Below, piece by piece: positions 1-53,765 of a stretch of DNA of 53,765 bases. Source of the DNA: an uncultured Alphaproteobacteria bacterium (GTDB lineage Bacteria > Pseudomonadota > Alphaproteobacteria > Parvibaculales > Parvibaculaceae); the NCBI GenBank assembly GCA_903889655.1, contig CAISYL010000208.1:1-53765 (forward strand). Direction: 5' to 3'. The notes beneath the pieces are model-generated. The model worked only from the letters and a program-made list of their open reading frames with translations. It was not told the origin of the DNA and made no database searches. A program made the translations under genes and the position numbers. Numbering within the stretch: position 1 is the stretch's first letter; each line of letters begins with the position of its first letter.

Positions 1-58
1 CAAGCATGTCCAGCGCTTCCGTCGTCTCCGCCAGGAATTCTTTGAGAAGGTCGTCCAT
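1..58 (-). CDS. cheA: Chemotaxis histidine kinase CheA, N-terminal fragment
   Basis: Only the first 19 codons are present; the gene continues beyond the left edge. The peptide starts MDDLLKEFLAETTEALDML, the usual opening of the CheA phosphotransfer (HPt) domain in alphaproteobacteria. CheA is the cytoplasmic kinase that couples chemoreceptors to CheY. The start ATG lies at 58-56 on the minus strand, with a purine-rich stretch upstream. The identification rests on this short match, so it is good but not certain. A GAF-like gene lies upstream on the same strand, 93 bases away. Confidence 0.7.
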   Translation of the reverse strand, partial: MDDLLKEFLAETTEALDML

Positions 59-151
59 GAACTTTTCCGTTACCTGCGGCCTTATCGAGACCGTTGCTGA
101 TGCGCAGTCCGATTATTCGGACGAATGTTTAATAAAGACGGAAACAGCCGT

Positions 152-1018
152 TCATTTCCGACGCGTCCCGCGAATGTCCTGATCGACGGAAGCCATTGGC
201 ACAACATAGGTTTTAGAAAATCCCTGCTTCACCATCCGAAGCAGATCCTGATCGCGCTTGCCCGCAAGCGCGAGCGCCACCAGCGGCGCGGCGGCACAGA
301 CGACGCCGAAGGAAAACTCGTCCGCCGCCCGCGCCGCCGATGAGAAATTCATGATGCCGAAGGGCATCGCGCCCGCGACTAGCGGGATCTCCGCGGCGCA
401 GACCGGCGGCGCTCCCGGGATTTCCGGAGGGATGGTAACGAAGGATTCACTATGGGGAAGATCTTCGGATATTGTTCCGTCGACGGACGTTGTGATTGAA
501 CGCCCTCCCCTTTCGGCAACCGCGACGAGGCCCCCGTCTCCCATCAACCGGAGTTCGCCCTGCGTCCACCCCGTATAGAGATGGATGCTCCGCAGCACCG
601 TATGCGCCGCGTCGTCGGCATCTCGCGCTGCGGCGATACGGCGCAGCAATATTCGGGCAAGGCGCCGGCCGCGCATCTCGACCACCCGCGCCGTCACGTC
701 TTCGACCGTCAGAATGGTGTTCGAGCCCGGCGCCCAGACGCGCGTCAGCACATAGATACATCCGTCCGCGCGTCGGCACTCGCGCCGCAGTTCGGATTGC
801 ACGCCGTCGATGGGCCCCGATACCGCGGAGATCGTGCTGATCCGCGCATCGGCTGCGAGCCCCCGCTCGATCGCGGCGAGCGTGATGCGCGGCGCCTCCG
901 AAAGAGCGAGAAAGTGGAGAAGCCGGGACGCACTGTTGTTGAGCGAAACCGGCTGCCCCATCGTCGGTTCGAACAGGAAGACGGCAGGGACGTCGAGGCG
1001 CAGTGAAGAAGTCCGCAT
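152..1018 (-). CDS. GAF-like sensory protein of unknown function
   Basis: A 288-residue soluble protein with no signal peptide or membrane segment. The first ~120 residues look PAS-like (VFLFEPTMGQPVSLNNSASR, then a TILTVEDVTARVVEMRGR segment typical of the end of PAS domains). Residues ~125-275 resemble a GAF-type ligand-binding domain (ARDADDAAHTVLRSIHLYTG followed by alternating beta strands). There is no kinase, cyclase or DNA-binding region. It sits upstream of cheA on the same strand, so a link to chemotaxis signalling is possible but unproven. The domain assignment is by eye and moderate in confidence; that it is a coding gene is more certain. Confidence 0.6.
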   Translation of the reverse strand: MRTSSLRLDVPAVFLFEPTMGQPVSLNNSASRLLHFLALSEAPRITLAAIERGLAADARISTISAVSGPIDGVQSELRRECRRADGCIYVLTRVWAPGSNTILTVEDVTARVVEMRGRRLARILLRRIAAARDADDAAHTVLRSIHLYTGWTQGELRLMGDGGLVAVAERGGRSITTSVDGTISEDLPHSESFVTIPPEIPGAPPVCAAEIPLVAGAMPFGIMNFSSAARAADEFSFGVVCAAAPLVALALAGKRDQDLLRMVKQGFSKTYVVPMASVDQDIRGTRRK

Positions 1019-1478
1019 ATGCGCTGCTCCATGGCAACGCCCGAACCCTCACGCAACATGTCCGCCGGGCGTTTCCCCAGAGAAAGACATCGATCCCTTT
1101 ATGAAGCCTTTCGATGGCCTGCGGTGCGACGACGACGCCAGCCCCAGACGCGACGATGGTAAAGCGCCGGATAAAATTCACCCGAAACGCGTTCCATAAG
1201 GGCGCAGGACCGAGTGCTCCTTTCAGTTCGGCCACGAAAAGGAAAGGTGCGCTACCGGCGGAATATCGACATCCGAAAGCCGAACAAGGTTAACCAAGCG
1301 GAACCTTTCATGAAATCCGCGGTTCAATTGGTGAGCATCTGCCGCCGGGGTCGACGAGAGTCCGTTTCCTCACACGCGCGATCACACGCGAAGCTGAACT
1401 GGGCGAACAGCACGGGCTTCGTACGAGCCCGAAGATGAAACATCCGGCGGTGTCATTGAAACCGTAGAGGAGTTCAAG
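1019..1478. other. 460-base divergent intergenic region
   Basis: No convincing gene is seen here. The stretch separates the GAF-like gene (minus) from the KGG-repeat stress gene (plus) and must hold both promoters. It contains a GGAAC...GGTT pair resembling an EcfG promoter at 1300-1324, and a small imperfect hairpin (GGGCT...AGCCC) at 1414-1430 in the leader of the KGG gene. The leader from that promoter to the KGG start would be about 150 bases, long enough to hold post-transcriptional control. Confidence 0.5.
1300..1324 (+). promoter_or_regulatory. Candidate EcfG (general stress sigma factor) promoter
   Basis: GGAAC at 1300-1304 is followed after 16 bases by GGTT at 1321-1324. The alphaproteobacterial EcfG consensus is GGAAC, a 16-17 base spacer and CGTT, so this has one mismatch in the -10 element. 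It faces the KGG-repeat stress gene, a type of gene often in the general stress regulon. It was found by eye and could be chance. Confidence 0.35.
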
Positions 1479-1829
1479 ATGGCAAATACCCAGCATCGCG
1501 GCGGTTCGGGCAATTTCGCCGCCAATCGCGAGCGCGCGGCGGCAGCTGGCCGCAAGGGCGGTCAGAAGAGCGGCGGAAATTTCAAGAACAACCCCGCCCG
1601 GGCCGCGCTGGCCGGACAGAAGGGCGGACAGGTCAGCGGGGGAAACTTCAAGAACAACCCCGCCCGGGCCTCCGAAGCAGGCCGCGAAGGCGGCCAGGTC
1701 AGCAGCGGCAATTTCAAGCACGACCCGGCCCGCGCCTCGGAAGCCGGCCGCAAGGGTGGGCAGGAGAGCAGTGGCGCGATCCACGGCGCCGAAGGCCACG
1801 CCGAAAACACGAACGACGACACCCGGTAA
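1479..1829 (+). CDS. KGG-repeat stress-induced protein
   Basis: A 116-residue, glycine-rich, highly hydrophilic and probably disordered protein. It contains repeated KGG motifs (GRKGGQKSGGNF, GQKGGQVSGGNF, GREGGQVSSGNF, GRKGGQESSG) with a 22-residue period. These belong to the KGG / GsiB-like stress-induced repeat family, which resembles plant LEA proteins and is linked to desiccation or general stress. The ATG follows AGAGGAGTTCAAG, a strong ribosome-binding site. The tail (GAEGHAENTNDDTR) is acidic and not repeated. It appears to be a single-gene unit with a long leader. The family call is secure; the molecular function of such proteins is poorly known. Confidence 0.85.
   Translation: MANTQHRGGSGNFAANRERAAAAGRKGGQKSGGNFKNNPARAALAGQKGGQVSGGNFKNNPARASEAGREGGQVSSGNFKHDPARASEAGRKGGQESSGAIHGAEGHAENTNDDTR
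1554..1751 (+). repeat. 66-base in-frame tandem repeat (three units)
   Basis: Three consecutive 22-codon units inside the KGG gene, each starting with a KGG/EGG triplet and containing GNFKNNPARA or GNFKHDPARA. The DNA of units one and two is nearly identical around the FKNNPARA segment, suggesting recent duplication. A fourth, partial KGG unit follows. Confidence 0.8.
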
Positions 1830-1922
1830 GTATCCTGACGACCGGAGGTGAGACGAGGCCGGCGGCGATCACGAAACGATCACAGTCCGGCCCTCCTTGT
1901 CCCCCGTCGGGCTTCAGCCGGT

Positions 1923-2411
1923 TCAGGCCTCGGTCAGCTTGAGCGAACCCGCACGGTAGTGGCCGGCCTCGGCTTGAAATCCAATGCTGAGACGGTTCCA
2001 GCCATTGATCGCGACGACCGCGATGGTGAGGTCGACAAGCTCGCTCTCGCTGAACTCCGAATGCACATTTTCATAGATCGCGTCCGGCACACCGCCTTCG
2101 TCGAGCCGGGTCAGCGCCTCCGTCCAGGCCAGCGCCGCGCGCTCGCGCGGCGAGTAAAGGCTCGTCTCGCGCCACACGCTCAGGAGATAGAGCTTCTGCT
2201 CCTCGACGCCGGCGGCGCGCAGGTCCTTCGTATGCATGTCGATGCAGAAGGCGCAGCCATTGATCTGCGACGCCCTGAGGCTCATCAGTTCGAGAAGCTG
2301 CGCGTCGAGCCCGCTCTTTCGCGCATGCTCGCTGAGATGCAGCATCGCCTGGAAAGCCGCGGGCGAAGCCGTCACGTAGTTCAATCGGCCGAAGCCACGT
2401 TTCGTCGTCAT
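1923..2411 (-). CDS. AhpD-like alkylhydroperoxidase / carboxymuconolactone decarboxylase family protein
   Basis: A 162-residue cytoplasmic protein with the AhpD-core signature: Cys53-x-x-Cys56 and His60 in NGCAFCIDMHTKDL. This is the redox-active site of the family, whose members reduce peroxides or act as disulfide reductases with an unknown electron donor. An in-frame ATG 16 codons upstream (2459) is possible. I prefer 2411 because AAAGG lies eight bases before it and the family normally begins near the residues RLNYVTASP. A GC-rich 17-base palindrome lies in the leader. The porin gene lies upstream on the same strand. The exact physiological substrate cannot be told from sequence. Confidence 0.85.
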   Translation of the reverse strand: MTTKRGFGRLNYVTASPAAFQAMLHLSEHARKSGLDAQLLELMSLRASQINGCAFCIDMHTKDLRAAGVEEQKLYLLSVWRETSLYSPRERAALAWTEALTRLDEGGVPDAIYENVHSEFSESELVDLTIAVVAINGWNRLSIGFQAEAGHYRAGSLKLTEA

Positions 2412-2430
2412 GGAAATGCCTTTCGGTTCG

Positions 2431-2447
2431 GCGGCCCCGGGGGCCGC
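2431..2447. repeat. Perfect GC-rich inverted repeat in the leader of the AhpD-like gene
   Basis: GCGGCCCC-G-GGGGCCGC, eight-base arms around one base, ending 20 bases before the ATG at 2411. It could form a stem in the mRNA leader or be a dimeric operator. If translation began at 2459 instead, it would simply be coding sequence. Confidence 0.4.
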
Positions 2448-2528
2448 AACGTTTCTCATGCCCGAAAGACGGATGAGCCGGCCGCCCTGTGACAGCCGCT
2501 CGCATAAAATGGATTGCCGCGACAGGTA

Positions 2529-3902
2529 CTAGAAGGTGAAGCTCGTGCGGACGCCCATCACCGTCGCATTGTCGATCGTATCGCCGCTTGCATCCTCGGG
2601 ATTGGTCACGTGCCCGCCGGGATGCACGATGTACTGGAAGTCCGGTTGCACGCTCCACCAGGGCGCAACCTGCGCCGTGTAGCTGAGCTCGAAGACCGTC
2701 TCATGGTCGCGCAGCGGATAGGCCGGATCGGCCGTCAGAGCCTGCGTATCGCGATCGAGATTGCGCGCATCGCCACTGATCTTCATATAGGCAACACCGA
2801 GGGCGAGCGTGTCGTTGTCGCGTCCCGGAATGAGGCCGACATAGCCGAGACCGCCATCGGCATAAAAGGAAACGAGGTTGCGGTCGGAAGGCGCCCCGCC
2901 CGTACGGGCAAAGATGCTGAGCGCGTGTCCATTCTTGTCATGCCAGACCGTCTGGTCCGCGATCGCATAAATGCCGTGGTCGCCACTGTGGTCGTAAGTC
3001 TCGGCAAAGCCCGGATCGGCTTGTGACACCAGAGCGCCACCGCTGTCGAAACCGTAACGCTGATCGGCGAAATTGCCGGTCTCGTACCAGCCGCCCAGCT
3101 TGTAGACGCCGGGAAGCCCCTCGCCCTCGCCTTGATCGATCGCATACTGGATTTCGCCCATCCAGAGCGTGCCGCCGCTCATGCTGAAGGTCGTGCCGTG
3201 CTTGTTGCAGACCTGCGCGTCGTCGAAGCAATCGTCGCCCGCCGGATCGCCGCTGAAAACACCGGCCCTGATCGTGATGCTTTCCGTCGGTTCGACAGCG
3301 ACGCGCACGCCAGGCGTCGGCAACGGATACCCTGGCCCACCACTCGTCTGATTGGCGGACGTGAGCACCGGCCAGCCGAAAGTGCCGTTGATGAGGCTGC
3401 CCGCGGTTTCGCTCGTCAGAAATTCGTCGTCCGCCGCAAGCTGCCCGGCGCGCACGGAAATCGCATCGCCGAAAAAATCCTGCTGCAGCCAGAGCGTATA
3501 GAGCCGCGTCGCCTGGCGCGCTTCGATATTGCTTGGATCGGCCAGGCTGCCCGTATAGGTCGCCGCAGGCGTTCCGTTGGTATGATGGATCTGGAAGACG
3601 CTGGCATGAGCGGTGCCGCCCTGCCAGCCGAGGAGCTTGTCGAGGTCGAGATCGAGATCGAGTTCGGCCCTTCCCTCGTAGCTCCAGCCCCGTTTCATGC
3701 CACCCGAGACATCGCCCAGCGCCTCGCCGACATAGGCCAATCCAATATCGACGCCGTGTGCGGATAAGTCGCTGCGCGATCCGCCCCAGTCGCCGGTGAG
3801 CGTGTCGCGCGTCCAGAGATCGTCACTGGCCTGTGCCGGCGCGCCGGCGAGACAAATGCCCAGCACCGACGCAGTGGCGGTCACGCCGCTCAGCATCTTC
3901 AT
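2529..3902 (-). CDS. OprB-family carbohydrate-selective outer-membrane porin
   Basis: A 457-residue precursor with a Sec signal peptide (cleavage near residue 25, APAQA/SDD). A long beta-rich body follows, ending in the C-terminal signature VRTSFTF with a terminal Phe, as in outer-membrane barrels. Motifs such as DTLTGDWGGSRSDLSAHGV at the mature N-terminus, YTLWLQQDFFGDAISVRAGQL and the repeated FELSYTAQVAPWWSVQPDFQYIVHPGG near the end are typical of OprB. The family lets sugars and related small solutes diffuse across the outer membrane. Length fits the family. No sugar operon is adjacent, so the substrate is unknown. Confidence 0.9.
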   Translation of the reverse strand: MKMLSGVTATASVLGICLAGAPAQASDDLWTRDTLTGDWGGSRSDLSAHGVDIGLAYVGEALGDVSGGMKRGWSYEGRAELDLDLDLDKLLGWQGGTAHASVFQIHHTNGTPAATYTGSLADPSNIEARQATRLYTLWLQQDFFGDAISVRAGQLAADDEFLTSETAGSLINGTFGWPVLTSANQTSGGPGYPLPTPGVRVAVEPTESITIRAGVFSGDPAGDDCFDDAQVCNKHGTTFSMSGGTLWMGEIQYAIDQGEGEGLPGVYKLGGWYETGNFADQRYGFDSGGALVSQADPGFAETYDHSGDHGIYAIADQTVWHDKNGHALSIFARTGGAPSDRNLVSFYADGGLGYVGLIPGRDNDTLALGVAYMKISGDARNLDRDTQALTADPAYPLRDHETVFELSYTAQVAPWWSVQPDFQYIVHPGGHVTNPEDASGDTIDNATVMGVRTSFTF

Positions 3903-3982
3903 TTCTATCTCCGGTCTATGGATCGCTCATACGCAGGGAACGAGGAAAGGCTAACGGCGGCGCGATTCATTCTCAAGTGCAT

Positions 3983-3997
3983 AATCTGCGGCAGATT
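3983..3997. repeat. Perfect 15-base inverted repeat upstream of the porin
   Basis: AATCTGC-G-GCAGATT lies between the end of the HerA-like gene (stop at 4003) and the porin start, about 80 bases upstream of the porin ATG. No T-run follows on either strand, so it is more likely an operator for the porin promoter than a terminator. Confidence 0.4.
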
Positions 3998-4002
3998 GCC
4001 CA

Positions 4003-5697
4003 TCAACGATCTCGCCCGCTCAAACGCCAGCGGGCAATGATCGCTTCGAGTTGCTGACGGTCCATCCCCGGATTTTTCCAATGATGCGAGAAGCCGGTAT
4101 TGACCGTACGCGGAGCGCCTAGCGGGCTCAGATCGTCGAAACGGATACGCATGGGCATGGCGACGCCCTGGCCGAAGGCGATGGCTTCCCGGTCTCCGAG
4201 AAGAGGCAGGAAGTCCAGCAGATCGAGTGCGCCGTCATGCGTGTTGGCCCGCATCACCGCCTGATCCTTCTCGGTCGAAAGCCGCATGGCGATTGCGGTC
4301 GAGCATTGCGACAGCACCGTCGGGTCGAGTTCCGACGGCCGCTGCGTGACGAGGGCGAGGGAAAGCCCGTATTTGCGGCCTTCCTTTGCGATGCGCGACA
4401 GCGCCTGGCGGGTCGGCGCGAATTTGTCGGCGGGCCCGGCGGGCGCATAGCGATGCGCTTCCTCGCAGACGAGCAGCATCGGCAATCCGCCCTTGCTCCA
4501 GACCGCGAGATCGAAAGCAAGACGGGAAATCACCGAAATCACGACGTCGAGAATTTCGGATGGCACGGTCGAGAGATTGATGACCGTGATCGGCTTGCCG
4601 TCGCTTGGTACACGGAACAACCGGCCGAGCGTGTCGGTCATCGTGTCCTGAACGGTGAGACTGCCGAACATAAAGCTGTAACGCTGATCGCTGACCAGCG
4701 TCTCGATACGCGCCTTGAGGCGGCGATAGGGGATCGTTGCCTGCGTACGTTCGAGCTTGCCGAGCTGTTCGTCGATATAGGAGACGACATCCGACAGGCG
4801 GAAAGGCGTCGGCGTTTCGACGGTGATGCTGCTGTTGCCTTCGCCGAGACGCCGCGCCGTTACGCTGCGGCTCGATCCCGCATCGCTGAAACGGCGCTTC
4901 GCCATCACGACCGCGTCGCTCAGGATTTCCGCCTCGGCATCGCGATAGGTATCGGTGCTAGTCAGCGCCTCCGTAAGCTCCTGGAAATTGAGGAGCCAGA
5001 TCGGCAAATGGAGGTTGCTCGGGTCGATCAGCTCGGCGCGATCGCCGAAGGCCGCCGGATACTCATTGTGGACGTCCAGCACCACGATATGCGCGTATTG
5101 ATGCTCTTCGAGCACACGCTGCAGGATGCAGGTAAGCGCCGAGGATTTGCCGCACCCCGTCGTGCCGACGACGATGAAATGCTTGGCAAGCAGATCGTCG
5201 ATCAGAAGACGCGCCGGTACCGCCGGGTCCTGATAGAGAGAGCCGACCTTGATGCTCGCGACATTGGGCTGCGCATAGACGCGCGTGAGGTCGTAGCGGT
5301 CCGCGAAGAGGACTGGATCGCCGAGCGTCGGGAGCGACGCCACACCGCGGCGAAAGGCGAGACGCTTCGTTACCGGGTCGGCCACGAGTTCGCCAGCGAG
5401 ATTGAGTTCGATGAGGCCGATCTCGGGGCTTCCGGCATCGAGCGAGGGCGTCGGAGAACTCACCGCCGAGATGAGCCCGACGACCGACGAATTCGGCGTC
5501 GTGATCTTGACCAGCGCGCCGATCTGTACGCGTGAATTGCGGCTTCCCGCATCGCCGCCGACCGGCTTGTCCAGCACGGCGATCGCCTGCGATCCCGATA
5601 CCGACACGATATGCGCGATACGCTGGGGTGCTGCCGCCGGTACGCCTCGCCGCTCCTGGAAATTCGGATCGAGCGGCGGATGAGACATGTTGTTCAT
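4003..5697 (-). CDS. HerA-like hexameric ATPase (DUF87 family)
   Basis: A 564-residue soluble ATPase. The first ~150 residues form a HAS-barrel-like beta domain (IAHIVSVSGSQAIAVLD, then LGDPVLFADRYDL). The P-loop is GTTGCGKSS at residues 178-186, Walker B is in MLLVCEEAHRYAP, and the segment LVTQRPSELDPTVLSQCSTAIAMRL is the HerA/FtsK sensor region. HerA ATPases translocate DNA; archaeal ones pair with the nuclease NurA and bacterial ones with varied nucleases. No nuclease gene is adjacent. The start ATG overlaps the stop of the upstream histidine kinase (ATGA), so the two are translationally coupled. It could be a DNA repair or defence ATPase; the precise role is unknown. Confidence 0.85.
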   Translation of the reverse strand: MNNMSHPPLDPNFQERRGVPAAAPQRIAHIVSVSGSQAIAVLDKPVGGDAGSRNSRVQIGALVKITTPNSSVVGLISAVSSPTPSLDAGSPEIGLIELNLAGELVADPVTKRLAFRRGVASLPTLGDPVLFADRYDLTRVYAQPNVASIKVGSLYQDPAVPARLLIDDLLAKHFIVVGTTGCGKSSALTCILQRVLEEHQYAHIVVLDVHNEYPAAFGDRAELIDPSNLHLPIWLLNFQELTEALTSTDTYRDAEAEILSDAVVMAKRRFSDAGSSRSVTARRLGEGNSSITVETPTPFRLSDVVSYIDEQLGKLERTQATIPYRRLKARIETLVSDQRYSFMFGSLTVQDTMTDTLGRLFRVPSDGKPITVINLSTVPSEILDVVISVISRLAFDLAVWSKGGLPMLLVCEEAHRYAPAGPADKFAPTRQALSRIAKEGRKYGLSLALVTQRPSELDPTVLSQCSTAIAMRLSTEKDQAVMRANTHDGALDLLDFLPLLGDREAIAFGQGVAMPMRIRFDDLSPLGAPRTVNTGFSHHWKNPGMDRQQLEAIIARWRLSGRDR

Positions 5698-6566
5698 GAC
5701 GGTTGGCCTGACTGGGGAAACTGTCGGGGCGCCGGCTGTGCGGCGGCCGGGAGCGTGATGACGATGGTGGTGCCGATGCCCGGCTTGCTCGAGATATGAA
5801 ACTGGCCGCCATGCTGTTTGATCAGCGCGACCGCGATCGGCAATCCGAGCCCCGTACCTTCATGCGAACGGGAAAAGGCCGACTGCACTTGCCCGAAAGG
5901 CTGCAGGGCGATCTGGATCTGCTCGTCGCTCATGCCGATGCCGGTATCGGCGACGGCAATCGTCGCGCCGCCATCGGCGGCACGTTGGGCCATGACGAGA
6001 ATACGGCCGCCCTCCGGCGTGAATTTATAGGCATTCGACAGAACGTTGATGAGGACCTGCTTCAACCGCCCGACATCGACGGGCAGGACTGGCAGATCGG
6101 CCGAGGCCTTGAATTCGAGCACCTGTTTCTTTTCGCGCGCCCGGCCCTTCACCAGCAGAAGGCTCGCATCGATGATCTCGCGGATGCTGAACGGCTCGAT
6201 ATGGAGCGCGAAGGTGCCGCTTTCGATTTTCGAGATGTCGAGAATGTCGGAAATGATGGCGAGAAGATGCCGGCCTGCTCCCGAGATGTGCGTTGCATAT
6301 TCGAGGCTCTTCTCGATATCGCGCCCCTCCGCCGCAAAATGCCGCATGAGATCCGCAAAGCCGATGATCGCGTTGAGCGGCGTCCTGAGTTCATGGCTCA
6401 TGTTCGCGAGGAATTCGGATTTCGAGCGGCTGGCGAGGTCGGCCTGAAGCTTTGCCGCTCGGAGCGCCTGTTCGGCATGGCTGCGCGACATCAGCTCGCC
6501 CAGATCGCTCGAATACTGGGAGAGAAGACCTGTCTTCTTCAGGGCTGAGTTGCGCCGGCTGTACAT
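5694..6566 (-). CDS. Soluble sensor histidine kinase (HisKA-HATPase)
   Basis: A 290-residue kinase from the ATG at 6566. Residues ~26-50 are a short coiled coil. The H-box is FLANMSHELRTPLNAIIGF with His58. The HATPase part has the N-box (LINVLSNAYKFTPEGG), G1 box (VADTGIGM) and G2 box (GTGLGLPIAVALIKQHGG). There is no transmembrane segment, no PAS domain and no receiver, so the input must come through a partner or the coiled coil. The frame is open up to 6722, but the extra residues look non-conserved and overlap the promoter region shared with the divergent phospholipase gene. The stop overlaps the HerA-like start, implying one operon. No response regulator gene is nearby. Confidence 0.85.
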   Translation of the reverse strand: MYSRRNSALKKTGLLSQYSSDLGELMSRSHAEQALRAAKLQADLASRSKSEFLANMSHELRTPLNAIIGFADLMRHFAAEGRDIEKSLEYATHISGAGRHLLAIISDILDISKIESGTFALHIEPFSIREIIDASLLLVKGRAREKKQVLEFKASADLPVLPVDVGRLKQVLINVLSNAYKFTPEGGRILVMAQRAADGGATIAVADTGIGMSDEQIQIALQPFGQVQSAFSRSHEGTGLGLPIAVALIKQHGGQFHISSKPGIGTTIVITLPAAAQPAPRQFPQSGQPS

Positions 6567-6787
6567 TGTCGGATCCGTTCCATCGGAGCGGATAAGATAA
6601 GGGGCCGGGTATTTAGCCAGGGTAAACGCGAAGCTAAGGCGAGACGCCCATTTTTCATTAATTCCCCATATTGCGCTCCATTTCGGCACAGTCGGCACGC
6701 TTTGCTGCGACTTTTTCGGCATCTCGGGCGTTGAATGCCCGAAACATGATTGATCCCGATGCGATTGATCCCGGTTGGTCGAGACAG

Positions 6788-8956
6788 ATGGATAGCTTCG
6801 GCAACACTTTCGCCGGCGCCCACGACGCCGGGCAGGCCGGTTTTTTGCAGCCCGGCCGCAATGTCTGGCGATGCGCGCATGCGCACCGCGCCGCCATGCT
6901 TGTGGATGCAGGGCCCTGCTTCGGCGCGATGCGCGAAGCGATGCTGAAGGCGCGCCGCAGCATCATGATTGTCGGCTGGGATATCGACAGTCGCACGCCG
7001 CTGATCGGCTCGGATGGAGGACCCGGCGACGGACTTCCGGTCACGCTCGGTCCGTTCCTCACGGCACTCGTCGAACGCAATCCCGACCTCATCGTCAAGT
7101 TGCTGCTCTGGGACTACTCCGTGCTCTATGCGCTGGAGCGCGAGCCGATGCCGAACCTCGCCCTCGGCTGGAACACGCCCCGCCAGATCGAGCTCTGCCT
7201 CGACAGCACCGCTCCCGTCGCCGCATCGCATCATCAGAAAATCGTCGTCGTCGACGATGCCGTCGCTTTCGCCGGCGGGCTTGACCTGACCATCCGTCGC
7301 TGGGACACGCCGCACCACGCGCCGGTGAACGCGCGCCGCGTCGATCCTGCGGGCACGCCCTATCCCCCGTTTCACGACGTGCAGATGATGGTCGACGGCG
7401 AGGCCGCGCGGGCGCTCGGCGACCTCGTGCGTCTGCGCTGGTTGCGTTCCGCCTGCGAAGAGCTTGCCTGGGCCGATCCGGAGAGCGATCCGTGGCCTGA
7501 CGGCATCGAGCCCGATTTCCGCAACGTGACCGTCGGTATCGCACGGACACATCCGGCTTTCGCTGACGAGCCGCCGGTGCGCGAGATCGAAGCGCTCTAC
7601 TTCGACATGATCGACGCGGCAGAAAAGGTAATCTATCTCGAAAACCAGTTTCTGACCAGCGGACCGATTGCCGATCGCCTCGCTCAACGCCTGCGCGAAC
7701 GTCCCGATCTCGAGGCCCTGATCGTCGCGCCGAAGACGCACCACACATGGATCGAGCATCGCACCATGCTCGCCGGCCGCATCCGCTTTGCAGAAACCTT
7801 GCGCGAGGCCGGCGTGGCGGACCGTGTGCGTCTCGTCCATCCTCGCGTCATGGACAAGACGGGCGCGGCCGACGTGATGGTTCACGCCAAGGTGACGATC
7901 GTCGACGACAGGCTGCTCCGGGTCGGCTCGGCCAACATCGCCAATCGCTCCATGGGCACGGACAGCGAATGCGATCTCGTCATCGAAGCCGCAAATGAGC
8001 GCGAGCGTTCTGCTATCGCGATCCTGCGCAACCGGTTGATCGGCGAGCATTGCGGCAGGAGCGCCGAGGAAGTCGCGCAAACCCTCCTCCGGCGCGGCTC
8101 GATCATCGCCGCACTTGATGCCTTGCACGACCGGCCGGCCGCGCATCGGCTTTGCCCGATCGAAGACGGTTCGCTCGAAACGGAGACCGCCATGTCGACC
8201 ATCGAAGCTCTTGCCGATCCCGAAAAGCCGATCGAGGCACCGCTGCTCGCGGACTTTCCCGGACAGCCGCTCCAGCCCCGGCGGCTTTCCACCATCCTGA
8301 AGGCGGCGCTCGCCGTCGCCGCGATCCTCGCCCTTGTTGCCGTCTGGCGCTGGACGCCGCTGGCCGCCTGGACCGAGCCGAAAGCCATCGAGACGACACT
8401 GAGGATGGTCGCGGCCAGCGCCTGGGGACCTGCAATCGTGATCCTGATCTTCGTTTGCGCCGGCTTTCTCGCCTTTCCGGTGACGCTTCTCATCGCCGGG
8501 ACGGCCGCCGCCTACGGCCTCTGGCCGGGCCTCGCCTACGCGACGGCGGGCTCGCTCATGAGTGCGGCCGCTTCCTATTATGTCGGCCGGCGTTTCGGGC
8601 AGGAGGGCCTGCGTTCTCTCATGGGCCCGCGCATCAATCGCGTCAGCCAGCGCGTCAAGTCGCAGGGCATCTTCGCCATCGCCACCATGCGATTGATGCC
8701 CATCGCGCCTTTCCTGCTCGTCAACCTCGTCGCCGGTGCGATGCGCATCCGCATGGTCGACTATTTCATCGGCACCCTGCTTGGCCTTGCACCCGGCCTC
8801 ATTCTGATGTCGGCACTCGGCCCGCAGGCGCTGCGCGCGATATTGCATCCCTCCGTCGCCGATATCGGGATGCTGTGCGCTTTCCTGCTTGCCTGGTTCT
8901 TCATTTCGCTCGGCCTGCAGCGCGTGGTGTCGAGGGCGAGAGGCTCGCATCCGTGA
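6788..8956 (+). CDS. Phospholipase D family protein fused to a VTT/DedA-like membrane domain
   Basis: About 722 residues. The N-terminal ~500 residues form a phospholipase D fold with two HKD motifs: HHQKIVVVDD (His149, Lys151) followed by AFAGGLD, and HAKVTIVDD (His366, Lys368) followed by GSAN. After a linker and a first membrane helix (~residues 515-530), residues ~550-690 form a TVP38/TMEM64-type VTT domain with several hydrophobic helices. Such fusions are annotated as cardiolipin-synthase-like or phosphatidyltransferase; action on phospholipid head groups at the inner membrane is likely but not proven. Upstream in-frame ATGs exist at 6671 and 6746; 6788 fits the family's N-terminus best. 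Its stop overlaps the next gene. Confidence 0.85.
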   Translation: MDSFGNTFAGAHDAGQAGFLQPGRNVWRCAHAHRAAMLVDAGPCFGAMREAMLKARRSIMIVGWDIDSRTPLIGSDGGPGDGLPVTLGPFLTALVERNPDLIVKLLLWDYSVLYALEREPMPNLALGWNTPRQIELCLDSTAPVAASHHQKIVVVDDAVAFAGGLDLTIRRWDTPHHAPVNARRVDPAGTPYPPFHDVQMMVDGEAARALGDLVRLRWLRSACEELAWADPESDPWPDGIEPDFRNVTVGIARTHPAFADEPPVREIEALYFDMIDAAEKVIYLENQFLTSGPIADRLAQRLRERPDLEALIVAPKTHHTWIEHRTMLAGRIRFAETLREAGVADRVRLVHPRVMDKTGAADVMVHAKVTIVDDRLLRVGSANIANRSMGTDSECDLVIEAANERERSAIAILRNRLIGEHCGRSAEEVAQTLLRRGSIIAALDALHDRPAAHRLCPIEDGSLETETAMSTIEALADPEKPIEAPLLADFPGQPLQPRRLSTILKAALAVAAILALVAVWRWTPLAAWTEPKAIETTLRMVAASAWGPAIVILIFVCAGFLAFPVTLLIAGTAAAYGLWPGLAYATAGSLMSAAASYYVGRRFGQEGLRSLMGPRINRVSQRVKSQGIFAIATMRLMPIAPFLLVNLVAGAMRIRMVDYFIGTLLGLAPGLILMSALGPQALRAILHPSVADIGMLCAFLLAWFFISLGLQRVVSRARGSHP

Positions 8957-9648
8957 ACGAAGTCCGATCCGTCGTGCGAGTGCTGACATGGAACATCCAT
9001 TCCGGCATCGGCCCGGACAGCACCTACGATCTGGATCGTGTCGTCGGTCTCATCCAGCGTCACGATCCCGATATCGTTGCCTTGCAGGAGGTCGACTCGC
9101 GCGGCCGCGCCAACCGGCTGCCTCTTCCTTTTTTGAAGCAGGCGCTTGGCGAGCACGCGGCCGAAGCACGCACCATCACCGCGCCGGACGGCCATTACGG
9201 CCATGTCGTCATCAGCCGCTGGCCGATGAAGGAGATCAAGCTGCACGATCTGTCGGTCTCGAAGCGCGAACCGCGCTGCGCGATCGAAACCGTGGTGGCC
9301 ACGCCCTTCGGGCCGCTTCACCTCGTCTCGACGCATCTCGGTCTCGGCATCTTCGAGCGCAAGCGCCAGGCGGCATTGCTGGCGAGCCTTGCCGCGCGCA
9401 GCGTCGAGCCGACCGTGATGCTCGGCGATTTCAACGACTGGTTCCGTCGTGGCGCGGTGAGGCGTGCGCTCGCCCGCGTCATGCCGGCGCGCACCATGAT
9501 GAAGACCTTTCCCTCGCGCTGGCCTTTCCTGATGCTCGACCGCGTCTATTGCCGGCCCGAAGGCGCGCTGGTGCGGAGCTGGACGGATCGGGCGGCCCGT
9601 TCCATCTCCGATCACCTGCCGGTCTTCGCGGAAATCAGCCTCTCATGA
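8953..9648 (+). CDS. Endonuclease/exonuclease/phosphatase (EEP) family protein
   Basis: 231 residues with the EEP fold signatures VLTWNIHSGIG, DIVALQEVD, LVSTHLGLG, MLGDFNDW and SDHLPVFAE. These provide the metal and phosphate-binding Asn, Glu, His and Asp residues. The family includes phosphodiesterases, sphingomyelinases and nucleases. It begins with GTG at 8953 inside the stop of the phospholipase D gene (GTGA overlap), so it is translationally coupled and likely acts in the same phospholipid pathway. No signal peptide is visible, so it is probably cytoplasmic. Its stop overlaps the convergent gabT stop by six bases (TCATGA serves both). Confidence 0.85.
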   Translation: MNEVRSVVRVLTWNIHSGIGPDSTYDLDRVVGLIQRHDPDIVALQEVDSRGRANRLPLPFLKQALGEHAAEARTITAPDGHYGHVVISRWPMKEIKLHDLSVSKREPRCAIETVVATPFGPLHLVSTHLGLGIFERKRQAALLASLAARSVEPTVMLGDFNDWFRRGAVRRALARVMPARTMMKTFPSRWPFLMLDRVYCRPEGALVRSWTDRAARSISDHLPVFAEISLS

Positions 9649-10929
9649 CCGTGCGGCGGCGAGCGCCTTCTCGAGCTTGCCCATGCCTTCGTCGACAATC
9701 GCGTCCGGCGCGGTGAGCGGCACAAGAATGCGGATCGCATTGCTGTAAACGCCGCAGGAGAGAAGGATGAGCCCTTCGTCGAGCGCCGCATTGGTGACGC
9801 GCTTCGTCGCATCGGCATCGGGCTCATAAGCGCCGTGACCCTTCACGATGTCGAACCCGATCATCGCGCCATAGCCGCGTATGCCCGTGATCGGCACGAT
9901 GTCGTTGCGCGTGGCAATGGTTTCGAGCTTCGCCTTGATGCGCGCGCCCATCGCATTGGCCCGATCGATGAGCTTTTCCTCCGCGATGACGTCGAGCACC
10001 GCGAGCGCCGCCGCGCAGGCGATGGGGCTGCCGGCATAGGTGCCGCCGAGCCCGCCCGGCTCCGCCGCATCCATGATATCGGCGCGGCCGATCACACCGG
10101 ACAGCGGAAAGCCGCCGGCGAGCGACTTCGCCACCGTAATCATGTCAGGCTCGACGCCCGAATGCTCGATGCCGAACATCTTGCCGGTCCGTGCGAACCC
10201 CGTCTGAACCTCGTCGGCGACGAGCAGGATGCCGTGCTCGTCGCAGATTTTCCGGAGCGCAACCAGAAGCTCCGTCGGCGCTTCATAGAAGCCACCCTCG
10301 CCCTGCACCGGTTCGATCATGATGGCCGCAACCCGCGACGGTTCGACATCGGCCTTGAAGAGAAAATCGAGCGCCTTCAATGAATCGGCAACGCTCGTTC
10401 CATGGGCGGCGACCGGGAACGGCAAATGATAGACCTCCGCCGGCATCGGTCCGAACTTCTTCTTGTAGGGAAGTGTCTTGCCGGTCAGGGCCATGGTCAT
10501 CATGGTCCGGCCGTGGAAACCGCCCGCAAAGGCGATGACGGCCGAACGGCCGGTCGCGGCGCGGGCGATCTTGACCGCGTTTTCCGTCGCCTCGGCGCCG
10601 GTCGTAAATAGAATGGTCTTGGCCGGTCCCTTGAACGGCGCGAGCGCGTTCAGCCGCTCGGCGACCGCGATATAAGGCTCATACGGAATGACCTGGAAAG
10701 CCGTATGGGTGTAGAGCGCGAGCTGCTTTTCCACCGCGGCGATGACTTTCGGATGCCGGTGCCCGGTATTCAGAACCGCGATCCCGCCCGCGAAATCGAC
10801 AAACCGGCGGCCTTCCAGATCCCACAATTCGGCATTCTCGGCACGGGCGGCAAAGACGGGATAGGCGGTCGCAACGCCGCGCGGCACGGCCCGTTCGCGG
10901 CGGGCGAGGAGCTCTGAATTTTTGGTCAT
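9643..10929 (-). CDS. gabT: 4-aminobutyrate aminotransferase
   Basis: 428 residues, the usual length for class III PLP aminotransferases. It has the PLP-binding lysine in TVAKSLAGGFPLSGV, the ADEVQTGFARTGK segment, the GTTGAEATE-type phosphate loop (FTTGAEATENAVKIAR) and GGTYAGSPIACAAALAVLD, all typical of GabT. It converts GABA and 2-oxoglutarate to succinate semialdehyde and glutamate. The partner dehydrogenase GabD is not in the window. A divergent TetR gene starts 147 bases away and may control it. An omega-amino acid specificity other than GABA (for example 5-aminovalerate) remains possible. The AAGGA before the ATG is rather far (about 13 bases). Confidence 0.9.
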   Translation of the reverse strand: MTKNSELLARRERAVPRGVATAYPVFAARAENAELWDLEGRRFVDFAGGIAVLNTGHRHPKVIAAVEKQLALYTHTAFQVIPYEPYIAVAERLNALAPFKGPAKTILFTTGAEATENAVKIARAATGRSAVIAFAGGFHGRTMMTMALTGKTLPYKKKFGPMPAEVYHLPFPVAAHGTSVADSLKALDFLFKADVEPSRVAAIMIEPVQGEGGFYEAPTELLVALRKICDEHGILLVADEVQTGFARTGKMFGIEHSGVEPDMITVAKSLAGGFPLSGVIGRADIMDAAEPGGLGGTYAGSPIACAAALAVLDVIAEEKLIDRANAMGARIKAKLETIATRNDIVPITGIRGYGAMIGFDIVKGHGAYEPDADATKRVTNAALDEGLILLSCGVYSNAIRILVPLTAPDAIVDEGMGKLEKALAAARS

Positions 10930-11075
10930 CTAGGGGGGTATCCTTTCAACGGGCAGACCGGGTGGCATGAGCTGCGTCGCTTCATCCCGCAGACATTCGA
11001 AGAGCTATGCTATAAGCAAATATCAGTTTCGCCCACATGGGCTCCGAGGGCGAAGTGCCGGTTTTACGAGACCCA

Positions 11076-11759
11076 ATGACGCATCCGAAGATCGAGCGGA
11101 AGACGGCCCCGGCCGCCGCCAAGCCTGTCCGGCGGACACAGGCGGAACGAAGTGCCACCACGCGCAAACGGCTGATCGACTCGGCGATCCGCTGCCTGCA
11201 CAAGTACGGCTATGCGGCAACCACGACGGTGCTCGTCGCCGAGGACGCCGCCATCAGCCGTGGCGCCATGCTCCATCAGTTCGCGACCAAGGTCGACCTG
11301 ATGCTTGCCGTCGTCGAGCGCTCTTATCAGGACCAGATCGACCACTACGCGGCGGCGCTGGCCAAAGGCAAGGGCCGCCAGCAGATCAACGATCTGCTCG
11401 GCGTTGCCTGGGATGTCGCCCGCGAGCCCTCGGCCATGGCCTTTTATGAAATCTGGCTCGCAACGCGCAGCGACGACGACCTGTCGGAGCGCTTCGCGCC
11501 CGTCTATGACCGCATCAAGAAAAATTCCTACGAGCAGATGCAGAAGCTGATGGAGGCCGCCGGCATTGATGCCGACCGCAAGACGGTCGAGGCGATCACG
11601 CGCCTCAATGTCGCCGCGTTGCGCGGCCTCGCCATCGAATGGACGATGGAGCGCGACCCCGAACGGCTCGAAGGCTGCATCGATCTGTTGAAGGACTATA
11701 CCGACAGCTTCACGCGCCAGCGCAGGCAGGAAAAGCCGGTTAAACTCCGCGGCAAGTAA
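11076..11759 (+). CDS. TetR/AcrR family transcriptional regulator
   Basis: A 227-residue protein with an N-terminal TetR helix-turn-helix (residues ~25-70: RSATTRKRLIDSAIRCL, then TTTVLVAEDAAISRGAMLHQF). The C-terminal ~150 residues form a helical ligand-binding and dimer domain. I take the ATG at 11076; the frame opens earlier at 11037. It is transcribed divergently from gabT and ends six bases before the convergent TIM-barrel gene. Likely a local repressor of gabT; the ligand is unknown. Confidence 0.85.
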   Translation: MTHPKIERKTAPAAAKPVRRTQAERSATTRKRLIDSAIRCLHKYGYAATTTVLVAEDAAISRGAMLHQFATKVDLMLAVVERSYQDQIDHYAAALAKGKGRQQINDLLGVAWDVAREPSAMAFYEIWLATRSDDDLSERFAPVYDRIKKNSYEQMQKLMEAAGIDADRKTVEAITRLNVAALRGLAIEWTMERDPERLEGCIDLLKDYTDSFTRQRRQEKPVKLRGK

Positions 11760-11765
11760 ACCTCG

Positions 11766-12677
11766 TCAGGCGGCTTGCAACCTGTCCTGCGCCGCCTCCC
11801 AGCATGTTTTCGCGATCGAGGTCAGAACGGCAGCCTGTTGCCAGCGGTCTCCTTCTTCGCGGAGCGCACCGTCCGGCCCCGGAAAGAGGCGCGCGTAATT
11901 GAGCGTGATGCGCTGCGCGCCGAGATCGATATGAGCCGGCAGAAGCTCGGGGGCGAAGCAGAAATAATCTCCCGGCCTTGCATCCTTCAGAAAGCCGGCC
12001 ATCGCCCGCGTCCAGATCGCCTTGAAATGTTCGACATGGGGCCGGTCCTCGCCGCTTCCGATATCGACCTGCATGCAGCAGGAATTTCCGATCCGGCCAT
12101 GCATGAAACGGACGCGCTCGAGCACCGGCGCGATGAAGTCGAGCTTCGCCTCGAAATTGCCGTAAGTCATTTCGAGGCCTGTATACCAGTGCGAAAAATC
12201 GCCGTTGAAGCGCACCTCCGGAATGCGCGACACGAGATCGACGGTGCGGCGCATGTCCTGTGTCACGGTCGCGCGGTGCGTCTCGACATAGATCGGATAG
12301 GAGAATTTCTCCGACGCCTCGACGATCGAGGAAACAAGCCTGTCGATGTCGTCGTCGCTTTCGAGCCCGGTGCCGACATGGACCGTCGTCGCATCGCAGC
12401 CCGCTGCCTTGTGCCGTACGGCAAGTGCCGCCGCATCGTCCGGCCCGCCGACCCGTCCCGAGGCGGTCAGCCGCAATCCCTCCGGTGCGAGCGAGCCGAG
12501 CTGTTCGCCCATCACCTGAATGCCGCGATAGCCCGCCGCCCTCAGTGCCGCGAAGACATCATCGCGGTCGCCGCGCGGACCGGTCGAGAAATCCGGAAGG
12601 GCCGCGATCGATCCAAGATTGAGATCGGTCCGCAAATAAGGCGCGCAACCGCTGCCATCGTTCATATTGGTCGTCAC
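11766..12677 (-). CDS. Xylose isomerase-like TIM-barrel protein
   Basis: 303 residues from a GTG at 12677, chosen because AGGGAGAG lies five bases upstream; the next ATG (12665) would be too far from it. The chain shows the alternating strand-helix pattern of the sugar phosphate isomerase/epimerase family (AP endonuclease 2 superfamily). Possible metal-ligand segments are IYVETHRAT, RFNGDFSHWYTG and RFMHGRIGN. The family includes hydroxypyruvate isomerases, inosose dehydratases and epimerases; the substrate cannot be assigned here. It lies downstream of the bactofilin gene, from which it is separated by a strong terminator, and a candidate promoter sits at 12710-12739. Confidence 0.7.
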   Translation of the reverse strand: MTTNMNDGSGCAPYLRTDLNLGSIAALPDFSTGPRGDRDDVFAALRAAGYRGIQVMGEQLGSLAPEGLRLTASGRVGGPDDAAALAVRHKAAGCDATTVHVGTGLESDDDIDRLVSSIVEASEKFSYPIYVETHRATVTQDMRRTVDLVSRIPEVRFNGDFSHWYTGLEMTYGNFEAKLDFIAPVLERVRFMHGRIGNSCCMQVDIGSGEDRPHVEHFKAIWTRAMAGFLKDARPGDYFCFAPELLPAHIDLGAQRITLNYARLFPGPDGALREEGDRWQQAAVLTSIAKTCWEAAQDRLQAA

Positions 12678-12709
12678 GCGCTCTCTCCCTGTATCCGCGG
12701 AAGCCACGG

Positions 12710-12739
12710 ATGCTAGGCGGATCGCAAGAAACAATCAAT
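12710..12739 (-). promoter_or_regulatory. Candidate sigma-70-type promoter of the TIM-barrel gene
   Basis: On the minus strand TTGATT (12739-12734) and TAGCAT (12715-12710) are separated by 17 bases. Each matches the consensus at four of six positions. It lies directly downstream of the bactofilin terminator and upstream of the GTG start at 12677, where a promoter is needed. Confidence 0.35.
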
Positions 12740-12764
12740 GTTGACTGGAAGTTGGGTGCCGACC

Positions 12765-12799
12765 GACAAAAAAGCGCCCGCGAGCGATCGCGGGCGCTA
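12765..12799 (-). terminator. Intrinsic terminator of the bactofilin gene
   Basis: A perfect 11-base-pair GC-rich stem at 12774-12799 (arms AGCGCCCGCGA and TCGCGGGCGCT, four-base loop). On the minus strand it is followed immediately by six T residues. It lies 23 bases past the bactofilin stop. Confidence 0.9.
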
Positions 12800-12821
12800 T
12801 CAAAACTCGAACGGCAAACAC

Positions 12822-13409
12822 TCAATGCATGACGAGCGACACGATGCCGAGCGTGCCGAGCGTGAAGAACACGCCATAGCCGAACGTCGCGGAGCGGCGC
12901 AGGAACGACCGTGTGGCGTTCTTCTTGAGCGGCAACATGCGTAGCGAACGGCCCTCGTCGGATATCTCCGAAGGGTCGATCTCGTCCTCGATCACAGTCA
13001 CCTGCGCCTTGATGGTCGCGCCGCGATGGCTGATGAGCTTGCCGCACTGGATCTCGCCCGTGACATGGCTCGACGAGCGCAGGATGACTTCGCCGCTGAC
13101 GACGAGGCGTCCATCGAAGGTCCCGGCGATTTCCGCCCGGTCGGCATTGGCGCTGCCTTCGACCGAACCGGCAACGCCGATCGAGAGCAGGCAGGTCTTG
13201 AGATCGGCGCGGCTCATCATGCCGTCGACGAACATCGAACCCTGCGTTTCGAAGGACCCTTCGAGCGAACTGTTCTCGCCGACGACGATGTCCTCACTGC
13301 CGGCACGTAACACACGCACGGTGGCCGTTGCGATCGGCTTACGGCCACTTTCCTTTGGCGGCGTCGCCGACTTGGGGCCGGCAAAGGATTCAATGGGATC
13401 GGTATTCAT
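12822..13409 (-). CDS. Bactofilin-like polymer-forming cytoskeletal protein with C-terminal membrane segment
   Basis: 195 residues. Residues ~40-135 hold the bactofilin beta-helix repeats (IVVGENSSLEGSFETQGSMFVDG, AEIAGTFDGRLVVSGEVILR, SHVTGEIQCGKLISHRGATIKA). Bactofilins assemble into filaments and direct local cell-wall or envelope events. The N-terminal ~35 residues are a proline- and lysine-containing tail. The last ~20 residues (GYGVFFTLGTLGIVSLVM) are hydrophobic and probably a C-terminal membrane anchor, which is less usual. Translation starts after AGGAGG. The gene is monocistronic, with a terminator at 12765-12799. Confidence 0.85.
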   Translation of the reverse strand: MNTDPIESFAGPKSATPPKESGRKPIATATVRVLRAGSEDIVVGENSSLEGSFETQGSMFVDGMMSRADLKTCLLSIGVAGSVEGSANADRAEIAGTFDGRLVVSGEVILRSSSHVTGEIQCGKLISHRGATIKAQVTVIEDEIDPSEISDEGRSLRMLPLKKNATRSFLRRSATFGYGVFFTLGTLGIVSLVMH

Positions 13410-13728
13410 GTATAGCTCCTCCTTGCGGGGACAATCGGCCCGCCTGCGCCATCGGCGGCGAAAATCGAACGCGGGCGCAATTGTGAAATAACAGGCTGCA
13501 TTTGCACCGCGCGGGCGACAAGCCGATCACTCTCCAATTCGGAGGAACGGCCATCCCCCCGCCGGAAACGGACCCCTTTCCCGCCAGAATGGACCTTTTG
13601 CCGACCCGCCCTCGATAATTTTCCACAACGCGCGCGGGTATCCGGCAAATCGCGGTTGTGCATGAACACACATGTTCCGCTATCATGCAGGCGACGATCG
13701 AACGGGTTCAGGGGCCCGAGGGGGTATT
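13410..13728. other. 319-base divergent intergenic region
   Basis: No gene is supported here. It separates the bactofilin gene (minus) from the fatty acid hydroxylase gene (plus). It holds the bactofilin ribosome-binding site (AAGGAGGAG just upstream of 13409) and GAGGGG before the GTG at 13729. I see no strong repeat or RNA element. Confidence 0.5.
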
Positions 13729-14580
13729 GTGCGTCGATTGATGTCCTATGTCTGGTGGCCGCTGCTCTTCGGCGGATCGATGAGCCTTGTCTATGCAGGC
13801 ATGCTGAGCGGTCACGACGTGCTGGCCTTCAATCTCACCTATCTGACCCTCGCGCTGAGCATCGCCGCGCTCGAACGGCTGATGCCGCACGAGAAAGCCT
13901 GGCTCGCCAATGACGGTCAGATGGGCCCCGACCTCGCCCATACGCTCCTCAACAAGGGCCTCGCCCAGGTCATCGTCGTCGTCATCATCTTCATGGGCAT
14001 CGCCGACTGGATCGCGCCGACCGGTGGCGGTTTCTGGCCCTTCACCTGGCCGCTGGCCGCGCAGGCCGCCCTCGGCCTGGTGATCGTCGAATTCGGACTC
14101 TACTGGAAGCATCGCATGGCCCATGAATGGCCTTGGCTCTGGCGCTTCCATGCCGTCCACCACAGCGTGACCCGGCTCTGGTTCTTCAACACCGGCCGCT
14201 TCCATTTCGTCGATACAATGACCGGCCTGATGGTCGGCGTGCCCGTGCTTCTGTTGCTCGGCGCGCCGCGCGACGTCCTGCTACTCGTCAGCGCCGCGAC
14301 CGCGGTCATCGGCATGTTGACCCATTGCAACATCGAGATGCGTTGCGGACCGCTCGACTACATCTTCAACACGCCGACGCTCCACCGCTGGCATCACTCC
14401 AAGGTGCTGGCGGAAGGCAACCGCAACTACGGTGAGAACCTGGTGCTGTTCGACCTGATCTTCGGCAGCTACTTCAACGCCGTCGACCGCCGGCCGCCGA
14501 GCGATATCGGCATTCAGCACGAAATGCCCGCAACCTTTGTCGGTCAGTTGAAGGCGCCGTTCACCCGCCAGCCGCTCTGA
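13729..14580 (+). CDS. Fatty acid hydroxylase / sterol desaturase family protein
   Basis: 283 residues from GTG at 13729 (GAGGGG five bases upstream); an ATG at 13741 and an upstream one at 13672 are alternatives. Four or five hydrophobic helices alternate with the di-iron histidine boxes of the family: HRMAH, HAVHHS and HRWHH. These integral membrane enzymes hydroxylate or desaturate lipids or sterols using O2. Several alphaproteobacterial members act on carotenoid, sphingolipid or fatty alcohol substrates, so the substrate is open. It stands alone, convergent with a TetR gene. Confidence 0.85.
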   Translation: MRRLMSYVWWPLLFGGSMSLVYAGMLSGHDVLAFNLTYLTLALSIAALERLMPHEKAWLANDGQMGPDLAHTLLNKGLAQVIVVVIIFMGIADWIAPTGGGFWPFTWPLAAQAALGLVIVEFGLYWKHRMAHEWPWLWRFHAVHHSVTRLWFFNTGRFHFVDTMTGLMVGVPVLLLLGAPRDVLLLVSAATAVIGMLTHCNIEMRCGPLDYIFNTPTLHRWHHSKVLAEGNRNYGENLVLFDLIFGSYFNAVDRRPPSDIGIQHEMPATFVGQLKAPFTRQPL

Positions 14581-14592
14581 GAGCAGCGGCGT

Positions 14593-15288
14593 TCAGCGCT
14601 GCGCCGTCGCGCGCAGCTTGCGAGGCGATGCCTGGGGCGCCATGCGCTCGGCGTCCGGCACGCCGGCACCTTGCAGAAAAATCTTCACCGCGCCCGCGAC
14701 CCATCGGTCGATCTCCGCGCCCGAAGGCGGCTTGTTGCTCACCGTCGCATCGCGCGTGAGATCGGCAAATGCCATGGAGAGCAGCATTGCCGCCGCCATC
14801 CGCGGATCGTCGAGCTTGAGCAATCCGGCACGCCGCTGCCGGTCGAGCCAGCGCGCCAACCCCTCGATGATCTTTTCATGACCCTCGCGGTAATAGGCCG
14901 CGATCATGTCGGGCACCCGCACGATCTCGGCGAGTGCGAGCCGGTTCGCCGCGTTCCCGTTCTCGGAAAGCCCGTGTTCGGCAAGTTCGCGCAGCAGTTG
15001 ACGCAGCGCGCTTTCGAGCGAGGCTGCGTCATGCGCGTCATAGCGATCGAAGCCCGGCAGGATGACTTCGAGGAATGATTTTATGACATCGATGAGAATG
15101 TCGGTCTTGGTATCGAAGAAACGATAGATCGTCTTCGTCGAAACGCCCGCCTCCTTGGCGATGCCGCTGACGCTCGCGGCCGCGAAGCCATAGCTCATGA
15201 AGACGGTGCGGGCCGCCACGAGAATGACGCCACGCGTCTCGTCCTCGCTACGCCGCGGCGAGCGCTTTTTCGGTCGCGTCTTTTTCAA
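14593..15288 (-). CDS. TetR family transcriptional regulator
   Basis: 231 residues. Residues ~15-65 are the DNA-binding domain (RGVILVAARTVFMSYGFAAASVSGIAKEAGVSTKTIYRFFDTK, here split by the usual turn) after a basic tail (KKTRPKKRSPRR). The remainder is helical. It is divergent from the DUF1214-sulfotransferase-SDR-NTF2 operon, 183 bases away, and most likely represses it. Confidence 0.85.
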   Translation of the reverse strand: MKKTRPKKRSPRRSEDETRGVILVAARTVFMSYGFAAASVSGIAKEAGVSTKTIYRFFDTKTDILIDVIKSFLEVILPGFDRYDAHDAASLESALRQLLRELAEHGLSENGNAANRLALAEIVRVPDMIAAYYREGHEKIIEGLARWLDRQRRAGLLKLDDPRMAAAMLLSMAFADLTRDATVSNKPPSGAEIDRWVAGAVKIFLQGAGVPDAERMAPQASPRKLRATAQR

Positions 15289-15318
15289 CGTGAGGTCCTT
15301 CGGGATGAGAGCGCAAAA

Positions 15319-15364
15319 TTTCCTTGACTAAGGATTGTCAGGATCGCAACCTTTCGCAAGGAAA
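15319..15364. promoter_or_regulatory. Candidate TetR operator region
   Basis: The divergent region contains TTTCCTTG (15319-15326) and its exact complement CAAGGAAA (15357-15364), plus CTTGAC and GTCAGG half-sites eight bases apart between them. These could be operator arms for the adjacent TetR protein. The pairing was noticed by eye and no footprint or homologous site supports it. Confidence 0.3.
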
Positions 15365-15471
15365 ACTGTGATTTTCCAAATTTGCGGTGCGGGGATTGCC
15401 CGCGAAAAGGCGGCTGGACGGGAGCGGCTGCCCCCTGCCTGTGCCATTGGTCTGCATCATCGGGGAGAAGG

Positions 15472-16560
15472 ATGCCGTCGCAAGCCGAAGAGAATGTCCT
15501 GTCGGGCAAGGCATGGACCGATTTCTGCCGCATGCTCGAACAGGCAGGCCATATCCTGCTGCGCGACACGGCGCCTTCGACGCTGCTCGACCGCGCAGAG
15601 GGCATCCGCTATCTGAGCCGCCTCACCCGGGCGATGCTCGAATCCAGCATCGACTTTTCAAATCCCGACTTTCCGGAGCTGCGCCGCATCGCCAGCGAAA
15701 CCGTGAAGATGGGCGCCGACAATCCGGACAATGTCTATCTCTCGGCGACCATCGCCGGAGACCGCGAGTACCGGATCACCGGCCAGCGCGGCACGATTTC
15801 CTATTTCAGCATCGGCTCGAAGGCGAACCGCTACGGCATCGATGGCACCATGCCGTCGACCGGCGAACTTGCCGGCGAGGACATGGAGATCGGCCCCGAC
15901 GGTTCAGTCGAGATCATCTGCAGCGCGACGAAGAAGCCCGGCAACTGGCTGCCGCTGGCGCCGGACTCGTCGCTCCTCGTCGTGCGCCAGTCCTATCTCG
16001 ACCGCACGACGGAAGTACCGGGTACCTACAGGATCGAATGCATCGGCGGGCCGAAGGCGCCGCCCGTTCTCCAGGCCGCAACGCTCGATGAAAACCTGCG
16101 CAAGGCGTCGATGGGCGTGCTTGGCACGGCGCTCATCTTTGCGCAATGGTCCGAACACTTTATGAGCCGGCCCAACGAGTTGCCCGATTTCGGCCAGGAA
16201 ATGTTCCAGAAGGCCGGCGGCGATCCCGAAATTTTCTACCTGCATGGCTACTGGAAACTCGGACCCGACGAAGCCTGGGTGATCGAGACCGAAGTGCCGG
16301 ACTGCCCCTACTGGAATTTCCAGCTGAGCAACTGGTGGATGGAATCGCTCGATTATCGCTACCACGACATCTGGATCAACAAGCATACGGCGAAGCTCAA
16401 CAAGGACGGCACGCTGACCATCGTCGTCGCCGCACGCGATCCGGGTTACGGCAACTGGATCGATACGGTCGGCCATACCAGCGGCACGGCGCTGCTGCGC
16501 TGGGCGGGCGCGAAGACCCATCCGCTGCCGCGCACGAAAGTCGTGCAGCTCGTCGACTGA
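15472..16560 (+). CDS. DUF1214 domain-containing protein
   Basis: 362 residues from the ATG at 15472, which follows GGGAGAAGG. The C-terminal ~100 residues carry the DUF1214 pattern (YLHGYWKLGPDEAWVIE, CPYWNFQLSNWWMESLDY, then LTIVVAARDPGYGNWIDT). Such proteins are common in alphaproteobacterial and actinobacterial catabolic clusters, but no enzymatic function is settled. There is no signal peptide. It is the first gene of a four-gene operon with a sulfotransferase, an SDR and an NTF2-like protein, facing a TetR regulator. Confidence 0.8.
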   Translation: MPSQAEENVLSGKAWTDFCRMLEQAGHILLRDTAPSTLLDRAEGIRYLSRLTRAMLESSIDFSNPDFPELRRIASETVKMGADNPDNVYLSATIAGDREYRITGQRGTISYFSIGSKANRYGIDGTMPSTGELAGEDMEIGPDGSVEIICSATKKPGNWLPLAPDSSLLVVRQSYLDRTTEVPGTYRIECIGGPKAPPVLQAATLDENLRKASMGVLGTALIFAQWSEHFMSRPNELPDFGQEMFQKAGGDPEIFYLHGYWKLGPDEAWVIETEVPDCPYWNFQLSNWWMESLDYRYHDIWINKHTAKLNKDGTLTIVVAARDPGYGNWIDTVGHTSGTALLRWAGAKTHPLPRTKVVQLVD

Positions 16561-16621
16561 AGACCGCGCCGCGCTGGGTTGGGAGGCCCCCGCGGCAAGT
16601 GACATATCGGGAGGAGACGCC

Positions 16622-17794
16622 ATGAGCGACACGCTCAGCGCGCAGAGGACGCATTTCAGGATCGACGAGATCATGGCGAAGGCGAAGGAGGACACCGGTC
16701 TCTCCGACTTCGGCGATCCATGGTTCATGGAACCGCTCGCCGTCTTTGTCGACGCGCTCAATCGCGAGGGCGATCTTTCCGCCATGGGCCTGCAGGTACA
16801 GGGCGCGAGTCTGTTGAAGTGGCTGAGCGAGCGCCTGCGCCGCATCGACCTCGTGAAGCAGAACCCGGAAATTGCCGACGAGAAGGTCGAGGTACTGGCC
16901 GAGATCGTCGGCCTGCCGCGCACCGGTAGCACCATGGTGCATCGCCTGCTCACCTCCTCGCCGCAGGTGACCTCCACCTATTCATGGGAGCTTCTCAATC
17001 CGCTGCCCTTCCCCGGAGAGACATTCGGCGACCCGCAGATGCGCAAGGACATCGCCGAGGCGATGACCGCCTTCTATCTGCAGGCGATGCCCGACATGGC
17101 GGCGATCCATCCGCTCGATCCTTACGGCTATGAAGAAGACGTTCTGCTCCTCGACCGCTCCTTCATGAGCACCGGCTTTCATTCGATGCTGAAGGTTCCG
17201 AGCTACGACCGATGGCTGCTCGACGCCGACCAGCGGCCCGCCTATCGCGAGTTGAAGGAATGGCTGCAGATCCTGCAATGGCAGGACAAGTCGCGCGCCG
17301 ACAAGAAATGGCTGCTGAAATCGCCGCATCATCTGACGGCTCTGCGCGCGATTCTCGAAGTCTTCCCGGAATGCAAGATCGTCGTGACGCACCGCACGCC
17401 GGTCGAGACCGTGCCGTCCTACGCGAGCATGGTCTACACCATGACGAAGTCGAACACCGACAAGGCGGATCCGCACGAGATCGGCGTCTATTGGGACAAG
17501 CGTTTCCAGCGCGTGCTGCGCGACGTGATGGAGGTGCGCAAATCCGTCCCCGGGCGCTTCATCGACATTCGCTACAAGGATGTGCAGATCCAGCCCATTG
17601 TCGAGGCGCGCAAGGTCTTCGATGCGTTGGGTCTTCCCTATGGCGTGGAGGAAGAAGCGCTGATGGAAAGCTGGCTCGTCGAGAACGCCCGCGACAGGCA
17701 TCCGCCGCACAAATACAGCGCCGAGGATTTCGGCCTGACGCGCGAGGCGTTGGCCCGCGACTTCAAATTCTACATCGACGCCTATCTCGCCTGA
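16622..17794 (+). CDS. Sulfotransferase family protein
   Basis: 390 residues. The 5'-phosphosulfate loop of PAPS-dependent sulfotransferases is seen at residues ~96-110 (GLPRTGSTMVHRLL). The 3'-phosphate region appears around CKIVVTHRTPVETVPSYASM, followed by RFIDIRYKDVQIQP. The family transfers sulfate from PAPS to hydroxyl or amino groups; the bacterial branch with this architecture is often found near lipid or steroid catabolic genes and may have another role. The ATG follows GGGAGGAGACGCC. Second gene of the operon, 61 bases after the DUF1214 gene. Confidence 0.8.
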   Translation: MSDTLSAQRTHFRIDEIMAKAKEDTGLSDFGDPWFMEPLAVFVDALNREGDLSAMGLQVQGASLLKWLSERLRRIDLVKQNPEIADEKVEVLAEIVGLPRTGSTMVHRLLTSSPQVTSTYSWELLNPLPFPGETFGDPQMRKDIAEAMTAFYLQAMPDMAAIHPLDPYGYEEDVLLLDRSFMSTGFHSMLKVPSYDRWLLDADQRPAYRELKEWLQILQWQDKSRADKKWLLKSPHHLTALRAILEVFPECKIVVTHRTPVETVPSYASMVYTMTKSNTDKADPHEIGVYWDKRFQRVLRDVMEVRKSVPGRFIDIRYKDVQIQPIVEARKVFDALGLPYGVEEEALMESWLVENARDRHPPHKYSAEDFGLTREALARDFKFYIDAYLA

Positions 17795-17825
17795 AGGCGA
17801 ACGACGAACCAAGGGGAGACGACGC

Positions 17826-18608
17826 ATGATCCTGAAGGGCAAGACCGTCATCATCACCGGCATCGGACCCGGCATGGGGCGCAAGATGGCGGCGGAGGCC
17901 GCGAAGGAGGGCGCCAACGTCGTCATGGTTTCCCGCTCCGACTATGTGATGAAGGACGTCGTCACGGAAATCGAGGCGGCCGGGGGCACATGCATCGCGA
18001 TCCAGGCCGACGTCTCGAAGCCCGAAGATTGCCAGCGCGTCGCGGCTGAGGCCGTCGCGAAATTCGGCCGCATCGACGGGCTGGTCAACTCCGCCTACTA
18101 CCACCCGCCGATGATCCCGATCCTTGAAAACGATTCCGAGGACATCCGCCAGGCTTACGAAGTGATCGTCATCGGTGCGCTCAACATGGTCCGCGCCGTG
18201 CTGCCGAGCATGAAGGACGCGGGCGGCGGCTCGATCGTCAACATCGGCACCATGGCGGGCCGCAAACCCATGACCGGCGAAGGCGGCTATGCAGCGGCGA
18301 AGATGGCGCTCGCCGCCGTCACGCGCCAGCTCGCCCACGAACTCGGGCAGTACAACATCCGCGTCAACATCACCCTGATGGGCTGGCTGATGGGCCAGGC
18401 TGTCGATTTCTATTACCAATGGAAAGCGACCTCGACCGGCCGGACCAAGGAAGAGGTGGTCGCGGAAGCGATTTCGCATGTGCCGCTCGGCCGCATTCCG
18501 CCCGATGGCGACTGCGGCAAGGCGGCGCTGATGCTGCTTTCCGACTACGCGAGCGAAATCACCGGCGCGTCGATCGACGTGAACGGTGGCGAATACATGT
18601 CGGCCTGA
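17826..18608 (+). CDS. Short-chain dehydrogenase/reductase (SDR)
   Basis: 260 residues with the classical SDR cofactor motif TGIGPGMG near the N-terminus, the NSAYYHPP region after the fourth strand, and the active-site Tyr-x3-Lys in GGYAAAKMAL. The catalytic serine position thirteen residues before the tyrosine is threonine (NIGTMAG), a mild departure. The C-terminus ASIDVNGGEYMSA is typical. It oxidises or reduces an alcohol/ketone with NAD(P). It is third in the operon with DUF1214 and sulfotransferase genes; GGGGAG lies upstream of the ATG. The substrate is unknown. Confidence 0.85.
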   Translation: MILKGKTVIITGIGPGMGRKMAAEAAKEGANVVMVSRSDYVMKDVVTEIEAAGGTCIAIQADVSKPEDCQRVAAEAVAKFGRIDGLVNSAYYHPPMIPILENDSEDIRQAYEVIVIGALNMVRAVLPSMKDAGGGSIVNIGTMAGRKPMTGEGGYAAAKMALAAVTRQLAHELGQYNIRVNITLMGWLMGQAVDFYYQWKATSTGRTKEEVVAEAISHVPLGRIPPDGDCGKAALMLLSDYASEITGASIDVNGGEYMSA

Positions 18609-18628
18609 AAAACACGAGGGAGATCATC

Positions 18629-19120
18629 ATGGCGCTGCGTCTGGAAGACATGGAGCTCTGCAAGCAGCTCAAATACCGCTACTGCAAGGCGATCGACACC
18701 TGCAACATGCCGCTTCTGAAGAGCCTGCTCACGGAGGACGCGGCGGTCGATTACAATGGCGGCATCTACCGCTTCAAGGAAGAAGGCCGCGACAATGTGC
18801 TGGCCGCCATCGAGCGCTCCTTCTCGCCGCAGCTCGTCTCGTCGCATACGGTGCATCACCCGATCATCACCGTGCATGACGACGATACGGCCGACGGCGA
18901 GTGGACGCTGACCGACTGGACCATGAGCCTCGACTACGGAAACATGGTCGTCGAGGGCACGGCCTTCTACGTCGACAAATACGTCAAGCAGAACGGCAAA
19001 TGGCTGATCCGCCGCGCCAGCTACACGCGTCTCTATGAACGCGTCTATCAGGCGCAGGACGCGAACCTGACGGCGCATTTCCTCGGCGGACGGCGGACCG
19101 ATCCGGATGTGGCGGCATAG
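18629..19120 (+). CDS. NTF2-like (SnoaL-type) protein
   Basis: 163 residues with the cone-shaped NTF2 fold pattern: an N-terminal helix pair (ELCKQLKYRYCKAIDTCNMPLLKSLLTEDAAVDYNGG), then strands ending in GEWTLTDWTMSLDYGNMVVEGTAFYVDKYVKQNGKWLIRRASYTRLYE, given here only in outline. The family includes ketosteroid isomerases, dehydratases and polyketide cyclases. The ATG at 18629 follows GAGGGAG and the gene is 20 bases downstream of the SDR. It ends directly against the allophanate hydrolase stop codon on the other strand. Confidence 0.8.
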   Translation: MALRLEDMELCKQLKYRYCKAIDTCNMPLLKSLLTEDAAVDYNGGIYRFKEEGRDNVLAAIERSFSPQLVSSHTVHHPIITVHDDDTADGEWTLTDWTMSLDYGNMVVEGTAFYVDKYVKQNGKWLIRRASYTRLYERVYQAQDANLTAHFLGGRRTDPDVAA

Positions 19121-20914
19121 CTACCCCGCCTTCACCTTGTCGCGGTCGAGGTAACGGCGCCAGCCGCCATATGATGTGATGTCCTCGGCGCCTGCGAGGC
19201 CGGCGGCTTCGCAGAGAAAGCCCTTCACCTTGCGGCCATTGGCAAGATCGACCGTGCCGATGACGAGGGGCTGCGGCACCCCGGCGAGGAAACTTCCGAC
19301 CTGCGCGCGCGGCAACCGCCAGACTTCGAGCTCGATCGCGGCGCCCTTGTCGGACTTGACGAGCCCCGGACGGAAGGGCGGCCCGCCCGCCAGCGCGTAG
19401 AACTGATAACAGGCCGCCGTCTTGGTCCGCTCGACGAACATGCCCCCGCGCGAGGTCAGCTCGGGGTTGAGCGGCAAGCCGGTCATATGCGCGCCGACGA
19501 CTGCGATTTCGAGAAAGCCTTCATCGGCTTCCGCTTCACCGAGAGACGGCGCACCCGGTGCAAGATCGAGCGCCGCGTGAAAGTGCGCGCCGATTTCGAT
19601 GAGCCGTGCTTCGGAAAAGGCGGGCGCCGCAAGCGTGATGCCGAAGGGAAGCCCCGTCTTGCCGATGCCCGCGGGAATCGCAAGACCGGCCATGTCGAGC
19701 AGGTTCATGAAATTCGTGTAGGTGCCGAGACGCGAATTGAGCTTGATGGGCTCCGCCTCGATCTCGCTGACTTTGTAGGTGGTCGGCGCCGTCGGAACGA
19801 CGACGATGTCGAGACCGGAAAAAAGCGTCAGCACCTTGCGCTGCAGCGCCTGCAGCTTGTGCATCGCCTCGAAGACCTCGACCGCATTGCGCGTGCGCCC
19901 GCCGAGAATGATCTTCGCGACCGTCGGATCGCACTCGGCTTCATGCGCCTCGATGAAGGCGCCGACGGCCGCCGTGCGCTCCGCGACCCACGGACCTTCG
20001 TAGAGAAGCGCCGCCGCGTCGCGGAAAGGTGAGAAGTCGATGCGCCGCGCACGGCCGCCGATCTGTTCGAGCCTCTCGACCGCCTCGTTGAAAAGCCGTT
20101 CGGATTCTCCATCGCCGAAGAAGGAAAGATCGCCCGGCTTCGGCACGGCGAAGGTGAAGGCGCCGCCCGGCACCACGGGCGCATCCGGAAGCCGCGCCCG
20201 CGCATAGGGATCCTCGGCATCGAAGACCGCCGCCTGCCTGAAAATCTCCGCCGTCTCCTCCGCCGTCAGCGCGAAGATCGACACGCAATCGAGCGAGCGG
20301 CAGGCCGGCACGACCCCGCGCGCCGAGAGAAGCCCGCGCGAAGGCTTCAGGCCGGCGATATTGTTGAACGCCGCCGGTACGCGTCCGGACCCCGCCGTAT
20401 CCGTACCGAGCGAGAAGCTGACGAGCCCAGCCGCCACGGCTACCGCCGAGCCGGAACTCGACCCACCGGAGATGTAGTCCGCATTGAAGACCGAACGCGG
20501 CGCGCCATGCGGCGAGCGCGTGCCGACGAGACCCGTCGCGAACTGATCGAGATTGGTCTTGCCGATCAGGACCGCGCCCGCGTCGAGCAACCGCTGCACG
20601 ACAGGCGCATTGTCCTTCGGCTGATAGGCAAAGGCTGGACAGGCGGCGCTCGTCGGGAAACCGGCGCAGTCGATATTGTCCTTCACCGCAAAGGGCACAC
20701 CGAAGAGCGGCAGCTTCGCGCGCTCGGCGACCGGCATCGCATCGAGTGCGCGAGCCCGCGCGAGAACCGCCTCGGCCGGCGCCTTTGTGACCCAGACTGC
20801 CGGATCGCCATAGGCATCGGTGCGCTTCAGCGCCTCCATCGCAACATCCTCCGCGCGCACGCCGCGCGCATAGGCAGCCTTCAGCGAAGGAAGGGAAAAA
20901 CAGAAGCCTTTCAT
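19121..20914 (-). CDS. atzF: Allophanate hydrolase
   Basis: 597 residues. The amidase-signature domain (~1-440) has the catalytic Lys78 (AVKDNID), cis-Ser152 (SGGSSSGSAV) and nucleophile Ser176 (GTDTAGSGRVP). The C-terminal ~150 residues form the extra domain that distinguishes allophanate hydrolase from plain amidases (AVVGAHMTGLPLNPELTSRGG onward). It hydrolyses allophanate to ammonia and CO2-level products in the cytoplasm. Its ATG overlaps the carboxylase stop (ATGA), so the two are coupled. In this locus it is the last step of guanidine breakdown. Convergent with the NTF2-like gene, with no gap. Confidence 0.93.
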   Translation of the reverse strand: MKGFCFSLPSLKAAYARGVRAEDVAMEALKRTDAYGDPAVWVTKAPAEAVLARARALDAMPVAERAKLPLFGVPFAVKDNIDCAGFPTSAACPAFAYQPKDNAPVVQRLLDAGAVLIGKTNLDQFATGLVGTRSPHGAPRSVFNADYISGGSSSGSAVAVAAGLVSFSLGTDTAGSGRVPAAFNNIAGLKPSRGLLSARGVVPACRSLDCVSIFALTAEETAEIFRQAAVFDAEDPYARARLPDAPVVPGGAFTFAVPKPGDLSFFGDGESERLFNEAVERLEQIGGRARRIDFSPFRDAAALLYEGPWVAERTAAVGAFIEAHEAECDPTVAKIILGGRTRNAVEVFEAMHKLQALQRKVLTLFSGLDIVVVPTAPTTYKVSEIEAEPIKLNSRLGTYTNFMNLLDMAGLAIPAGIGKTGLPFGITLAAPAFSEARLIEIGAHFHAALDLAPGAPSLGEAEADEGFLEIAVVGAHMTGLPLNPELTSRGGMFVERTKTAACYQFYALAGGPPFRPGLVKSDKGAAIELEVWRLPRAQVGSFLAGVPQPLVIGTVDLANGRKVKGFLCEAAGLAGAEDITSYGGWRRYLDRDKVKAG

Positions 20915-23900
20915 GCCGTCGCCTCCAGCGGCAGCAGCGTCACGAGCGCCTGCCCCGCCTGAACCATGGTTCCCGGTGCGCAATGCACCTCATGTACGCG
21001 GCCGCGCATCGGCGACCGCATTTCGATTTCCATCTTCATGGATTCGAGCGTGACGAGGGACTGATCCTGCGCGACCTCTTCGCCAGCCTCGACGCTGATC
21101 GACCAGACATTGCCCGGCACACTCGCCTCGACGAGCCGCGCGCCGGGCGGCAGATCGCCGATCGACTGCACTGGCGGCGCATCGGGCTCGGCCGCCTGCA
21201 TCGAGAGACCCTTTTCCTCCCAGCGCTGCCGCTCCTCTTCGAAGGCGCGGCGTTGCACGGTACGGAAATCCCCGATCTCGCCCGCATTGGCATCGAGGAA
21301 GGCCAGATAATCGCTGAGGCGGAAACTCGAATTCTCGACTTCGACTTCATAACGCCCATGCGGAAAAGCGGCGCGGATGTCGAGCAATTCATCCGCCGAA
21401 ACCGGAAAGAAGCGGATACGGTCGAAGAAGCGCAGCAGCCAGGGCGAACCCGCCTCGAAATTCTTTGTCTGCCGCCATGTATTCCACATCTGCAGCGTGC
21501 GGCCGAAAAGCTGGTAGCCCCCCGGCCCTTCCATGCCATAGACGCACATATAGGCGCCGCCGATGCCGACCGCGTTTTCCGGCGTCCAGGTGCGCGCCGG
21601 ATTGTACTTCGTCGTGACGAGCCGGTGGCGCGGATCGAGCGGCGTTGCGACCGGCGCGCCGAGATAGACGTCGCCGAGACCCAGCACCATGTAGTCCGCA
21701 TCGAAGATGATCCGCCGCACCTCGTCGATGCTGTCGAGGCCGTTGATGCGGCGAATGAACTCGATATTGGACGGGCACCACGGCGCATCCGGATTGACCA
21801 GCGTCTGATACTTGCGCACCGCCTCCTGCGCCGCTGCGTCGTCCCACGACAGCGGCAGACGCACGATGCGGCTCGGAACTTCTATATCCTTCGTCGCCGG
21901 CAATTGCCGTTCGACTTCTTCCACCGTCCTGAGCAGCCGCTTCAGCGGCAGGCGATCGGGATCGAAATGGATCTGCAGCGAGCGAATGCCCGGCGTCATC
22001 TCGATAATGCCGGCTACGCGCTTCGAAATCAGCGCCGTCATCATCGCATGGGCACGGAAGCGCAGCGCGAAGTCGAGCACCATTGGCCCATATTCGATGA
22101 GCAGATAGTCGTCGCCCGCGCGGCGATAGGTGACGGCGACGTCGAGATCGTCGATACGACCGAGCACCGCGTCGCTCGGGATCGCGGGCGTCGGCACACG
22201 CGAGCCGTGATGCGGACGACGTAACGTCGAGAGCCAATGCTCCTCGCCCTTGCGCAGGGCTTCCGCCTCTTCGTCGCTCACGCGGCGGAAGCGCACCTTG
22301 TCGCCCGGCTTCAACTGTCCGATCTTCCAGAGATCGGCCTTCGCGATCGTTGCCGGACAAACGAAGCCGCCCAGGCTCGGCCCGTCGAGCCCGAGAATGA
22401 TCGGCATGTCGCCGGTAAAATCGATCGTGCCGACCGCATAGGCATTGTCGTGAATGTTCGAGGGATGCAGTCCCGCCTCGCCGCCATCCTTGCGCGCCCA
22501 TTTCGGCTTCGGTCCGATGAGACGAATGCCCGTGCGCGCCGAATTGTAGTGAACCTCATAGGTGGCGCTGAACAGCGTCTCGATGTCCTCGTCGGCGAAA
22601 TAATCAGGCGCGCCATGCGGCCCGTAAAGCGCCGCAAGTTCCCACTCATGCACCAGCGGCGGCCGGTTGAGTTCCGGCAGCGCCTCCTTATGCACCGGTT
22701 CCTTCGCGCCGGAGCGATTGACGCGCAGCACATCGCCCGTCTTGAGCGCCCCCGTCGCATGGCCGCCGAAACGGCCGAGCGTGAAGGTCGAACAGGAGCC
22801 TAGATATTCGGGCGCGTCGAAGCCGTTGCGGATCGCGAGATAAGCGCGTTGGCCCGCACCTTCGATGGCGCCGAGTTCGAGCGTCTGTCCGCGCTTCACC
22901 TCGAAGGGCTGCCAGTAGGGAACCGCCTCGCCGCTCACCGTGGCCGTCATCTTCGCGCCGCCGAGGACCACGAAAGCGTCGGTGCGGAAATGAAGCGTCG
23001 GCCCGGTCAGCGTCATTTCGAGCGCCGGCGTCCCCGGCGCATTGCCGACGAGACGGTTCGCAAGCTGGAAGGAAAGCGAATCCATCGGCCCCGACGGCGG
23101 CACGCCGACATTCCAGTAACCGACGCGGCCCGGATAATCCTGGATCGTCGATTGCGCGCCCGGCGTCACGACGTCGATGGTCGCGGGCTGGAAGGCGAAA
23201 TGGGCGAGCGAGGAGGTGCGCATCGCACCGTCGAGAAAAGTCCAGGCGCCGGCTAGCTGACGCAGATAATCGAGATTGGTTTCGATACCGTAGACCGCGC
23301 TCTGGTTGAGCGCCGACGCAAGCTTCGCCACCGCCTCGGCGCGGGTCGCACCCTTGACGATGATTTTCGCCAGCATCGGGTCGTAGAACGGCGTCACTTC
23401 CGTGCCGGTCGCGATCCATCCATCGACGCGCACGCCGTCGGGGAAACTCACCTGCGTCAGAAGGCCGGAGGATGGCTGGAAATTCCGTGCCGGATCTTCG
23501 GCGTAGAGGCGCACTTCGATCGCATGCCCCCGAGGTTCGCGACGGTAGCTCGCGAGAGGGCCGAGATCGCCGGCGGCCTGCGCCACCATCATCTCGACGA
23601 GATCTAGGCCGGTCACCTCCTCCGTCACCGGATGCTCGACCTGAAGCCGCGTATTGACTTCGAGGAAGTAGAACTTCTCCTCCGCCGCGTCGTAGATGAA
23701 TTCGACCGTGCCGGCGGATTCGTAAGAAACCGTTTCGCCGAGGCGAATGGCCGCTTCGTGCAGCGCCTGGCGTACGTCCTCGGCAAGATTGGGCGCCGGC
23801 GTCTCCTCGATCACCTTCTGGTTGCGGCGCTGTGCCGAGCAGTCGCGCTCGCCGAGCGCGATCACCTTGCCCTTGCCGTCGCCGAAAATCTGCACCTCGA

Positions 23901-24522
23901 TATGCCGCGCCTCGGCGACGAATTTCTCGAGGAACATGCCGCCATCCTTGAAATTCGCAAGGCTGAGGCGCTGCACCGTTTCGAAGAGACGCGGCAGTTC
24001 GGCGGCCGACCGGCAGAGCTGCAAGCCGATGCCGCCACCGCCCGCGGTGCTTTTGAGCATCACGGGATAGCCGATGCGTTCGCCGTGAGCGAGCGCGTCG
24101 TCGAGATCGGTGACGAGAGGTGAACCCGGCAGCAGCGGTACGCCGCTCTTCTCGGCGAGATCGCGGGCCGTATGCTTCAGCGCGAAGGCGAGCATGTGTT
24201 CCGGCCGTGGCCCGATAAAGGCGATGCCCCGATCGTTGAGCGCCTGTGCGAAGCCCGGATTCTCGCTGAGAAAACCGTAGCCCGGATGCACGGCCTCGGC
24301 GCCCGTCGAGATCGCGGCGGCGATGATCGCATCGGAATCGAGATAGCTCTGCGCGACCACCGCCGGCCCGACGCAGACCGCCTCGTCGGCGAGATCGACA
24401 TGCGGCGCGAAGCGGTCGGCCTCCGAATAGACGGCGACCGAGGCAATACCCATGCGCCGGAGCGTGCGAATGACGCGGCAGGCGATTTCGCCGCGATTCG
24501 CAACCAGGACTTTCTTGAACAT
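20911..24522 (-). CDS. Biotin-dependent urea/guanidine carboxylase (probably guanidine carboxylase)
   Basis: 1203 residues. Domains in order: biotin carboxylase (1 to ~450, with VLVANRGEIACRVIRT and the ATP-grasp region KSTAGGGGIG), carboxyltransferase AHS2/CT_A_B (~460-760), AHS1/CT_C_D (~800-1030), and a C-terminal biotinyl domain with the biotin lysine in ESMKMEIEM. GGGAGGAAACA precedes the ATG at 24522. By family it would be named urea carboxylase. The upstream guanidine-I riboswitch and the DUF1989 pair instead indicate guanidine as substrate, giving carboxyguanidine with ATP and bicarbonate. This follows published work on ykkC-linked carboxylases; substrate preference here is inference. 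Confidence 0.9.
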   Translation of the reverse strand: MFKKVLVANRGEIACRVIRTLRRMGIASVAVYSEADRFAPHVDLADEAVCVGPAVVAQSYLDSDAIIAAAISTGAEAVHPGYGFLSENPGFAQALNDRGIAFIGPRPEHMLAFALKHTARDLAEKSGVPLLPGSPLVTDLDDALAHGERIGYPVMLKSTAGGGGIGLQLCRSAAELPRLFETVQRLSLANFKDGGMFLEKFVAEARHIEVQIFGDGKGKVIALGERDCSAQRRNQKVIEETPAPNLAEDVRQALHEAAIRLGETVSYESAGTVEFIYDAAEEKFYFLEVNTRLQVEHPVTEEVTGLDLVEMMVAQAAGDLGPLASYRREPRGHAIEVRLYAEDPARNFQPSSGLLTQVSFPDGVRVDGWIATGTEVTPFYDPMLAKIIVKGATRAEAVAKLASALNQSAVYGIETNLDYLRQLAGAWTFLDGAMRTSSLAHFAFQPATIDVVTPGAQSTIQDYPGRVGYWNVGVPPSGPMDSLSFQLANRLVGNAPGTPALEMTLTGPTLHFRTDAFVVLGGAKMTATVSGEAVPYWQPFEVKRGQTLELGAIEGAGQRAYLAIRNGFDAPEYLGSCSTFTLGRFGGHATGALKTGDVLRVNRSGAKEPVHKEALPELNRPPLVHEWELAALYGPHGAPDYFADEDIETLFSATYEVHYNSARTGIRLIGPKPKWARKDGGEAGLHPSNIHDNAYAVGTIDFTGDMPIILGLDGPSLGGFVCPATIAKADLWKIGQLKPGDKVRFRRVSDEEAEALRKGEEHWLSTLRRPHHGSRVPTPAIPSDAVLGRIDDLDVAVTYRRAGDDYLLIEYGPMVLDFALRFRAHAMMTALISKRVAGIIEMTPGIRSLQIHFDPDRLPLKRLLRTVEEVERQLPATKDIEVPSRIVRLPLSWDDAAAQEAVRKYQTLVNPDAPWCPSNIEFIRRINGLDSIDEVRRIIFDADYMVLGLGDVYLGAPVATPLDPRHRLVTTKYNPARTWTPENAVGIGGAYMCVYGMEGPGGYQLFGRTLQMWNTWRQTKNFEAGSPWLLRFFDRIRFFPVSADELLDIRAAFPHGRYEVEVENSSFRLSDYLAFLDANAGEIGDFRTVQRRAFEEERQRWEEKGLSMQAAEPDAPPVQSIGDLPPGARLVEASVPGNVWSISVEAGEEVAQDQSLVTLESMKMEIEMRSPMRGRVHEVHCAPGTMVQAGQALVTLLPLEATA

Positions 24523-24539
24523 TGTTTCCTCCCGGAACG

Positions 24540-25166
24540 TCAGCCGTTCCAGATGAGCGTGCGAATGGGCGTGGGATTGAAGTCGTTGCAGGGATTGTTG
24601 ACCTGCGGGCAGTTCGAGATGACGCACAGCACGTCCATCTCCGCACGCAACTCGACATAGTCACCCGGCTTCGACACGCCATCGACGATGGCGAGCGTCC
24701 CGTCCGGCTCGATCGGCACGTTCATGAAGAAGTTGATATTGCTCACGAGATCGCGCTTGGTGAGCCCGTGCTTCGCGAGCTCCAACACGAAATTGTCGCG
24801 GCAGCTATGCATGTATTTCGTGTCGTGACCGAAGCGCACGGTATTGGCTTCTGCGCTGCAGGCGCCCGCCGACGTATCGTGTGCGCCGCAGGTATCCGCG
24901 ACGACGGTGAGCATCACATTGCCTTCGGTCGAGAGGAGCTTCGTACCCGTGGTGATGTAGGGCGCGCCCTGCGCGCGGATCGTGTCCTGCGCGCTATAGC
25001 GCTCCAGCGGGTCGGCCGCGTTGTAGAAGAGCGTGTCGACAGCCTGACAGCCTTCCAGATCGATGATGCGCAGAAGCTGCCCCTTCTTCACGATATGAGA
25101 CCAGGGCTTGTTGGCGGGAACGATGGCGTCGTAAGCGACGGCGTTGGGTTCGCGATTGATGCTCAT
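24540..25166 (-). CDS. DUF1989 protein, second subunit of a carboxyguanidine deiminase pair
   Basis: 208 residues, cytoplasmic. It shares with its upstream neighbour the RDNFVLELAKHGL and SNCPQVNNPCND motifs of the DUF1989 (urea carboxylase-associated) family. In characterised loci the two paralogues form a heteromeric deiminase (CgdAB) that turns carboxyguanidine into allophanate and ammonia. It sits five bases after its paralogue and 17 bases before the carboxylase, exactly between the enzymes whose intermediates it links. I do not assign which of the two is CgdA or CgdB. Confidence 0.85.
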   Translation of the reverse strand: MSINREPNAVAYDAIVPANKPWSHIVKKGQLLRIIDLEGCQAVDTLFYNAADPLERYSAQDTIRAQGAPYITTGTKLLSTEGNVMLTVVADTCGAHDTSAGACSAEANTVRFGHDTKYMHSCRDNFVLELAKHGLTKRDLVSNINFFMNVPIEPDGTLAIVDGVSKPGDYVELRAEMDVLCVISNCPQVNNPCNDFNPTPIRTLIWNG

Positions 25167-25171
25167 GGGCC

Positions 25172-25984
25172 TTACTCCGAGATCGCATCTGTGTTGTCGA
25201 AACCGCGGATCGCCTCTTCAGAGGCGGTGCGGCAGAAATCGTCGGCGGCGGGTGCCGGCGATTTCCAGAACACGAGTTCGATTGGTTCGGGCGCATAGGC
25301 GCCGGGCGCGAGCGGATGCGGGCAGTTGGACAGGAAGACGAGAATATCCATCTCGGCGCGGAGATCGACATAGTCGCCCGCGGCCGGCTGCCCGTTCTGC
25401 CAGACGAGCTTGCCGGCGGCATCGACACCGACGGGCGCAAAGAGCGTCAGGCATGGCGGAATATCGGCCTTGGAAAGTCCGTGCTTCGCCGCCAGCAGGA
25501 TGAAATTGTCCCGCGTGTTGCGAAGCGTCGGGTCGGCATATTTCTCGGCATTGGTAACGGCGGTCGAGCCGCCCGCGATCGCATCGTGCCGGCCGAACGT
25601 GTCGTCGGTGATGGAAGCGAGCACGCGGCCCATGTCGGAATAAAGAAGCTTGCCCTTGTGCAAGCTCGCGCTCCACTGAAGCTTGACCGTGTCGCCGGCA
25701 TTGAAGCGCTCGGTCGGATCGGCGGCACGATAGAGCAACACCGACACGCCCTGCGTCGACGAAGCGTTGACGATCCGGAGCGTGGTGCCGCGTTTGACGA
25801 GACCCGACCAGCCCCAGCCGGCGGGCAGCGTCTCGCGCTTCAGCACGAGATCGCCTGAGAGTGTCCCGGGATTGCCCTTCGCCTCGCTGAAATCGCGACG
25901 CCGCGCCTTGCTGCGCGCGAAGAGTTCCTTGTAGCGCGCGCGCTGGGCCGCATAGCGGTCCGGTGTCTGAGATGTATCGGCCAT
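25172..25984 (-). CDS. DUF1989 protein, first subunit of a carboxyguanidine deiminase pair
   Basis: 270 residues, longer than its paralogue by an N-terminal basic helix (RYAAQRARYKELFARSKARR). The DUF1989 core has RDNFILLAAKHGLSKADI and FLSNCPHPLAPG, matching positions in the neighbour. AGGAGA lies just before the ATG at 25984. Expected role: with the second DUF1989 protein, deimination of carboxyguanidine to allophanate. Older annotation would call it urea carboxylase-associated protein. It lies 104 bases downstream of the ABC ATPase gene on the same strand. Confidence 0.85.
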   Translation of the reverse strand: MADTSQTPDRYAAQRARYKELFARSKARRRDFSEAKGNPGTLSGDLVLKRETLPAGWGWSGLVKRGTTLRIVNASSTQGVSVLLYRAADPTERFNAGDTVKLQWSASLHKGKLLYSDMGRVLASITDDTFGRHDAIAGGSTAVTNAEKYADPTLRNTRDNFILLAAKHGLSKADIPPCLTLFAPVGVDAAGKLVWQNGQPAAGDYVDLRAEMDILVFLSNCPHPLAPGAYAPEPIELVFWKSPAPAADDFCRTASEEAIRGFDNTDAISE

Positions 25985-26088
25985 CTCGTTCTCCTGCTTC
26001 CGACGGCGTCCTCGACCGAGGTCGCCGAAAAGCCTGGCCGTCCAGGCACGAACTCAACTCCGCCGGGTCGTCCCGACGGATACGAAAC

Positions 26089-26880
26089 TCATCTGACGAT
26101 GGCGATCTTCGGCTTCTGCTCCACGGCTTCGGTGGAAGCCACCGGTTCCGGCGGCGGAATTTTCCGCATCACCGGCAGATCGAAGGTGATGGTCGCGCCA
26201 TAGGCTTCGAGTTCCTCCGGCCGGTTCTTGCGCCGGTCGAAGGCGATGACGCGCGTGCCGAGCTTGAAGGCTTCGGATAGATCATGCGTCACCATGAAGA
26301 TCGTCATGCCCGTCTCGCGCCAGAGCGTGAGAAGGATTTCATGGACCTCCGCGCGGATGCCTGGATCGAGCGCGCCGAAAGGCTCATCGAGCAGCAGAAG
26401 CTTCGGCCGCTTGACCAGCGCCTGCGCGATCGCCAGACGCTGCTGCATGCCGCCCGAAAGCTCGGCCGGATACTTGTTCTCCGCCGCTTCGAGCCCGACC
26501 GATTTCAGCATCGCCCGCGAGGCGTCGCGTGCCGCGCGCCGGCGCTTGCCGAAGAGATGGCCGAGAAAAGGGCTCTGCCCGAGTTCGATGCCGAGCATCA
26601 CGTTCTGTAGCGCCGTCAGATGCGGAAAGACCGAATATTTCTGGAAGACGACGCCGCGGTCGGGCGACGGCTCCGCCTGCAGCGCAACGCCGTCGACGAG
26701 GATGCGGCCCTGCGTCGGCGCTTCGTCGCCGAGCAGCATCCTCAGGAATGTCGACTTGCCGCAGCCCGAAGGCCCGACCAGCGAGATGAAGGATTGCGGC
26801 GCCGTCTCGAACGAGATGCGTTCGAGCACGGTCTGCCTGCCATAGGTCTTCCAGACATTTTCGACGGTGACGCGGGTCAT
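26089..26880 (-). CDS. ABC transporter ATP-binding protein (nitrate/sulfonate/taurine type)
   Basis: 263 residues with Walker A GPSGCGKST, the signature LSGGMQQR, Walker B LLLLDEPFGALD and the switch histidine in MVTHDLSEA. The C-terminal ~35 residues are an extension without recognised function. It energises uptake together with the adjacent permease (nine bases upstream) and the binding protein at 28142-29224. Given the riboswitch, the imported solute is probably guanidine or a compound releasing it. Confidence 0.92.
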   Translation of the reverse strand: MTRVTVENVWKTYGRQTVLERISFETAPQSFISLVGPSGCGKSTFLRMLLGDEAPTQGRILVDGVALQAEPSPDRGVVFQKYSVFPHLTALQNVMLGIELGQSPFLGHLFGKRRRAARDASRAMLKSVGLEAAENKYPAELSGGMQQRLAIAQALVKRPKLLLLDEPFGALDPGIRAEVHEILLTLWRETGMTIFMVTHDLSEAFKLGTRVIAFDRRKNRPEELEAYGATITFDLPVMRKIPPPEPVASTEAVEQKPKIAIVR

Positions 26881-26889
26881 GCCTTACTC

Positions 26890-27708
26890 CTACATATGGC
26901 CGCGATACATCCAGCGGAACGCAACCCGTCTCAGCGCGCGCAGCAGGAAATCGAGCGAGAAGGCCAGGAAGGTGATCCAGGCGACATAAGGAAGGATCAC
27001 ATCCATCGAGAGATAGCGTCGCATCAGGAAGATGCGGTAACCGAGACCGGATTCGGCGGCGATCGCCTCGGCTGCGATCAGATAAAGCCAGGCCGGCCCG
27101 AGCGACATGCGGACGGAATCGATGAGGCGCGGCAGCATCTGCGGCACGACGATGCGCATGGCGATCTGCCATGTCGAAGCGCCGAGCGTCTGCGCCTTGA
27201 TGATCTGCTCGTGCGGCAGTTCTTCGACCCGCTGCGCGAGATCGCGGATGATGAAGGGCACGATGCCGACCACGATCAGCACGATCTTCGCCGTTTCGCC
27301 GAGACCGAAGGTGATGAAGAGGATCGGCAGGATCGCGAGTGCCGGGATCATCGAAACGACGTTGGTGAAATTGGTGAGCGTCGCGCGGATGTAGGGAATG
27401 AGCCCCTGCAACACGCCGACGATAAAGCCAATCGCCATTGCGATGCCGACGCCGGTGCCGAGACGTTCCATGCTGACCGTCGTATCGAGCAGCAGAAGAT
27501 AGTCGCCCTCGCGCAGATCGGGCACGAAGGTCACCCGATTGATCGCCTCCATCAGCGTCGTCCAGCCCGGCAGGAGCTTGTCGTCCGGGTTCAGCGCGAG
27601 ACGCGCCTGCGAAGCAAGCGCATAGGCGAGGAAGACAAGAAAGAAGGGCAGCGCGGCCAGCAGAAGCTTCGAGAGCACATCGGGCCGCTGATTGATGAGA
27701 CGACGCAT
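26890..27708 (-). CDS. ABC transporter permease (nitrate/sulfonate/taurine type)
   Basis: 272 residues from the ATG at 27708, which is preceded eight bases upstream by GGAGGA. About six transmembrane helices are visible, with the EAA-type loop around EQIIKAQTLGASTWQIAMRI that contacts the ATPase. It is the first gene of the riboswitch-controlled operon. The frame stays open upstream to 27891, but that part is the riboswitch and its expression platform and is not protein-like. Its partner binding protein lies upstream, beyond a terminator. Confidence 0.92.
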   Translation of the reverse strand: MRRLINQRPDVLSKLLLAALPFFLVFLAYALASQARLALNPDDKLLPGWTTLMEAINRVTFVPDLREGDYLLLLDTTVSMERLGTGVGIAMAIGFIVGVLQGLIPYIRATLTNFTNVVSMIPALAILPILFITFGLGETAKIVLIVVGIVPFIIRDLAQRVEELPHEQIIKAQTLGASTWQIAMRIVVPQMLPRLIDSVRMSLGPAWLYLIAAEAIAAESGLGYRIFLMRRYLSMDVILPYVAWITFLAFSLDFLLRALRRVAFRWMYRGHM

Positions 27709-27712
27709 AAAG

Positions 27713-27794
27713 CCAGTCCTCCAGACCGTTGAGGCCGATACAACTCGGAGGATTGGCGTGACACGGCGGTGTGTAATGCCAACCCTCGCATTAC
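27713..27794 (-). promoter_or_regulatory. Riboswitch expression platform with Shine-Dalgarno-sequestering hairpin
   Basis: Seen directly on the minus strand: CCAATCCTCC (27756-27747) can pair with GGAGGACTGG (27722-27713) at nine of ten positions, hiding the permease SD GGAGGA (27722-27717). An inner GTTG/CAAC stem closes it. A competing ten-pair helix is possible between GAGGGTTGGC (27787-27778) and GCCAATCCTC (27757-27748), which would free the SD. A GTAATGC/GCATTAC hairpin (27794-27773) covers the same segment. CCGCCGTGT (27769-27761) is the exact complement of ACACGGCGG (27825-27817) inside the aptamer. The layout fits translational control, with aptamer folding deciding which helix wins. 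The helices are visible; the mechanism is inferred. Confidence 0.65.
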
Positions 27795-27799
27795 GTCCG

Positions 27800-27942
27800 T
27801 CTCCCGGGCTTTTGTCCCGCCGTGTACCCGGCCGCTGTTCACCGACCGGGTTGCGGCTCTCGGACCAGCACTTCCAGCGAAACGGTGGCAACCGAAACAG
27901 ATGCCTACCGAAACAATGGAAGCCGGAACCCTAGCCGCTGCC
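27800..27942 (-). promoter_or_regulatory. Guanidine-I riboswitch (ykkC)
   Basis: The three conserved blocks of the ykkC guanidine aptamer appear in order on the minus strand: CTAGGGTTCCG (from 27934), GGTCCGAGAG (27866-27857) and ACACGGCGGGACAAAAG (from 27825) ending in CCCGGGAGA (at 27800). Spacing is as in known members. It binds free guanidinium and turns on guanidine-handling genes. It lies about 90 bases before the permease start codon and heads the transport, DUF1989, carboxylase and allophanate hydrolase operon. The outer ends of the aptamer are approximate. Confidence 0.95.
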
Positions 27943-27954
27943 GATTCTCGAGGT

Positions 27955-27970
27955 TGCAAGGCGCGGGCCA
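27955..27970 (-). promoter_or_regulatory. Sigma-54 (RpoN) type -24/-12 promoter of the guanidine operon
   Basis: On the minus strand TGGCCCGCGCCTTGCA (27970-27955) matches the sigma-54 consensus TGGCAYG-N4-TTGCW with one mismatch. It keeps the invariant GG and GC with the required ten bases between them. Transcription would start near 27945, just before the first conserved block of the riboswitch at 27934. RpoN promoters need an enhancer-binding activator such as NtrC, so nitrogen limitation is a likely signal. Confidence 0.7.
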
Positions 27971-28032
27971 ATTCCCTTCGGGCCGATTTGCCCGTTTTGA
28001 GGGGCGGCGCCTTTACCGCTCGCCACAGGGCG

Positions 28033-28047
28033 GCTCAAATTTTGAGC
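28033..28047. promoter_or_regulatory. Perfect 15-base inverted repeat, candidate activator site
   Basis: GCTCAAA-T-TTTGAGC with seven-base arms, centred about 95 bases upstream of the expected sigma-54 transcription start. That distance is usual for enhancer-binding proteins. It does not resemble the NtrC consensus (TGCAC...GTGCA), so the activator may be another protein. Confidence 0.4.
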
Positions 28048-28081
28048 AGACGCCCAATTCGAGGGCAAATATGTAAGACGC

Positions 28082-28125
28082 CAGAAAATAAAGGCCCCGC
28101 CCTCCGGTACTCAGGAGAGCGGGGC
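28082..28125 (-). terminator. Intrinsic terminator after the substrate-binding protein gene
   Basis: On the minus strand GCCCCGCTCTCC (28125-28114) pairs over 12 positions (one G-T) with GGAGGGCGGGGC (28105-28094) around an eight-base loop, followed by CTTTATTTT. It lies 16 bases past the stop of the binding-protein gene and separates that transcript from the sigma-54/riboswitch unit. Confidence 0.88.
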
Positions 28126-28141
28126 GCAACGCACGCAACAA

Positions 28142-29224
28142 TCAGAGTTTGCCGTCGGCCGCGAGCTGCATGTAGCTCGGATCAACCCGGAGCTTCACGT
28201 TGTTCTTGTCGCCGATGATCTTGCCGCCCGGCAGTTCGATGCCGACGAAGCCCTTGTCCTTCGCCTTGTTGCCGAGGAGACCGTGGCTGAAGCTGAATTC
28301 CTGCACGTCGCCGGCAATGTCGATCATCTTCTGGCTCTTCAGCAGTTCGACGGCCTTCGCCGGCTCGTAGTAGAAGCCGGTCGTCTTCACCTGGCCATCG
28401 AAGTCGGCAAGGTTCGTACCCGAAGCGGCCGCCATGAAGGTGCGCGCGTCGATGCCTTCCTTGTCGTTCTTCTGCATGATGCCGAGCGCTTCGTACCATG
28501 CGCCGGCAAGCGCCTTGCCGAATTCCGGATGCGCTTTCAGCGTCGCGGTGTTGGCGACCACGATGTCCTGCACCTCGCCCGGAAGCTGCGAGGAATTGAA
28601 GACCTCCGTGACGTCCGGCATCTTGCGGATCTGGCTGGTCGCCGGGTTCCAGGCGACCAGCGCCTTCACGTCCGGCGTACCGAAGGCGGCGACGAAATCG
28701 GCGTCGGCGATGTTCGCCGTCGTGATGTCGCTTTCCTTGATGCCAGCCTGCTTGAGCGCAAGCCAGAGCATGTAGTGCGAAACGGAATACTGAACCAGAT
28801 AGACCTTCTGGCCCTTGATGTCGGCGAGCGTCTTGCCCTTGCCCTTGAGGAAGATCGCGTCGTTGCCGTTGGTATAGTCGCCGAGCAGGAAGAGCGTCGA
28901 GTCGACGCCACCGGCCGACGGAATGGTCAGCGTGTCGATCGTCGTGTCGGCGACGGCGTCGAACTGGCCCGCCGTATACTGATTGATCGATTCGACGTAA
29001 TCGTTGATCTGCACGAGCTCGATCTTGATGCCGTATTTGTCGGCCCACTTCTTGAGAATGCCGGTCTTTTCCGCATAGGCCCAGGGCATGTAGCCCGTAT
29101 AGATCGACCAGGCGAGCTTGAAGGTCTTCGGCGCTGCGGCTGCGGGCTGAACGGCGGAGACGGCCATCAGGGCGGCGGCGAGAAACGCGAATACGGTTTT
29201 TCTGAATTGCGGCAGCCTAAACAT
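28142..29224 (-). CDS. ABC transporter substrate-binding protein (NrtA/SsuA-like)
   Basis: 360 residues from the ATG at 29224 (AAGGACAG upstream), with a Sec signal peptide of ~31 residues ending PAAAA. The mature chain is a periplasmic type II binding protein of the nitrate/sulfonate/taurine superfamily (FKLAWSIYTGYMPWAYAEKTG, FDAVADTTIDTLTIP, KALVAWNPATSQI). It is the presumed periplasmic receptor for the permease and ATPase at 26089-27708. A terminator at 28082-28125 places it in a different transcript from them, with the oxygenase. Substrate inferred to be guanidine or a guanidino compound. Confidence 0.9.
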   Translation of the reverse strand: MFRLPQFRKTVFAFLAAALMAVSAVQPAAAAPKTFKLAWSIYTGYMPWAYAEKTGILKKWADKYGIKIELVQINDYVESINQYTAGQFDAVADTTIDTLTIPSAGGVDSTLFLLGDYTNGNDAIFLKGKGKTLADIKGQKVYLVQYSVSHYMLWLALKQAGIKESDITTANIADADFVAAFGTPDVKALVAWNPATSQIRKMPDVTEVFNSSQLPGEVQDIVVANTATLKAHPEFGKALAGAWYEALGIMQKNDKEGIDARTFMAAASGTNLADFDGQVKTTGFYYEPAKAVELLKSQKMIDIAGDVQEFSFSHGLLGNKAKDKGFVGIELPGGKIIGDKNNVKLRVDPSYMQLAADGKL

Positions 29225-29307
29225 GATCTGTCCTTTCAATGTCGCGAAGTTGATCCGCGATCCCGTATGGTTGAGGCATTTCCACTGCTGTCGTTTCTGT
29301 ATGTCCA

Positions 29308-30390
29308 TCAGGCGCGCTCCTTGCGCCCGAAGAAGGCTTCGCCGGTCGTTTCCGATTCCGGTATGGCAAGAATTCCCGCCTTCTCGAGTTTCCTCAGATA
29401 GGCGAAGGTGCGCATGGTCTGGGCAAGCAGATGATCGCCCGCGACATAGCTCGGATAGATGCGCGCGGCCCCCGGCTCGACGAATTGCGGCAGCGGCTCC
29501 ACCACCGTGTCGTAATCGACGGCGCAGAAAAGCGGGAAGGAATAGCGCTCGTAATTGATCTTGCGCACGCGATGCGCCGTCGCGATGAAGCGGCCGTTGG
29601 TCATGGCTTCGAGCATGTCGCCGATATTGATGACGAAGGCGCCGGGCACGGGTGGCGCGTCGATCCACTGGCCGTCGGCATTGACGACTTCGAGGCCGGG
29701 CGCGGTTACATGCAGGATCGTGAAACACTCGTAATCGGTATGCGGGCTGATGCCGAAATTGCTATCGCTCCCGCCGATGGCCGTCGGATCGAAGGTCTCG
29801 TTTTCCGGGTAGTGCACGAGGCGGAGCTGCGATGGCGGCCGCGTCAGATAGCCGTCGAAATAATGTTCGTCGAGCCCCAGCGCCAGCGCGAAGCCGCGGA
29901 AAAGGGCGCGGCCCAGCGACGTCGCCGCCTCGTAATAGCCATAGACGTCTTCCTTGAAGCCCTCGATTTCGGTCGGCCACTGGTTCGGCCCGAGAAGCCT
30001 GTAACCCCTGATGTGATCCGGATCGTCTTCGGCGAGATCGATCGAGAGATCGTAGGCTTCCTTCTTGTCGACGGTCGGCACGTCGCCCGAATAGAAATTC
30101 TCCTCGCCCGTCGGCACGTAACCGCGATGCGCGCGCGAATTGCCGATGTAATATTTCTTCTTCACCTCATCCGGCAGCGCGAAGAAAGCCGCGGCCTTTG
30201 CCTGCAGCTTCTCGATCATCTCGGGCGCAATGCCGTGGCCGGTGACATAGAGGAAACCGACTTCGCTCGCGGCCTTCTCCATTTCGCGCGCGACAGCTTT
30301 TTTCGCCTCGAGATCGTCGCCGAGCAGCGCCGAGATGTCGACCAGCGGAATGCGGTCGAACGCCGTACCTTTTGCCATCTTCGTCTCCAT
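29308..30390 (-). CDS. 2-oxoglutarate/Fe(II) oxygenase (isopenicillin N synthase-like)
   Basis: 360 residues. The N-terminal DIOX_N part starts at RIPLVDISALLG. The iron ligands are His217 and Asp219 (SPHTDYE) and His273 (TAHRV); Arg282-x-Ser284 (RYSFPLF) should bind 2-oxoglutarate. The start ATG at 30390 overlaps the preceding stop (TGATG), though the ATG four codons later has a better SD. Some members of this superfamily, such as ethylene-forming enzyme and homoarginine 6-hydroxylase, release guanidine from arginine-like substrates. Its place next to a guanidine operon makes a similar role attractive, but this is inference; it could oxidise another nitrogen compound. Confidence 0.85.
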   Translation of the reverse strand: METKMAKGTAFDRIPLVDISALLGDDLEAKKAVAREMEKAASEVGFLYVTGHGIAPEMIEKLQAKAAAFFALPDEVKKKYYIGNSRAHRGYVPTGEENFYSGDVPTVDKKEAYDLSIDLAEDDPDHIRGYRLLGPNQWPTEIEGFKEDVYGYYEAATSLGRALFRGFALALGLDEHYFDGYLTRPPSQLRLVHYPENETFDPTAIGGSDSNFGISPHTDYECFTILHVTAPGLEVVNADGQWIDAPPVPGAFVINIGDMLEAMTNGRFIATAHRVRKINYERYSFPLFCAVDYDTVVEPLPQFVEPGAARIYPSYVAGDHLLAQTMRTFAYLRKLEKAGILAIPESETTGEAFFGRKERA

Positions 30391-31211
30391 CAAAGAGCAC
30401 TCCTGATGTCTTCCGCGACCGGAAAAGCGTCGAGCGAACCTTGCGCATCGAGAACCTGCCAATGCCGGGCGAGCGGCTTTCCTTCCGGACTGATGTCGGA
30501 GAGAACCATTGTGCCGGAGCGGCGACCGGCCCAGACCGGATCGAGGCGCCGCGTCTCGCGGAAAGGAAGGCTCGACCGCTGGATGATCCAGTCCGCGCCC
30601 GAGACGACGCCCTGCGAGATCTCGCAGTCGAGAAGGTCCTGCGCCTCGGAAAGGCTTGCCGCGCTCGCCACGCAGTCCTGAAGATGGAGCCCCGCCGGAA
30701 CGGCGGCACTCCGTGCGCGCGCATACATGAAAAGGGAGCCGAGCCGCATGAGATAGGCGCGCGCGCCGGTCGCGGAATCGTCGAGCCGCAAGGCGCAGAC
30801 CGGATCGAGGCCGACGGGCTCGCGATGCCAATGCTCGATATAGGGAATATCCTTTCCCTCCTCGACCATCTTGTCCGGCTCCATCCACAGACGACCCTGA
30901 TCGGAATAGACGGCCTGCGGCTGGAAGTCGATTTCGCGCCGCCACTCGAAGAAGCCGTCGGCATAATGGAGTTCGCCCGCAAAACCTTCCTGCGAGGCGA
31001 GCCAGCCGAGGTCGGCGGGCTTCAGTGCGCGCAGATGTTCAACGCCCCGATAGTCGGGCCGTCCGGTCGGCTGACGCAGATCGAGATAGAAACTCGGTCC
31101 CTGCATCCAGTTGACGAAGGTCTCGCGATCGCTCCGCCCGTCGGGCCAGTCGATGAGCGAGCGGCTCCACAGCCCTCTCAGCCCCTCGATCGTCGGTTCC
31201 ATGGTCGTCAT
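30390..31211 (-). CDS. Unrecognised conserved-looking protein upstream of the oxygenase
   Basis: 273 residues from the ATG at 31211; in-frame alternatives exist at 31244 and 31202. I do not recognise a family. The chain is rich in Trp, Asp and Arg, with no signal peptide or membrane segment. It contains segments such as SFYLDLRQPTGRPDYRGVE, FEWRREIDFQPQ and DIPYIEHWHREP. The pattern of short strands suggests a beta-barrel-like fold. Its stop overlaps the oxygenase start, so the two proteins are made together and probably work together. It lies between a candidate LysR site (31290-31308) and the oxygenase. Confidence 0.7.
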   Translation of the reverse strand: MTTMEPTIEGLRGLWSRSLIDWPDGRSDRETFVNWMQGPSFYLDLRQPTGRPDYRGVEHLRALKPADLGWLASQEGFAGELHYADGFFEWRREIDFQPQAVYSDQGRLWMEPDKMVEEGKDIPYIEHWHREPVGLDPVCALRLDDSATGARAYLMRLGSLFMYARARSAAVPAGLHLQDCVASAASLSEAQDLLDCEISQGVVSGADWIIQRSSLPFRETRRLDPVWAGRRSGTMVLSDISPEGKPLARHWQVLDAQGSLDAFPVAEDIRSAL

Positions 31212-31289
31212 GCGCTGATCCCGATACTGAACTTCGGACAGCATGCGTCGTGCACGGGTATAGGCGAAGACGGGAAATTTCGATGCCGC

Positions 31290-31308
31290 CCATAGACGGG
31301 GCCTATGG
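31290..31308. promoter_or_regulatory. Candidate LysR-type operator
   Basis: CCATAG at 31290-31295 and CTATGG at 31303-31308 form a perfect dyad seven bases apart. It includes T-N11-A and ATA-N9-TAT, the latter being the pattern bound by the nitrogen regulator Nac. It lies between the LysR gene and the unknown/oxygenase/binding-protein unit, so that LysR protein is the natural candidate to bind it. Confidence 0.5.
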
Positions 31309-31327
31309 GGGCCGGTGGACGAAATGT

Positions 31328-32278
31328 TCAAGATGAGGGCCGCGTCCTGAGCCGCGTCAGGATTTCGTCGAGGAAGAGTTCGGTCGGCGTGTCGCGCGCA
31401 TCCTGTTCGCGCGTGATGAGATAGACGTGATAGCTCGGCAGCAGATCGCCGGGGAGCAGCGGCCAGAGATTATGCGCGCGGTCGATTTCCTCCGCGACAC
31501 AGGTCGGCAGAAAGCCGATGCCGACGCCGAGTTCGATGAGCCGCTTCACCTCGTGGAGATTTTCCGCAAAGCCGGCCGCATGCCGGCCGAGACCGTAGCG
31601 GCGACGGAAGCGTTCGAGTTCTTCCGGCTCGTCCTCGCCGGTCATGACGAAAGGCTCGTCGCAAAGCATCGCGGGCTGGCCGATGGTCCGGCCGAAAAGC
31701 GGATGGGAGCGCGCGCAATAGAGCTGCTGCACTTCCTTCATCAGCGGTTCGTAGCGAAGCCCTTCGCCCGGCGCGCTGTCGCAGGCAATGCCGACTTCCG
31801 CCTCGCCAAGTTTCAACGCCTTGACGACGCCGCGCCAGGGCACAACGTCGAGGCGGATTTCGACACCCGGATGAAGCTCATGAAAGGCGGCGATCGCCGC
31901 GTCGAATTCCGGCGAGACGATGCTCGACATGATCTTGATGTTGATGACGCCTTCGACGAGGTTCGCGGCCTTCGCGACCTCATGCGGCGCGACGCGCACG
32001 GCGCCCATCATCGCCTCGCAGAGCGGCACCAGCGCGCGGCCGGCGGCGGTGAGTTCGATACCCTGGCTGGTGCGTCGGCAAAGCTCGACGCCGAGGTGTT
32101 CCTCGAGCCGCTTCAGCCCGGCGCTGATCGTCGGCTGCTGCTTGTTGAGATGGCGCGCAGCCGCGCTGATCCCCCTTGAATTGACGATTTCAAGAAAGAG
32201 GCCAAAGAGGTTCCAGTCGACGGTGCGGACGAAATGACGCTCGTCCTGGGAGATGAGTTTCAGGTTCGGCATGGCCAT
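31328..32278 (-). CDS. LysR family transcriptional regulator
   Basis: 316 residues; the ATG two codons later (32272) has better spacing to GAGG and may be the true start. The DNA-binding domain is at residues ~20-80 (NLFGLFLEIVNSRGISAAARHLNKQQPTISAGLKRLEEHLG, shown in outline). The C-terminal ~220 residues form the LysR effector domain. It is encoded upstream of, and in the same direction as, the unknown/oxygenase/binding-protein genes, with a T-N11-A dyad between. It likely activates that unit in response to a small nitrogen compound. Confidence 0.9.
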   Translation of the reverse strand: MAMPNLKLISQDERHFVRTVDWNLFGLFLEIVNSRGISAAARHLNKQQPTISAGLKRLEEHLGVELCRRTSQGIELTAAGRALVPLCEAMMGAVRVAPHEVAKAANLVEGVINIKIMSSIVSPEFDAAIAAFHELHPGVEIRLDVVPWRGVVKALKLGEAEVGIACDSAPGEGLRYEPLMKEVQQLYCARSHPLFGRTIGQPAMLCDEPFVMTGEDEPEELERFRRRYGLGRHAAGFAENLHEVKRLIELGVGIGFLPTCVAEEIDRAHNLWPLLPGDLLPSYHVYLITREQDARDTPTELFLDEILTRLRTRPSS

Positions 32279-32356
32279 GCGCCTCGGTTCCGGCCCCCTT
32301 TTTGGGTCTTGAACCGATTTCCGGAGCAAGTTCCGGACCAGACGATGGCCGCGCCG

Positions 32357-33100
32357 TCAGAACTCCCAGTCCGGCCCGGGGATCGCCTGATAGGCGCGGG
32401 TCAGCGCATCCGACCAGGATTGGCGCAATCCCTTGAAATAGACGTCGTCGTCCTTGATCCGCCGGTTGAGCGCGACTTTCAGCGCGTCGCGCCGATAGAC
32501 CATCAGATCGATCGGCAGACCGACGGAGAGATTGGAGCGAATGGTCGAATCCATCGAGATCAGCGCAAGCTTCATCGCATCGCCGACTTCCGTGTCGTAG
32601 GTCGCCGCGCGGTCGATGATCGGCTTGCCGTATTTGTGTTCGCCGATCTGGAGATAGGGCGTGTCTTCGGTCGCCTCGATGTAATTGCCCGCCGCATAGA
32701 TCTGGAAAAGCCTGAGCTTGCCGCCGCCGATCTGGCCGCCCATCAGGATGGAGACGTTGAAAGGCTCCGCCTGCGCTTCGAGCGAAGGCCCGTCGAGCTT
32801 GTAGACATTCCGCACGGCCTGTCCCATCAACTGGGCGGCGCGCACCATGCTGGGGACCGTATGCAGCGTTTCGTGTGGTTCGCCGTCATAAAGCGACAGG
32901 CCCTGCTCCGTCGCCAGGTTGACGATCGCCTGGCTCAGCGCGAGGTTTCCCGCCGTCATGATGCCGATAACGCGGTCGCCCTGATGCTCGATCGTCGTCA
33001 GCTTGCGAAAGGTCGAGATATTGTCGACGCCCGCATTGGTGCGCGTATCGGCAAGCATGACGAGACCGCTTCGAAGGCGAAGCGCAACGCAATAGGTCAT
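32357..33100 (-). CDS. Anbu-type proteasome-like protease
   Basis: 247 residues of the Ntn-hydrolase proteasome beta fold. The sequence starts M-Thr2-YCVALRLRSGLVMLADTRT; Thr2 should be the nucleophile after Met removal, as in Anbu (ancestral beta subunit). Downstream motifs include IGIMTAGNLALSQ and ILMGGQIGGG. Anbu forms an open helical ring, unlike HslV. It is the last gene of the classic Anbu cluster with a transglutaminase-like, an alpha-E and an ATP-grasp protein, all on this strand. The cluster's substrate is unknown; a peptide-synthesis and turnover role has been proposed. Confidence 0.92.
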   Translation of the reverse strand: MTYCVALRLRSGLVMLADTRTNAGVDNISTFRKLTTIEHQGDRVIGIMTAGNLALSQAIVNLATEQGLSLYDGEPHETLHTVPSMVRAAQLMGQAVRNVYKLDGPSLEAQAEPFNVSILMGGQIGGGKLRLFQIYAAGNYIEATEDTPYLQIGEHKYGKPIIDRAATYDTEVGDAMKLALISMDSTIRSNLSVGLPIDLMVYRRDALKVALNRRIKDDDVYFKGLRQSWSDALTRAYQAIPGPDWEF

Positions 33101-33122
33101 AGAATCAGTTTCCGCCGGATTG

Positions 33123-33950
33123 TTATTGTTGTGCCGCGCTCTCGCCGATCTTCAGTCGCACTTCGAGCGTTTCCTGACCGCCCCCGCGCCGAAGTCCCCG
33201 CACCGGCGCCGCTTCCAGATAATCGAGCCCGGAGGCAACACGCACATAGGCGGCCGTCGGGCAGATTCTGTTGGCGACATCGAACCCGACCCAGCCAAGT
33301 CCGTCAATATGGGCTTCCGCCCAGGCATGACCGGCTTCATGCTCCAGATTGGTATCGATCCAGAGATAGCCGCTCACATAGCGGGCCGGGATGCCGAGAT
33401 GGCGCGCGGCCGCGATGAAGACATGGGCGTGGTCCTGGCAGACCCCGGAGCCTTGCGCCAGCGCTTCCGGCGCCGTCGTCGCTGCATCGGTACTGCCGAT
33501 CCTGTAGTCGAGCACGTCGCGAACGGCGTCCATCAGCCGGTGCGAGACGTCGAGCGGCGACCGGTCCGACCCGGCGCGGGCGCCCTCGGCGAGCTCGACG
33601 ATAGCCTCGTCGGCCTCGGTGAGAGCGGTGCGGCGCAGATAAAAGCGCGGCGTGAAGGGCTCGAAGGTCGAGACGACGCCGCTGCGGTCGATGGTCTCGA
33701 CCTCGCCGCTCACCCGGATCGCGATTTCCTCATGCGGCTTTTCGACATAAAGCATCTGAAGCACGTTGCCATAGACGTCGCGCGTCTCGGTGACGCTGGC
33801 GAAGGACGGCACCTGAATCTTCCAGCCCAGGACCGTCTGATGGGCGCTGTCCTGCGGCTTCAGCCGCAGCGCCTGGATCGCATAGGAGGCGGGCTCCGCG
33901 TAGCGATAGACGGTCTCATGATTGATTTGGATGCGCATTCGGAGCTTCAC
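33123..33950 (-). CDS. Transglutaminase-like cysteine protease family protein
   Basis: 275 residues from a GTG at 33950 that overlaps the alpha-E stop (GTGA); an ATG at 33938 is the alternative. The N-terminal ~110 residues are the beta domain common to this family (INHETVYRYAEPASYAIQALRL). The catalytic triad is Cys171 (GSGVCQDHAH), His208 (EAGHAWAEA) and Asp224 (VGFDVANR). There is no signal peptide, so it is cytoplasmic. It probably cleaves or forms amide bonds in a peptide product of the ATP-grasp enzyme of the same cluster. Confidence 0.92.
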   Translation of the reverse strand: MKLRMRIQINHETVYRYAEPASYAIQALRLKPQDSAHQTVLGWKIQVPSFASVTETRDVYGNVLQMLYVEKPHEEIAIRVSGEVETIDRSGVVSTFEPFTPRFYLRRTALTEADEAIVELAEGARAGSDRSPLDVSHRLMDAVRDVLDYRIGSTDAATTAPEALAQGSGVCQDHAHVFIAAARHLGIPARYVSGYLWIDTNLEHEAGHAWAEAHIDGLGWVGFDVANRICPTAAYVRVASGLDYLEAAPVRGLRRGGGQETLEVRLKIGESAAQQ

Positions 33951-34888
33951 ATCAGGTAACTTCGGCTGATCTCGGTTCCAAGACGGTTGTTCTGATCGAC
34001 ATATTGCGTCAGGAATTCATGCAAACCCTGACGGAACACATCGCTGACCTGGCCGAAGCGGAGCTGCGAGTAGACCTGCCCCGCCATGCGATGGCAATCA
34101 TGTCTTTGGCCGTAGTCCTCGCCCAATGCGTCGAGGCAATCCTTGATCTTGGCCGTGCAGCTGATGAGCGAGCGCGGCATCTGCTCGCGCATGATGAGAA
34201 ATTCCGCGATGTGCCAGGGCCGGATGCCTTCCTTGTAGAGCACGTGATAGCTGCGATAGCCGGAAACGGCCCTGAGGATCGAGGCCCATTGATAATAGTC
34301 GATGCCGCCACCGACCTCCGCATGCTCCGGCAGCAGCAGGTGATATTTCACGTCGAGGATGCGCGCCGTATTGTCGCCGCGCTCGATGAAGGTTCCGAGC
34401 TGCATGAAGTAGTAACTGTCGCAGCGAAGCATGGTTGCAACGGTGCCGCCGTGAAAAAGCAGCGAGCGGTCCTTCACCCAGTCGAGGAATCGGTGGAGAC
34501 CGCTGCCACGCACCCGCGCCTCGCTCCATTTCGGCAATTCGAGCCAGGTCGTGTTGAGGCTTTCCCACTGTTCGGTCGTCAGCGCGGTGCGGACCGCGCG
34601 CGCATTGCGCCGCGCCGTCTCGATGCAGCAGCGGATGCTCGAGGGATTGTCCTCGTCGAAGGCGAGATAGGAAATCACATGCTCGGGCGTCGCATCATTG
34701 TACTTGCGATAGAAACCCTCTTCGCAATCCGAAACGACGATGGTCGAATGCCATTCGCTGCCCGCCGTCTCCGCGCCTGACGGCATCAGCGACAGCCTGT
34801 CCGTCACCTGAATGATGCGGGCGAGATTTTCGGCGCGCTCCAGATAGCGGGCGATCCAGTAGAGACTGTCGGCGGTACGGCTCAGCAT
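33947..34888 (-). CDS. Alpha-E domain-containing protein
   Basis: 313 residues, almost entirely helical, beginning MLSRTADSLYWIARYLERAEN, the hallmark of the alpha-E family. Such proteins always accompany circularly permuted ATP-grasp enzymes and transglutaminase-like proteases. No catalytic residues are known, and a scaffold or peptide-carrier role is suspected. It overlaps the transglutaminase gene by four bases and lies 27 bases after the ATP-grasp gene. Confidence 0.92.
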   Translation of the reverse strand: MLSRTADSLYWIARYLERAENLARIIQVTDRLSLMPSGAETAGSEWHSTIVVSDCEEGFYRKYNDATPEHVISYLAFDEDNPSSIRCCIETARRNARAVRTALTTEQWESLNTTWLELPKWSEARVRGSGLHRFLDWVKDRSLLFHGGTVATMLRCDSYYFMQLGTFIERGDNTARILDVKYHLLLPEHAEVGGGIDYYQWASILRAVSGYRSYHVLYKEGIRPWHIAEFLIMREQMPRSLISCTAKIKDCLDALGEDYGQRHDCHRMAGQVYSQLRFGQVSDVFRQGLHEFLTQYVDQNNRLGTEISRSYLM

Positions 34889-34915
34889 CGCGTTACACCC
34901 GATCGGAACATGACA

Positions 34916-36334
34916 TCAGTCCTTCAGCACCCATGTATCCTTGGTGCCGCCTCCCTGACTGGAATTGACGACAAGCGAGCCCTCGCGCAACGCGACACGG
35001 GTAAGCCCGCCCGGCACGACGCGGATTTCCTTGCCCGCGAGCACGAAGGGCCTGAGATCGACATGGCGCGGCGCGATGCCCTGATCGACGAAGGTCGGAC
35101 AGGTCGAAAGGGCGAGCGTCGGCTGGGCGATATATTTCTCGGGAGATGCTTTCACGCGCTCGGAAAAAGCCTCGCGCTCGGCGCGCGTCGCCTTCGGTCC
35201 GACCAGCATGCCATAGCCGCCGGAGCCGTGAACTTCCTTCACCACGAGTTCGTCGATCCGCTCCAGCACATAGAGAAGATCGTCCCGCTCGCCGCAACGG
35301 AAGGTCGGCACGTTCTTCAGGATGGGTTGCTCGCCGAGATAGAACTCGATCATCTTCGGCACATAGGTATAGGTCGACTTGTCGTCGGCGATGCCGGCGC
35401 CGACGGCGTTGGCGAGATTGACGTTACCCGCGCGATAGGCATTTATCAGCCCGGCGACGCCAAGCACCGAATCCGGCTGGAAGGCGAGCGGATCGAGATA
35501 TTCGTCGTCGATACGGCGATAGATGACGTCGACGCGCTTCGGACCCTGCGTCGTCCGCATAAAGACGATATCATCCTTCACATAGAGGTCGGGGCCTTCG
35601 ACGAGTTCGACGCCCATCTGGTCGGCGAGAAACGAATGTTCGTAATAGGCGCTGTTGTAGATGCCGGGCGTCAGCAGCGCGACGGTCGGCTCGCGATCGC
35701 AATTGCGCGGCGCGACCGAGGACAGCGTGCGCAGAAGCTCGCTGCAGTAATGATCGACCGGCGCCACATTGTAGCGCGACAGAAGATCGGGAAAGAGCCG
35801 CATGGTGATTTCGCGGTTCTCGAGCATGTAGGAGACGCCGGACGGCGTGCGCACATTGTCTTCGAGAACGTAGAACTCTTCCGGACCCACCCGCACCATG
35901 TCGATGCCGGAAATATGCGTATAGACGCCGGACGGCACCTGCACGCCCTGCATCACATGACGATAGGTCTCGTTCAGCATCACATGATCTGAAGGCATGA
36001 TGCCGGAGCGCAGGATTTCCTGCGGTCCGTAAATATCGGCGATGAAGGCATTGAGCGCCTTCACGCGCTGGATGAGGCCGGCCGAAATCTGCCTCCACTC
36101 GGCCGCTTCGAGAATGCGCGGAATGATATCGAAGGGAATGATGCGTTCGGGATCGCCGCCCTCGCCATAGACGGCGAAGGTGATGCCGATACGGCGGAAA
36201 AAGGTCTCCGCCTCCTCGCGCCGGAGGGACAGAACCTCGGGCGGGGTCTCGTTCAACCAGGTACGAAGCGTTTGATAAGCACTGCGAACCTCGTGTTCGC
36301 TGAGGCCCATTTCGTCGAAGACGGCCCCTGGCAT
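34916..36334 (-). CDS. Circularly permuted ATP-grasp protein
   Basis: 472 residues from the ATG at 36334 with AGAGGAG five bases upstream; the frame opens further upstream, but those residues are not family-like. Motifs of the permuted ATP-grasp family include GGDPERIIPFDIIPRIL, YVLEDNVRTPSGVSYMLENR, and near the C-terminus VVKEVHGSGGYGMLVGP and LRPFVLAGKEIRVVPGGLTRVA. The family is expected to join an amino or carboxyl group using ATP, perhaps making an untemplated peptide. First gene of the four-gene Anbu operon. Confidence 0.92.
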   Translation of the reverse strand: MPGAVFDEMGLSEHEVRSAYQTLRTWLNETPPEVLSLRREEAETFFRRIGITFAVYGEGGDPERIIPFDIIPRILEAAEWRQISAGLIQRVKALNAFIADIYGPQEILRSGIMPSDHVMLNETYRHVMQGVQVPSGVYTHISGIDMVRVGPEEFYVLEDNVRTPSGVSYMLENREITMRLFPDLLSRYNVAPVDHYCSELLRTLSSVAPRNCDREPTVALLTPGIYNSAYYEHSFLADQMGVELVEGPDLYVKDDIVFMRTTQGPKRVDVIYRRIDDEYLDPLAFQPDSVLGVAGLINAYRAGNVNLANAVGAGIADDKSTYTYVPKMIEFYLGEQPILKNVPTFRCGERDDLLYVLERIDELVVKEVHGSGGYGMLVGPKATRAEREAFSERVKASPEKYIAQPTLALSTCPTFVDQGIAPRHVDLRPFVLAGKEIRVVPGGLTRVALREGSLVVNSSQGGGTKDTWVLKD

Positions 36335-36462
36335 CGCAACTCCTCTTTGACATGGCGCATCGATGCGCCACTTCCCGCTATAGGAGAGCAAGAGCGGTGC
36401 CAGCGCCAGAGCCCGAAAATACGGGTCCATTCTGCGGTTTTGAGAAGGTTATGTCTAAATTT

Positions 36463-36496
36463 TAGGCAGATTACTGCCTATGCACTATCCAGTGCA
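36463..36496. repeat. Two abutting perfect hairpins downstream of a histidine kinase
   Basis: TAGGCAG-ATTA-CTGCCTA (36463-36480) is followed without gap by TGCACT-ATCC-AGTGCA (36481-36496). Both have four-base loops. They begin one base past the stop of the minus-strand histidine kinase gene (36497) and lie 129 bases upstream of the ATP-grasp start. No T-tract follows, so they may be mRNA 3'-end stabilisers or twin operators for the Anbu operon. Confidence 0.6.
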
Positions 36497-37711
36497 TCAA
36501 TCCATCGCGACGACGCGCCAGGCAGGCAGGCGGACCGTGACCCGGGTGCCGCGACCAGGCGCACTGTCGAGGGCGAGGCTGCCGCCGTGAAGTTCGGTCA
36601 GCAGCTTGGTCAGGGTGAGGCCGAGGCCCGTTCCCTCGTAGCGGCGGGCCAGCGAATTGTCGATCTGCTGGAAGGGCTGCAGCGCCTGAACCATTTCATC
36701 GGCGGTCATGCCGATGCCTGTATCGACCACGGTGATGAGGCAATCGCCGGCGGGAGCCCTGCTCATGGAAAGCGCGACACGGCGGCCTTCGGGCGTGAAC
36801 TTGATCGCGTTCGACAGGAGGTTGAGCAGGATCTGCGTCAGCCGCGTCGGATCGACGGCAAGCGTTACAGGCTCGCGCGGGCTCGCGACGTCGAGATCGA
36901 CGCGCCCGGCCTTCGCGCTTTCGGCGACAAGCCGCTCGCAGGCCGCGAAGACATTGCCGACATCGACTTCCTGCTCGTCGAGCTTCAGATGTCCGCCCTC
37001 GATCTTGGTGAGATCGAGAATGTCGTTGATGACGTCGAGGAGATGCTTGCCGCTGCGGTAGATGTCGCCGGCATATTCGTGATATTTCGGCTCGCCGAGC
37101 GGCCCGAGAATTCCGTCGCGCAGGATCTGCGCAAAGCCGAGGATCGCATTGAGCGGCGTCCGGAGTTCGTGGCTCATATTCGCGAGAAAGGCCGATTTGG
37201 CGCGGCTCGCCGTTTCCGCCTGTTCCTTGGCGATCTGCAATTCGCGTTCGGCCTCTTTGCGCACGCTGATGTCTTCGACCGTGCCTTCGTAGTAGAGCAG
37301 CGCGCCCTTTTGCGAGCGCACCTCGCGGCAACTTTCGGAAATCCAGATGATCTCGCCATCGCGGCGATAGACCTGCGATTCGAAACCCGAGACGATGCCG
37401 GTCTCGCGCATCAGCCGCACGAACTCGTCACGACGATGCGGATCGACATAAAGCTGACGCCCGATATCGGTGAGCGCCGACAGCATGGAAGCGGGCGCGT
37501 CGTAACCATAGATGCGAGCGAGTGCGGGATTGGCGGCGAGATAATGCCCGTCCGGCGTGGTCTGGAAGATGCCCCAGATCGCATGCTCGAACATGCCGCG
37601 ATAGACCTCCGGCGAGGACATGTCGGCCGGCACATGCGCCTCCAGACCCTCGTCAGGAAAAACCTGCGGCGAAGATGGGGCGAGCCCTTGCTGTCTCGTC
37701 ATTCCGGTCAT
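36497..37711 (-). CDS. PAS-domain sensor histidine kinase
   Basis: 404 residues, soluble. A PAS domain with PAC tail occupies residues ~33-155 (MFEHAIWGIFQTTPDGHYLAANPALARIYGYD in outline, then YYEGTVEDISVRKEAE). A coiled linker leads to the HisKA domain with His181 (FLANMSHELRTPLNAILGF) and an HATPase domain with DTGIGM and GTGLGLTLTKLL. There is no membrane helix, receiver or adjacent response regulator, so it is an orphan kinase sensing an internal signal. It is divergent from the copper ATPase gene but shares none of its promoter elements. Confidence 0.9.
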   Translation of the reverse strand: MTGMTRQQGLAPSSPQVFPDEGLEAHVPADMSSPEVYRGMFEHAIWGIFQTTPDGHYLAANPALARIYGYDAPASMLSALTDIGRQLYVDPHRRDEFVRLMRETGIVSGFESQVYRRDGEIIWISESCREVRSQKGALLYYEGTVEDISVRKEAERELQIAKEQAETASRAKSAFLANMSHELRTPLNAILGFAQILRDGILGPLGEPKYHEYAGDIYRSGKHLLDVINDILDLTKIEGGHLKLDEQEVDVGNVFAACERLVAESAKAGRVDLDVASPREPVTLAVDPTRLTQILLNLLSNAIKFTPEGRRVALSMSRAPAGDCLITVVDTGIGMTADEMVQALQPFQQIDNSLARRYEGTGLGLTLTKLLTELHGGSLALDSAPGRGTRVTVRLPAWRVVAMD

Positions 37712-37898
37712 TCTCGCTCAAAGCAACTTATCCCCGGGTCCCGTCACCCGAGGCATACTGAGGTCATGACCGATAATGACCCATTTGCCCTTTCCAAGAG
37801 ATGAAACAAGACCTTGTTTTTATTGCGCAATCCAGAAGCATCATGTTCAGAAACTAGGCATTTTTCCATGGAAACTTCCGATAGTCGTCATCCTCCGC

Positions 37899-37929
37899 TT
37901 GACCTTCCAGTGACAGGAAGGTCTACGGT
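37899..37929 (+). promoter_or_regulatory. CueR/MerR-type copper-responsive promoter of the P-type ATPase
   Basis: TTGACC (37899-37904) and TACGGT (37924-37929) are separated by 19 bases, the overlong spacer typical of MerR-family promoters. Within it lies a perfect dyad ACCTTCC-N7-GGAAGGT, which matches known CueR operators. Transcription should start near 37936, supporting the ATG at 37967 as the ATPase start. Confidence 0.88.
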
Positions 37930-37966
37930 GCCTGCCATGGCGATCACGCCCGATGAAAGGATTCCC

Positions 37967-40360
37967 ATGGCTTCGGACCCCAAAAGCCCGCCCTGCTGCG
38001 GCGGCCACGGCCATCACGACCATGCTCACCACGACCATGCGAACCATGCCCAAGGTGCCGTGGCGGGGGCGGTGAAGGATCCCGTCTGCGGCATGACGGT
38101 CGACCCGAAGACCGCCCCGCATGTCGATCATGACGGCCGGACCTGGTATTTCTGCTCGCCGGATTGCGAGGCGAAGTTCAGGGCCGATCCGGAAAAATAT
38201 CTGGAGGCCGAAGGCTCAAAGCAGGCAGCGGCAAGACCGGAACCGGAAGGCACGATCTATACCTGCCCGATGCACCCGCAAATCCGGCAGGCCGGTCCCG
38301 GCAACTGCCCGATCTGCGGCATGACGCTGGAGCCGGTGGTCGCGACCGCCGATGCCGGACCGAGCCACGAGCTCATCGACATGCAGCGGCGCTTCTGGAT
38401 CAGCCTCGTGCTGACGCTGCCGGTCTTCGCGATCGAAATGAGCGGACACTTGACCGGGCGGATGTTGATCTCCGCCACGCTGTCGAACTGGATCCAGCTC
38501 GCGCTGGCGACGCCGGTCGTGCTCTGGGGCGGCTGGCCCTTCTTCGTGCGCGGCTGGCAGTCGCTGGTCACGCGCAACCTCAACATGTTCACGCTGATCG
38601 CGATGGGCACCGGCGTCGCCTGGGGCTACAGCATCGTCGCGACGCTTGCGCCGGGCCTCTTCCCGGAAAACTTTCGCGGCATGGACGGCGCGGTCGCCAT
38701 CTATTTCGAGGCGGCTTCCGTCATCACCGTGCTGGTGCTGCTCGGACAGGTGCTGGAACTCCGCGCCCGCGAACAGACGAGCGGCGCCATTCGCGCGCTG
38801 CTCGACCTTGCGCCGAAAACGGCGCGCCGCATCCGCGCCGACGGCGAGGATGAGGAAGTTCCGCTCGACGCCATCGCCATCGGCGACCGCCTGCGCGTGC
38901 GGCCCGGCGAGAAGGTGCCTTGCGACGGGGCCGTCGTCGAGGGCCGTGTCGCGATCGACGAATCCATGGTGACCGGTGAGGCGATGCCGGTGACGAAGGA
39001 AGAGGGCGCGAAGGTGATCGCCGGCACCATGAACAAATCGGGCAGCTTCATCATGACGGCCGAGAAGATCGGCCGCGAGACCATGCTCTCGCGCATCGTG
39101 CAGATGGTCGCCGAGGCGCAACGCTCGCGCGCGCCGATCCAGCGCCTCGCCGACAAGGTGGCCGGATGGTTCGTGCCGCTGGTGATCCTCGCCGCCCTCG
39201 CCGCCTTCGTCGCATGGTCGATCTGGGGACCGGAACCGCGCTTCACCTTCGGCCTCGTCGCGGCCGTCGCCGTCCTCATCATCGCCTGCCCCTGCGCGCT
39301 CGGCCTCGCGACGCCGATGTCGATCATGGTCGGCGTCGGGCGCGGCGCAGGCCTCGGCGTCCTCATCAAGAACGCCGAGGCGCTGGAGCGCATGGAAAGG
39401 ATCGACACGCTGGTCGTCGACAAGACCGGCACGCTGACCGAGGGCAAACCCAGAGTGACCTCGATCGTGACCGCCGAAGGCTTCGTGGAAGCGGACCTGC
39501 TGCGCCTTGCCGCCAGCGTCGAACGGGCGAGCGAACATCCTTTGGCCGACGCCATCGTCGCGGCCGCCAAGGCGCGCAACCTCGCTCTGGCCGAGGCGAG
39601 CGGCTTCGACTCGCCATCCGGCAAGGGCGCCATCGGTACGGTCGAAGGCAAGCGTATCGTCATCGGCAATGCGGGCTTTCTGAATGAAAGCAGCATCGCG
39701 ACGGACGCGCTCGCCGGGGAAGCCGAGGATTTGCGGCTCGACGGCGCGACCGCGATCTTCATCGGCGTCGACGGCAAGCTTGCCGGCGCCATCGCCATCG
39801 CCGACCCGGTGAAGGAAACGACGCCCGCGGCGCTGAAGGCGTTGAAGGCGGAGGGCATCCGCATCGTCATGTTGACCGGCGACAATCCGACGACGGCGAA
39901 AGCCGTTGCCCGCCGTCTCGGCATCGACGAGGTGAAGGCCGAAGTCTTGCCGGATCAGAAGGCCGACGTGGTGAACGAGTTGACGAAAGCCGGCCGCGTC
40001 GTCGCGATGGCGGGCGACGGCGTCAACGACGCACCGGCCCTCGCCGCCGCCGAAATCGGTATCGCCATGGGTACCGGGACCGACGTCGCGATGGAAAGCG
40101 CCGGCATCACGCTGCTGAAGGGTGATCTGATGGGCATCGTCCGCGCGCGGCGTCTCTCCCAGGCGACGATGCGGAACATAAGGCAGAACCTCTTTTTCGC
40201 CTTCGTCTACAACGCCGCCGGCATTCCGATCGCCGCCGGCGTGCTCTATCCGGTCTTCGGCGTGCTGCTCTCGCCGATCATCGCGGCGGCGGCCATGGCG
40301 CTTTCTTCCGTCAGCGTCATCGGAAATGCCTTGCGGCTTCGTCTCGTCGATCTCGAATGA
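37967..40360 (+). CDS. Copper-translocating P1B-type ATPase with N-terminal YHS and metal-binding domains
   Basis: 797 residues from the ATG at 37967 (AAAGGA upstream; start fixed by the promoter just before). Order: a His-rich tail ([15 protein letters not shown]), a YHS domain (DPVCGMTV...[11 protein letters not shown]), a second Cys motif ([11 protein letters not shown]...[11 protein letters not shown]), then eight membrane helices with the CPC metal site ([13 protein letters not shown]). The actuator has TGEAMPV; the phosphorylation site is [19 protein letters not shown] is the hinge. It exports Cu(I) from the cytoplasm. The YHS plus Cys-motif N-terminus replaces the usual CxxC heavy-metal domain and is seen in CopB-like or periplasm-loading pumps. 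Confidence 0.93.
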
Positions 40361-40383
40361 TCTTTTGACGCAGGAGAACCGTC

Positions 40384-40414
40384 TTGACCTTCCACCCGCT
40401 GGAAGGCCTAGACA
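40384..40414 (+). promoter_or_regulatory. Second CueR/MerR-type copper-responsive promoter
   Basis: TTGACC (40384-40389) and TAGACA (40409-40414) are again separated by 19 bases, around a perfect CCTTCCA-N5-TGGAAGG dyad. It shares the CTTGACCTTCCA core with the promoter at 37899. It drives the small protein, multicopper oxidase, CopB and cupredoxin genes downstream. No cueR gene is in the window. Confidence 0.87.
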
Positions 40415-40439
40415 GGTACGAACAAGGAGAAGCTCGTCC

Positions 40440-40829
40440 GTGAAACTCAAACCGCTGATGTTGGTCGGTGTCGTTCTCGCGGCCCTGTTGGGGCTTGCGG
40501 GCGCTTCCGGTTGCCCGCATGCGGCGGCAGCGACCATCGTTGCGATGACGAGCCATCACGCCGACAACACCCCGTCCGGCGGCGAGCCCGAATGCCATCA
40601 CAATCGCCGTGCGGCGGAGCATCGGGGCGTCGCCTGGCTTCGTCCGGCGGAACGACTTTCGGCGCCGCTCCCGACGATCGTCGGGGGAAAGATTTCTTTC
40701 CTCGCACTGGTACCGGACCCCGCCCTCGCGGCGTCCACCCCGCACGAACCGCCTCCCGTGCATATCATAAGGGACGGAACGGCCGGTTTCGGCCCCGTCT
40801 ATCTCCGTATACAGCGTTTTCTGATCTAG
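40440..40829 (+). CDS. Small secreted His/Cys-containing protein in the copper regulon
   Basis: 129 residues from a GTG at 40440, with AAGGAGA upstream and a CueR-type promoter 26 bases before it. It opens with a hydrophobic signal (LMLVGVVLAALLGLAGASG) and Cys; the GASGC sequence is only a weak lipobox. Potential copper ligands follow: SHH, ECHHN and several single His. The C-terminal half (LPTIVGG..., HEPPPVHIIRDG, YLRIQRFLI) matches no family I recognise. Position in the operon suggests a periplasmic copper-binding or sensing accessory. Coding status is supported by promoter, ribosome site and spacing, not by family. Confidence 0.65.
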   Translation: MKLKPLMLVGVVLAALLGLAGASGCPHAAAATIVAMTSHHADNTPSGGEPECHHNRRAAEHRGVAWLRPAERLSAPLPTIVGGKISFLALVPDPALAASTPHEPPPVHIIRDGTAGFGPVYLRIQRFLI

Positions 40830-40895
40830 GCCGCGACCGGCGACGCGCATGACGCGCGGAGTGACGGGTATTGCGACCAACAAAGGATCAGACTC

Positions 40896-42572
40896 ATGAG
40901 ACTGTTCATGCCGGCTCTGCCGGCGATCACGGCGGCATTGGCAATTGCGCTTTCCGCCTTCACCTCCGAGGCGGGCGAATACAGCCTCGTTATCGACCGG
41001 AAGGACGTCGATGTCGGAGGACGACATGCCGACACCATCACCCTCAACGGACAATATCCAGGGCCATTGCTGCGCTTCACGGAAGGCGAGGACGTCACCA
41101 TCCATGTGACGAACAGACTGAAGGAGCAGAGCTCCGTTCATTGGCACGGCTTCCTGCTGCCGGGGCAGATGGACGGTGTGCCGGGGCTCAACGGCTTCAA
41201 CGGCATCAAGCCCGGCGAAACATTCACCTATCGCTTCAAGATCCGCCAGACCGGCACCTACTGGTACCATTCGCATTCCGGCGGACAGGAGCAGGAGGGG
41301 CTGGCCGGGCCGATCATCATCGATCCGTCGAAGTCCGGCGGCGTGAAAGCGGATCGCGACTATGTCGTGATGCTGACCGATTTCACCGACGAGCGCGCCG
41401 ACGACATCCTGAGCAATCTCAAGGCGGATTCCGGCTATTACAACCGCGCCAAACGCACCGTCGCCGACTTCTTCAGCGACATGGGCAAGGATGGTGTCGG
41501 CGCGACGGTGCGCGACCGTCTCGCCTGGGGCGAAATGCGCATGGACCCGACCGATCTCGCCGACGTGACGGGCTATACGTTTCTCGTCAACGGCAAATCG
41601 GCCGGCGCCAACTGGACCGGTCTCTTCAAGCCCGGCGAGCGCATTCGACTGCGCTTCATCAACGCCTCGGCGATGACCTATTTCGATCTTCGCATTCCGG
41701 GACTGAAGATGATCGTCGTGGCGGCCGATGGACAGAACGTGATGCCCGTGCCGGTCGATGAAATCCGCCTCGCCATCGCCGAGACCTACGACGTCATCGT
41801 CGCGCCGAAGGAGGACAAGGCCTATACGATCTTCGCGCAGTCGCTCGACCGCTCGGGCTATGCGCGCGGAACGCTCGCGCCCCGCGAGGGGATGGAGGCC
41901 GAGGTGCCGCCGATGCGCCCCCGGACGCTCCTCACCATGGCCGATATGGGCATGGGGTCGATGGACGGTATGAATCACGGCTCGATGCCCGGCATGGATA
42001 TGAAGGACATGGACATGAAGGGCATGGACATGAGCCACATGGATCATGCCTCAATGACGGCTCCGGCGAGCGAGGCAAGGCCGGAGGATGACGCTCGCCC
42101 GCGTGGCTGGGGCGCGGGATTTCCTGCGGGCGAAAAAGTCCTGAGCTACGGAGACCTCAAATCGCTGACGCCGCAGAAGGACACGCGAGAACCTTCACGC
42201 GAGATCACCGTGCATCTGACCGGCAACATGGAACGCTATGTCTGGACGATGAACGGCAAGAAATTCGGCGAGGCAAAGCCCATCGAACTCAAATATGGCG
42301 AGCGGGTGAAACTCACCTTCGTCAACGACACGATGATGGCCCATCCGATGCATCTTCACGGCATGTTCGTGCAGCTCGTCAACGGCCAGCCCGCCGCTCG
42401 CCTGCCTAGCAAGCACATCGTCAGCGTGCCGCCAGGCCAGAGCTATTCGGTCCTCGTCACGGCCGACGAACCCGGCGAATGGGCCTTTCACTGCCACCTG
42501 CTCTTTCACATGGCATCCGGCATGATGAACAAGGTGGTCGTCGCCCGCATGAGCGCGGAGGCGAACCAATGA
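40896..42572 (+). CDS. copA: CopA-type multicopper oxidase
   Basis: 558 residues, periplasmic. The copper-site motifs are HWHG (His82, His84), HSH (His125, His127), HPMHLHG and the C-terminal HCHLLFHMASGM (Cys533, His538, Met543). Between the second and third cupredoxin domains is a Met-rich segment (DNA 41937-42059) with 14 Met in 41 residues, typical of CopA/PcoA copper resistance oxidases. It oxidises Cu(I) to the less toxic Cu(II). The signal peptide (residues 1-26) lacks the twin-arginine motif usual for CopA, so Sec export or a mis-set start is possible. Its stop overlaps the copB start. Confidence 0.93.
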   Translation: MRLFMPALPAITAALAIALSAFTSEAGEYSLVIDRKDVDVGGRHADTITLNGQYPGPLLRFTEGEDVTIHVTNRLKEQSSVHWHGFLLPGQMDGVPGLNGFNGIKPGETFTYRFKIRQTGTYWYHSHSGGQEQEGLAGPIIIDPSKSGGVKADRDYVVMLTDFTDERADDILSNLKADSGYYNRAKRTVADFFSDMGKDGVGATVRDRLAWGEMRMDPTDLADVTGYTFLVNGKSAGANWTGLFKPGERIRLRFINASAMTYFDLRIPGLKMIVVAADGQNVMPVPVDEIRLAIAETYDVIVAPKEDKAYTIFAQSLDRSGYARGTLAPREGMEAEVPPMRPRTLLTMADMGMGSMDGMNHGSMPGMDMKDMDMKGMDMSHMDHASMTAPASEARPEDDARPRGWGAGFPAGEKVLSYGDLKSLTPQKDTREPSREITVHLTGNMERYVWTMNGKKFGEAKPIELKYGERVKLTFVNDTMMAHPMHLHGMFVQLVNGQPAARLPSKHIVSVPPGQSYSVLVTADEPGEWAFHCHLLFHMASGMMNKVVVARMSAEANQ

Positions 42573-43288
42573 CCCGGATTGCGAGATGGAGTGGCACTTT
42601 CCTGTCGCTCGCGATGCTGTGGCCGCTTGCGCTCTCCGCCGACGAGATGACCCATGACGCGGGCGATCAATTGTTCCATGTCGTCCGCTTCCAGATCGAC
42701 GGTGCCCGGAACGACGAAGGCGGGCTCGTCAACTGGGAAGGATCAAGCGCGGTCGGCGGAGATTCCGAAAAATTCGTCGTGCGGACCGAAGGCGAAATGC
42801 AGAACGGACACGTCGAGCGTTCCGAACTCTGGGGCCTCTATAGCCGCAACGTCTCGGATTTCTGGGATTTGCAGGCCGGCCTGCGGCAGGATTTCGATCC
42901 GCGCCCTGAAACCTATCTCGTCGTCGGTGTAGAAGGTCTCGCACCCTGGTTCATCGAAACGGGCGCGCATCTCTTTCTCAGCAAGCGCGGTAATGTTGCG
43001 GCGCGGATCGAGCAATCGATCGATCTTCCCGTGACACAGAGCCTGATCCTTCAGCCGCATCTCAAGCTCGACGTCTCGGCGAACGACGTGCCGGAGGATG
43101 AGATCGGCACGGGCCTTTCTCGTGTCGAGGCGGGCACCCGGTTGCGCTACGAGATCACGCGGAAATTCGCCCCCTATATCGACCTCGTCTATGAGCGCGC
43201 GCTCGGCAACACCGCAAGGCTCAAGCGCGCGGACGGTGGCGACGCCGGAGACCTCACGCTCCGCGCCGGCATCGGCTTCCAGTTCTGA
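42569..43288 (+). CDS. copB: CopB copper-resistance outer-membrane protein
   Basis: 239 residues with a signal peptide (MTRIARWSGTFLSLAMLWPLALSA). The barrel-like body has the CopB/PcoB patterns GRTEGE-like strand pairs (FVVRTEGEMQNGHVERSELWGLYSR), FWDLQAGLRQDFDP and a terminal aromatic (RAGIGFQF). It lacks the long Met/His-rich N-terminal segment of many CopB proteins. The ATG overlaps the copA stop (ATGA). It is thought to act with CopA in handling periplasmic copper at the outer membrane. Confidence 0.9.
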   Translation: MTRIARWSGTFLSLAMLWPLALSADEMTHDAGDQLFHVVRFQIDGARNDEGGLVNWEGSSAVGGDSEKFVVRTEGEMQNGHVERSELWGLYSRNVSDFWDLQAGLRQDFDPRPETYLVVGVEGLAPWFIETGAHLFLSKRGNVAARIEQSIDLPVTQSLILQPHLKLDVSANDVPEDEIGTGLSRVEAGTRLRYEITRKFAPYIDLVYERALGNTARLKRADGGDAGDLTLRAGIGFQF

Positions 43289-43317
43289 CGGCTTTCAATT
43301 CTTTCAGGAGAACGACC

Positions 43318-43821
43318 ATGAAAAAGTATCTCATTCTTCTCGCCGGCCTTTTCCTCACCACGGCCGCAATCGCCGCCGACGCGACGACGAACGGCCACAT
43401 GATGGACGACGGACAGATGATGGCGGGCAAGGACCATCACGGCTCCGCCCTCTGGGGCGAGCCCGGCGATCCGAAAAAGGTCGATCGCACCGTCACCATC
43501 GAGGCGACGGAGATCGCCTTCAATGTCAAGGATCTCACCTTTAGAAAGGGCGAGACCGTGCGCTTCGTCTTCGTCAACAAGGGTGAGCAGCCGCATGAAT
43601 TCATGATCGCCGACGATGCCGAACAACTCGAACACCGCAAGATGATGCAGGAAATGGCCGGCATGAACATGGGGCACAATGAGGCGAACACCGTTTCGGC
43701 CGAGCCCGGCGAGACGAAGGAACTCGTCTGGACCTTCACCCATACCGGCACGTTCGACTTCGCCTGCAACTATCCAGGCCATGCGGAAGTCGGCATGGAG
43801 GGCAAGATCGTCGTGAAGTGA
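43318..43821 (+). CDS. Periplasmic type-1 copper (cupredoxin) protein
   Basis: 167 residues. A signal peptide ends near AIAA/D. A Met/His-rich linker (HMMDDGQMMAGKDHH) precedes a cupredoxin domain with the type-1 copper ligands His93 (QPHEFM), Cys150, His155 and Met160 (FACNYPGHAEVGM). A second Met cluster (RKMMQEMAGMNMGH) sits in a loop. Likely a copper carrier or sequestering protein of the CopI/azurin-like kind that receives copper in the periplasm. It follows copB by 29 bases with an AGGAGA ribosome site, and ends three bases before the convergent MBL-fold gene. Confidence 0.9.
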   Translation: MKKYLILLAGLFLTTAAIAADATTNGHMMDDGQMMAGKDHHGSALWGEPGDPKKVDRTVTIEATEIAFNVKDLTFRKGETVRFVFVNKGEQPHEFMIADDAEQLEHRKMMQEMAGMNMGHNEANTVSAEPGETKELVWTFTHTGTFDFACNYPGHAEVGMEGKIVVK

Positions 43822-43824
43822 CGT

Positions 43825-44556
43825 TCACTCCATCGGGCATCCGGGCTTGCGCTTGCCCGCGATATAATCGGCCGTGAGCTCCATCAGGCGCTCGCGGCCG
43901 AAGCTCGCGAAATGACCGGCATGGACGGTCGTGACCGCAAGCGCCTGAAGACGTTCCATCGAGCGGACATAATCGTCGACGACCGAATGGTAGAAGTCGT
44001 CGATCAGCGGCCCATCATAGACGGTGTCGCCGGAAAAGAGGATGCCGCTCGCAGGCTCGAAGAGCGCGACCGATCCAGGCGAATGACCGGGAAGATGGAT
44101 GACCTCGAAGGCGCGGTCGCCGAGATCGACCACATCGCCTTCCTTCAGGAGCGTCGTAGCAATCGCACCCTTCGCCTCGTAGGTCTCCGAACGATAGCCA
44201 TCGGGTACGGCCGCCTCGAACATTTCATCGGTGAGATAGAGATCGGCGATGGTCGCATGGCGCGTCGGATGGGCAAGGATGGCGGCTTCCGCTTCATGCA
44301 CGGCGCAATGCTCGAATTCATGATGCGCGCCGATATGGTCGATATGCGTATGGCTCGCCAGCGCGACGATGGGCCGGCCGGTGAGAAGCGGGATCTCCTT
44401 GCGCAACGGTCGGATGCCCATGCCGCTATCGATGAGAAGATCGCGATCCCGACCGCGCACATGCCACATGTTGCAGCGGTAATAGGGCTTGATCTCCCGT
44501 TCCCAGATGAGGGTGACGCCGTCGCCGAGGAAGCTGTGATCGTACCAGGAGGACAT
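43825..44556 (-). CDS. MBL-fold metallo-hydrolase
   Basis: 243 residues from the ATG at 44556. The metallo-beta-lactamase fold motif is HTHIDHIG (His69, His71, Asp73, His74), followed by the later ligands HLPGHSPGSV, FSGDTVYDG and TVHAGHFASFG. There is no signal peptide. The family covers glyoxalase II, lactonases, sulfatases and others; the substrate cannot be inferred. It is divergent from the SDR gene at 44698 and may share its promoter region. Confidence 0.85.
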   Translation of the reverse strand: MSSWYDHSFLGDGVTLIWEREIKPYYRCNMWHVRGRDRDLLIDSGMGIRPLRKEIPLLTGRPIVALASHTHIDHIGAHHEFEHCAVHEAEAAILAHPTRHATIADLYLTDEMFEAAVPDGYRSETYEAKGAIATTLLKEGDVVDLGDRAFEVIHLPGHSPGSVALFEPASGILFSGDTVYDGPLIDDFYHSVVDDYVRSMERLQALAVTTVHAGHFASFGRERLMELTADYIAGKRKPGCPME

Positions 44557-44697
44557 GGGAACTCGCGGGGGAAGCGCTGACCGAACGGACGATCCTTGCA
44601 CGAGGGGCCGATCGCTTGCAAAGCCCGTCTCCCTCAAGCGGACGATGCTGGGTCCGTGAAGACGGACGATCATCGCCCAAACCGAGGGGGAGACAGC

Positions 44698-45534
44698 ATG
44701 AGCGATCCGAAACCTCTGGCGGAGCTTGCCGCTATCGTCACGGGCGGCAGCGGCGGCATTGGCTGGGCATCGGCCGCAAGGCTGGTGCGGGACGGCGCGG
44801 CTGTGCTGTTGATGGCGCGACGCGAGACGGAACTTGAGAAGGCGCGAGCGGCGCTGATCGATGCCTGTCCCGGCGCCGAAGTCCGGATTTCGGCTGGCGA
44901 CGCCTCCAACGCCGGGGACGTGCAGCGCGCACTCGACAGGGCGCTCGCCATGCGGGGACGGCTCGACATGATCGTCGCGACCGTCGGCGGCAGTCTCGGG
45001 CTGAAGCCTCTCCTGATGCATGACGTCGAGAGCTTCACCCGCGTCATCGACCGCAACCTCACCAGCGCCTTTCTCGCGCTGCGCTATGGCGTGCCCCCGA
45101 TGACGGAAGGCGGCTCGGTCGTCTGCATCTCATCCGTTTGCGCGACGCTGCCGTCGACGCATCTGACACCCTATTGCGCGAGTAAAGGCGCGCTCGAAAG
45201 TCTGGTGCGGGGCGCGGCGAAGGAATTCGCGCGGCTGAATGTCCGCGTCAATGCGGTCAGGCCCGGCATGACGCAGGCGGCGGGCGTCACCTCCATGTTC
45301 GGCGGCGACGAACTCCGCGCGCGGGCAAAGCAGGTGATCCCGCTCGGCCGCATGGGCGCGCCGGAGGAAATCGCCGAAGCCGTACGCTATCTCGCGGGGC
45401 CGGAGTCGAAATGGGTGACGGGCCAGAGCTTCGCCGTCGACGGCGGCTCGGAGCTGGCGCTCAATCGTCTCGCCGACGATCGCGACACCGAGATTTTCGG
45501 CAAGGACTGGCCGGCGCCCTGGGGGCCGGCGTAA
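44698..45534 (+). CDS. Short-chain dehydrogenase/reductase (SDR)
   Basis: 278 residues with TGGSGGIG (cofactor), NLTSAF, the catalytic Ser in ISSVCA, Tyr-x3-Lys in PYCASKGALESL and the VRPGMT segment. The C-terminus (SFAVDGGSELALNRL) is the usual cofactor-side end. The long tail NRLADDRDTEIFGKDWPAPW is slightly unusual. GGGGGAGA precedes the ATG. Divergent from the MBL-fold gene and convergent with carbamate kinase; role unknown. In the shared promoter region, CGGACGAT occurs three times (44586, 44639 and 44663). Confidence 0.85.
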   Translation: MSDPKPLAELAAIVTGGSGGIGWASAARLVRDGAAVLLMARRETELEKARAALIDACPGAEVRISAGDASNAGDVQRALDRALAMRGRLDMIVATVGGSLGLKPLLMHDVESFTRVIDRNLTSAFLALRYGVPPMTEGGSVVCISSVCATLPSTHLTPYCASKGALESLVRGAAKEFARLNVRVNAVRPGMTQAAGVTSMFGGDELRARAKQVIPLGRMGAPEEIAEAVRYLAGPESKWVTGQSFAVDGGSELALNRLADDRDTEIFGKDWPAPWGPA

Positions 45535-45537
45535 GTC

Positions 45538-46440
45538 TCACGGATCGATCCGCGTGCCGGCCTTGCCTTCGATGACGGCGCGGGCTTCGGCAAGCGCGCC
45601 GATGAAGGCGGGACGCCCGGTTGCTTTTGCAAAGCGGCAGGCGGCGTCGATCTTCGGACCCATGGAGCCTTTGGCGAAAATACCCGCATCGATCGCGCCG
45701 GCTGACACTTCGCGGAGAAGACGTTGCCCGGGCTTTCCCCAATTCTCGTAGACGCCGTCGACATCGGTGAGGATGACGAGGCGGCCTGCATCGAGATCAT
45801 GCGCGAGAAGCGCCGCGCCGAGATCCTTGTCGATCACTGCTTCGACGCCGTCGAGCGTCTTGTCATCGCGCTCGACAACAGGGATGCCGCCACCGCCGGT
45901 GCAGACGACGAGCGTACCCGCCTCGACCAGAACGCGGATCGCGTCCGCCTCGACGATGCGTTGCGGCGCGGGCGAAGCCACGACGCGACGCCAGGCCGTG
46001 CCGTCCTTCGCCATCGTCCAGCCGCGCGGACCTGCGAGACCGCCGGCCGTTTCCTCGGCATAGACAGGACCGATGGGCTTCGAGGGATGCGCGAAGGCCG
46101 CGTCTTTCGCATCGACCACGGTCTGCGTCATCAAGGCGGCGATGCTGCGCGCGGGAAGCGCGCGGCGCATTTCCTGGGCGATCAGATAGCCGATCATGCC
46201 TTGCGATTCCGCGCCCAGCGCATCGAGCGGATAGGGCGGCACGGCCTTGTAGGCGTCTGCTTCGAGCGCGAGCAGCCCGACCTGCGGCCCGTTGCCATGG
46301 ACAAGCACCAGCGTGTTCGACGCGGCGACCTCGGCAAGCGCCGCCGCCGCGTCGCGCATATTGATGCGCTGGTTTTCCCAGCTCAGCGTCTCTCCGCGTT
46401 TCAGAAGCGCGTTGCCGCCGATCGCCACCACGATGCGCAT
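45538..46440 (-). CDS. arcC: Carbamate kinase
   Basis: 300 residues with the amino-acid-kinase fold motifs AIGGNALLKRGE, VHGNGPQVG, GGGGIPVVE and KGSMGPKI. It makes ATP and carbamate (then ammonia and CO2) from carbamoyl phosphate and ADP. It is the last gene of the ptcA, permease, aguA, arcC operon, starting three bases after aguA. In this setting its carbamoyl phosphate comes from putrescine carbamoyltransferase, giving one ATP per agmatine. Confidence 0.95.
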   Translation of the reverse strand: MRIVVAIGGNALLKRGETLSWENQRINMRDAAAALAEVAASNTLVLVHGNGPQVGLLALEADAYKAVPPYPLDALGAESQGMIGYLIAQEMRRALPARSIAALMTQTVVDAKDAAFAHPSKPIGPVYAEETAGGLAGPRGWTMAKDGTAWRRVVASPAPQRIVEADAIRVLVEAGTLVVCTGGGGIPVVERDDKTLDGVEAVIDKDLGAALLAHDLDAGRLVILTDVDGVYENWGKPGQRLLREVSAGAIDAGIFAKGSMGPKIDAACRFAKATGRPAFIGALAEARAVIEGKAGTRIDP

Positions 46441-46443
46441 GGA

Positions 46444-47541
46444 TCAGCGCCCCGCCGGCTGCTGCTGCGTGATGCAATGGATATTGCCGCCGCCGAGCAG
46501 GATTTCACGCGCATCGATCCCCTTCACTTTCCGGTCCGGGAAGGCCTTCGCCAGTATCTCCGCCGCCGCGCCGTCGCGCTTCGGGTCGAGCAGCGGCATG
46601 ATGATGGCGCCGTTGGCGATGTAGAAATTGACATAGGAGGCGGCGAGACGGAGCCCCGGTTCGCGCGGCTGCGAGCCTTCGACGTGATCGACGCCCGCGG
46701 CTTCCTCCGCCGTTTCGAAAAGCGGCCCGGGCTGATGGAGTTTCACGACTTCGAGCGAGCGGCCCTTCGCATCCTTTGCCTTCGACAGGCGATCGAAGCA
46801 ATCCTTGCTGCGCTCATATTGCGGATCGGATATGTCGTCGGTCCAGCTCAGCAGCACGAGGCCGGGCCTGGCGAAGCAGGCGATATTGTCGACATGCCCC
46901 GAGGTCTCGTCATTATAGACGCCGCGCTCGAGCCAGATCGTGTGGCGGATGCCGAGATGGGCCTGGAGTTGCTTCTCGATTTCCTCCTTCGTCAGCGACG
47001 GATTGCGGTTGGGATTGAGCAGGCATTCTTCCGTCGTCAGCAATGTGCCCTCGCCATCGACATGAATCGAGCCGCCCTCGAGAACGAGCGGCGCCTTGTA
47101 GCGATCGACGCGCTCGATCTCGAGCACCTTCTGCGCAACGAGTTCGTCCTGATCCCAGGGGAAGTAGAGCCCGCCTTCGAGTCCGCCCCAGGCATTGAAG
47201 ATCCAGTCGACGCCGCACACGCCGCCCTTGCCGTCGAGAACGAAAGTCGGCCCGCTGTCGCGAATCCAGCTGTCATTGTTGGCAATTTCGACCACGCGGA
47301 TATGCGGCGGCAGGACGCGGCGTGCATTCTGGTATTGCGCGGGCGAGACGCCCATGGTGAGCGGCTCGGTCTCGGCGATGGCCGTGGCGACGGCGGCGTA
47401 AGCCGCCTGCGCAGGCTTTCCGCCGAGCCGCCAGTTGTCCGGCCGCTCGGGCCAGATCATCCACGTGCCCGTGTGAGGGGCCCATTCGGCGGGCATCGCA
47501 AAGCCGTCCGCCGCCGGTGTCGAAGTCAGGAGCTTACTCAT
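46444..47541 (-). CDS. aguA: Agmatine deiminase
   Basis: 365 residues. The guanidino-group-modifying fold is clear: [23 protein letters not shown] near the N-terminus, [36 protein letters not shown] and the catalytic Cys356 in [13 protein letters not shown]. It converts agmatine to N-carbamoylputrescine and ammonia in the cytoplasm. It lies between the permease and carbamate kinase genes in one operon. Its product can be used either by PtcA (same operon) or by AguB (divergent gene). Confidence 0.96.
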
Positions 47542-47560
47542 TCTTCACGCCCTTCGCGTT

Positions 47561-48964
47561 TCACGCCTTCTTGTGCCGTCCCTGAAGGAGAAGGATTACT
47601 TCGCCGATGACGATGGTGAGAACGACACCGCCGACGATCGGACCCGCTTTCGTCCAGTCGATCGGCTCGCCCGGCACCCAGACGAAGAAGATAATCGCCT
47701 GAGCCGCGAAGAAGAAGCAGATCGACGCCATCGCAACGAGAACGCCGCGATTGCCCGGCACGCGGTAGGGCCGCGCGACATCCGTATCGACACGGCGCAG
47801 CTTCAGGAAGGCCGGGAAGACAAGGAGATAGGGCAGCAGGAAGACGATCGAGCTGAAGGCAAAGAGCGACCAGAAGAGGTCTTCCGCCGTGCCGGCCATG
47901 AGACCGTAAAGCACGATGACGATCGTCGAGACGACACCCGTCAGCAGGAAGGCACCGATGGGCGTCTTGTAGGTCGGATGCAGCGACGCGAAGACGGCGG
48001 GAAGTTCGCCATCGGCGGCGGCAGCCTGTGCCGTCCGGTTCGCGCCAAGCGTCCATGTCACCATGTTGGCAAAGAAAGTGTAGAGCGCGCCGAGACCGAC
48101 GATCATGGTCACGGTCTTGGCCAACTCGGACTCGCCGAGAAGCTTGCCGACCGTATCGAGCACGCCGTTGATGAGGCCGATCTGGTCGACCGGCAGCGCC
48201 GCGATGATGCCGAAGGTGGCAAGCAGATAGAAGGCGACGATGGCGATGCCGGCGGTGACGATGGCGATGGGCACGTCGCGTGCCGGATTTTCCATCTCCT
48301 CGCCCGCACCCGACATCAGCTCGAAGCCGAGGAAGTTGTAGACGACGACGGGCAGGAAGGCCAAACCGACATTCCAGCTCGGCATCAACGTCGAAAGCGT
48401 GATCTCGTTCGCGACGCCATGGGTGAAGGCGGCCCAGATGCCGGCGACGCCCATCAGCAGCATGATGCCCGCCTTGACGACCGCGCCGACATTGGGAACC
48501 CACTTGCTGTTGGCGAGGCTCGCAATGCCGACGCCCACCGTGATCCACGTCATCACGACGCCGATGGCGATCTTTTCCCAAAGCCCCATATCGGGCGCGA
48601 AGAGCTGCGAGACCATGCCGGCGAAGAGGATGTAAACCGAGGGCATCCAGAGCGCGACATTGACCCAGTAGTACCAGACGGTGCGGCCCGCCCAGGTGTC
48701 GCCATAGGCGCGACGGATCCACTGTTGAATACCACCTTCGCCGGGATAGGCGGCGCCGAGCTCGGCGACGATGAGGCCATAGGGCACGAAGAAGAAAACG
48801 AAGGTGATGACCCACCACGAGAGCGACGAGACGCCGACCTTGGCGGAGGCCGCCAGCGTGTCGATGACGAGGATCGCGCAGACGGTGAAAAGCGTCATGT
48901 CGAGCGAGTTCAACACGCGCTTGAAGCCGCCGCCCTGCGCCACGGGAGAATTGATAACAGTCAT
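47561..48964 (-). CDS. Amino acid/polyamine permease (likely agmatine or agmatine-putrescine transporter)
   Basis: 467 residues with about twelve transmembrane helices of the APC superfamily, from the ATG at 48964 (AAGGAGA upstream). The segments YPGEGGIQQWIRRAYGDTWAGRTVWYYWVN and PVVVYNFLGFELMSGAGEEMENPARDVP are typical of the glutamate/GABA or agmatine/putrescine antiporter branch. It is placed between ptcA and aguA, so exchange of agmatine for putrescine, as by AguD in lactic bacteria, is the best guess. Simple uptake of agmatine or putrescine is the alternative. Confidence 0.85.
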   Translation of the reverse strand: MTVINSPVAQGGGFKRVLNSLDMTLFTVCAILVIDTLAASAKVGVSSLSWWVITFVFFFVPYGLIVAELGAAYPGEGGIQQWIRRAYGDTWAGRTVWYYWVNVALWMPSVYILFAGMVSQLFAPDMGLWEKIAIGVVMTWITVGVGIASLANSKWVPNVGAVVKAGIMLLMGVAGIWAAFTHGVANEITLSTLMPSWNVGLAFLPVVVYNFLGFELMSGAGEEMENPARDVPIAIVTAGIAIVAFYLLATFGIIAALPVDQIGLINGVLDTVGKLLGESELAKTVTMIVGLGALYTFFANMVTWTLGANRTAQAAAADGELPAVFASLHPTYKTPIGAFLLTGVVSTIVIVLYGLMAGTAEDLFWSLFAFSSIVFLLPYLLVFPAFLKLRRVDTDVARPYRVPGNRGVLVAMASICFFFAAQAIIFFVWVPGEPIDWTKAGPIVGGVVLTIVIGEVILLLQGRHKKA

Positions 48965-48993
48965 GAGAACGTCTCCTTGCGAGATGCGGGGGT

Positions 48994-50022
48994 TCAGTTG
49001 GCGTCGAAGGGGGGCAGCAACTTTGCGCCGAGGAAGGCCTGGATGCGGCCCGCGTGGAAATCGCAGAGCGCCTGGCTCGGACGGCGGATATGCGGATAGA
49101 CGAATTCGATCAGGATCGCCTTTTCGGTATGAAGGCGATTCTCCGACTGGTCGTAGATGATCGAGCGTGGGTGATCGAGCACCTCGTCGGTCGCCTCGAC
49201 GCCGCGGCTCGCCGGCAGGCAATGCATCATCTTCGCGTGGGCGGGCGCCTTGTTGAACAGGGTCAGATTGACCTGGAACTTCGGCATGAAGGCCGCCTTG
49301 CGATCCGGAATTTCCGCTTCCTGACCGACCCACCACCAGAGATCGGTATAGATGAAGTCGGCGTCGCTGACGGCAGCGACCGGATCGTCGGTGATGACGA
49401 GCGTGCCGCCGGAGGCCGCGCAGTTCTTGCGCGCGAGTGCCTGCAGCTCGACGGAGGCCTGATACTGCTTCGGCGAGGCCTGCGTGAAATGCATGCCGAG
49501 CTGCGTGCAGATAAGCATCAACGAGGAACAGACATTGGTCGTGTCGCCGACGAAGACGACCTTGAGATCTTCGAGCTTCTTTTCCGGAAGCTTGTGCTCC
49601 AGCATCGTGAAGACGTCGCAGACGACCTGCGTCGGGTGATTGTAGTCGGTGAGACCGTTGATGACGGGAACGGTTGCGTATTTCGCCAGCTCGAGAACCG
49701 TCGAATGTTTGAGCGCCCGCGCCTCGATCGCATTGACCATGCGGCTAATGACCTTGGACGTGTCCTTGGTCGATTCGCGCGCGCCGAGATGGATTTCGCC
49801 GGGACGAAGATAGAGCGCATGGCCGCCGAGCCGCGTCATCGCCACCTCGAAGGAGATACGCGTGCGCGTCGACGGTTCCTCGAAGATCATGCCGAGCGAG
49901 GCGCCGTCGAGAAGGTGCGGCAGAGCGCCCTGCTTGTCGGCGGCCTTGGTGATGCGGGTAAGCTCGATCAGGTCGAGCAGTTCCGCCTTGGTGAAGTCCT
50001 GCGTGTCGATGAAGTGGCGCAT
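48994..50022 (-). CDS. ptcA: Putrescine carbamoyltransferase
   Basis: 342 residues of the carbamoyltransferase family: carbamoyl-phosphate loop STRTR (residues 51-55), HPTQ (NHPTQVVCD) and HCLPAS. The amino-acid side differs from ornithine carbamoyltransferase: in place of the SMG loop it has TDLWWWVGQEAE, close to the YGLYEAE pattern of putrescine enzymes. With aguA, the permease and arcC in the operon, it should split N-carbamoylputrescine with phosphate into putrescine and carbamoyl phosphate. An ornithine-type specificity cannot be fully excluded. Confidence 0.82.
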   Translation of the reverse strand: MRHFIDTQDFTKAELLDLIELTRITKAADKQGALPHLLDGASLGMIFEEPSTRTRISFEVAMTRLGGHALYLRPGEIHLGARESTKDTSKVISRMVNAIEARALKHSTVLELAKYATVPVINGLTDYNHPTQVVCDVFTMLEHKLPEKKLEDLKVVFVGDTTNVCSSLMLICTQLGMHFTQASPKQYQASVELQALARKNCAASGGTLVITDDPVAAVSDADFIYTDLWWWVGQEAEIPDRKAAFMPKFQVNLTLFNKAPAHAKMMHCLPASRGVEATDEVLDHPRSIIYDQSENRLHTEKAILIEFVYPHIRRPSQALCDFHAGRIQAFLGAKLLPPFDAN

Positions 50023-50100
50023 CTTGAAATCCTGTTACAAAACGACGATGTGCGATCCGGTTGCGAAGAGAGGGGACGGCGATCTAGAGTCGCCCCACAC

Positions 50101-50116
50101 CGCTTCGAGCGAAGCG
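50101..50116. promoter_or_regulatory. Inverted repeat between ptcA and aguB
   Basis: CGCTTCG-AG-CGAAGCG with seven-base arms, inside the 123-base divergent region. A smaller GGCGA...TCGCC dyad lies next to it (50076-50092 region). Either could bind a regulator that controls both agmatine transcripts. Confidence 0.4.
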
Positions 50117-50145
50117 TGCAGGACGTTTTTCCAATGGGCCGATAG

Positions 50146-51033
50146 ATGACGAATTTGACCGTCGCCGCCACGCAGATGGCGTGCGGAAACGACCGCGACG
50201 AGAACATCGCGAATGCGGAACGCCTGGTGACGGAGGCGGCCGAAAAGGGCGCTCAACTGATCCTGCTGCAGGAACTTTTCGAGACGCCCTATTTCTGCAA
50301 GGACACGCATCCCGATCTCTTGCATCAGGCGCTGCCGGTGAACGAGAACCCGGCCGTCAACCACATGCGCGCGCTGGCGGCGAAGCTCGGCGTCGTGCTG
50401 CCCGTCTCGATCTACGAGCGCGCCAACAACGCGCTCTACAATTCGCTGGTCATGGTCGACGCGGATGGAGGCATTCTCGGCGTCTACCGCAAGTCGCATA
50501 TCCCGGACGGCATGGGCTACAAGGAGAAATACTACTTCTCTCCCGGCGACACGGGCTTCCACGTCTGGCCGACGCGCTTCGGCCGTATCGGCGCCGCCAT
50601 CTGCTGGGACCAGTGGTTCCCGGAGACGGCGCGCATTCTCGCGCTGAAAGGCGCCGACGTGATCTGCTATCCGACCGCCATCGGGTCCGAGCCCCACGAC
50701 CCCACGGTGCATTCGCGCGACCATTGGCAGCGCACCATGCAGGGCCATGCGGCCGCGAACATGGTGCCGGTCGTCGCCTCGAACCGGACGGGATTCGAAG
50801 AAGGCCGCACTTGCGACATCACCTTCTACGGCTCGTCCTTCATCGCCGACAATACCGGCAAAAAGGTCGCCGAGGCGGGCGAAACGGGAGAGGCCGTCCT
50901 GACCGCAACCTTCGACATCGAAGCCAACCGCCGCGCCCGCCTCGAATGGGGCGTCTTCCGCGACCGCCGCGTCGACCTCTATGGTGAATTGTTGACGCTC
51001 GACGGGCAGCTCCGCCACGCCGCCCACGGCTGA
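50146..51033 (+). CDS. aguB: N-carbamoylputrescine amidase
   Basis: 295 residues of the nitrilase superfamily with the catalytic triad Glu43 (LLQELFE), Lys116 (VYRKSHIPD) and Cys153 (AAICWDQWFPE). Typical AguB motifs include TPYFCK, GYKEKYYFSPGDTGF and CYPTAIGSEP. It hydrolyses N-carbamoylputrescine to putrescine, ammonia and CO2. It is divergent from ptcA, the enzyme that uses the same substrate phosphorolytically. The ribosome site before the ATG at 50146 is weak. Confidence 0.94.
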   Translation: MTNLTVAATQMACGNDRDENIANAERLVTEAAEKGAQLILLQELFETPYFCKDTHPDLLHQALPVNENPAVNHMRALAAKLGVVLPVSIYERANNALYNSLVMVDADGGILGVYRKSHIPDGMGYKEKYYFSPGDTGFHVWPTRFGRIGAAICWDQWFPETARILALKGADVICYPTAIGSEPHDPTVHSRDHWQRTMQGHAAANMVPVVASNRTGFEEGRTCDITFYGSSFIADNTGKKVAEAGETGEAVLTATFDIEANRRARLEWGVFRDRRVDLYGELLTLDGQLRHAAHG

Positions 51034-51259
51034 ACGCATCCGCCCCGCGGGCAAAGCCTGCTCTGTCTTCGAGGCGTGAAAGGTTCGGCGGGACATTGTC
51101 TGCCTGACGGCTGAAGAATGGGAATTTCATCCTTTCAGCCAGGCAACGCAGCGGCATTGATCGACGTCAAATTGGATCGCCGGACCGGCCTGCTTACGAC
51201 CTGCTTGAAACGAAGGGCAGCTCGCGGGCAATATAAAATCGGGAATCCGGGGGCAGCCG

Positions 51260-52567
51260 ATGCGGAATTATTGGAAACTTGTATTCTGTCTCTTCCTGTC
51301 GGCTTGCGGATCGACCGAAGCGACACATCCAAATCCGATTGCCTATTACACCCCGCCATCGCATGACGAGGCGGGATCAAGTCAGACCGTCATTGTCGGC
51401 GCGTTGGAGAATCCGGGTCTGCTGCTTTCCAATAGATGTTTCATCGTCAGCGAGATAGATGGCCGATGGATCAAGGATATCGATCCGCTGCACGGCTGCA
51501 TCACCCCCGTTGCCATCACTCCTGGCTCGCATCGGGTCGGCGTCATGTTCTTTTTGGAGGACTACCCCAGGGGCAAAACAATGCTTCGGCTGGATGCGGC
51601 AGCCGGTCACACCTATCAGGTAAAATTCGATATGCCGACATGGTCCGTCCCGATGGAGCCAAAGGTGTGGATTGACGATGCGGCTACCGGGAAGGTCGCA
51701 TCACAGACGACGGACATGGATGTTCCGATATTTTCTTTCGGCCAGATCTCCAGACTCGACGAAAAGATGCAGCAAGACGCAGCGCTGTGCTCGGGGCATG
51801 GTGTCAAAGATAAAGGGGAAGGCCTCGCCGCATGCACGCGCCTGATCGATGCCGCGCCAAATGGTTCGCTGGCTCCTCTCGCCCTGAATACGCGTGCGTC
51901 CTATTATGTCGACGCCGCTCGTTACGACTTGGCGATCGCCGACGCTGATCGGGCTATTCGCGTGAAGTCTGATTTTGCGCCTGCATATGCGACACGCTGT
52001 TTTGTTCGTCATCTAATACAGAAGAGTGCCGGCAGGATCGAGCTGTCCAATGCTCTTGACGACTGCAAGGAAGCCCTTCGGCTTGATCCAAATAATATCG
52101 CCGCGCTCAATGCAATCGGCATTTTCTATACCGATCATGACGATGATCTCGCGCTTTCCTACTTCACCCGTGCCATTGAAATAGCGCCGGACGCTGCGGT
52201 CTCCTATCTCAACCGCGCGGTTATCCAATTGCGGACGAAGCATTATGCGCTCGCAATCGAAGACAGCTCCCAGGCCTTACGGCTAGTGCCCGGCTCCTCG
52301 TACACTCTGGAGATACGCGGCCTCGCATATCTTGGACGGAAGCAATACAAGGCCGCCGTAGCCGATTTCGAAGCAGCCCAGAAGGGCGAAAAGGGCGACC
52401 GGAGTTCCCTCCTTTATGCCAAGGGGATAGCGGAGCTAAGGATTGGCAAGACCGCCGAGGGCAGGGCCGATATTGCGCGGGCAAAATCCGGTACGCCCAA
52501 CATGCGAGAGGATTGCGTCGAATCCGGACGTTGTGCCCCCGCACAAAGGCTGAAACGCGAAATTTAG
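51260..52567 (+). CDS. TPR-repeat lipoprotein of unknown function
   Basis: 435 residues with a lipoprotein signal ([10 protein letters not shown]; lipobox LSAC, Cys at residue 16). Residues ~30-160 form a beta domain ([21 protein letters not shown] and on). Residues ~170-410 contain about five tetratricopeptide repeats (for example [45 protein letters not shown]). Probably a cell-envelope scaffold. Its codon use is visibly less GC-rich than its neighbours, suggesting later acquisition. The 226 bases before it hold no other gene; a TATAAAAT sequence at about 51232 could be part of its promoter. Confidence 0.75.
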
Positions 52568-52634
52568 CTGGATCTCTGCGGCAAGCTTACTTGGGTCATT
52601 GACCGCTGCGGCATTCGACCTCATCTTCCGCCGC

Positions 52635-53765
52635 ATGGACGCCGCCAAAAACCTCTTTTCCTACCGCAAACACTGGGCCCACCGCTTCGGCGTGGCGCCT
52701 TTCCTGCCGATGTCGCGCGCGGAAATGGACGAACTGGGCTGGGATCAATGCGATGTGATCCTCGTCACCGGCGATGCCTATGTCGATCACCCCAGCTTCG
52801 GTATGGCTATTATCGGCCGTCTGCTGGAAGCGCAGGGCTTCCGCGTCGGCATCATCGCCCAGCCGGACTGGCAGAGCGCCGAACCCTTCAAGGTGCTGGG
52901 GAAACCTGCCCTCTATTTCGGCGTGACCGGCGGCAACATGGATTCCATGGTGAACCGCTACACCTCGGACCGCCGCCTCAGACATAACGACAGCTACACG
53001 CCGGGCGGCGAAGGCGGCGCACGGCCGGACCGCTCGACCATCGTCTATGCGCAGCGCTGCCGCGAAGCCTACAAGGACGTGCCGATCGTGCTCGGCGGCA
53101 TCGAGAGTTCGCTGCGCCGTATCGCGCATTACGACTACTGGTCGGACAAGGTGCGCCGCTCGATCCTGATCGACGCCAAGGCCGACATTCTTCTTTATGG
53201 CAATGCCGAGCGCGCGGTCGTCGAAGTGACGCACCGGATCGCGAAAGGCGAGAAGCCTTCGGAACTCGACGACGTGCGCGGCGTCGCGGTGACGAAGCCC
53301 GCCGTGCCGGAAGGCTGGTTCGAGGCGCATGCCGACGACATCGAGGATGGCGACGAAGGTGGGCGCATCCGGAATGAGCGCACCGTCGTGCGCCTTCCCT
53401 CCTACGAGCAGGTCTCGACCGATCCGGAAACCTATGCGCGCGCCTCGCGCGTGCTTCACCGCGAAAGCAATCCGGGCAATGCCCGCGCGCTGGTCCAGCG
53501 TCACGGCAATCAGGAAGTCTGGCTGACGCCGCCGCCCATTCCGCTCGAAACGGCGGAGATGGACGCGGTCTACGACCTGCCTTACGCCCGCGCGCCGCAT
53601 CCCTCTTACGAGGGCAGGAAGATTCCCGCCTGGGAGATGATCCGCTTCTCGGTGACGATCATGCGCGGCTGCTTCGGCGGTTGCTCCTTCTGCTCGATCA
53701 CCGAGCATGAAGGCCGCATCATTCAGAGCCGCTCGGAAGCCTCGATCATCAAGGAGATCGAGACG
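52635..53765 (+). CDS. YgiQ-family radical SAM protein, N-terminal part
   Basis: 377 residues are visible; the frame runs off the right edge (the family is usually about 650-700 residues). The N-terminal YgiQ domain is seen in [42 protein letters not shown] and VGIIAQPDW. The radical SAM motif Cys-x3-Cys-x2-Cys is in [19 protein letters not shown]. It uses an iron-sulfur cluster and SAM; the reaction of YgiQ proteins is not established. No good ribosome site precedes the ATG at 52635, and the frame is open further upstream (TTG at 52599). Confidence 0.88.

Follow-up and report, generated by a model that had tools for sequence, protein, structure and literature searches.

Two classes of predicted guanidine riboswitch in a likely guanidine carboxylase locus beside probable methylguanidine-demethylating genes

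Why would one bacterium sense the same metabolite twice through unrelated RNAs? The question is raised by a locus in the window (i.e. the whole stretch of 53,765 nucleotides analysed here). The guanidine carboxylase pathway of this locus has already been published; here, in a Parvibaculum-type bacterium, it comes with two classes of guanidine-sensing RNA, not one, and beside probable methylguanidine-demethylating genes. From the genes and RNA motifs described below we consider it probable that the locus serves guanidine assimilation under the control of a guanidine-I and a guanidine-II riboswitch, with an upstream unit that would turn methylguanidine into guanidine.

A probable guanidine operon under urea names

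Six minus-strand genes, all oriented alike, follow the guanidine-I aptamer (27799..27945, minus strand). They encode a permease presumed to import guanidine (26890..27708, PF00528), an ABC ATPase (26089..26880, PF00005), the two putative carboxyguanidine deiminase subunits cgdA (25172..25984, UAAP1/DUF1989, TIGR03425 275 bits, PF09347) and cgdB (24540..25166, UAAP2/DUF1989, TIGR03424 345 bits, PF09347), the probable guanidine carboxylase gca, annotated as urea carboxylase (20911..24522, 1203 aa, biotin motif ESMKME, TIGR02712 1868 bits for a cut-off of 1304), and an AtzF-type allophanate hydrolase (19121..20914, 597 aa, TIGR02713 778 bits, PF01425, PF21986). CgdAB was assigned here by the two DUF1989 subunits that adjoin gca, the published criterion being a tree clade.

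The initial annotation had placed these genes, with ABC transport genes, under the aptamer. The aptamer and the one-direction gene set were recovered with Rfam, TIGR and Pfam models, but of the transport genes only the permease and ATPase follow the aptamer. The substrate-binding protein gene (28142..29224, minus strand, TIGR03427 470 bits) lies upstream of it, outside the span 19121-27942 given to the operon, and ends in a terminator-like hairpin (28125-28094, minus strand, 12 bp stem and T tail) which divides the guanidine-I unit from the one before it. That account was incomplete, not wrong, lacking the guanidine-II aptamer (26079-26033, 34.9 bits) and the MgdL/MgdH-like gene pair at 31211-29308. 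Between 17500 and 32500 no riboswitch other than guanidine-I and guanidine-II was found, the eight further matches all being under cut-off.

TIGR02712, TIGR03424/TIGR03425 and TIGR03427 all carry urea names, and by these names the locus would be a urea operon, with a urea carboxylase and an allophanate hydrolase that degrade urea and a urea ABC transporter. Guanidine carboxylases are called by Asp at both K. lactis positions 1330 and 1584 (PMC11410670). Gca has Asp at both: in the alignment D701 (TIGR02712 position 701) corresponds to K. lactis N1330 and D951 to K. lactis D1584, the solved K. lactis enzyme having Asn at 1330. The genome also carries a separate full-length urease alpha gene. 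Because D701 and D951 are present and urease is separate, guanidine and not urea is the likely substrate of Gca. The Asp at the specificity position and the separate urease led us to reject the urea pathway, which the DUF1989 pair and the two guanidine riboswitch classes also make highly improbable. The preference of the initial annotation for guanidine over urea is supported by D701/D951, by the guanidine-I model, by the second riboswitch class and by the urease. Its route from guanidine through carboxyguanidine and allophanate to ammonia is that of the published carboxylase pathway (PMC11410670, PMC12186494). Judging from orthology and the diagnostic residues, the ABC transporter would import guanidinium, Gca would carboxylate guanidine and CgdAB would deiminate the product to allophanate, whose hydrolysis would give ammonia and CO2.

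The guanidine-I leader

A covariance-model search, which the initial annotation had proposed as a check, gave 81.3 bits for RF00442 (cmscan, gathering 63). With 150 of the 167 first-look candidates of the genome (4.36 Mb) scored, no second guanidine-I match emerged. Guanidine, the presumed ligand, would on binding turn on the unit beginning with the permease gene.

Between aptamer and permease gene, on the minus strand, we examined pairings around the Shine-Dalgarno (SD) region (CTGGAGGACTGGCT, 27711..27724, ATG at 27708). A predicted anti-SD segment (27745..27758) forms a duplex of -19.6 kcal/mol with it, and a predicted anti-anti-SD segment (CGAGGGTTGGCA, 27777..27788) is an alternative partner of the anti-SD (-18.9 kcal/mol); none of 200 shuffles was as good in either case. 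With 200 mononucleotide shuffles per leader, no more than 10 were as good for SD:anti-SD in 14 of 21 family leaders and for anti-SD:anti-anti-SD in 17, and two SD:anti-SD pairs, read from the duplexes, differ between subgroups with changes on both sides. The conserved anti-SD/SD pairing therefore suggests translational control. In the source family guanidine-I would probably free a sequestered SD: without ligand the anti-SD would lie on the SD, and with ligand the anti-anti-SD would take up the anti-SD. For the pairing in the off state the sequences give support; the switching itself we infer. Against the switch, a fold of the leader without the aptamer (values for leaders other than L029 and L031) shows a clearly open SD for the window (0.61) but a weaker opening for L047 (0.48), L034 (0.36) and L043 (0.20), and for most relatives none. 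A predicted anti-aptamer segment (27761..27771, minus strand), which could pair with ACACGGCGG of the aptamer (27825-27817), has by eye a similar counterpart in most leaders. In each of the 21 leaders at least 17 of 200 shuffles were as good, and this pairing is offered as no more than an idea.

The guanidine-I class usually acts on transcription (PMC12186494), so that termination, with an incidental SD:anti-SD pairing, has to be weighed: leaders rich in GC form pairs easily, and in 7 of the 21 more than 10 of the 200 shuffles equalled the SD:anti-SD duplex. However, a consensus scan of the gene strand from aptamer to permease found no terminator, and the pairing beats shuffles in the other 14 leaders and survives the two double changes. 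We judge termination rather unlikely and retain translational control.

The guanidine-II element and its place

Between the ATPase gene and cgdA two hairpins with loops ACGA and ACGG (ACGR type) form a guanidine-II match (26032..26080, minus strand, RF01068, 34.9 bits for a gathering cut-off of 32), the one found in the genome (150 of 900 candidates scored). As a second switch, of another class, this RNA would gate the enzyme genes from the border between them and the transporter genes.

A hairpin pair stands directly before cgdA in all 24 assessable family operons (23 by the strict definition, L047 by a relaxed one); an order-1 Markov control gave 0.05 strict pairs per 535 kb. Are these hairpins decayed relics or RNA-processing hairpins, guanidine-I being the sole regulator? 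In the window the Rfam score exceeds the cut-off only narrowly, and in most relatives it falls short, gathering being reached by 4 of the 24 operons; several operons of the same class that have guanidine-I lack the pair. Nor is the expression platform clear: for the window element no SD partner was found (84 of 100 shuffles as good), and a search of 23 loci gave at most 10 of 100 shuffles only in L067 (1), L108 (5), L029 (9) and L025 (10). But all 24 family operons retain both loops, the G-C closing pairs and the place, even though linkers vary from 10 to 33 nt among the 23 strict pairs, and in other classes the element occupies another boundary. We consider relics or processing hairpins distinctly unlikely and prefer a second, cgdA-proximal riboswitch. 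A mixed alignment of guanidine-II elements put some P2 hairpins on P1, and no model was built from it. An extra hairpin pair inside cgdA of L126 was treated as chance.

The pair precedes cgdA in 15 of 21 sampled same-class relatives, and gca, the published place, in 20 of 27 sampled relatives from other classes; Solimonas terrae is an exception and weakens a clean split by class. In Vreelandella boliviensis the guanidine carboxylase operon (gca, cgdA/B, atzF, mgdH, mgdL; PMC12508155) shares with the window the pathway genes, a guanidine-I at its head, an internal guanidine-II and an MgdH/MgdL-type pair nearby, but its guanidine-II lies between cgdB and gca instead of before cgdA (PMC12508155). 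The operons described in Raoultella, Erwinia and Klebsiella also combine guanidine-I, then guanidine-II, with an importer and the carboxylase pathway in one operon (PMC12186494). There guanidine-I governs the importer and deiminase genes and guanidine-II the carboxylase and allophanate hydrolase genes (PMC12186494), whereas in the window guanidine-II precedes the deiminase genes.

Tandem riboswitches, surveyed in PMC9481103, have two aptamers in one leader, with no gene between them; guanidine-I and guanidine-II of the window are separated by two genes. Only three relatives (L025, L037 and L042), whose loci lack transporter genes, carry guanidine-I and a guanidine-II-type pair in one leader, 63-78 nt apart. 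The 2022 survey reports no tandem involving any of the four guanidine classes (PMC9481103). The copies of L025 (21.9 bits, E 0.024) and L037 (22.1 bits, E 0.02) are under the Rfam cut-off of 32 and have a longer linker, with loops and position conserved; we thus term them guanidine-II-type and do not count them as guanidine-II members. For a guanidine-I anti-SD reaching across guanidine-II to the cgdA start, 111, 205 and 133 of 500 shuffles were as good in the three loci, and this pairing is therefore not claimed. Two ORFs behind gca in L025 had no Pfam match and are probably spurious.

The upstream mgd-like module

Upstream of the substrate-binding protein gene, on the minus strand, lie an mgdH-like 2-oxoglutarate/Fe(II) dioxygenase gene (29308..30390, 360 aa, PF14226, PF03171), an mgdL-like gene (30390..31211, 273 aa, motif D44-L-R46) and, in front of both, a LysR-type regulator gene (31328..32329, PF03466, PF00126). 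The H-x-D...H triad defines the 2OG-Fe(II) dioxygenase superfamily. It is present (H217, D219, H273) in 24 of 24 aligned sequences. In MgdL an Asp and an Arg at a spacing of two residues (D49, R51) are essential; D44 and R46 are kept in 25 of 25 aligned sequences, window included, as D49/R51 in L156. The MgdL-like protein had no match in Pfam or NCBIfam and shares only 34% identity with the L156 protein across some 125 residues, and its single-sequence fold (mean pLDDT 34.8) is too poor to judge a beta-barrel.

Among the sampled genomes of the phylum 14 of 398, window included, have an MgdL-like gene. Guanidine-I occurs in 12 of these 14, compared with 43 of all 398 (Fisher p 4e-11), within 10 kb of the MgdL-like gene in 10, a match being absent from the other 2; a neighbouring dioxygenase was not seen in 5 of the 14 loci (L143, L147-L150). 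LysR neighbours the mgdL-like gene, and a substrate-binding protein paralogue stands beside the mgd-like genes, each in 9 of 12 loci of the order, window included. As published for V. boliviensis, gca is followed by dioxygenase and MgdL-like genes in L115 and L156, with no allophanate hydrolase seen in L156 within 1.5 kb beyond mgdL, its place in the published operon. In V. boliviensis the mgd genes lie between gca and atzF (PMC12508155); the mgd-like genes of the window form a unit of their own upstream, together with the LysR and binding-protein genes. A guanidine-II-type hairpin pair directly precedes the dioxygenase gene in L085 and L086; the Rfam scan found no riboswitch before the mgd-like genes of the window.

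The dioxygenase could instead make guanidine from arginine or homoarginine, as the ethylene-forming enzyme or plant hydroxylase types do: among solved structures an ethylene/succinate-forming enzyme matches it best (205 bits), and enzymes of the superfamily release guanidine from arginine (PMC12508155). Against such a substrate, which we consider unlikely, stand the pairing of its gene with those for an MgdL-like and a binding protein and an identity of 52% with the L115 dioxygenase encoded after gca. The LysR, MgdL-like, MgdH-like and binding-protein genes are a probable methylguanidine demethylation module, the MgdH-like and MgdL-like roles being read here from the genes, by homology, synteny and the D-x-R motif. 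Imported methylguanidine would probably be converted to guanidine and formaldehyde, the guanidine feeding the carboxylase pathway.

The published Vreelandella guanidine-II RNA binds methylguanidine. Should the window element do likewise, translation of the enzyme genes could answer to both compounds and guanidine-I to guanidine alone. We propose, tentatively and with more doubt than confidence in the whole, that two riboswitches which differ in both class and ligand range work in series: guanidine-I (guanidine only) would open the first ribosome-binding site, and guanidine-II (guanidine or methylguanidine) that of the enzyme genes. Where a locus lost its transporter genes, both would have fused into a mixed-class tandem, a two-input gate on cgdA, and the arrangement would be coupled to a methylguanidine-to-guanidine module outside the halophilic bacteria in which this module has been described so far. 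The locus asks whether a second riboswitch class widens the ligand range of the operon to methylguanidine, and whether guanidine aptamers of different class can cooperate in one leader, a combination unseen in the 2022 survey (PMC9481103). It points to the correction of "urea" names in annotation, and to the use of methylguanidine in a group of Alphaproteobacteria.

Operon layout and carboxylase substrate

The guanidine-I aptamer claimed in the initial annotation is borne out by the Rfam scan, whose covariance model matches minus-strand positions 27945-27799 with 81.3 bits against a gathering threshold of 63. The scan also places a guanidine-II aptamer, missed by that annotation, at 26079-26033 on the same strand (34.9 bits, gathering 32). 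Among the scored portion of the first-look candidates, neither class gave a further match in the 4.36 Mb genome. Between and after the two aptamers, minus-strand genes encode a permease, an ATPase, two DUF1989 proteins (the carboxyguanidine deiminase subunits, cgdA and cgdB), a biotin-dependent carboxylase (gca) and an allophanate hydrolase. The annotated arrangement, i.e. an aptamer heading transport, DUF1989, carboxylase and allophanate hydrolase genes, holds except for the binding-protein gene, which lies upstream of the aptamer (29224-28142) and has a terminator-like hairpin 3' of it. On the plus strand, sulfotransferase, short-chain dehydrogenase and SnoaL-like genes (16622-19120) converge on the operon end.

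In the accessible text of PMC11410670 two Asp residues mark a guanidine carboxylase, one at K. lactis position 1330 (TIGR02712 position 701), the other at 1584. In the window carboxylase, D951 aligns with D1584 of the K. lactis enzyme whose structure is solved, and D701 with its N1330. Among the carboxylase homologues of the fetched loci, some of which share a genome, Asp occupies the first position in 86/86 and the second in 82/83, with one gap. A full-length urease alpha gene is present elsewhere in the genome, separate from the operon. Because of D701, D951 and this separate urease, the pathway reads, from its sequence, as the published guanidine carboxylase pathway, which is already known biology, and the urea names of these genes are misleading. 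Together with the gene set, these features uphold the guanidine carboxylation operon proposed initially.

Place of the guanidine-II element

Guanidine-I was found in 25/40 genomes of the order. All 24 loci besides the window were fetched; one (L033) ends short of cgdA, leaving 24 assessable operons including the window. In 23 of them a strict guanidine-II-type pair (two ACGR-loop hairpins, P1 and P2) lies immediately 5' of cgdA; in L047, the remaining operon, P1 of the pair is interrupted by an internal loop. An order-1 Markov control (20 replicates) gave 0.05 pairs per 535 kb, versus 33 pairs in the loci then fetched, several of which represent one genome twice or other genes. Long linkers, common in these operons (range 10 to 33 nt among strict pairs), probably explain why only 4/24 reach the Rfam cut-off. 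For the guanidine-II element of the window, no Shine-Dalgarno partner was found.

In the accessible parts of PMC12186494 and PMC12508155 the published place of guanidine-II is before gca, whereas in the window it is before cgdA. We took guanidine-I loci from sampled genomes of the class (385) and phylum (398), leaving out the three lowest-scoring class matches (G370, G197, G120) and loci fetched earlier; searches of more than 40 genomes used stricter filters, and genes at relatives' loci were called by tblastn with the window proteins. At loci with cgdA, cgdB and gca, the pair precedes cgdA in 15/21 and gca in 0/21 for the same class outside the family; in other classes it lies between cgdB and gca in 20/27 and before cgdA in 0/27 (Fisher 3e-10, which overstates independence since the loci are related). 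Six same-class and seven other-class loci have no hairpin pair, and a lone hairpin of 6 bp or more remains in 4 of these 13 (L076, L091, L101, L124).

Eighteen further loci came from named genomes, three of them duplicate family genomes. Only two of the 15 others carry the pair, both before cgdA: L010, titled Rhodospirillales, fits the class pattern, and L008 (4849-5771), from the gammaproteobacterium Solimonas terrae, breaks it and is possibly a transferred alpha-type operon. No such pair was found in L012, L014, L015, L018, L019 and L023 despite their guanidine-I core. Given the Solimonas exception and the pairless loci, the class rule is strong, not universal.

Family guanidine-II elements also stand before other genes. 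In two genomes (L050:3001-3486, L051:3001-3502) one above the Rfam cut-off lies directly 5' of PACE-type efflux genes (PF05232, chlorhexidine efflux transporter), and guanidine-II-type elements lie 5' of SMR (Gdx-like) exporter genes in L053 (confirmed by PF00893) and in L049, L052, L054 and L056 (called by sequence reading only).

At three relatives' loci (L025, L037, L042) no transporter genes were found, and the guanidine-II-type pair follows the guanidine-I end after 73, 63 and 78 nt respectively, with cgdA next. Misassembly is unlikely to have produced this mixed-class tandem because the contigs of L037 and L025 span 584 kb and 354 kb respectively; that of L042 has 14 kb. The second element scores below the Rfam cut-off in L037 (22.1 bits, E 0.02) and L025 (21.9 bits, E 0.024), and what supports a putative tandem is the conservation of its loops and position. 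No such pair was found at nine further loci where guanidine-I precedes the cgd genes with no transporter match between; in one of them (L121) the gap is 1.7 kb. The accessible part of a tandem survey (PMC9481103) reports none with any guanidine class, and text searches of the freely accessible literature listed no paper whose title and abstract describe a guanidine tandem.

Expression platform of guanidine-I

We compared predicted pairings between the aptamer and the permease start in 21 non-tandem leaders with 200 mononucleotide shuffles each. The pairing of the Shine-Dalgarno (SD) with its anti-SD was matched by at most 10/200 shuffles in 14/21 leaders, and that of anti-SD with anti-anti-SD in 17/21. 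In the window the two compete nearly evenly (-19.6 vs -18.9 kcal/mol). As read from the duplexes, the L030/L036/L041 group differs from the main group on both sides of two SD:anti-SD pairs. Full-length folds keep the SD closed (≤ 0.06) in 19/21 leaders, the other two values coming from a wrong SD site.

Three results count against a translational model. Of the leaders refolded with the aptamer removed, only three show a clearly open SD (the window 0.61, L047 0.48, L034 0.36), with slight opening in L043 (0.20); in every leader 17 or more of the 200 shuffles equal the anti-aptamer pairing; and the tandem leaders retain the anti-SD, for which no significant partner was found at the cgdA start. 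The predicted pairings suggest that the guanidine-I platform of the family is likely translational. The class is described as usually transcriptional in the accessible text of PMC12186494.

A probable methylguanidine module upstream

Outward from the binding-protein gene lie genes for a 2OG-Fe(II) dioxygenase (30390-29308), a 273-aa MgdL-like protein (31211-30390) and a LysR regulator. Further upstream on the minus strand (32357-36430), genes for a proteasome-like protein, a transglutaminase and an Alpha-E protein stand in a row, with a 504-aa ORF (34916-36430) behind. The accessible text of PMC12508155 describes MgdH as a dioxygenase hydroxylating methylguanidine and MgdL as a lyase dependent on D49 and R51. 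Pfam and NCBIfam searches gave no match for the 273-aa protein; it carries D44-L-R46, and this Asp and Arg are present in 25/25 aligned sequences including the window (not every match was aligned). One sampled genome, G459, has the order binding protein, permease, ATPase, cgdA, cgdB, guanidine-II pair, gca, dioxygenase, MgdL-like, as in the V. boliviensis order given in the accessible part of PMC12508155. Numbered from its Met, the MgdL-like protein of G459 carries the Asp/Arg motif at D49/R51, and no allophanate hydrolase was seen in the 1.5 kb past the gene.

The MgdL-like protein occurs in 14/398 phylum genomes, and guanidine-I in 12 of these 14 vs 43/398 overall (Fisher p 4e-11), within 10 kb of the MgdL-like gene in 10/14. 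A dioxygenase match adjoins that gene in 9/14 saved phylum loci (L143-L156) and in 12/12 saved order loci (L131-L142), where LysR and a binding protein are each beside it in 9/12. The order as a whole has MgdL-like matches in 25/40 genomes, that of G012 being short. In two loci of other classes (L085, L086) a guanidine-II-type pair directly precedes the dioxygenase gene.

In the window and in L044 no binding-protein gene belongs to the guanidine-I unit itself, whereas L047 has one on each side; the upstream binding protein of the window may therefore serve the shared permease.

Guanidine-I heads another operon in L097 (also L094, L102, L112). As annotated in L097 alone, it comprises a binding protein, a fatty-acid-desaturase-like oxygenase, an SDR, an unknown protein, a creatininase-family protein, an MgdL-like protein, a permease and an ATPase, possibly serving to degrade a different guanidino compound.

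The locus is a guanidine carboxylation operon of known kind. What sets it apart is predicted control by two aptamer classes, guanidine-II standing before cgdA, together with a putative mixed-class tandem in relatives, a guanidine-I platform that is likely translational, and a linked, probable methylguanidine module.
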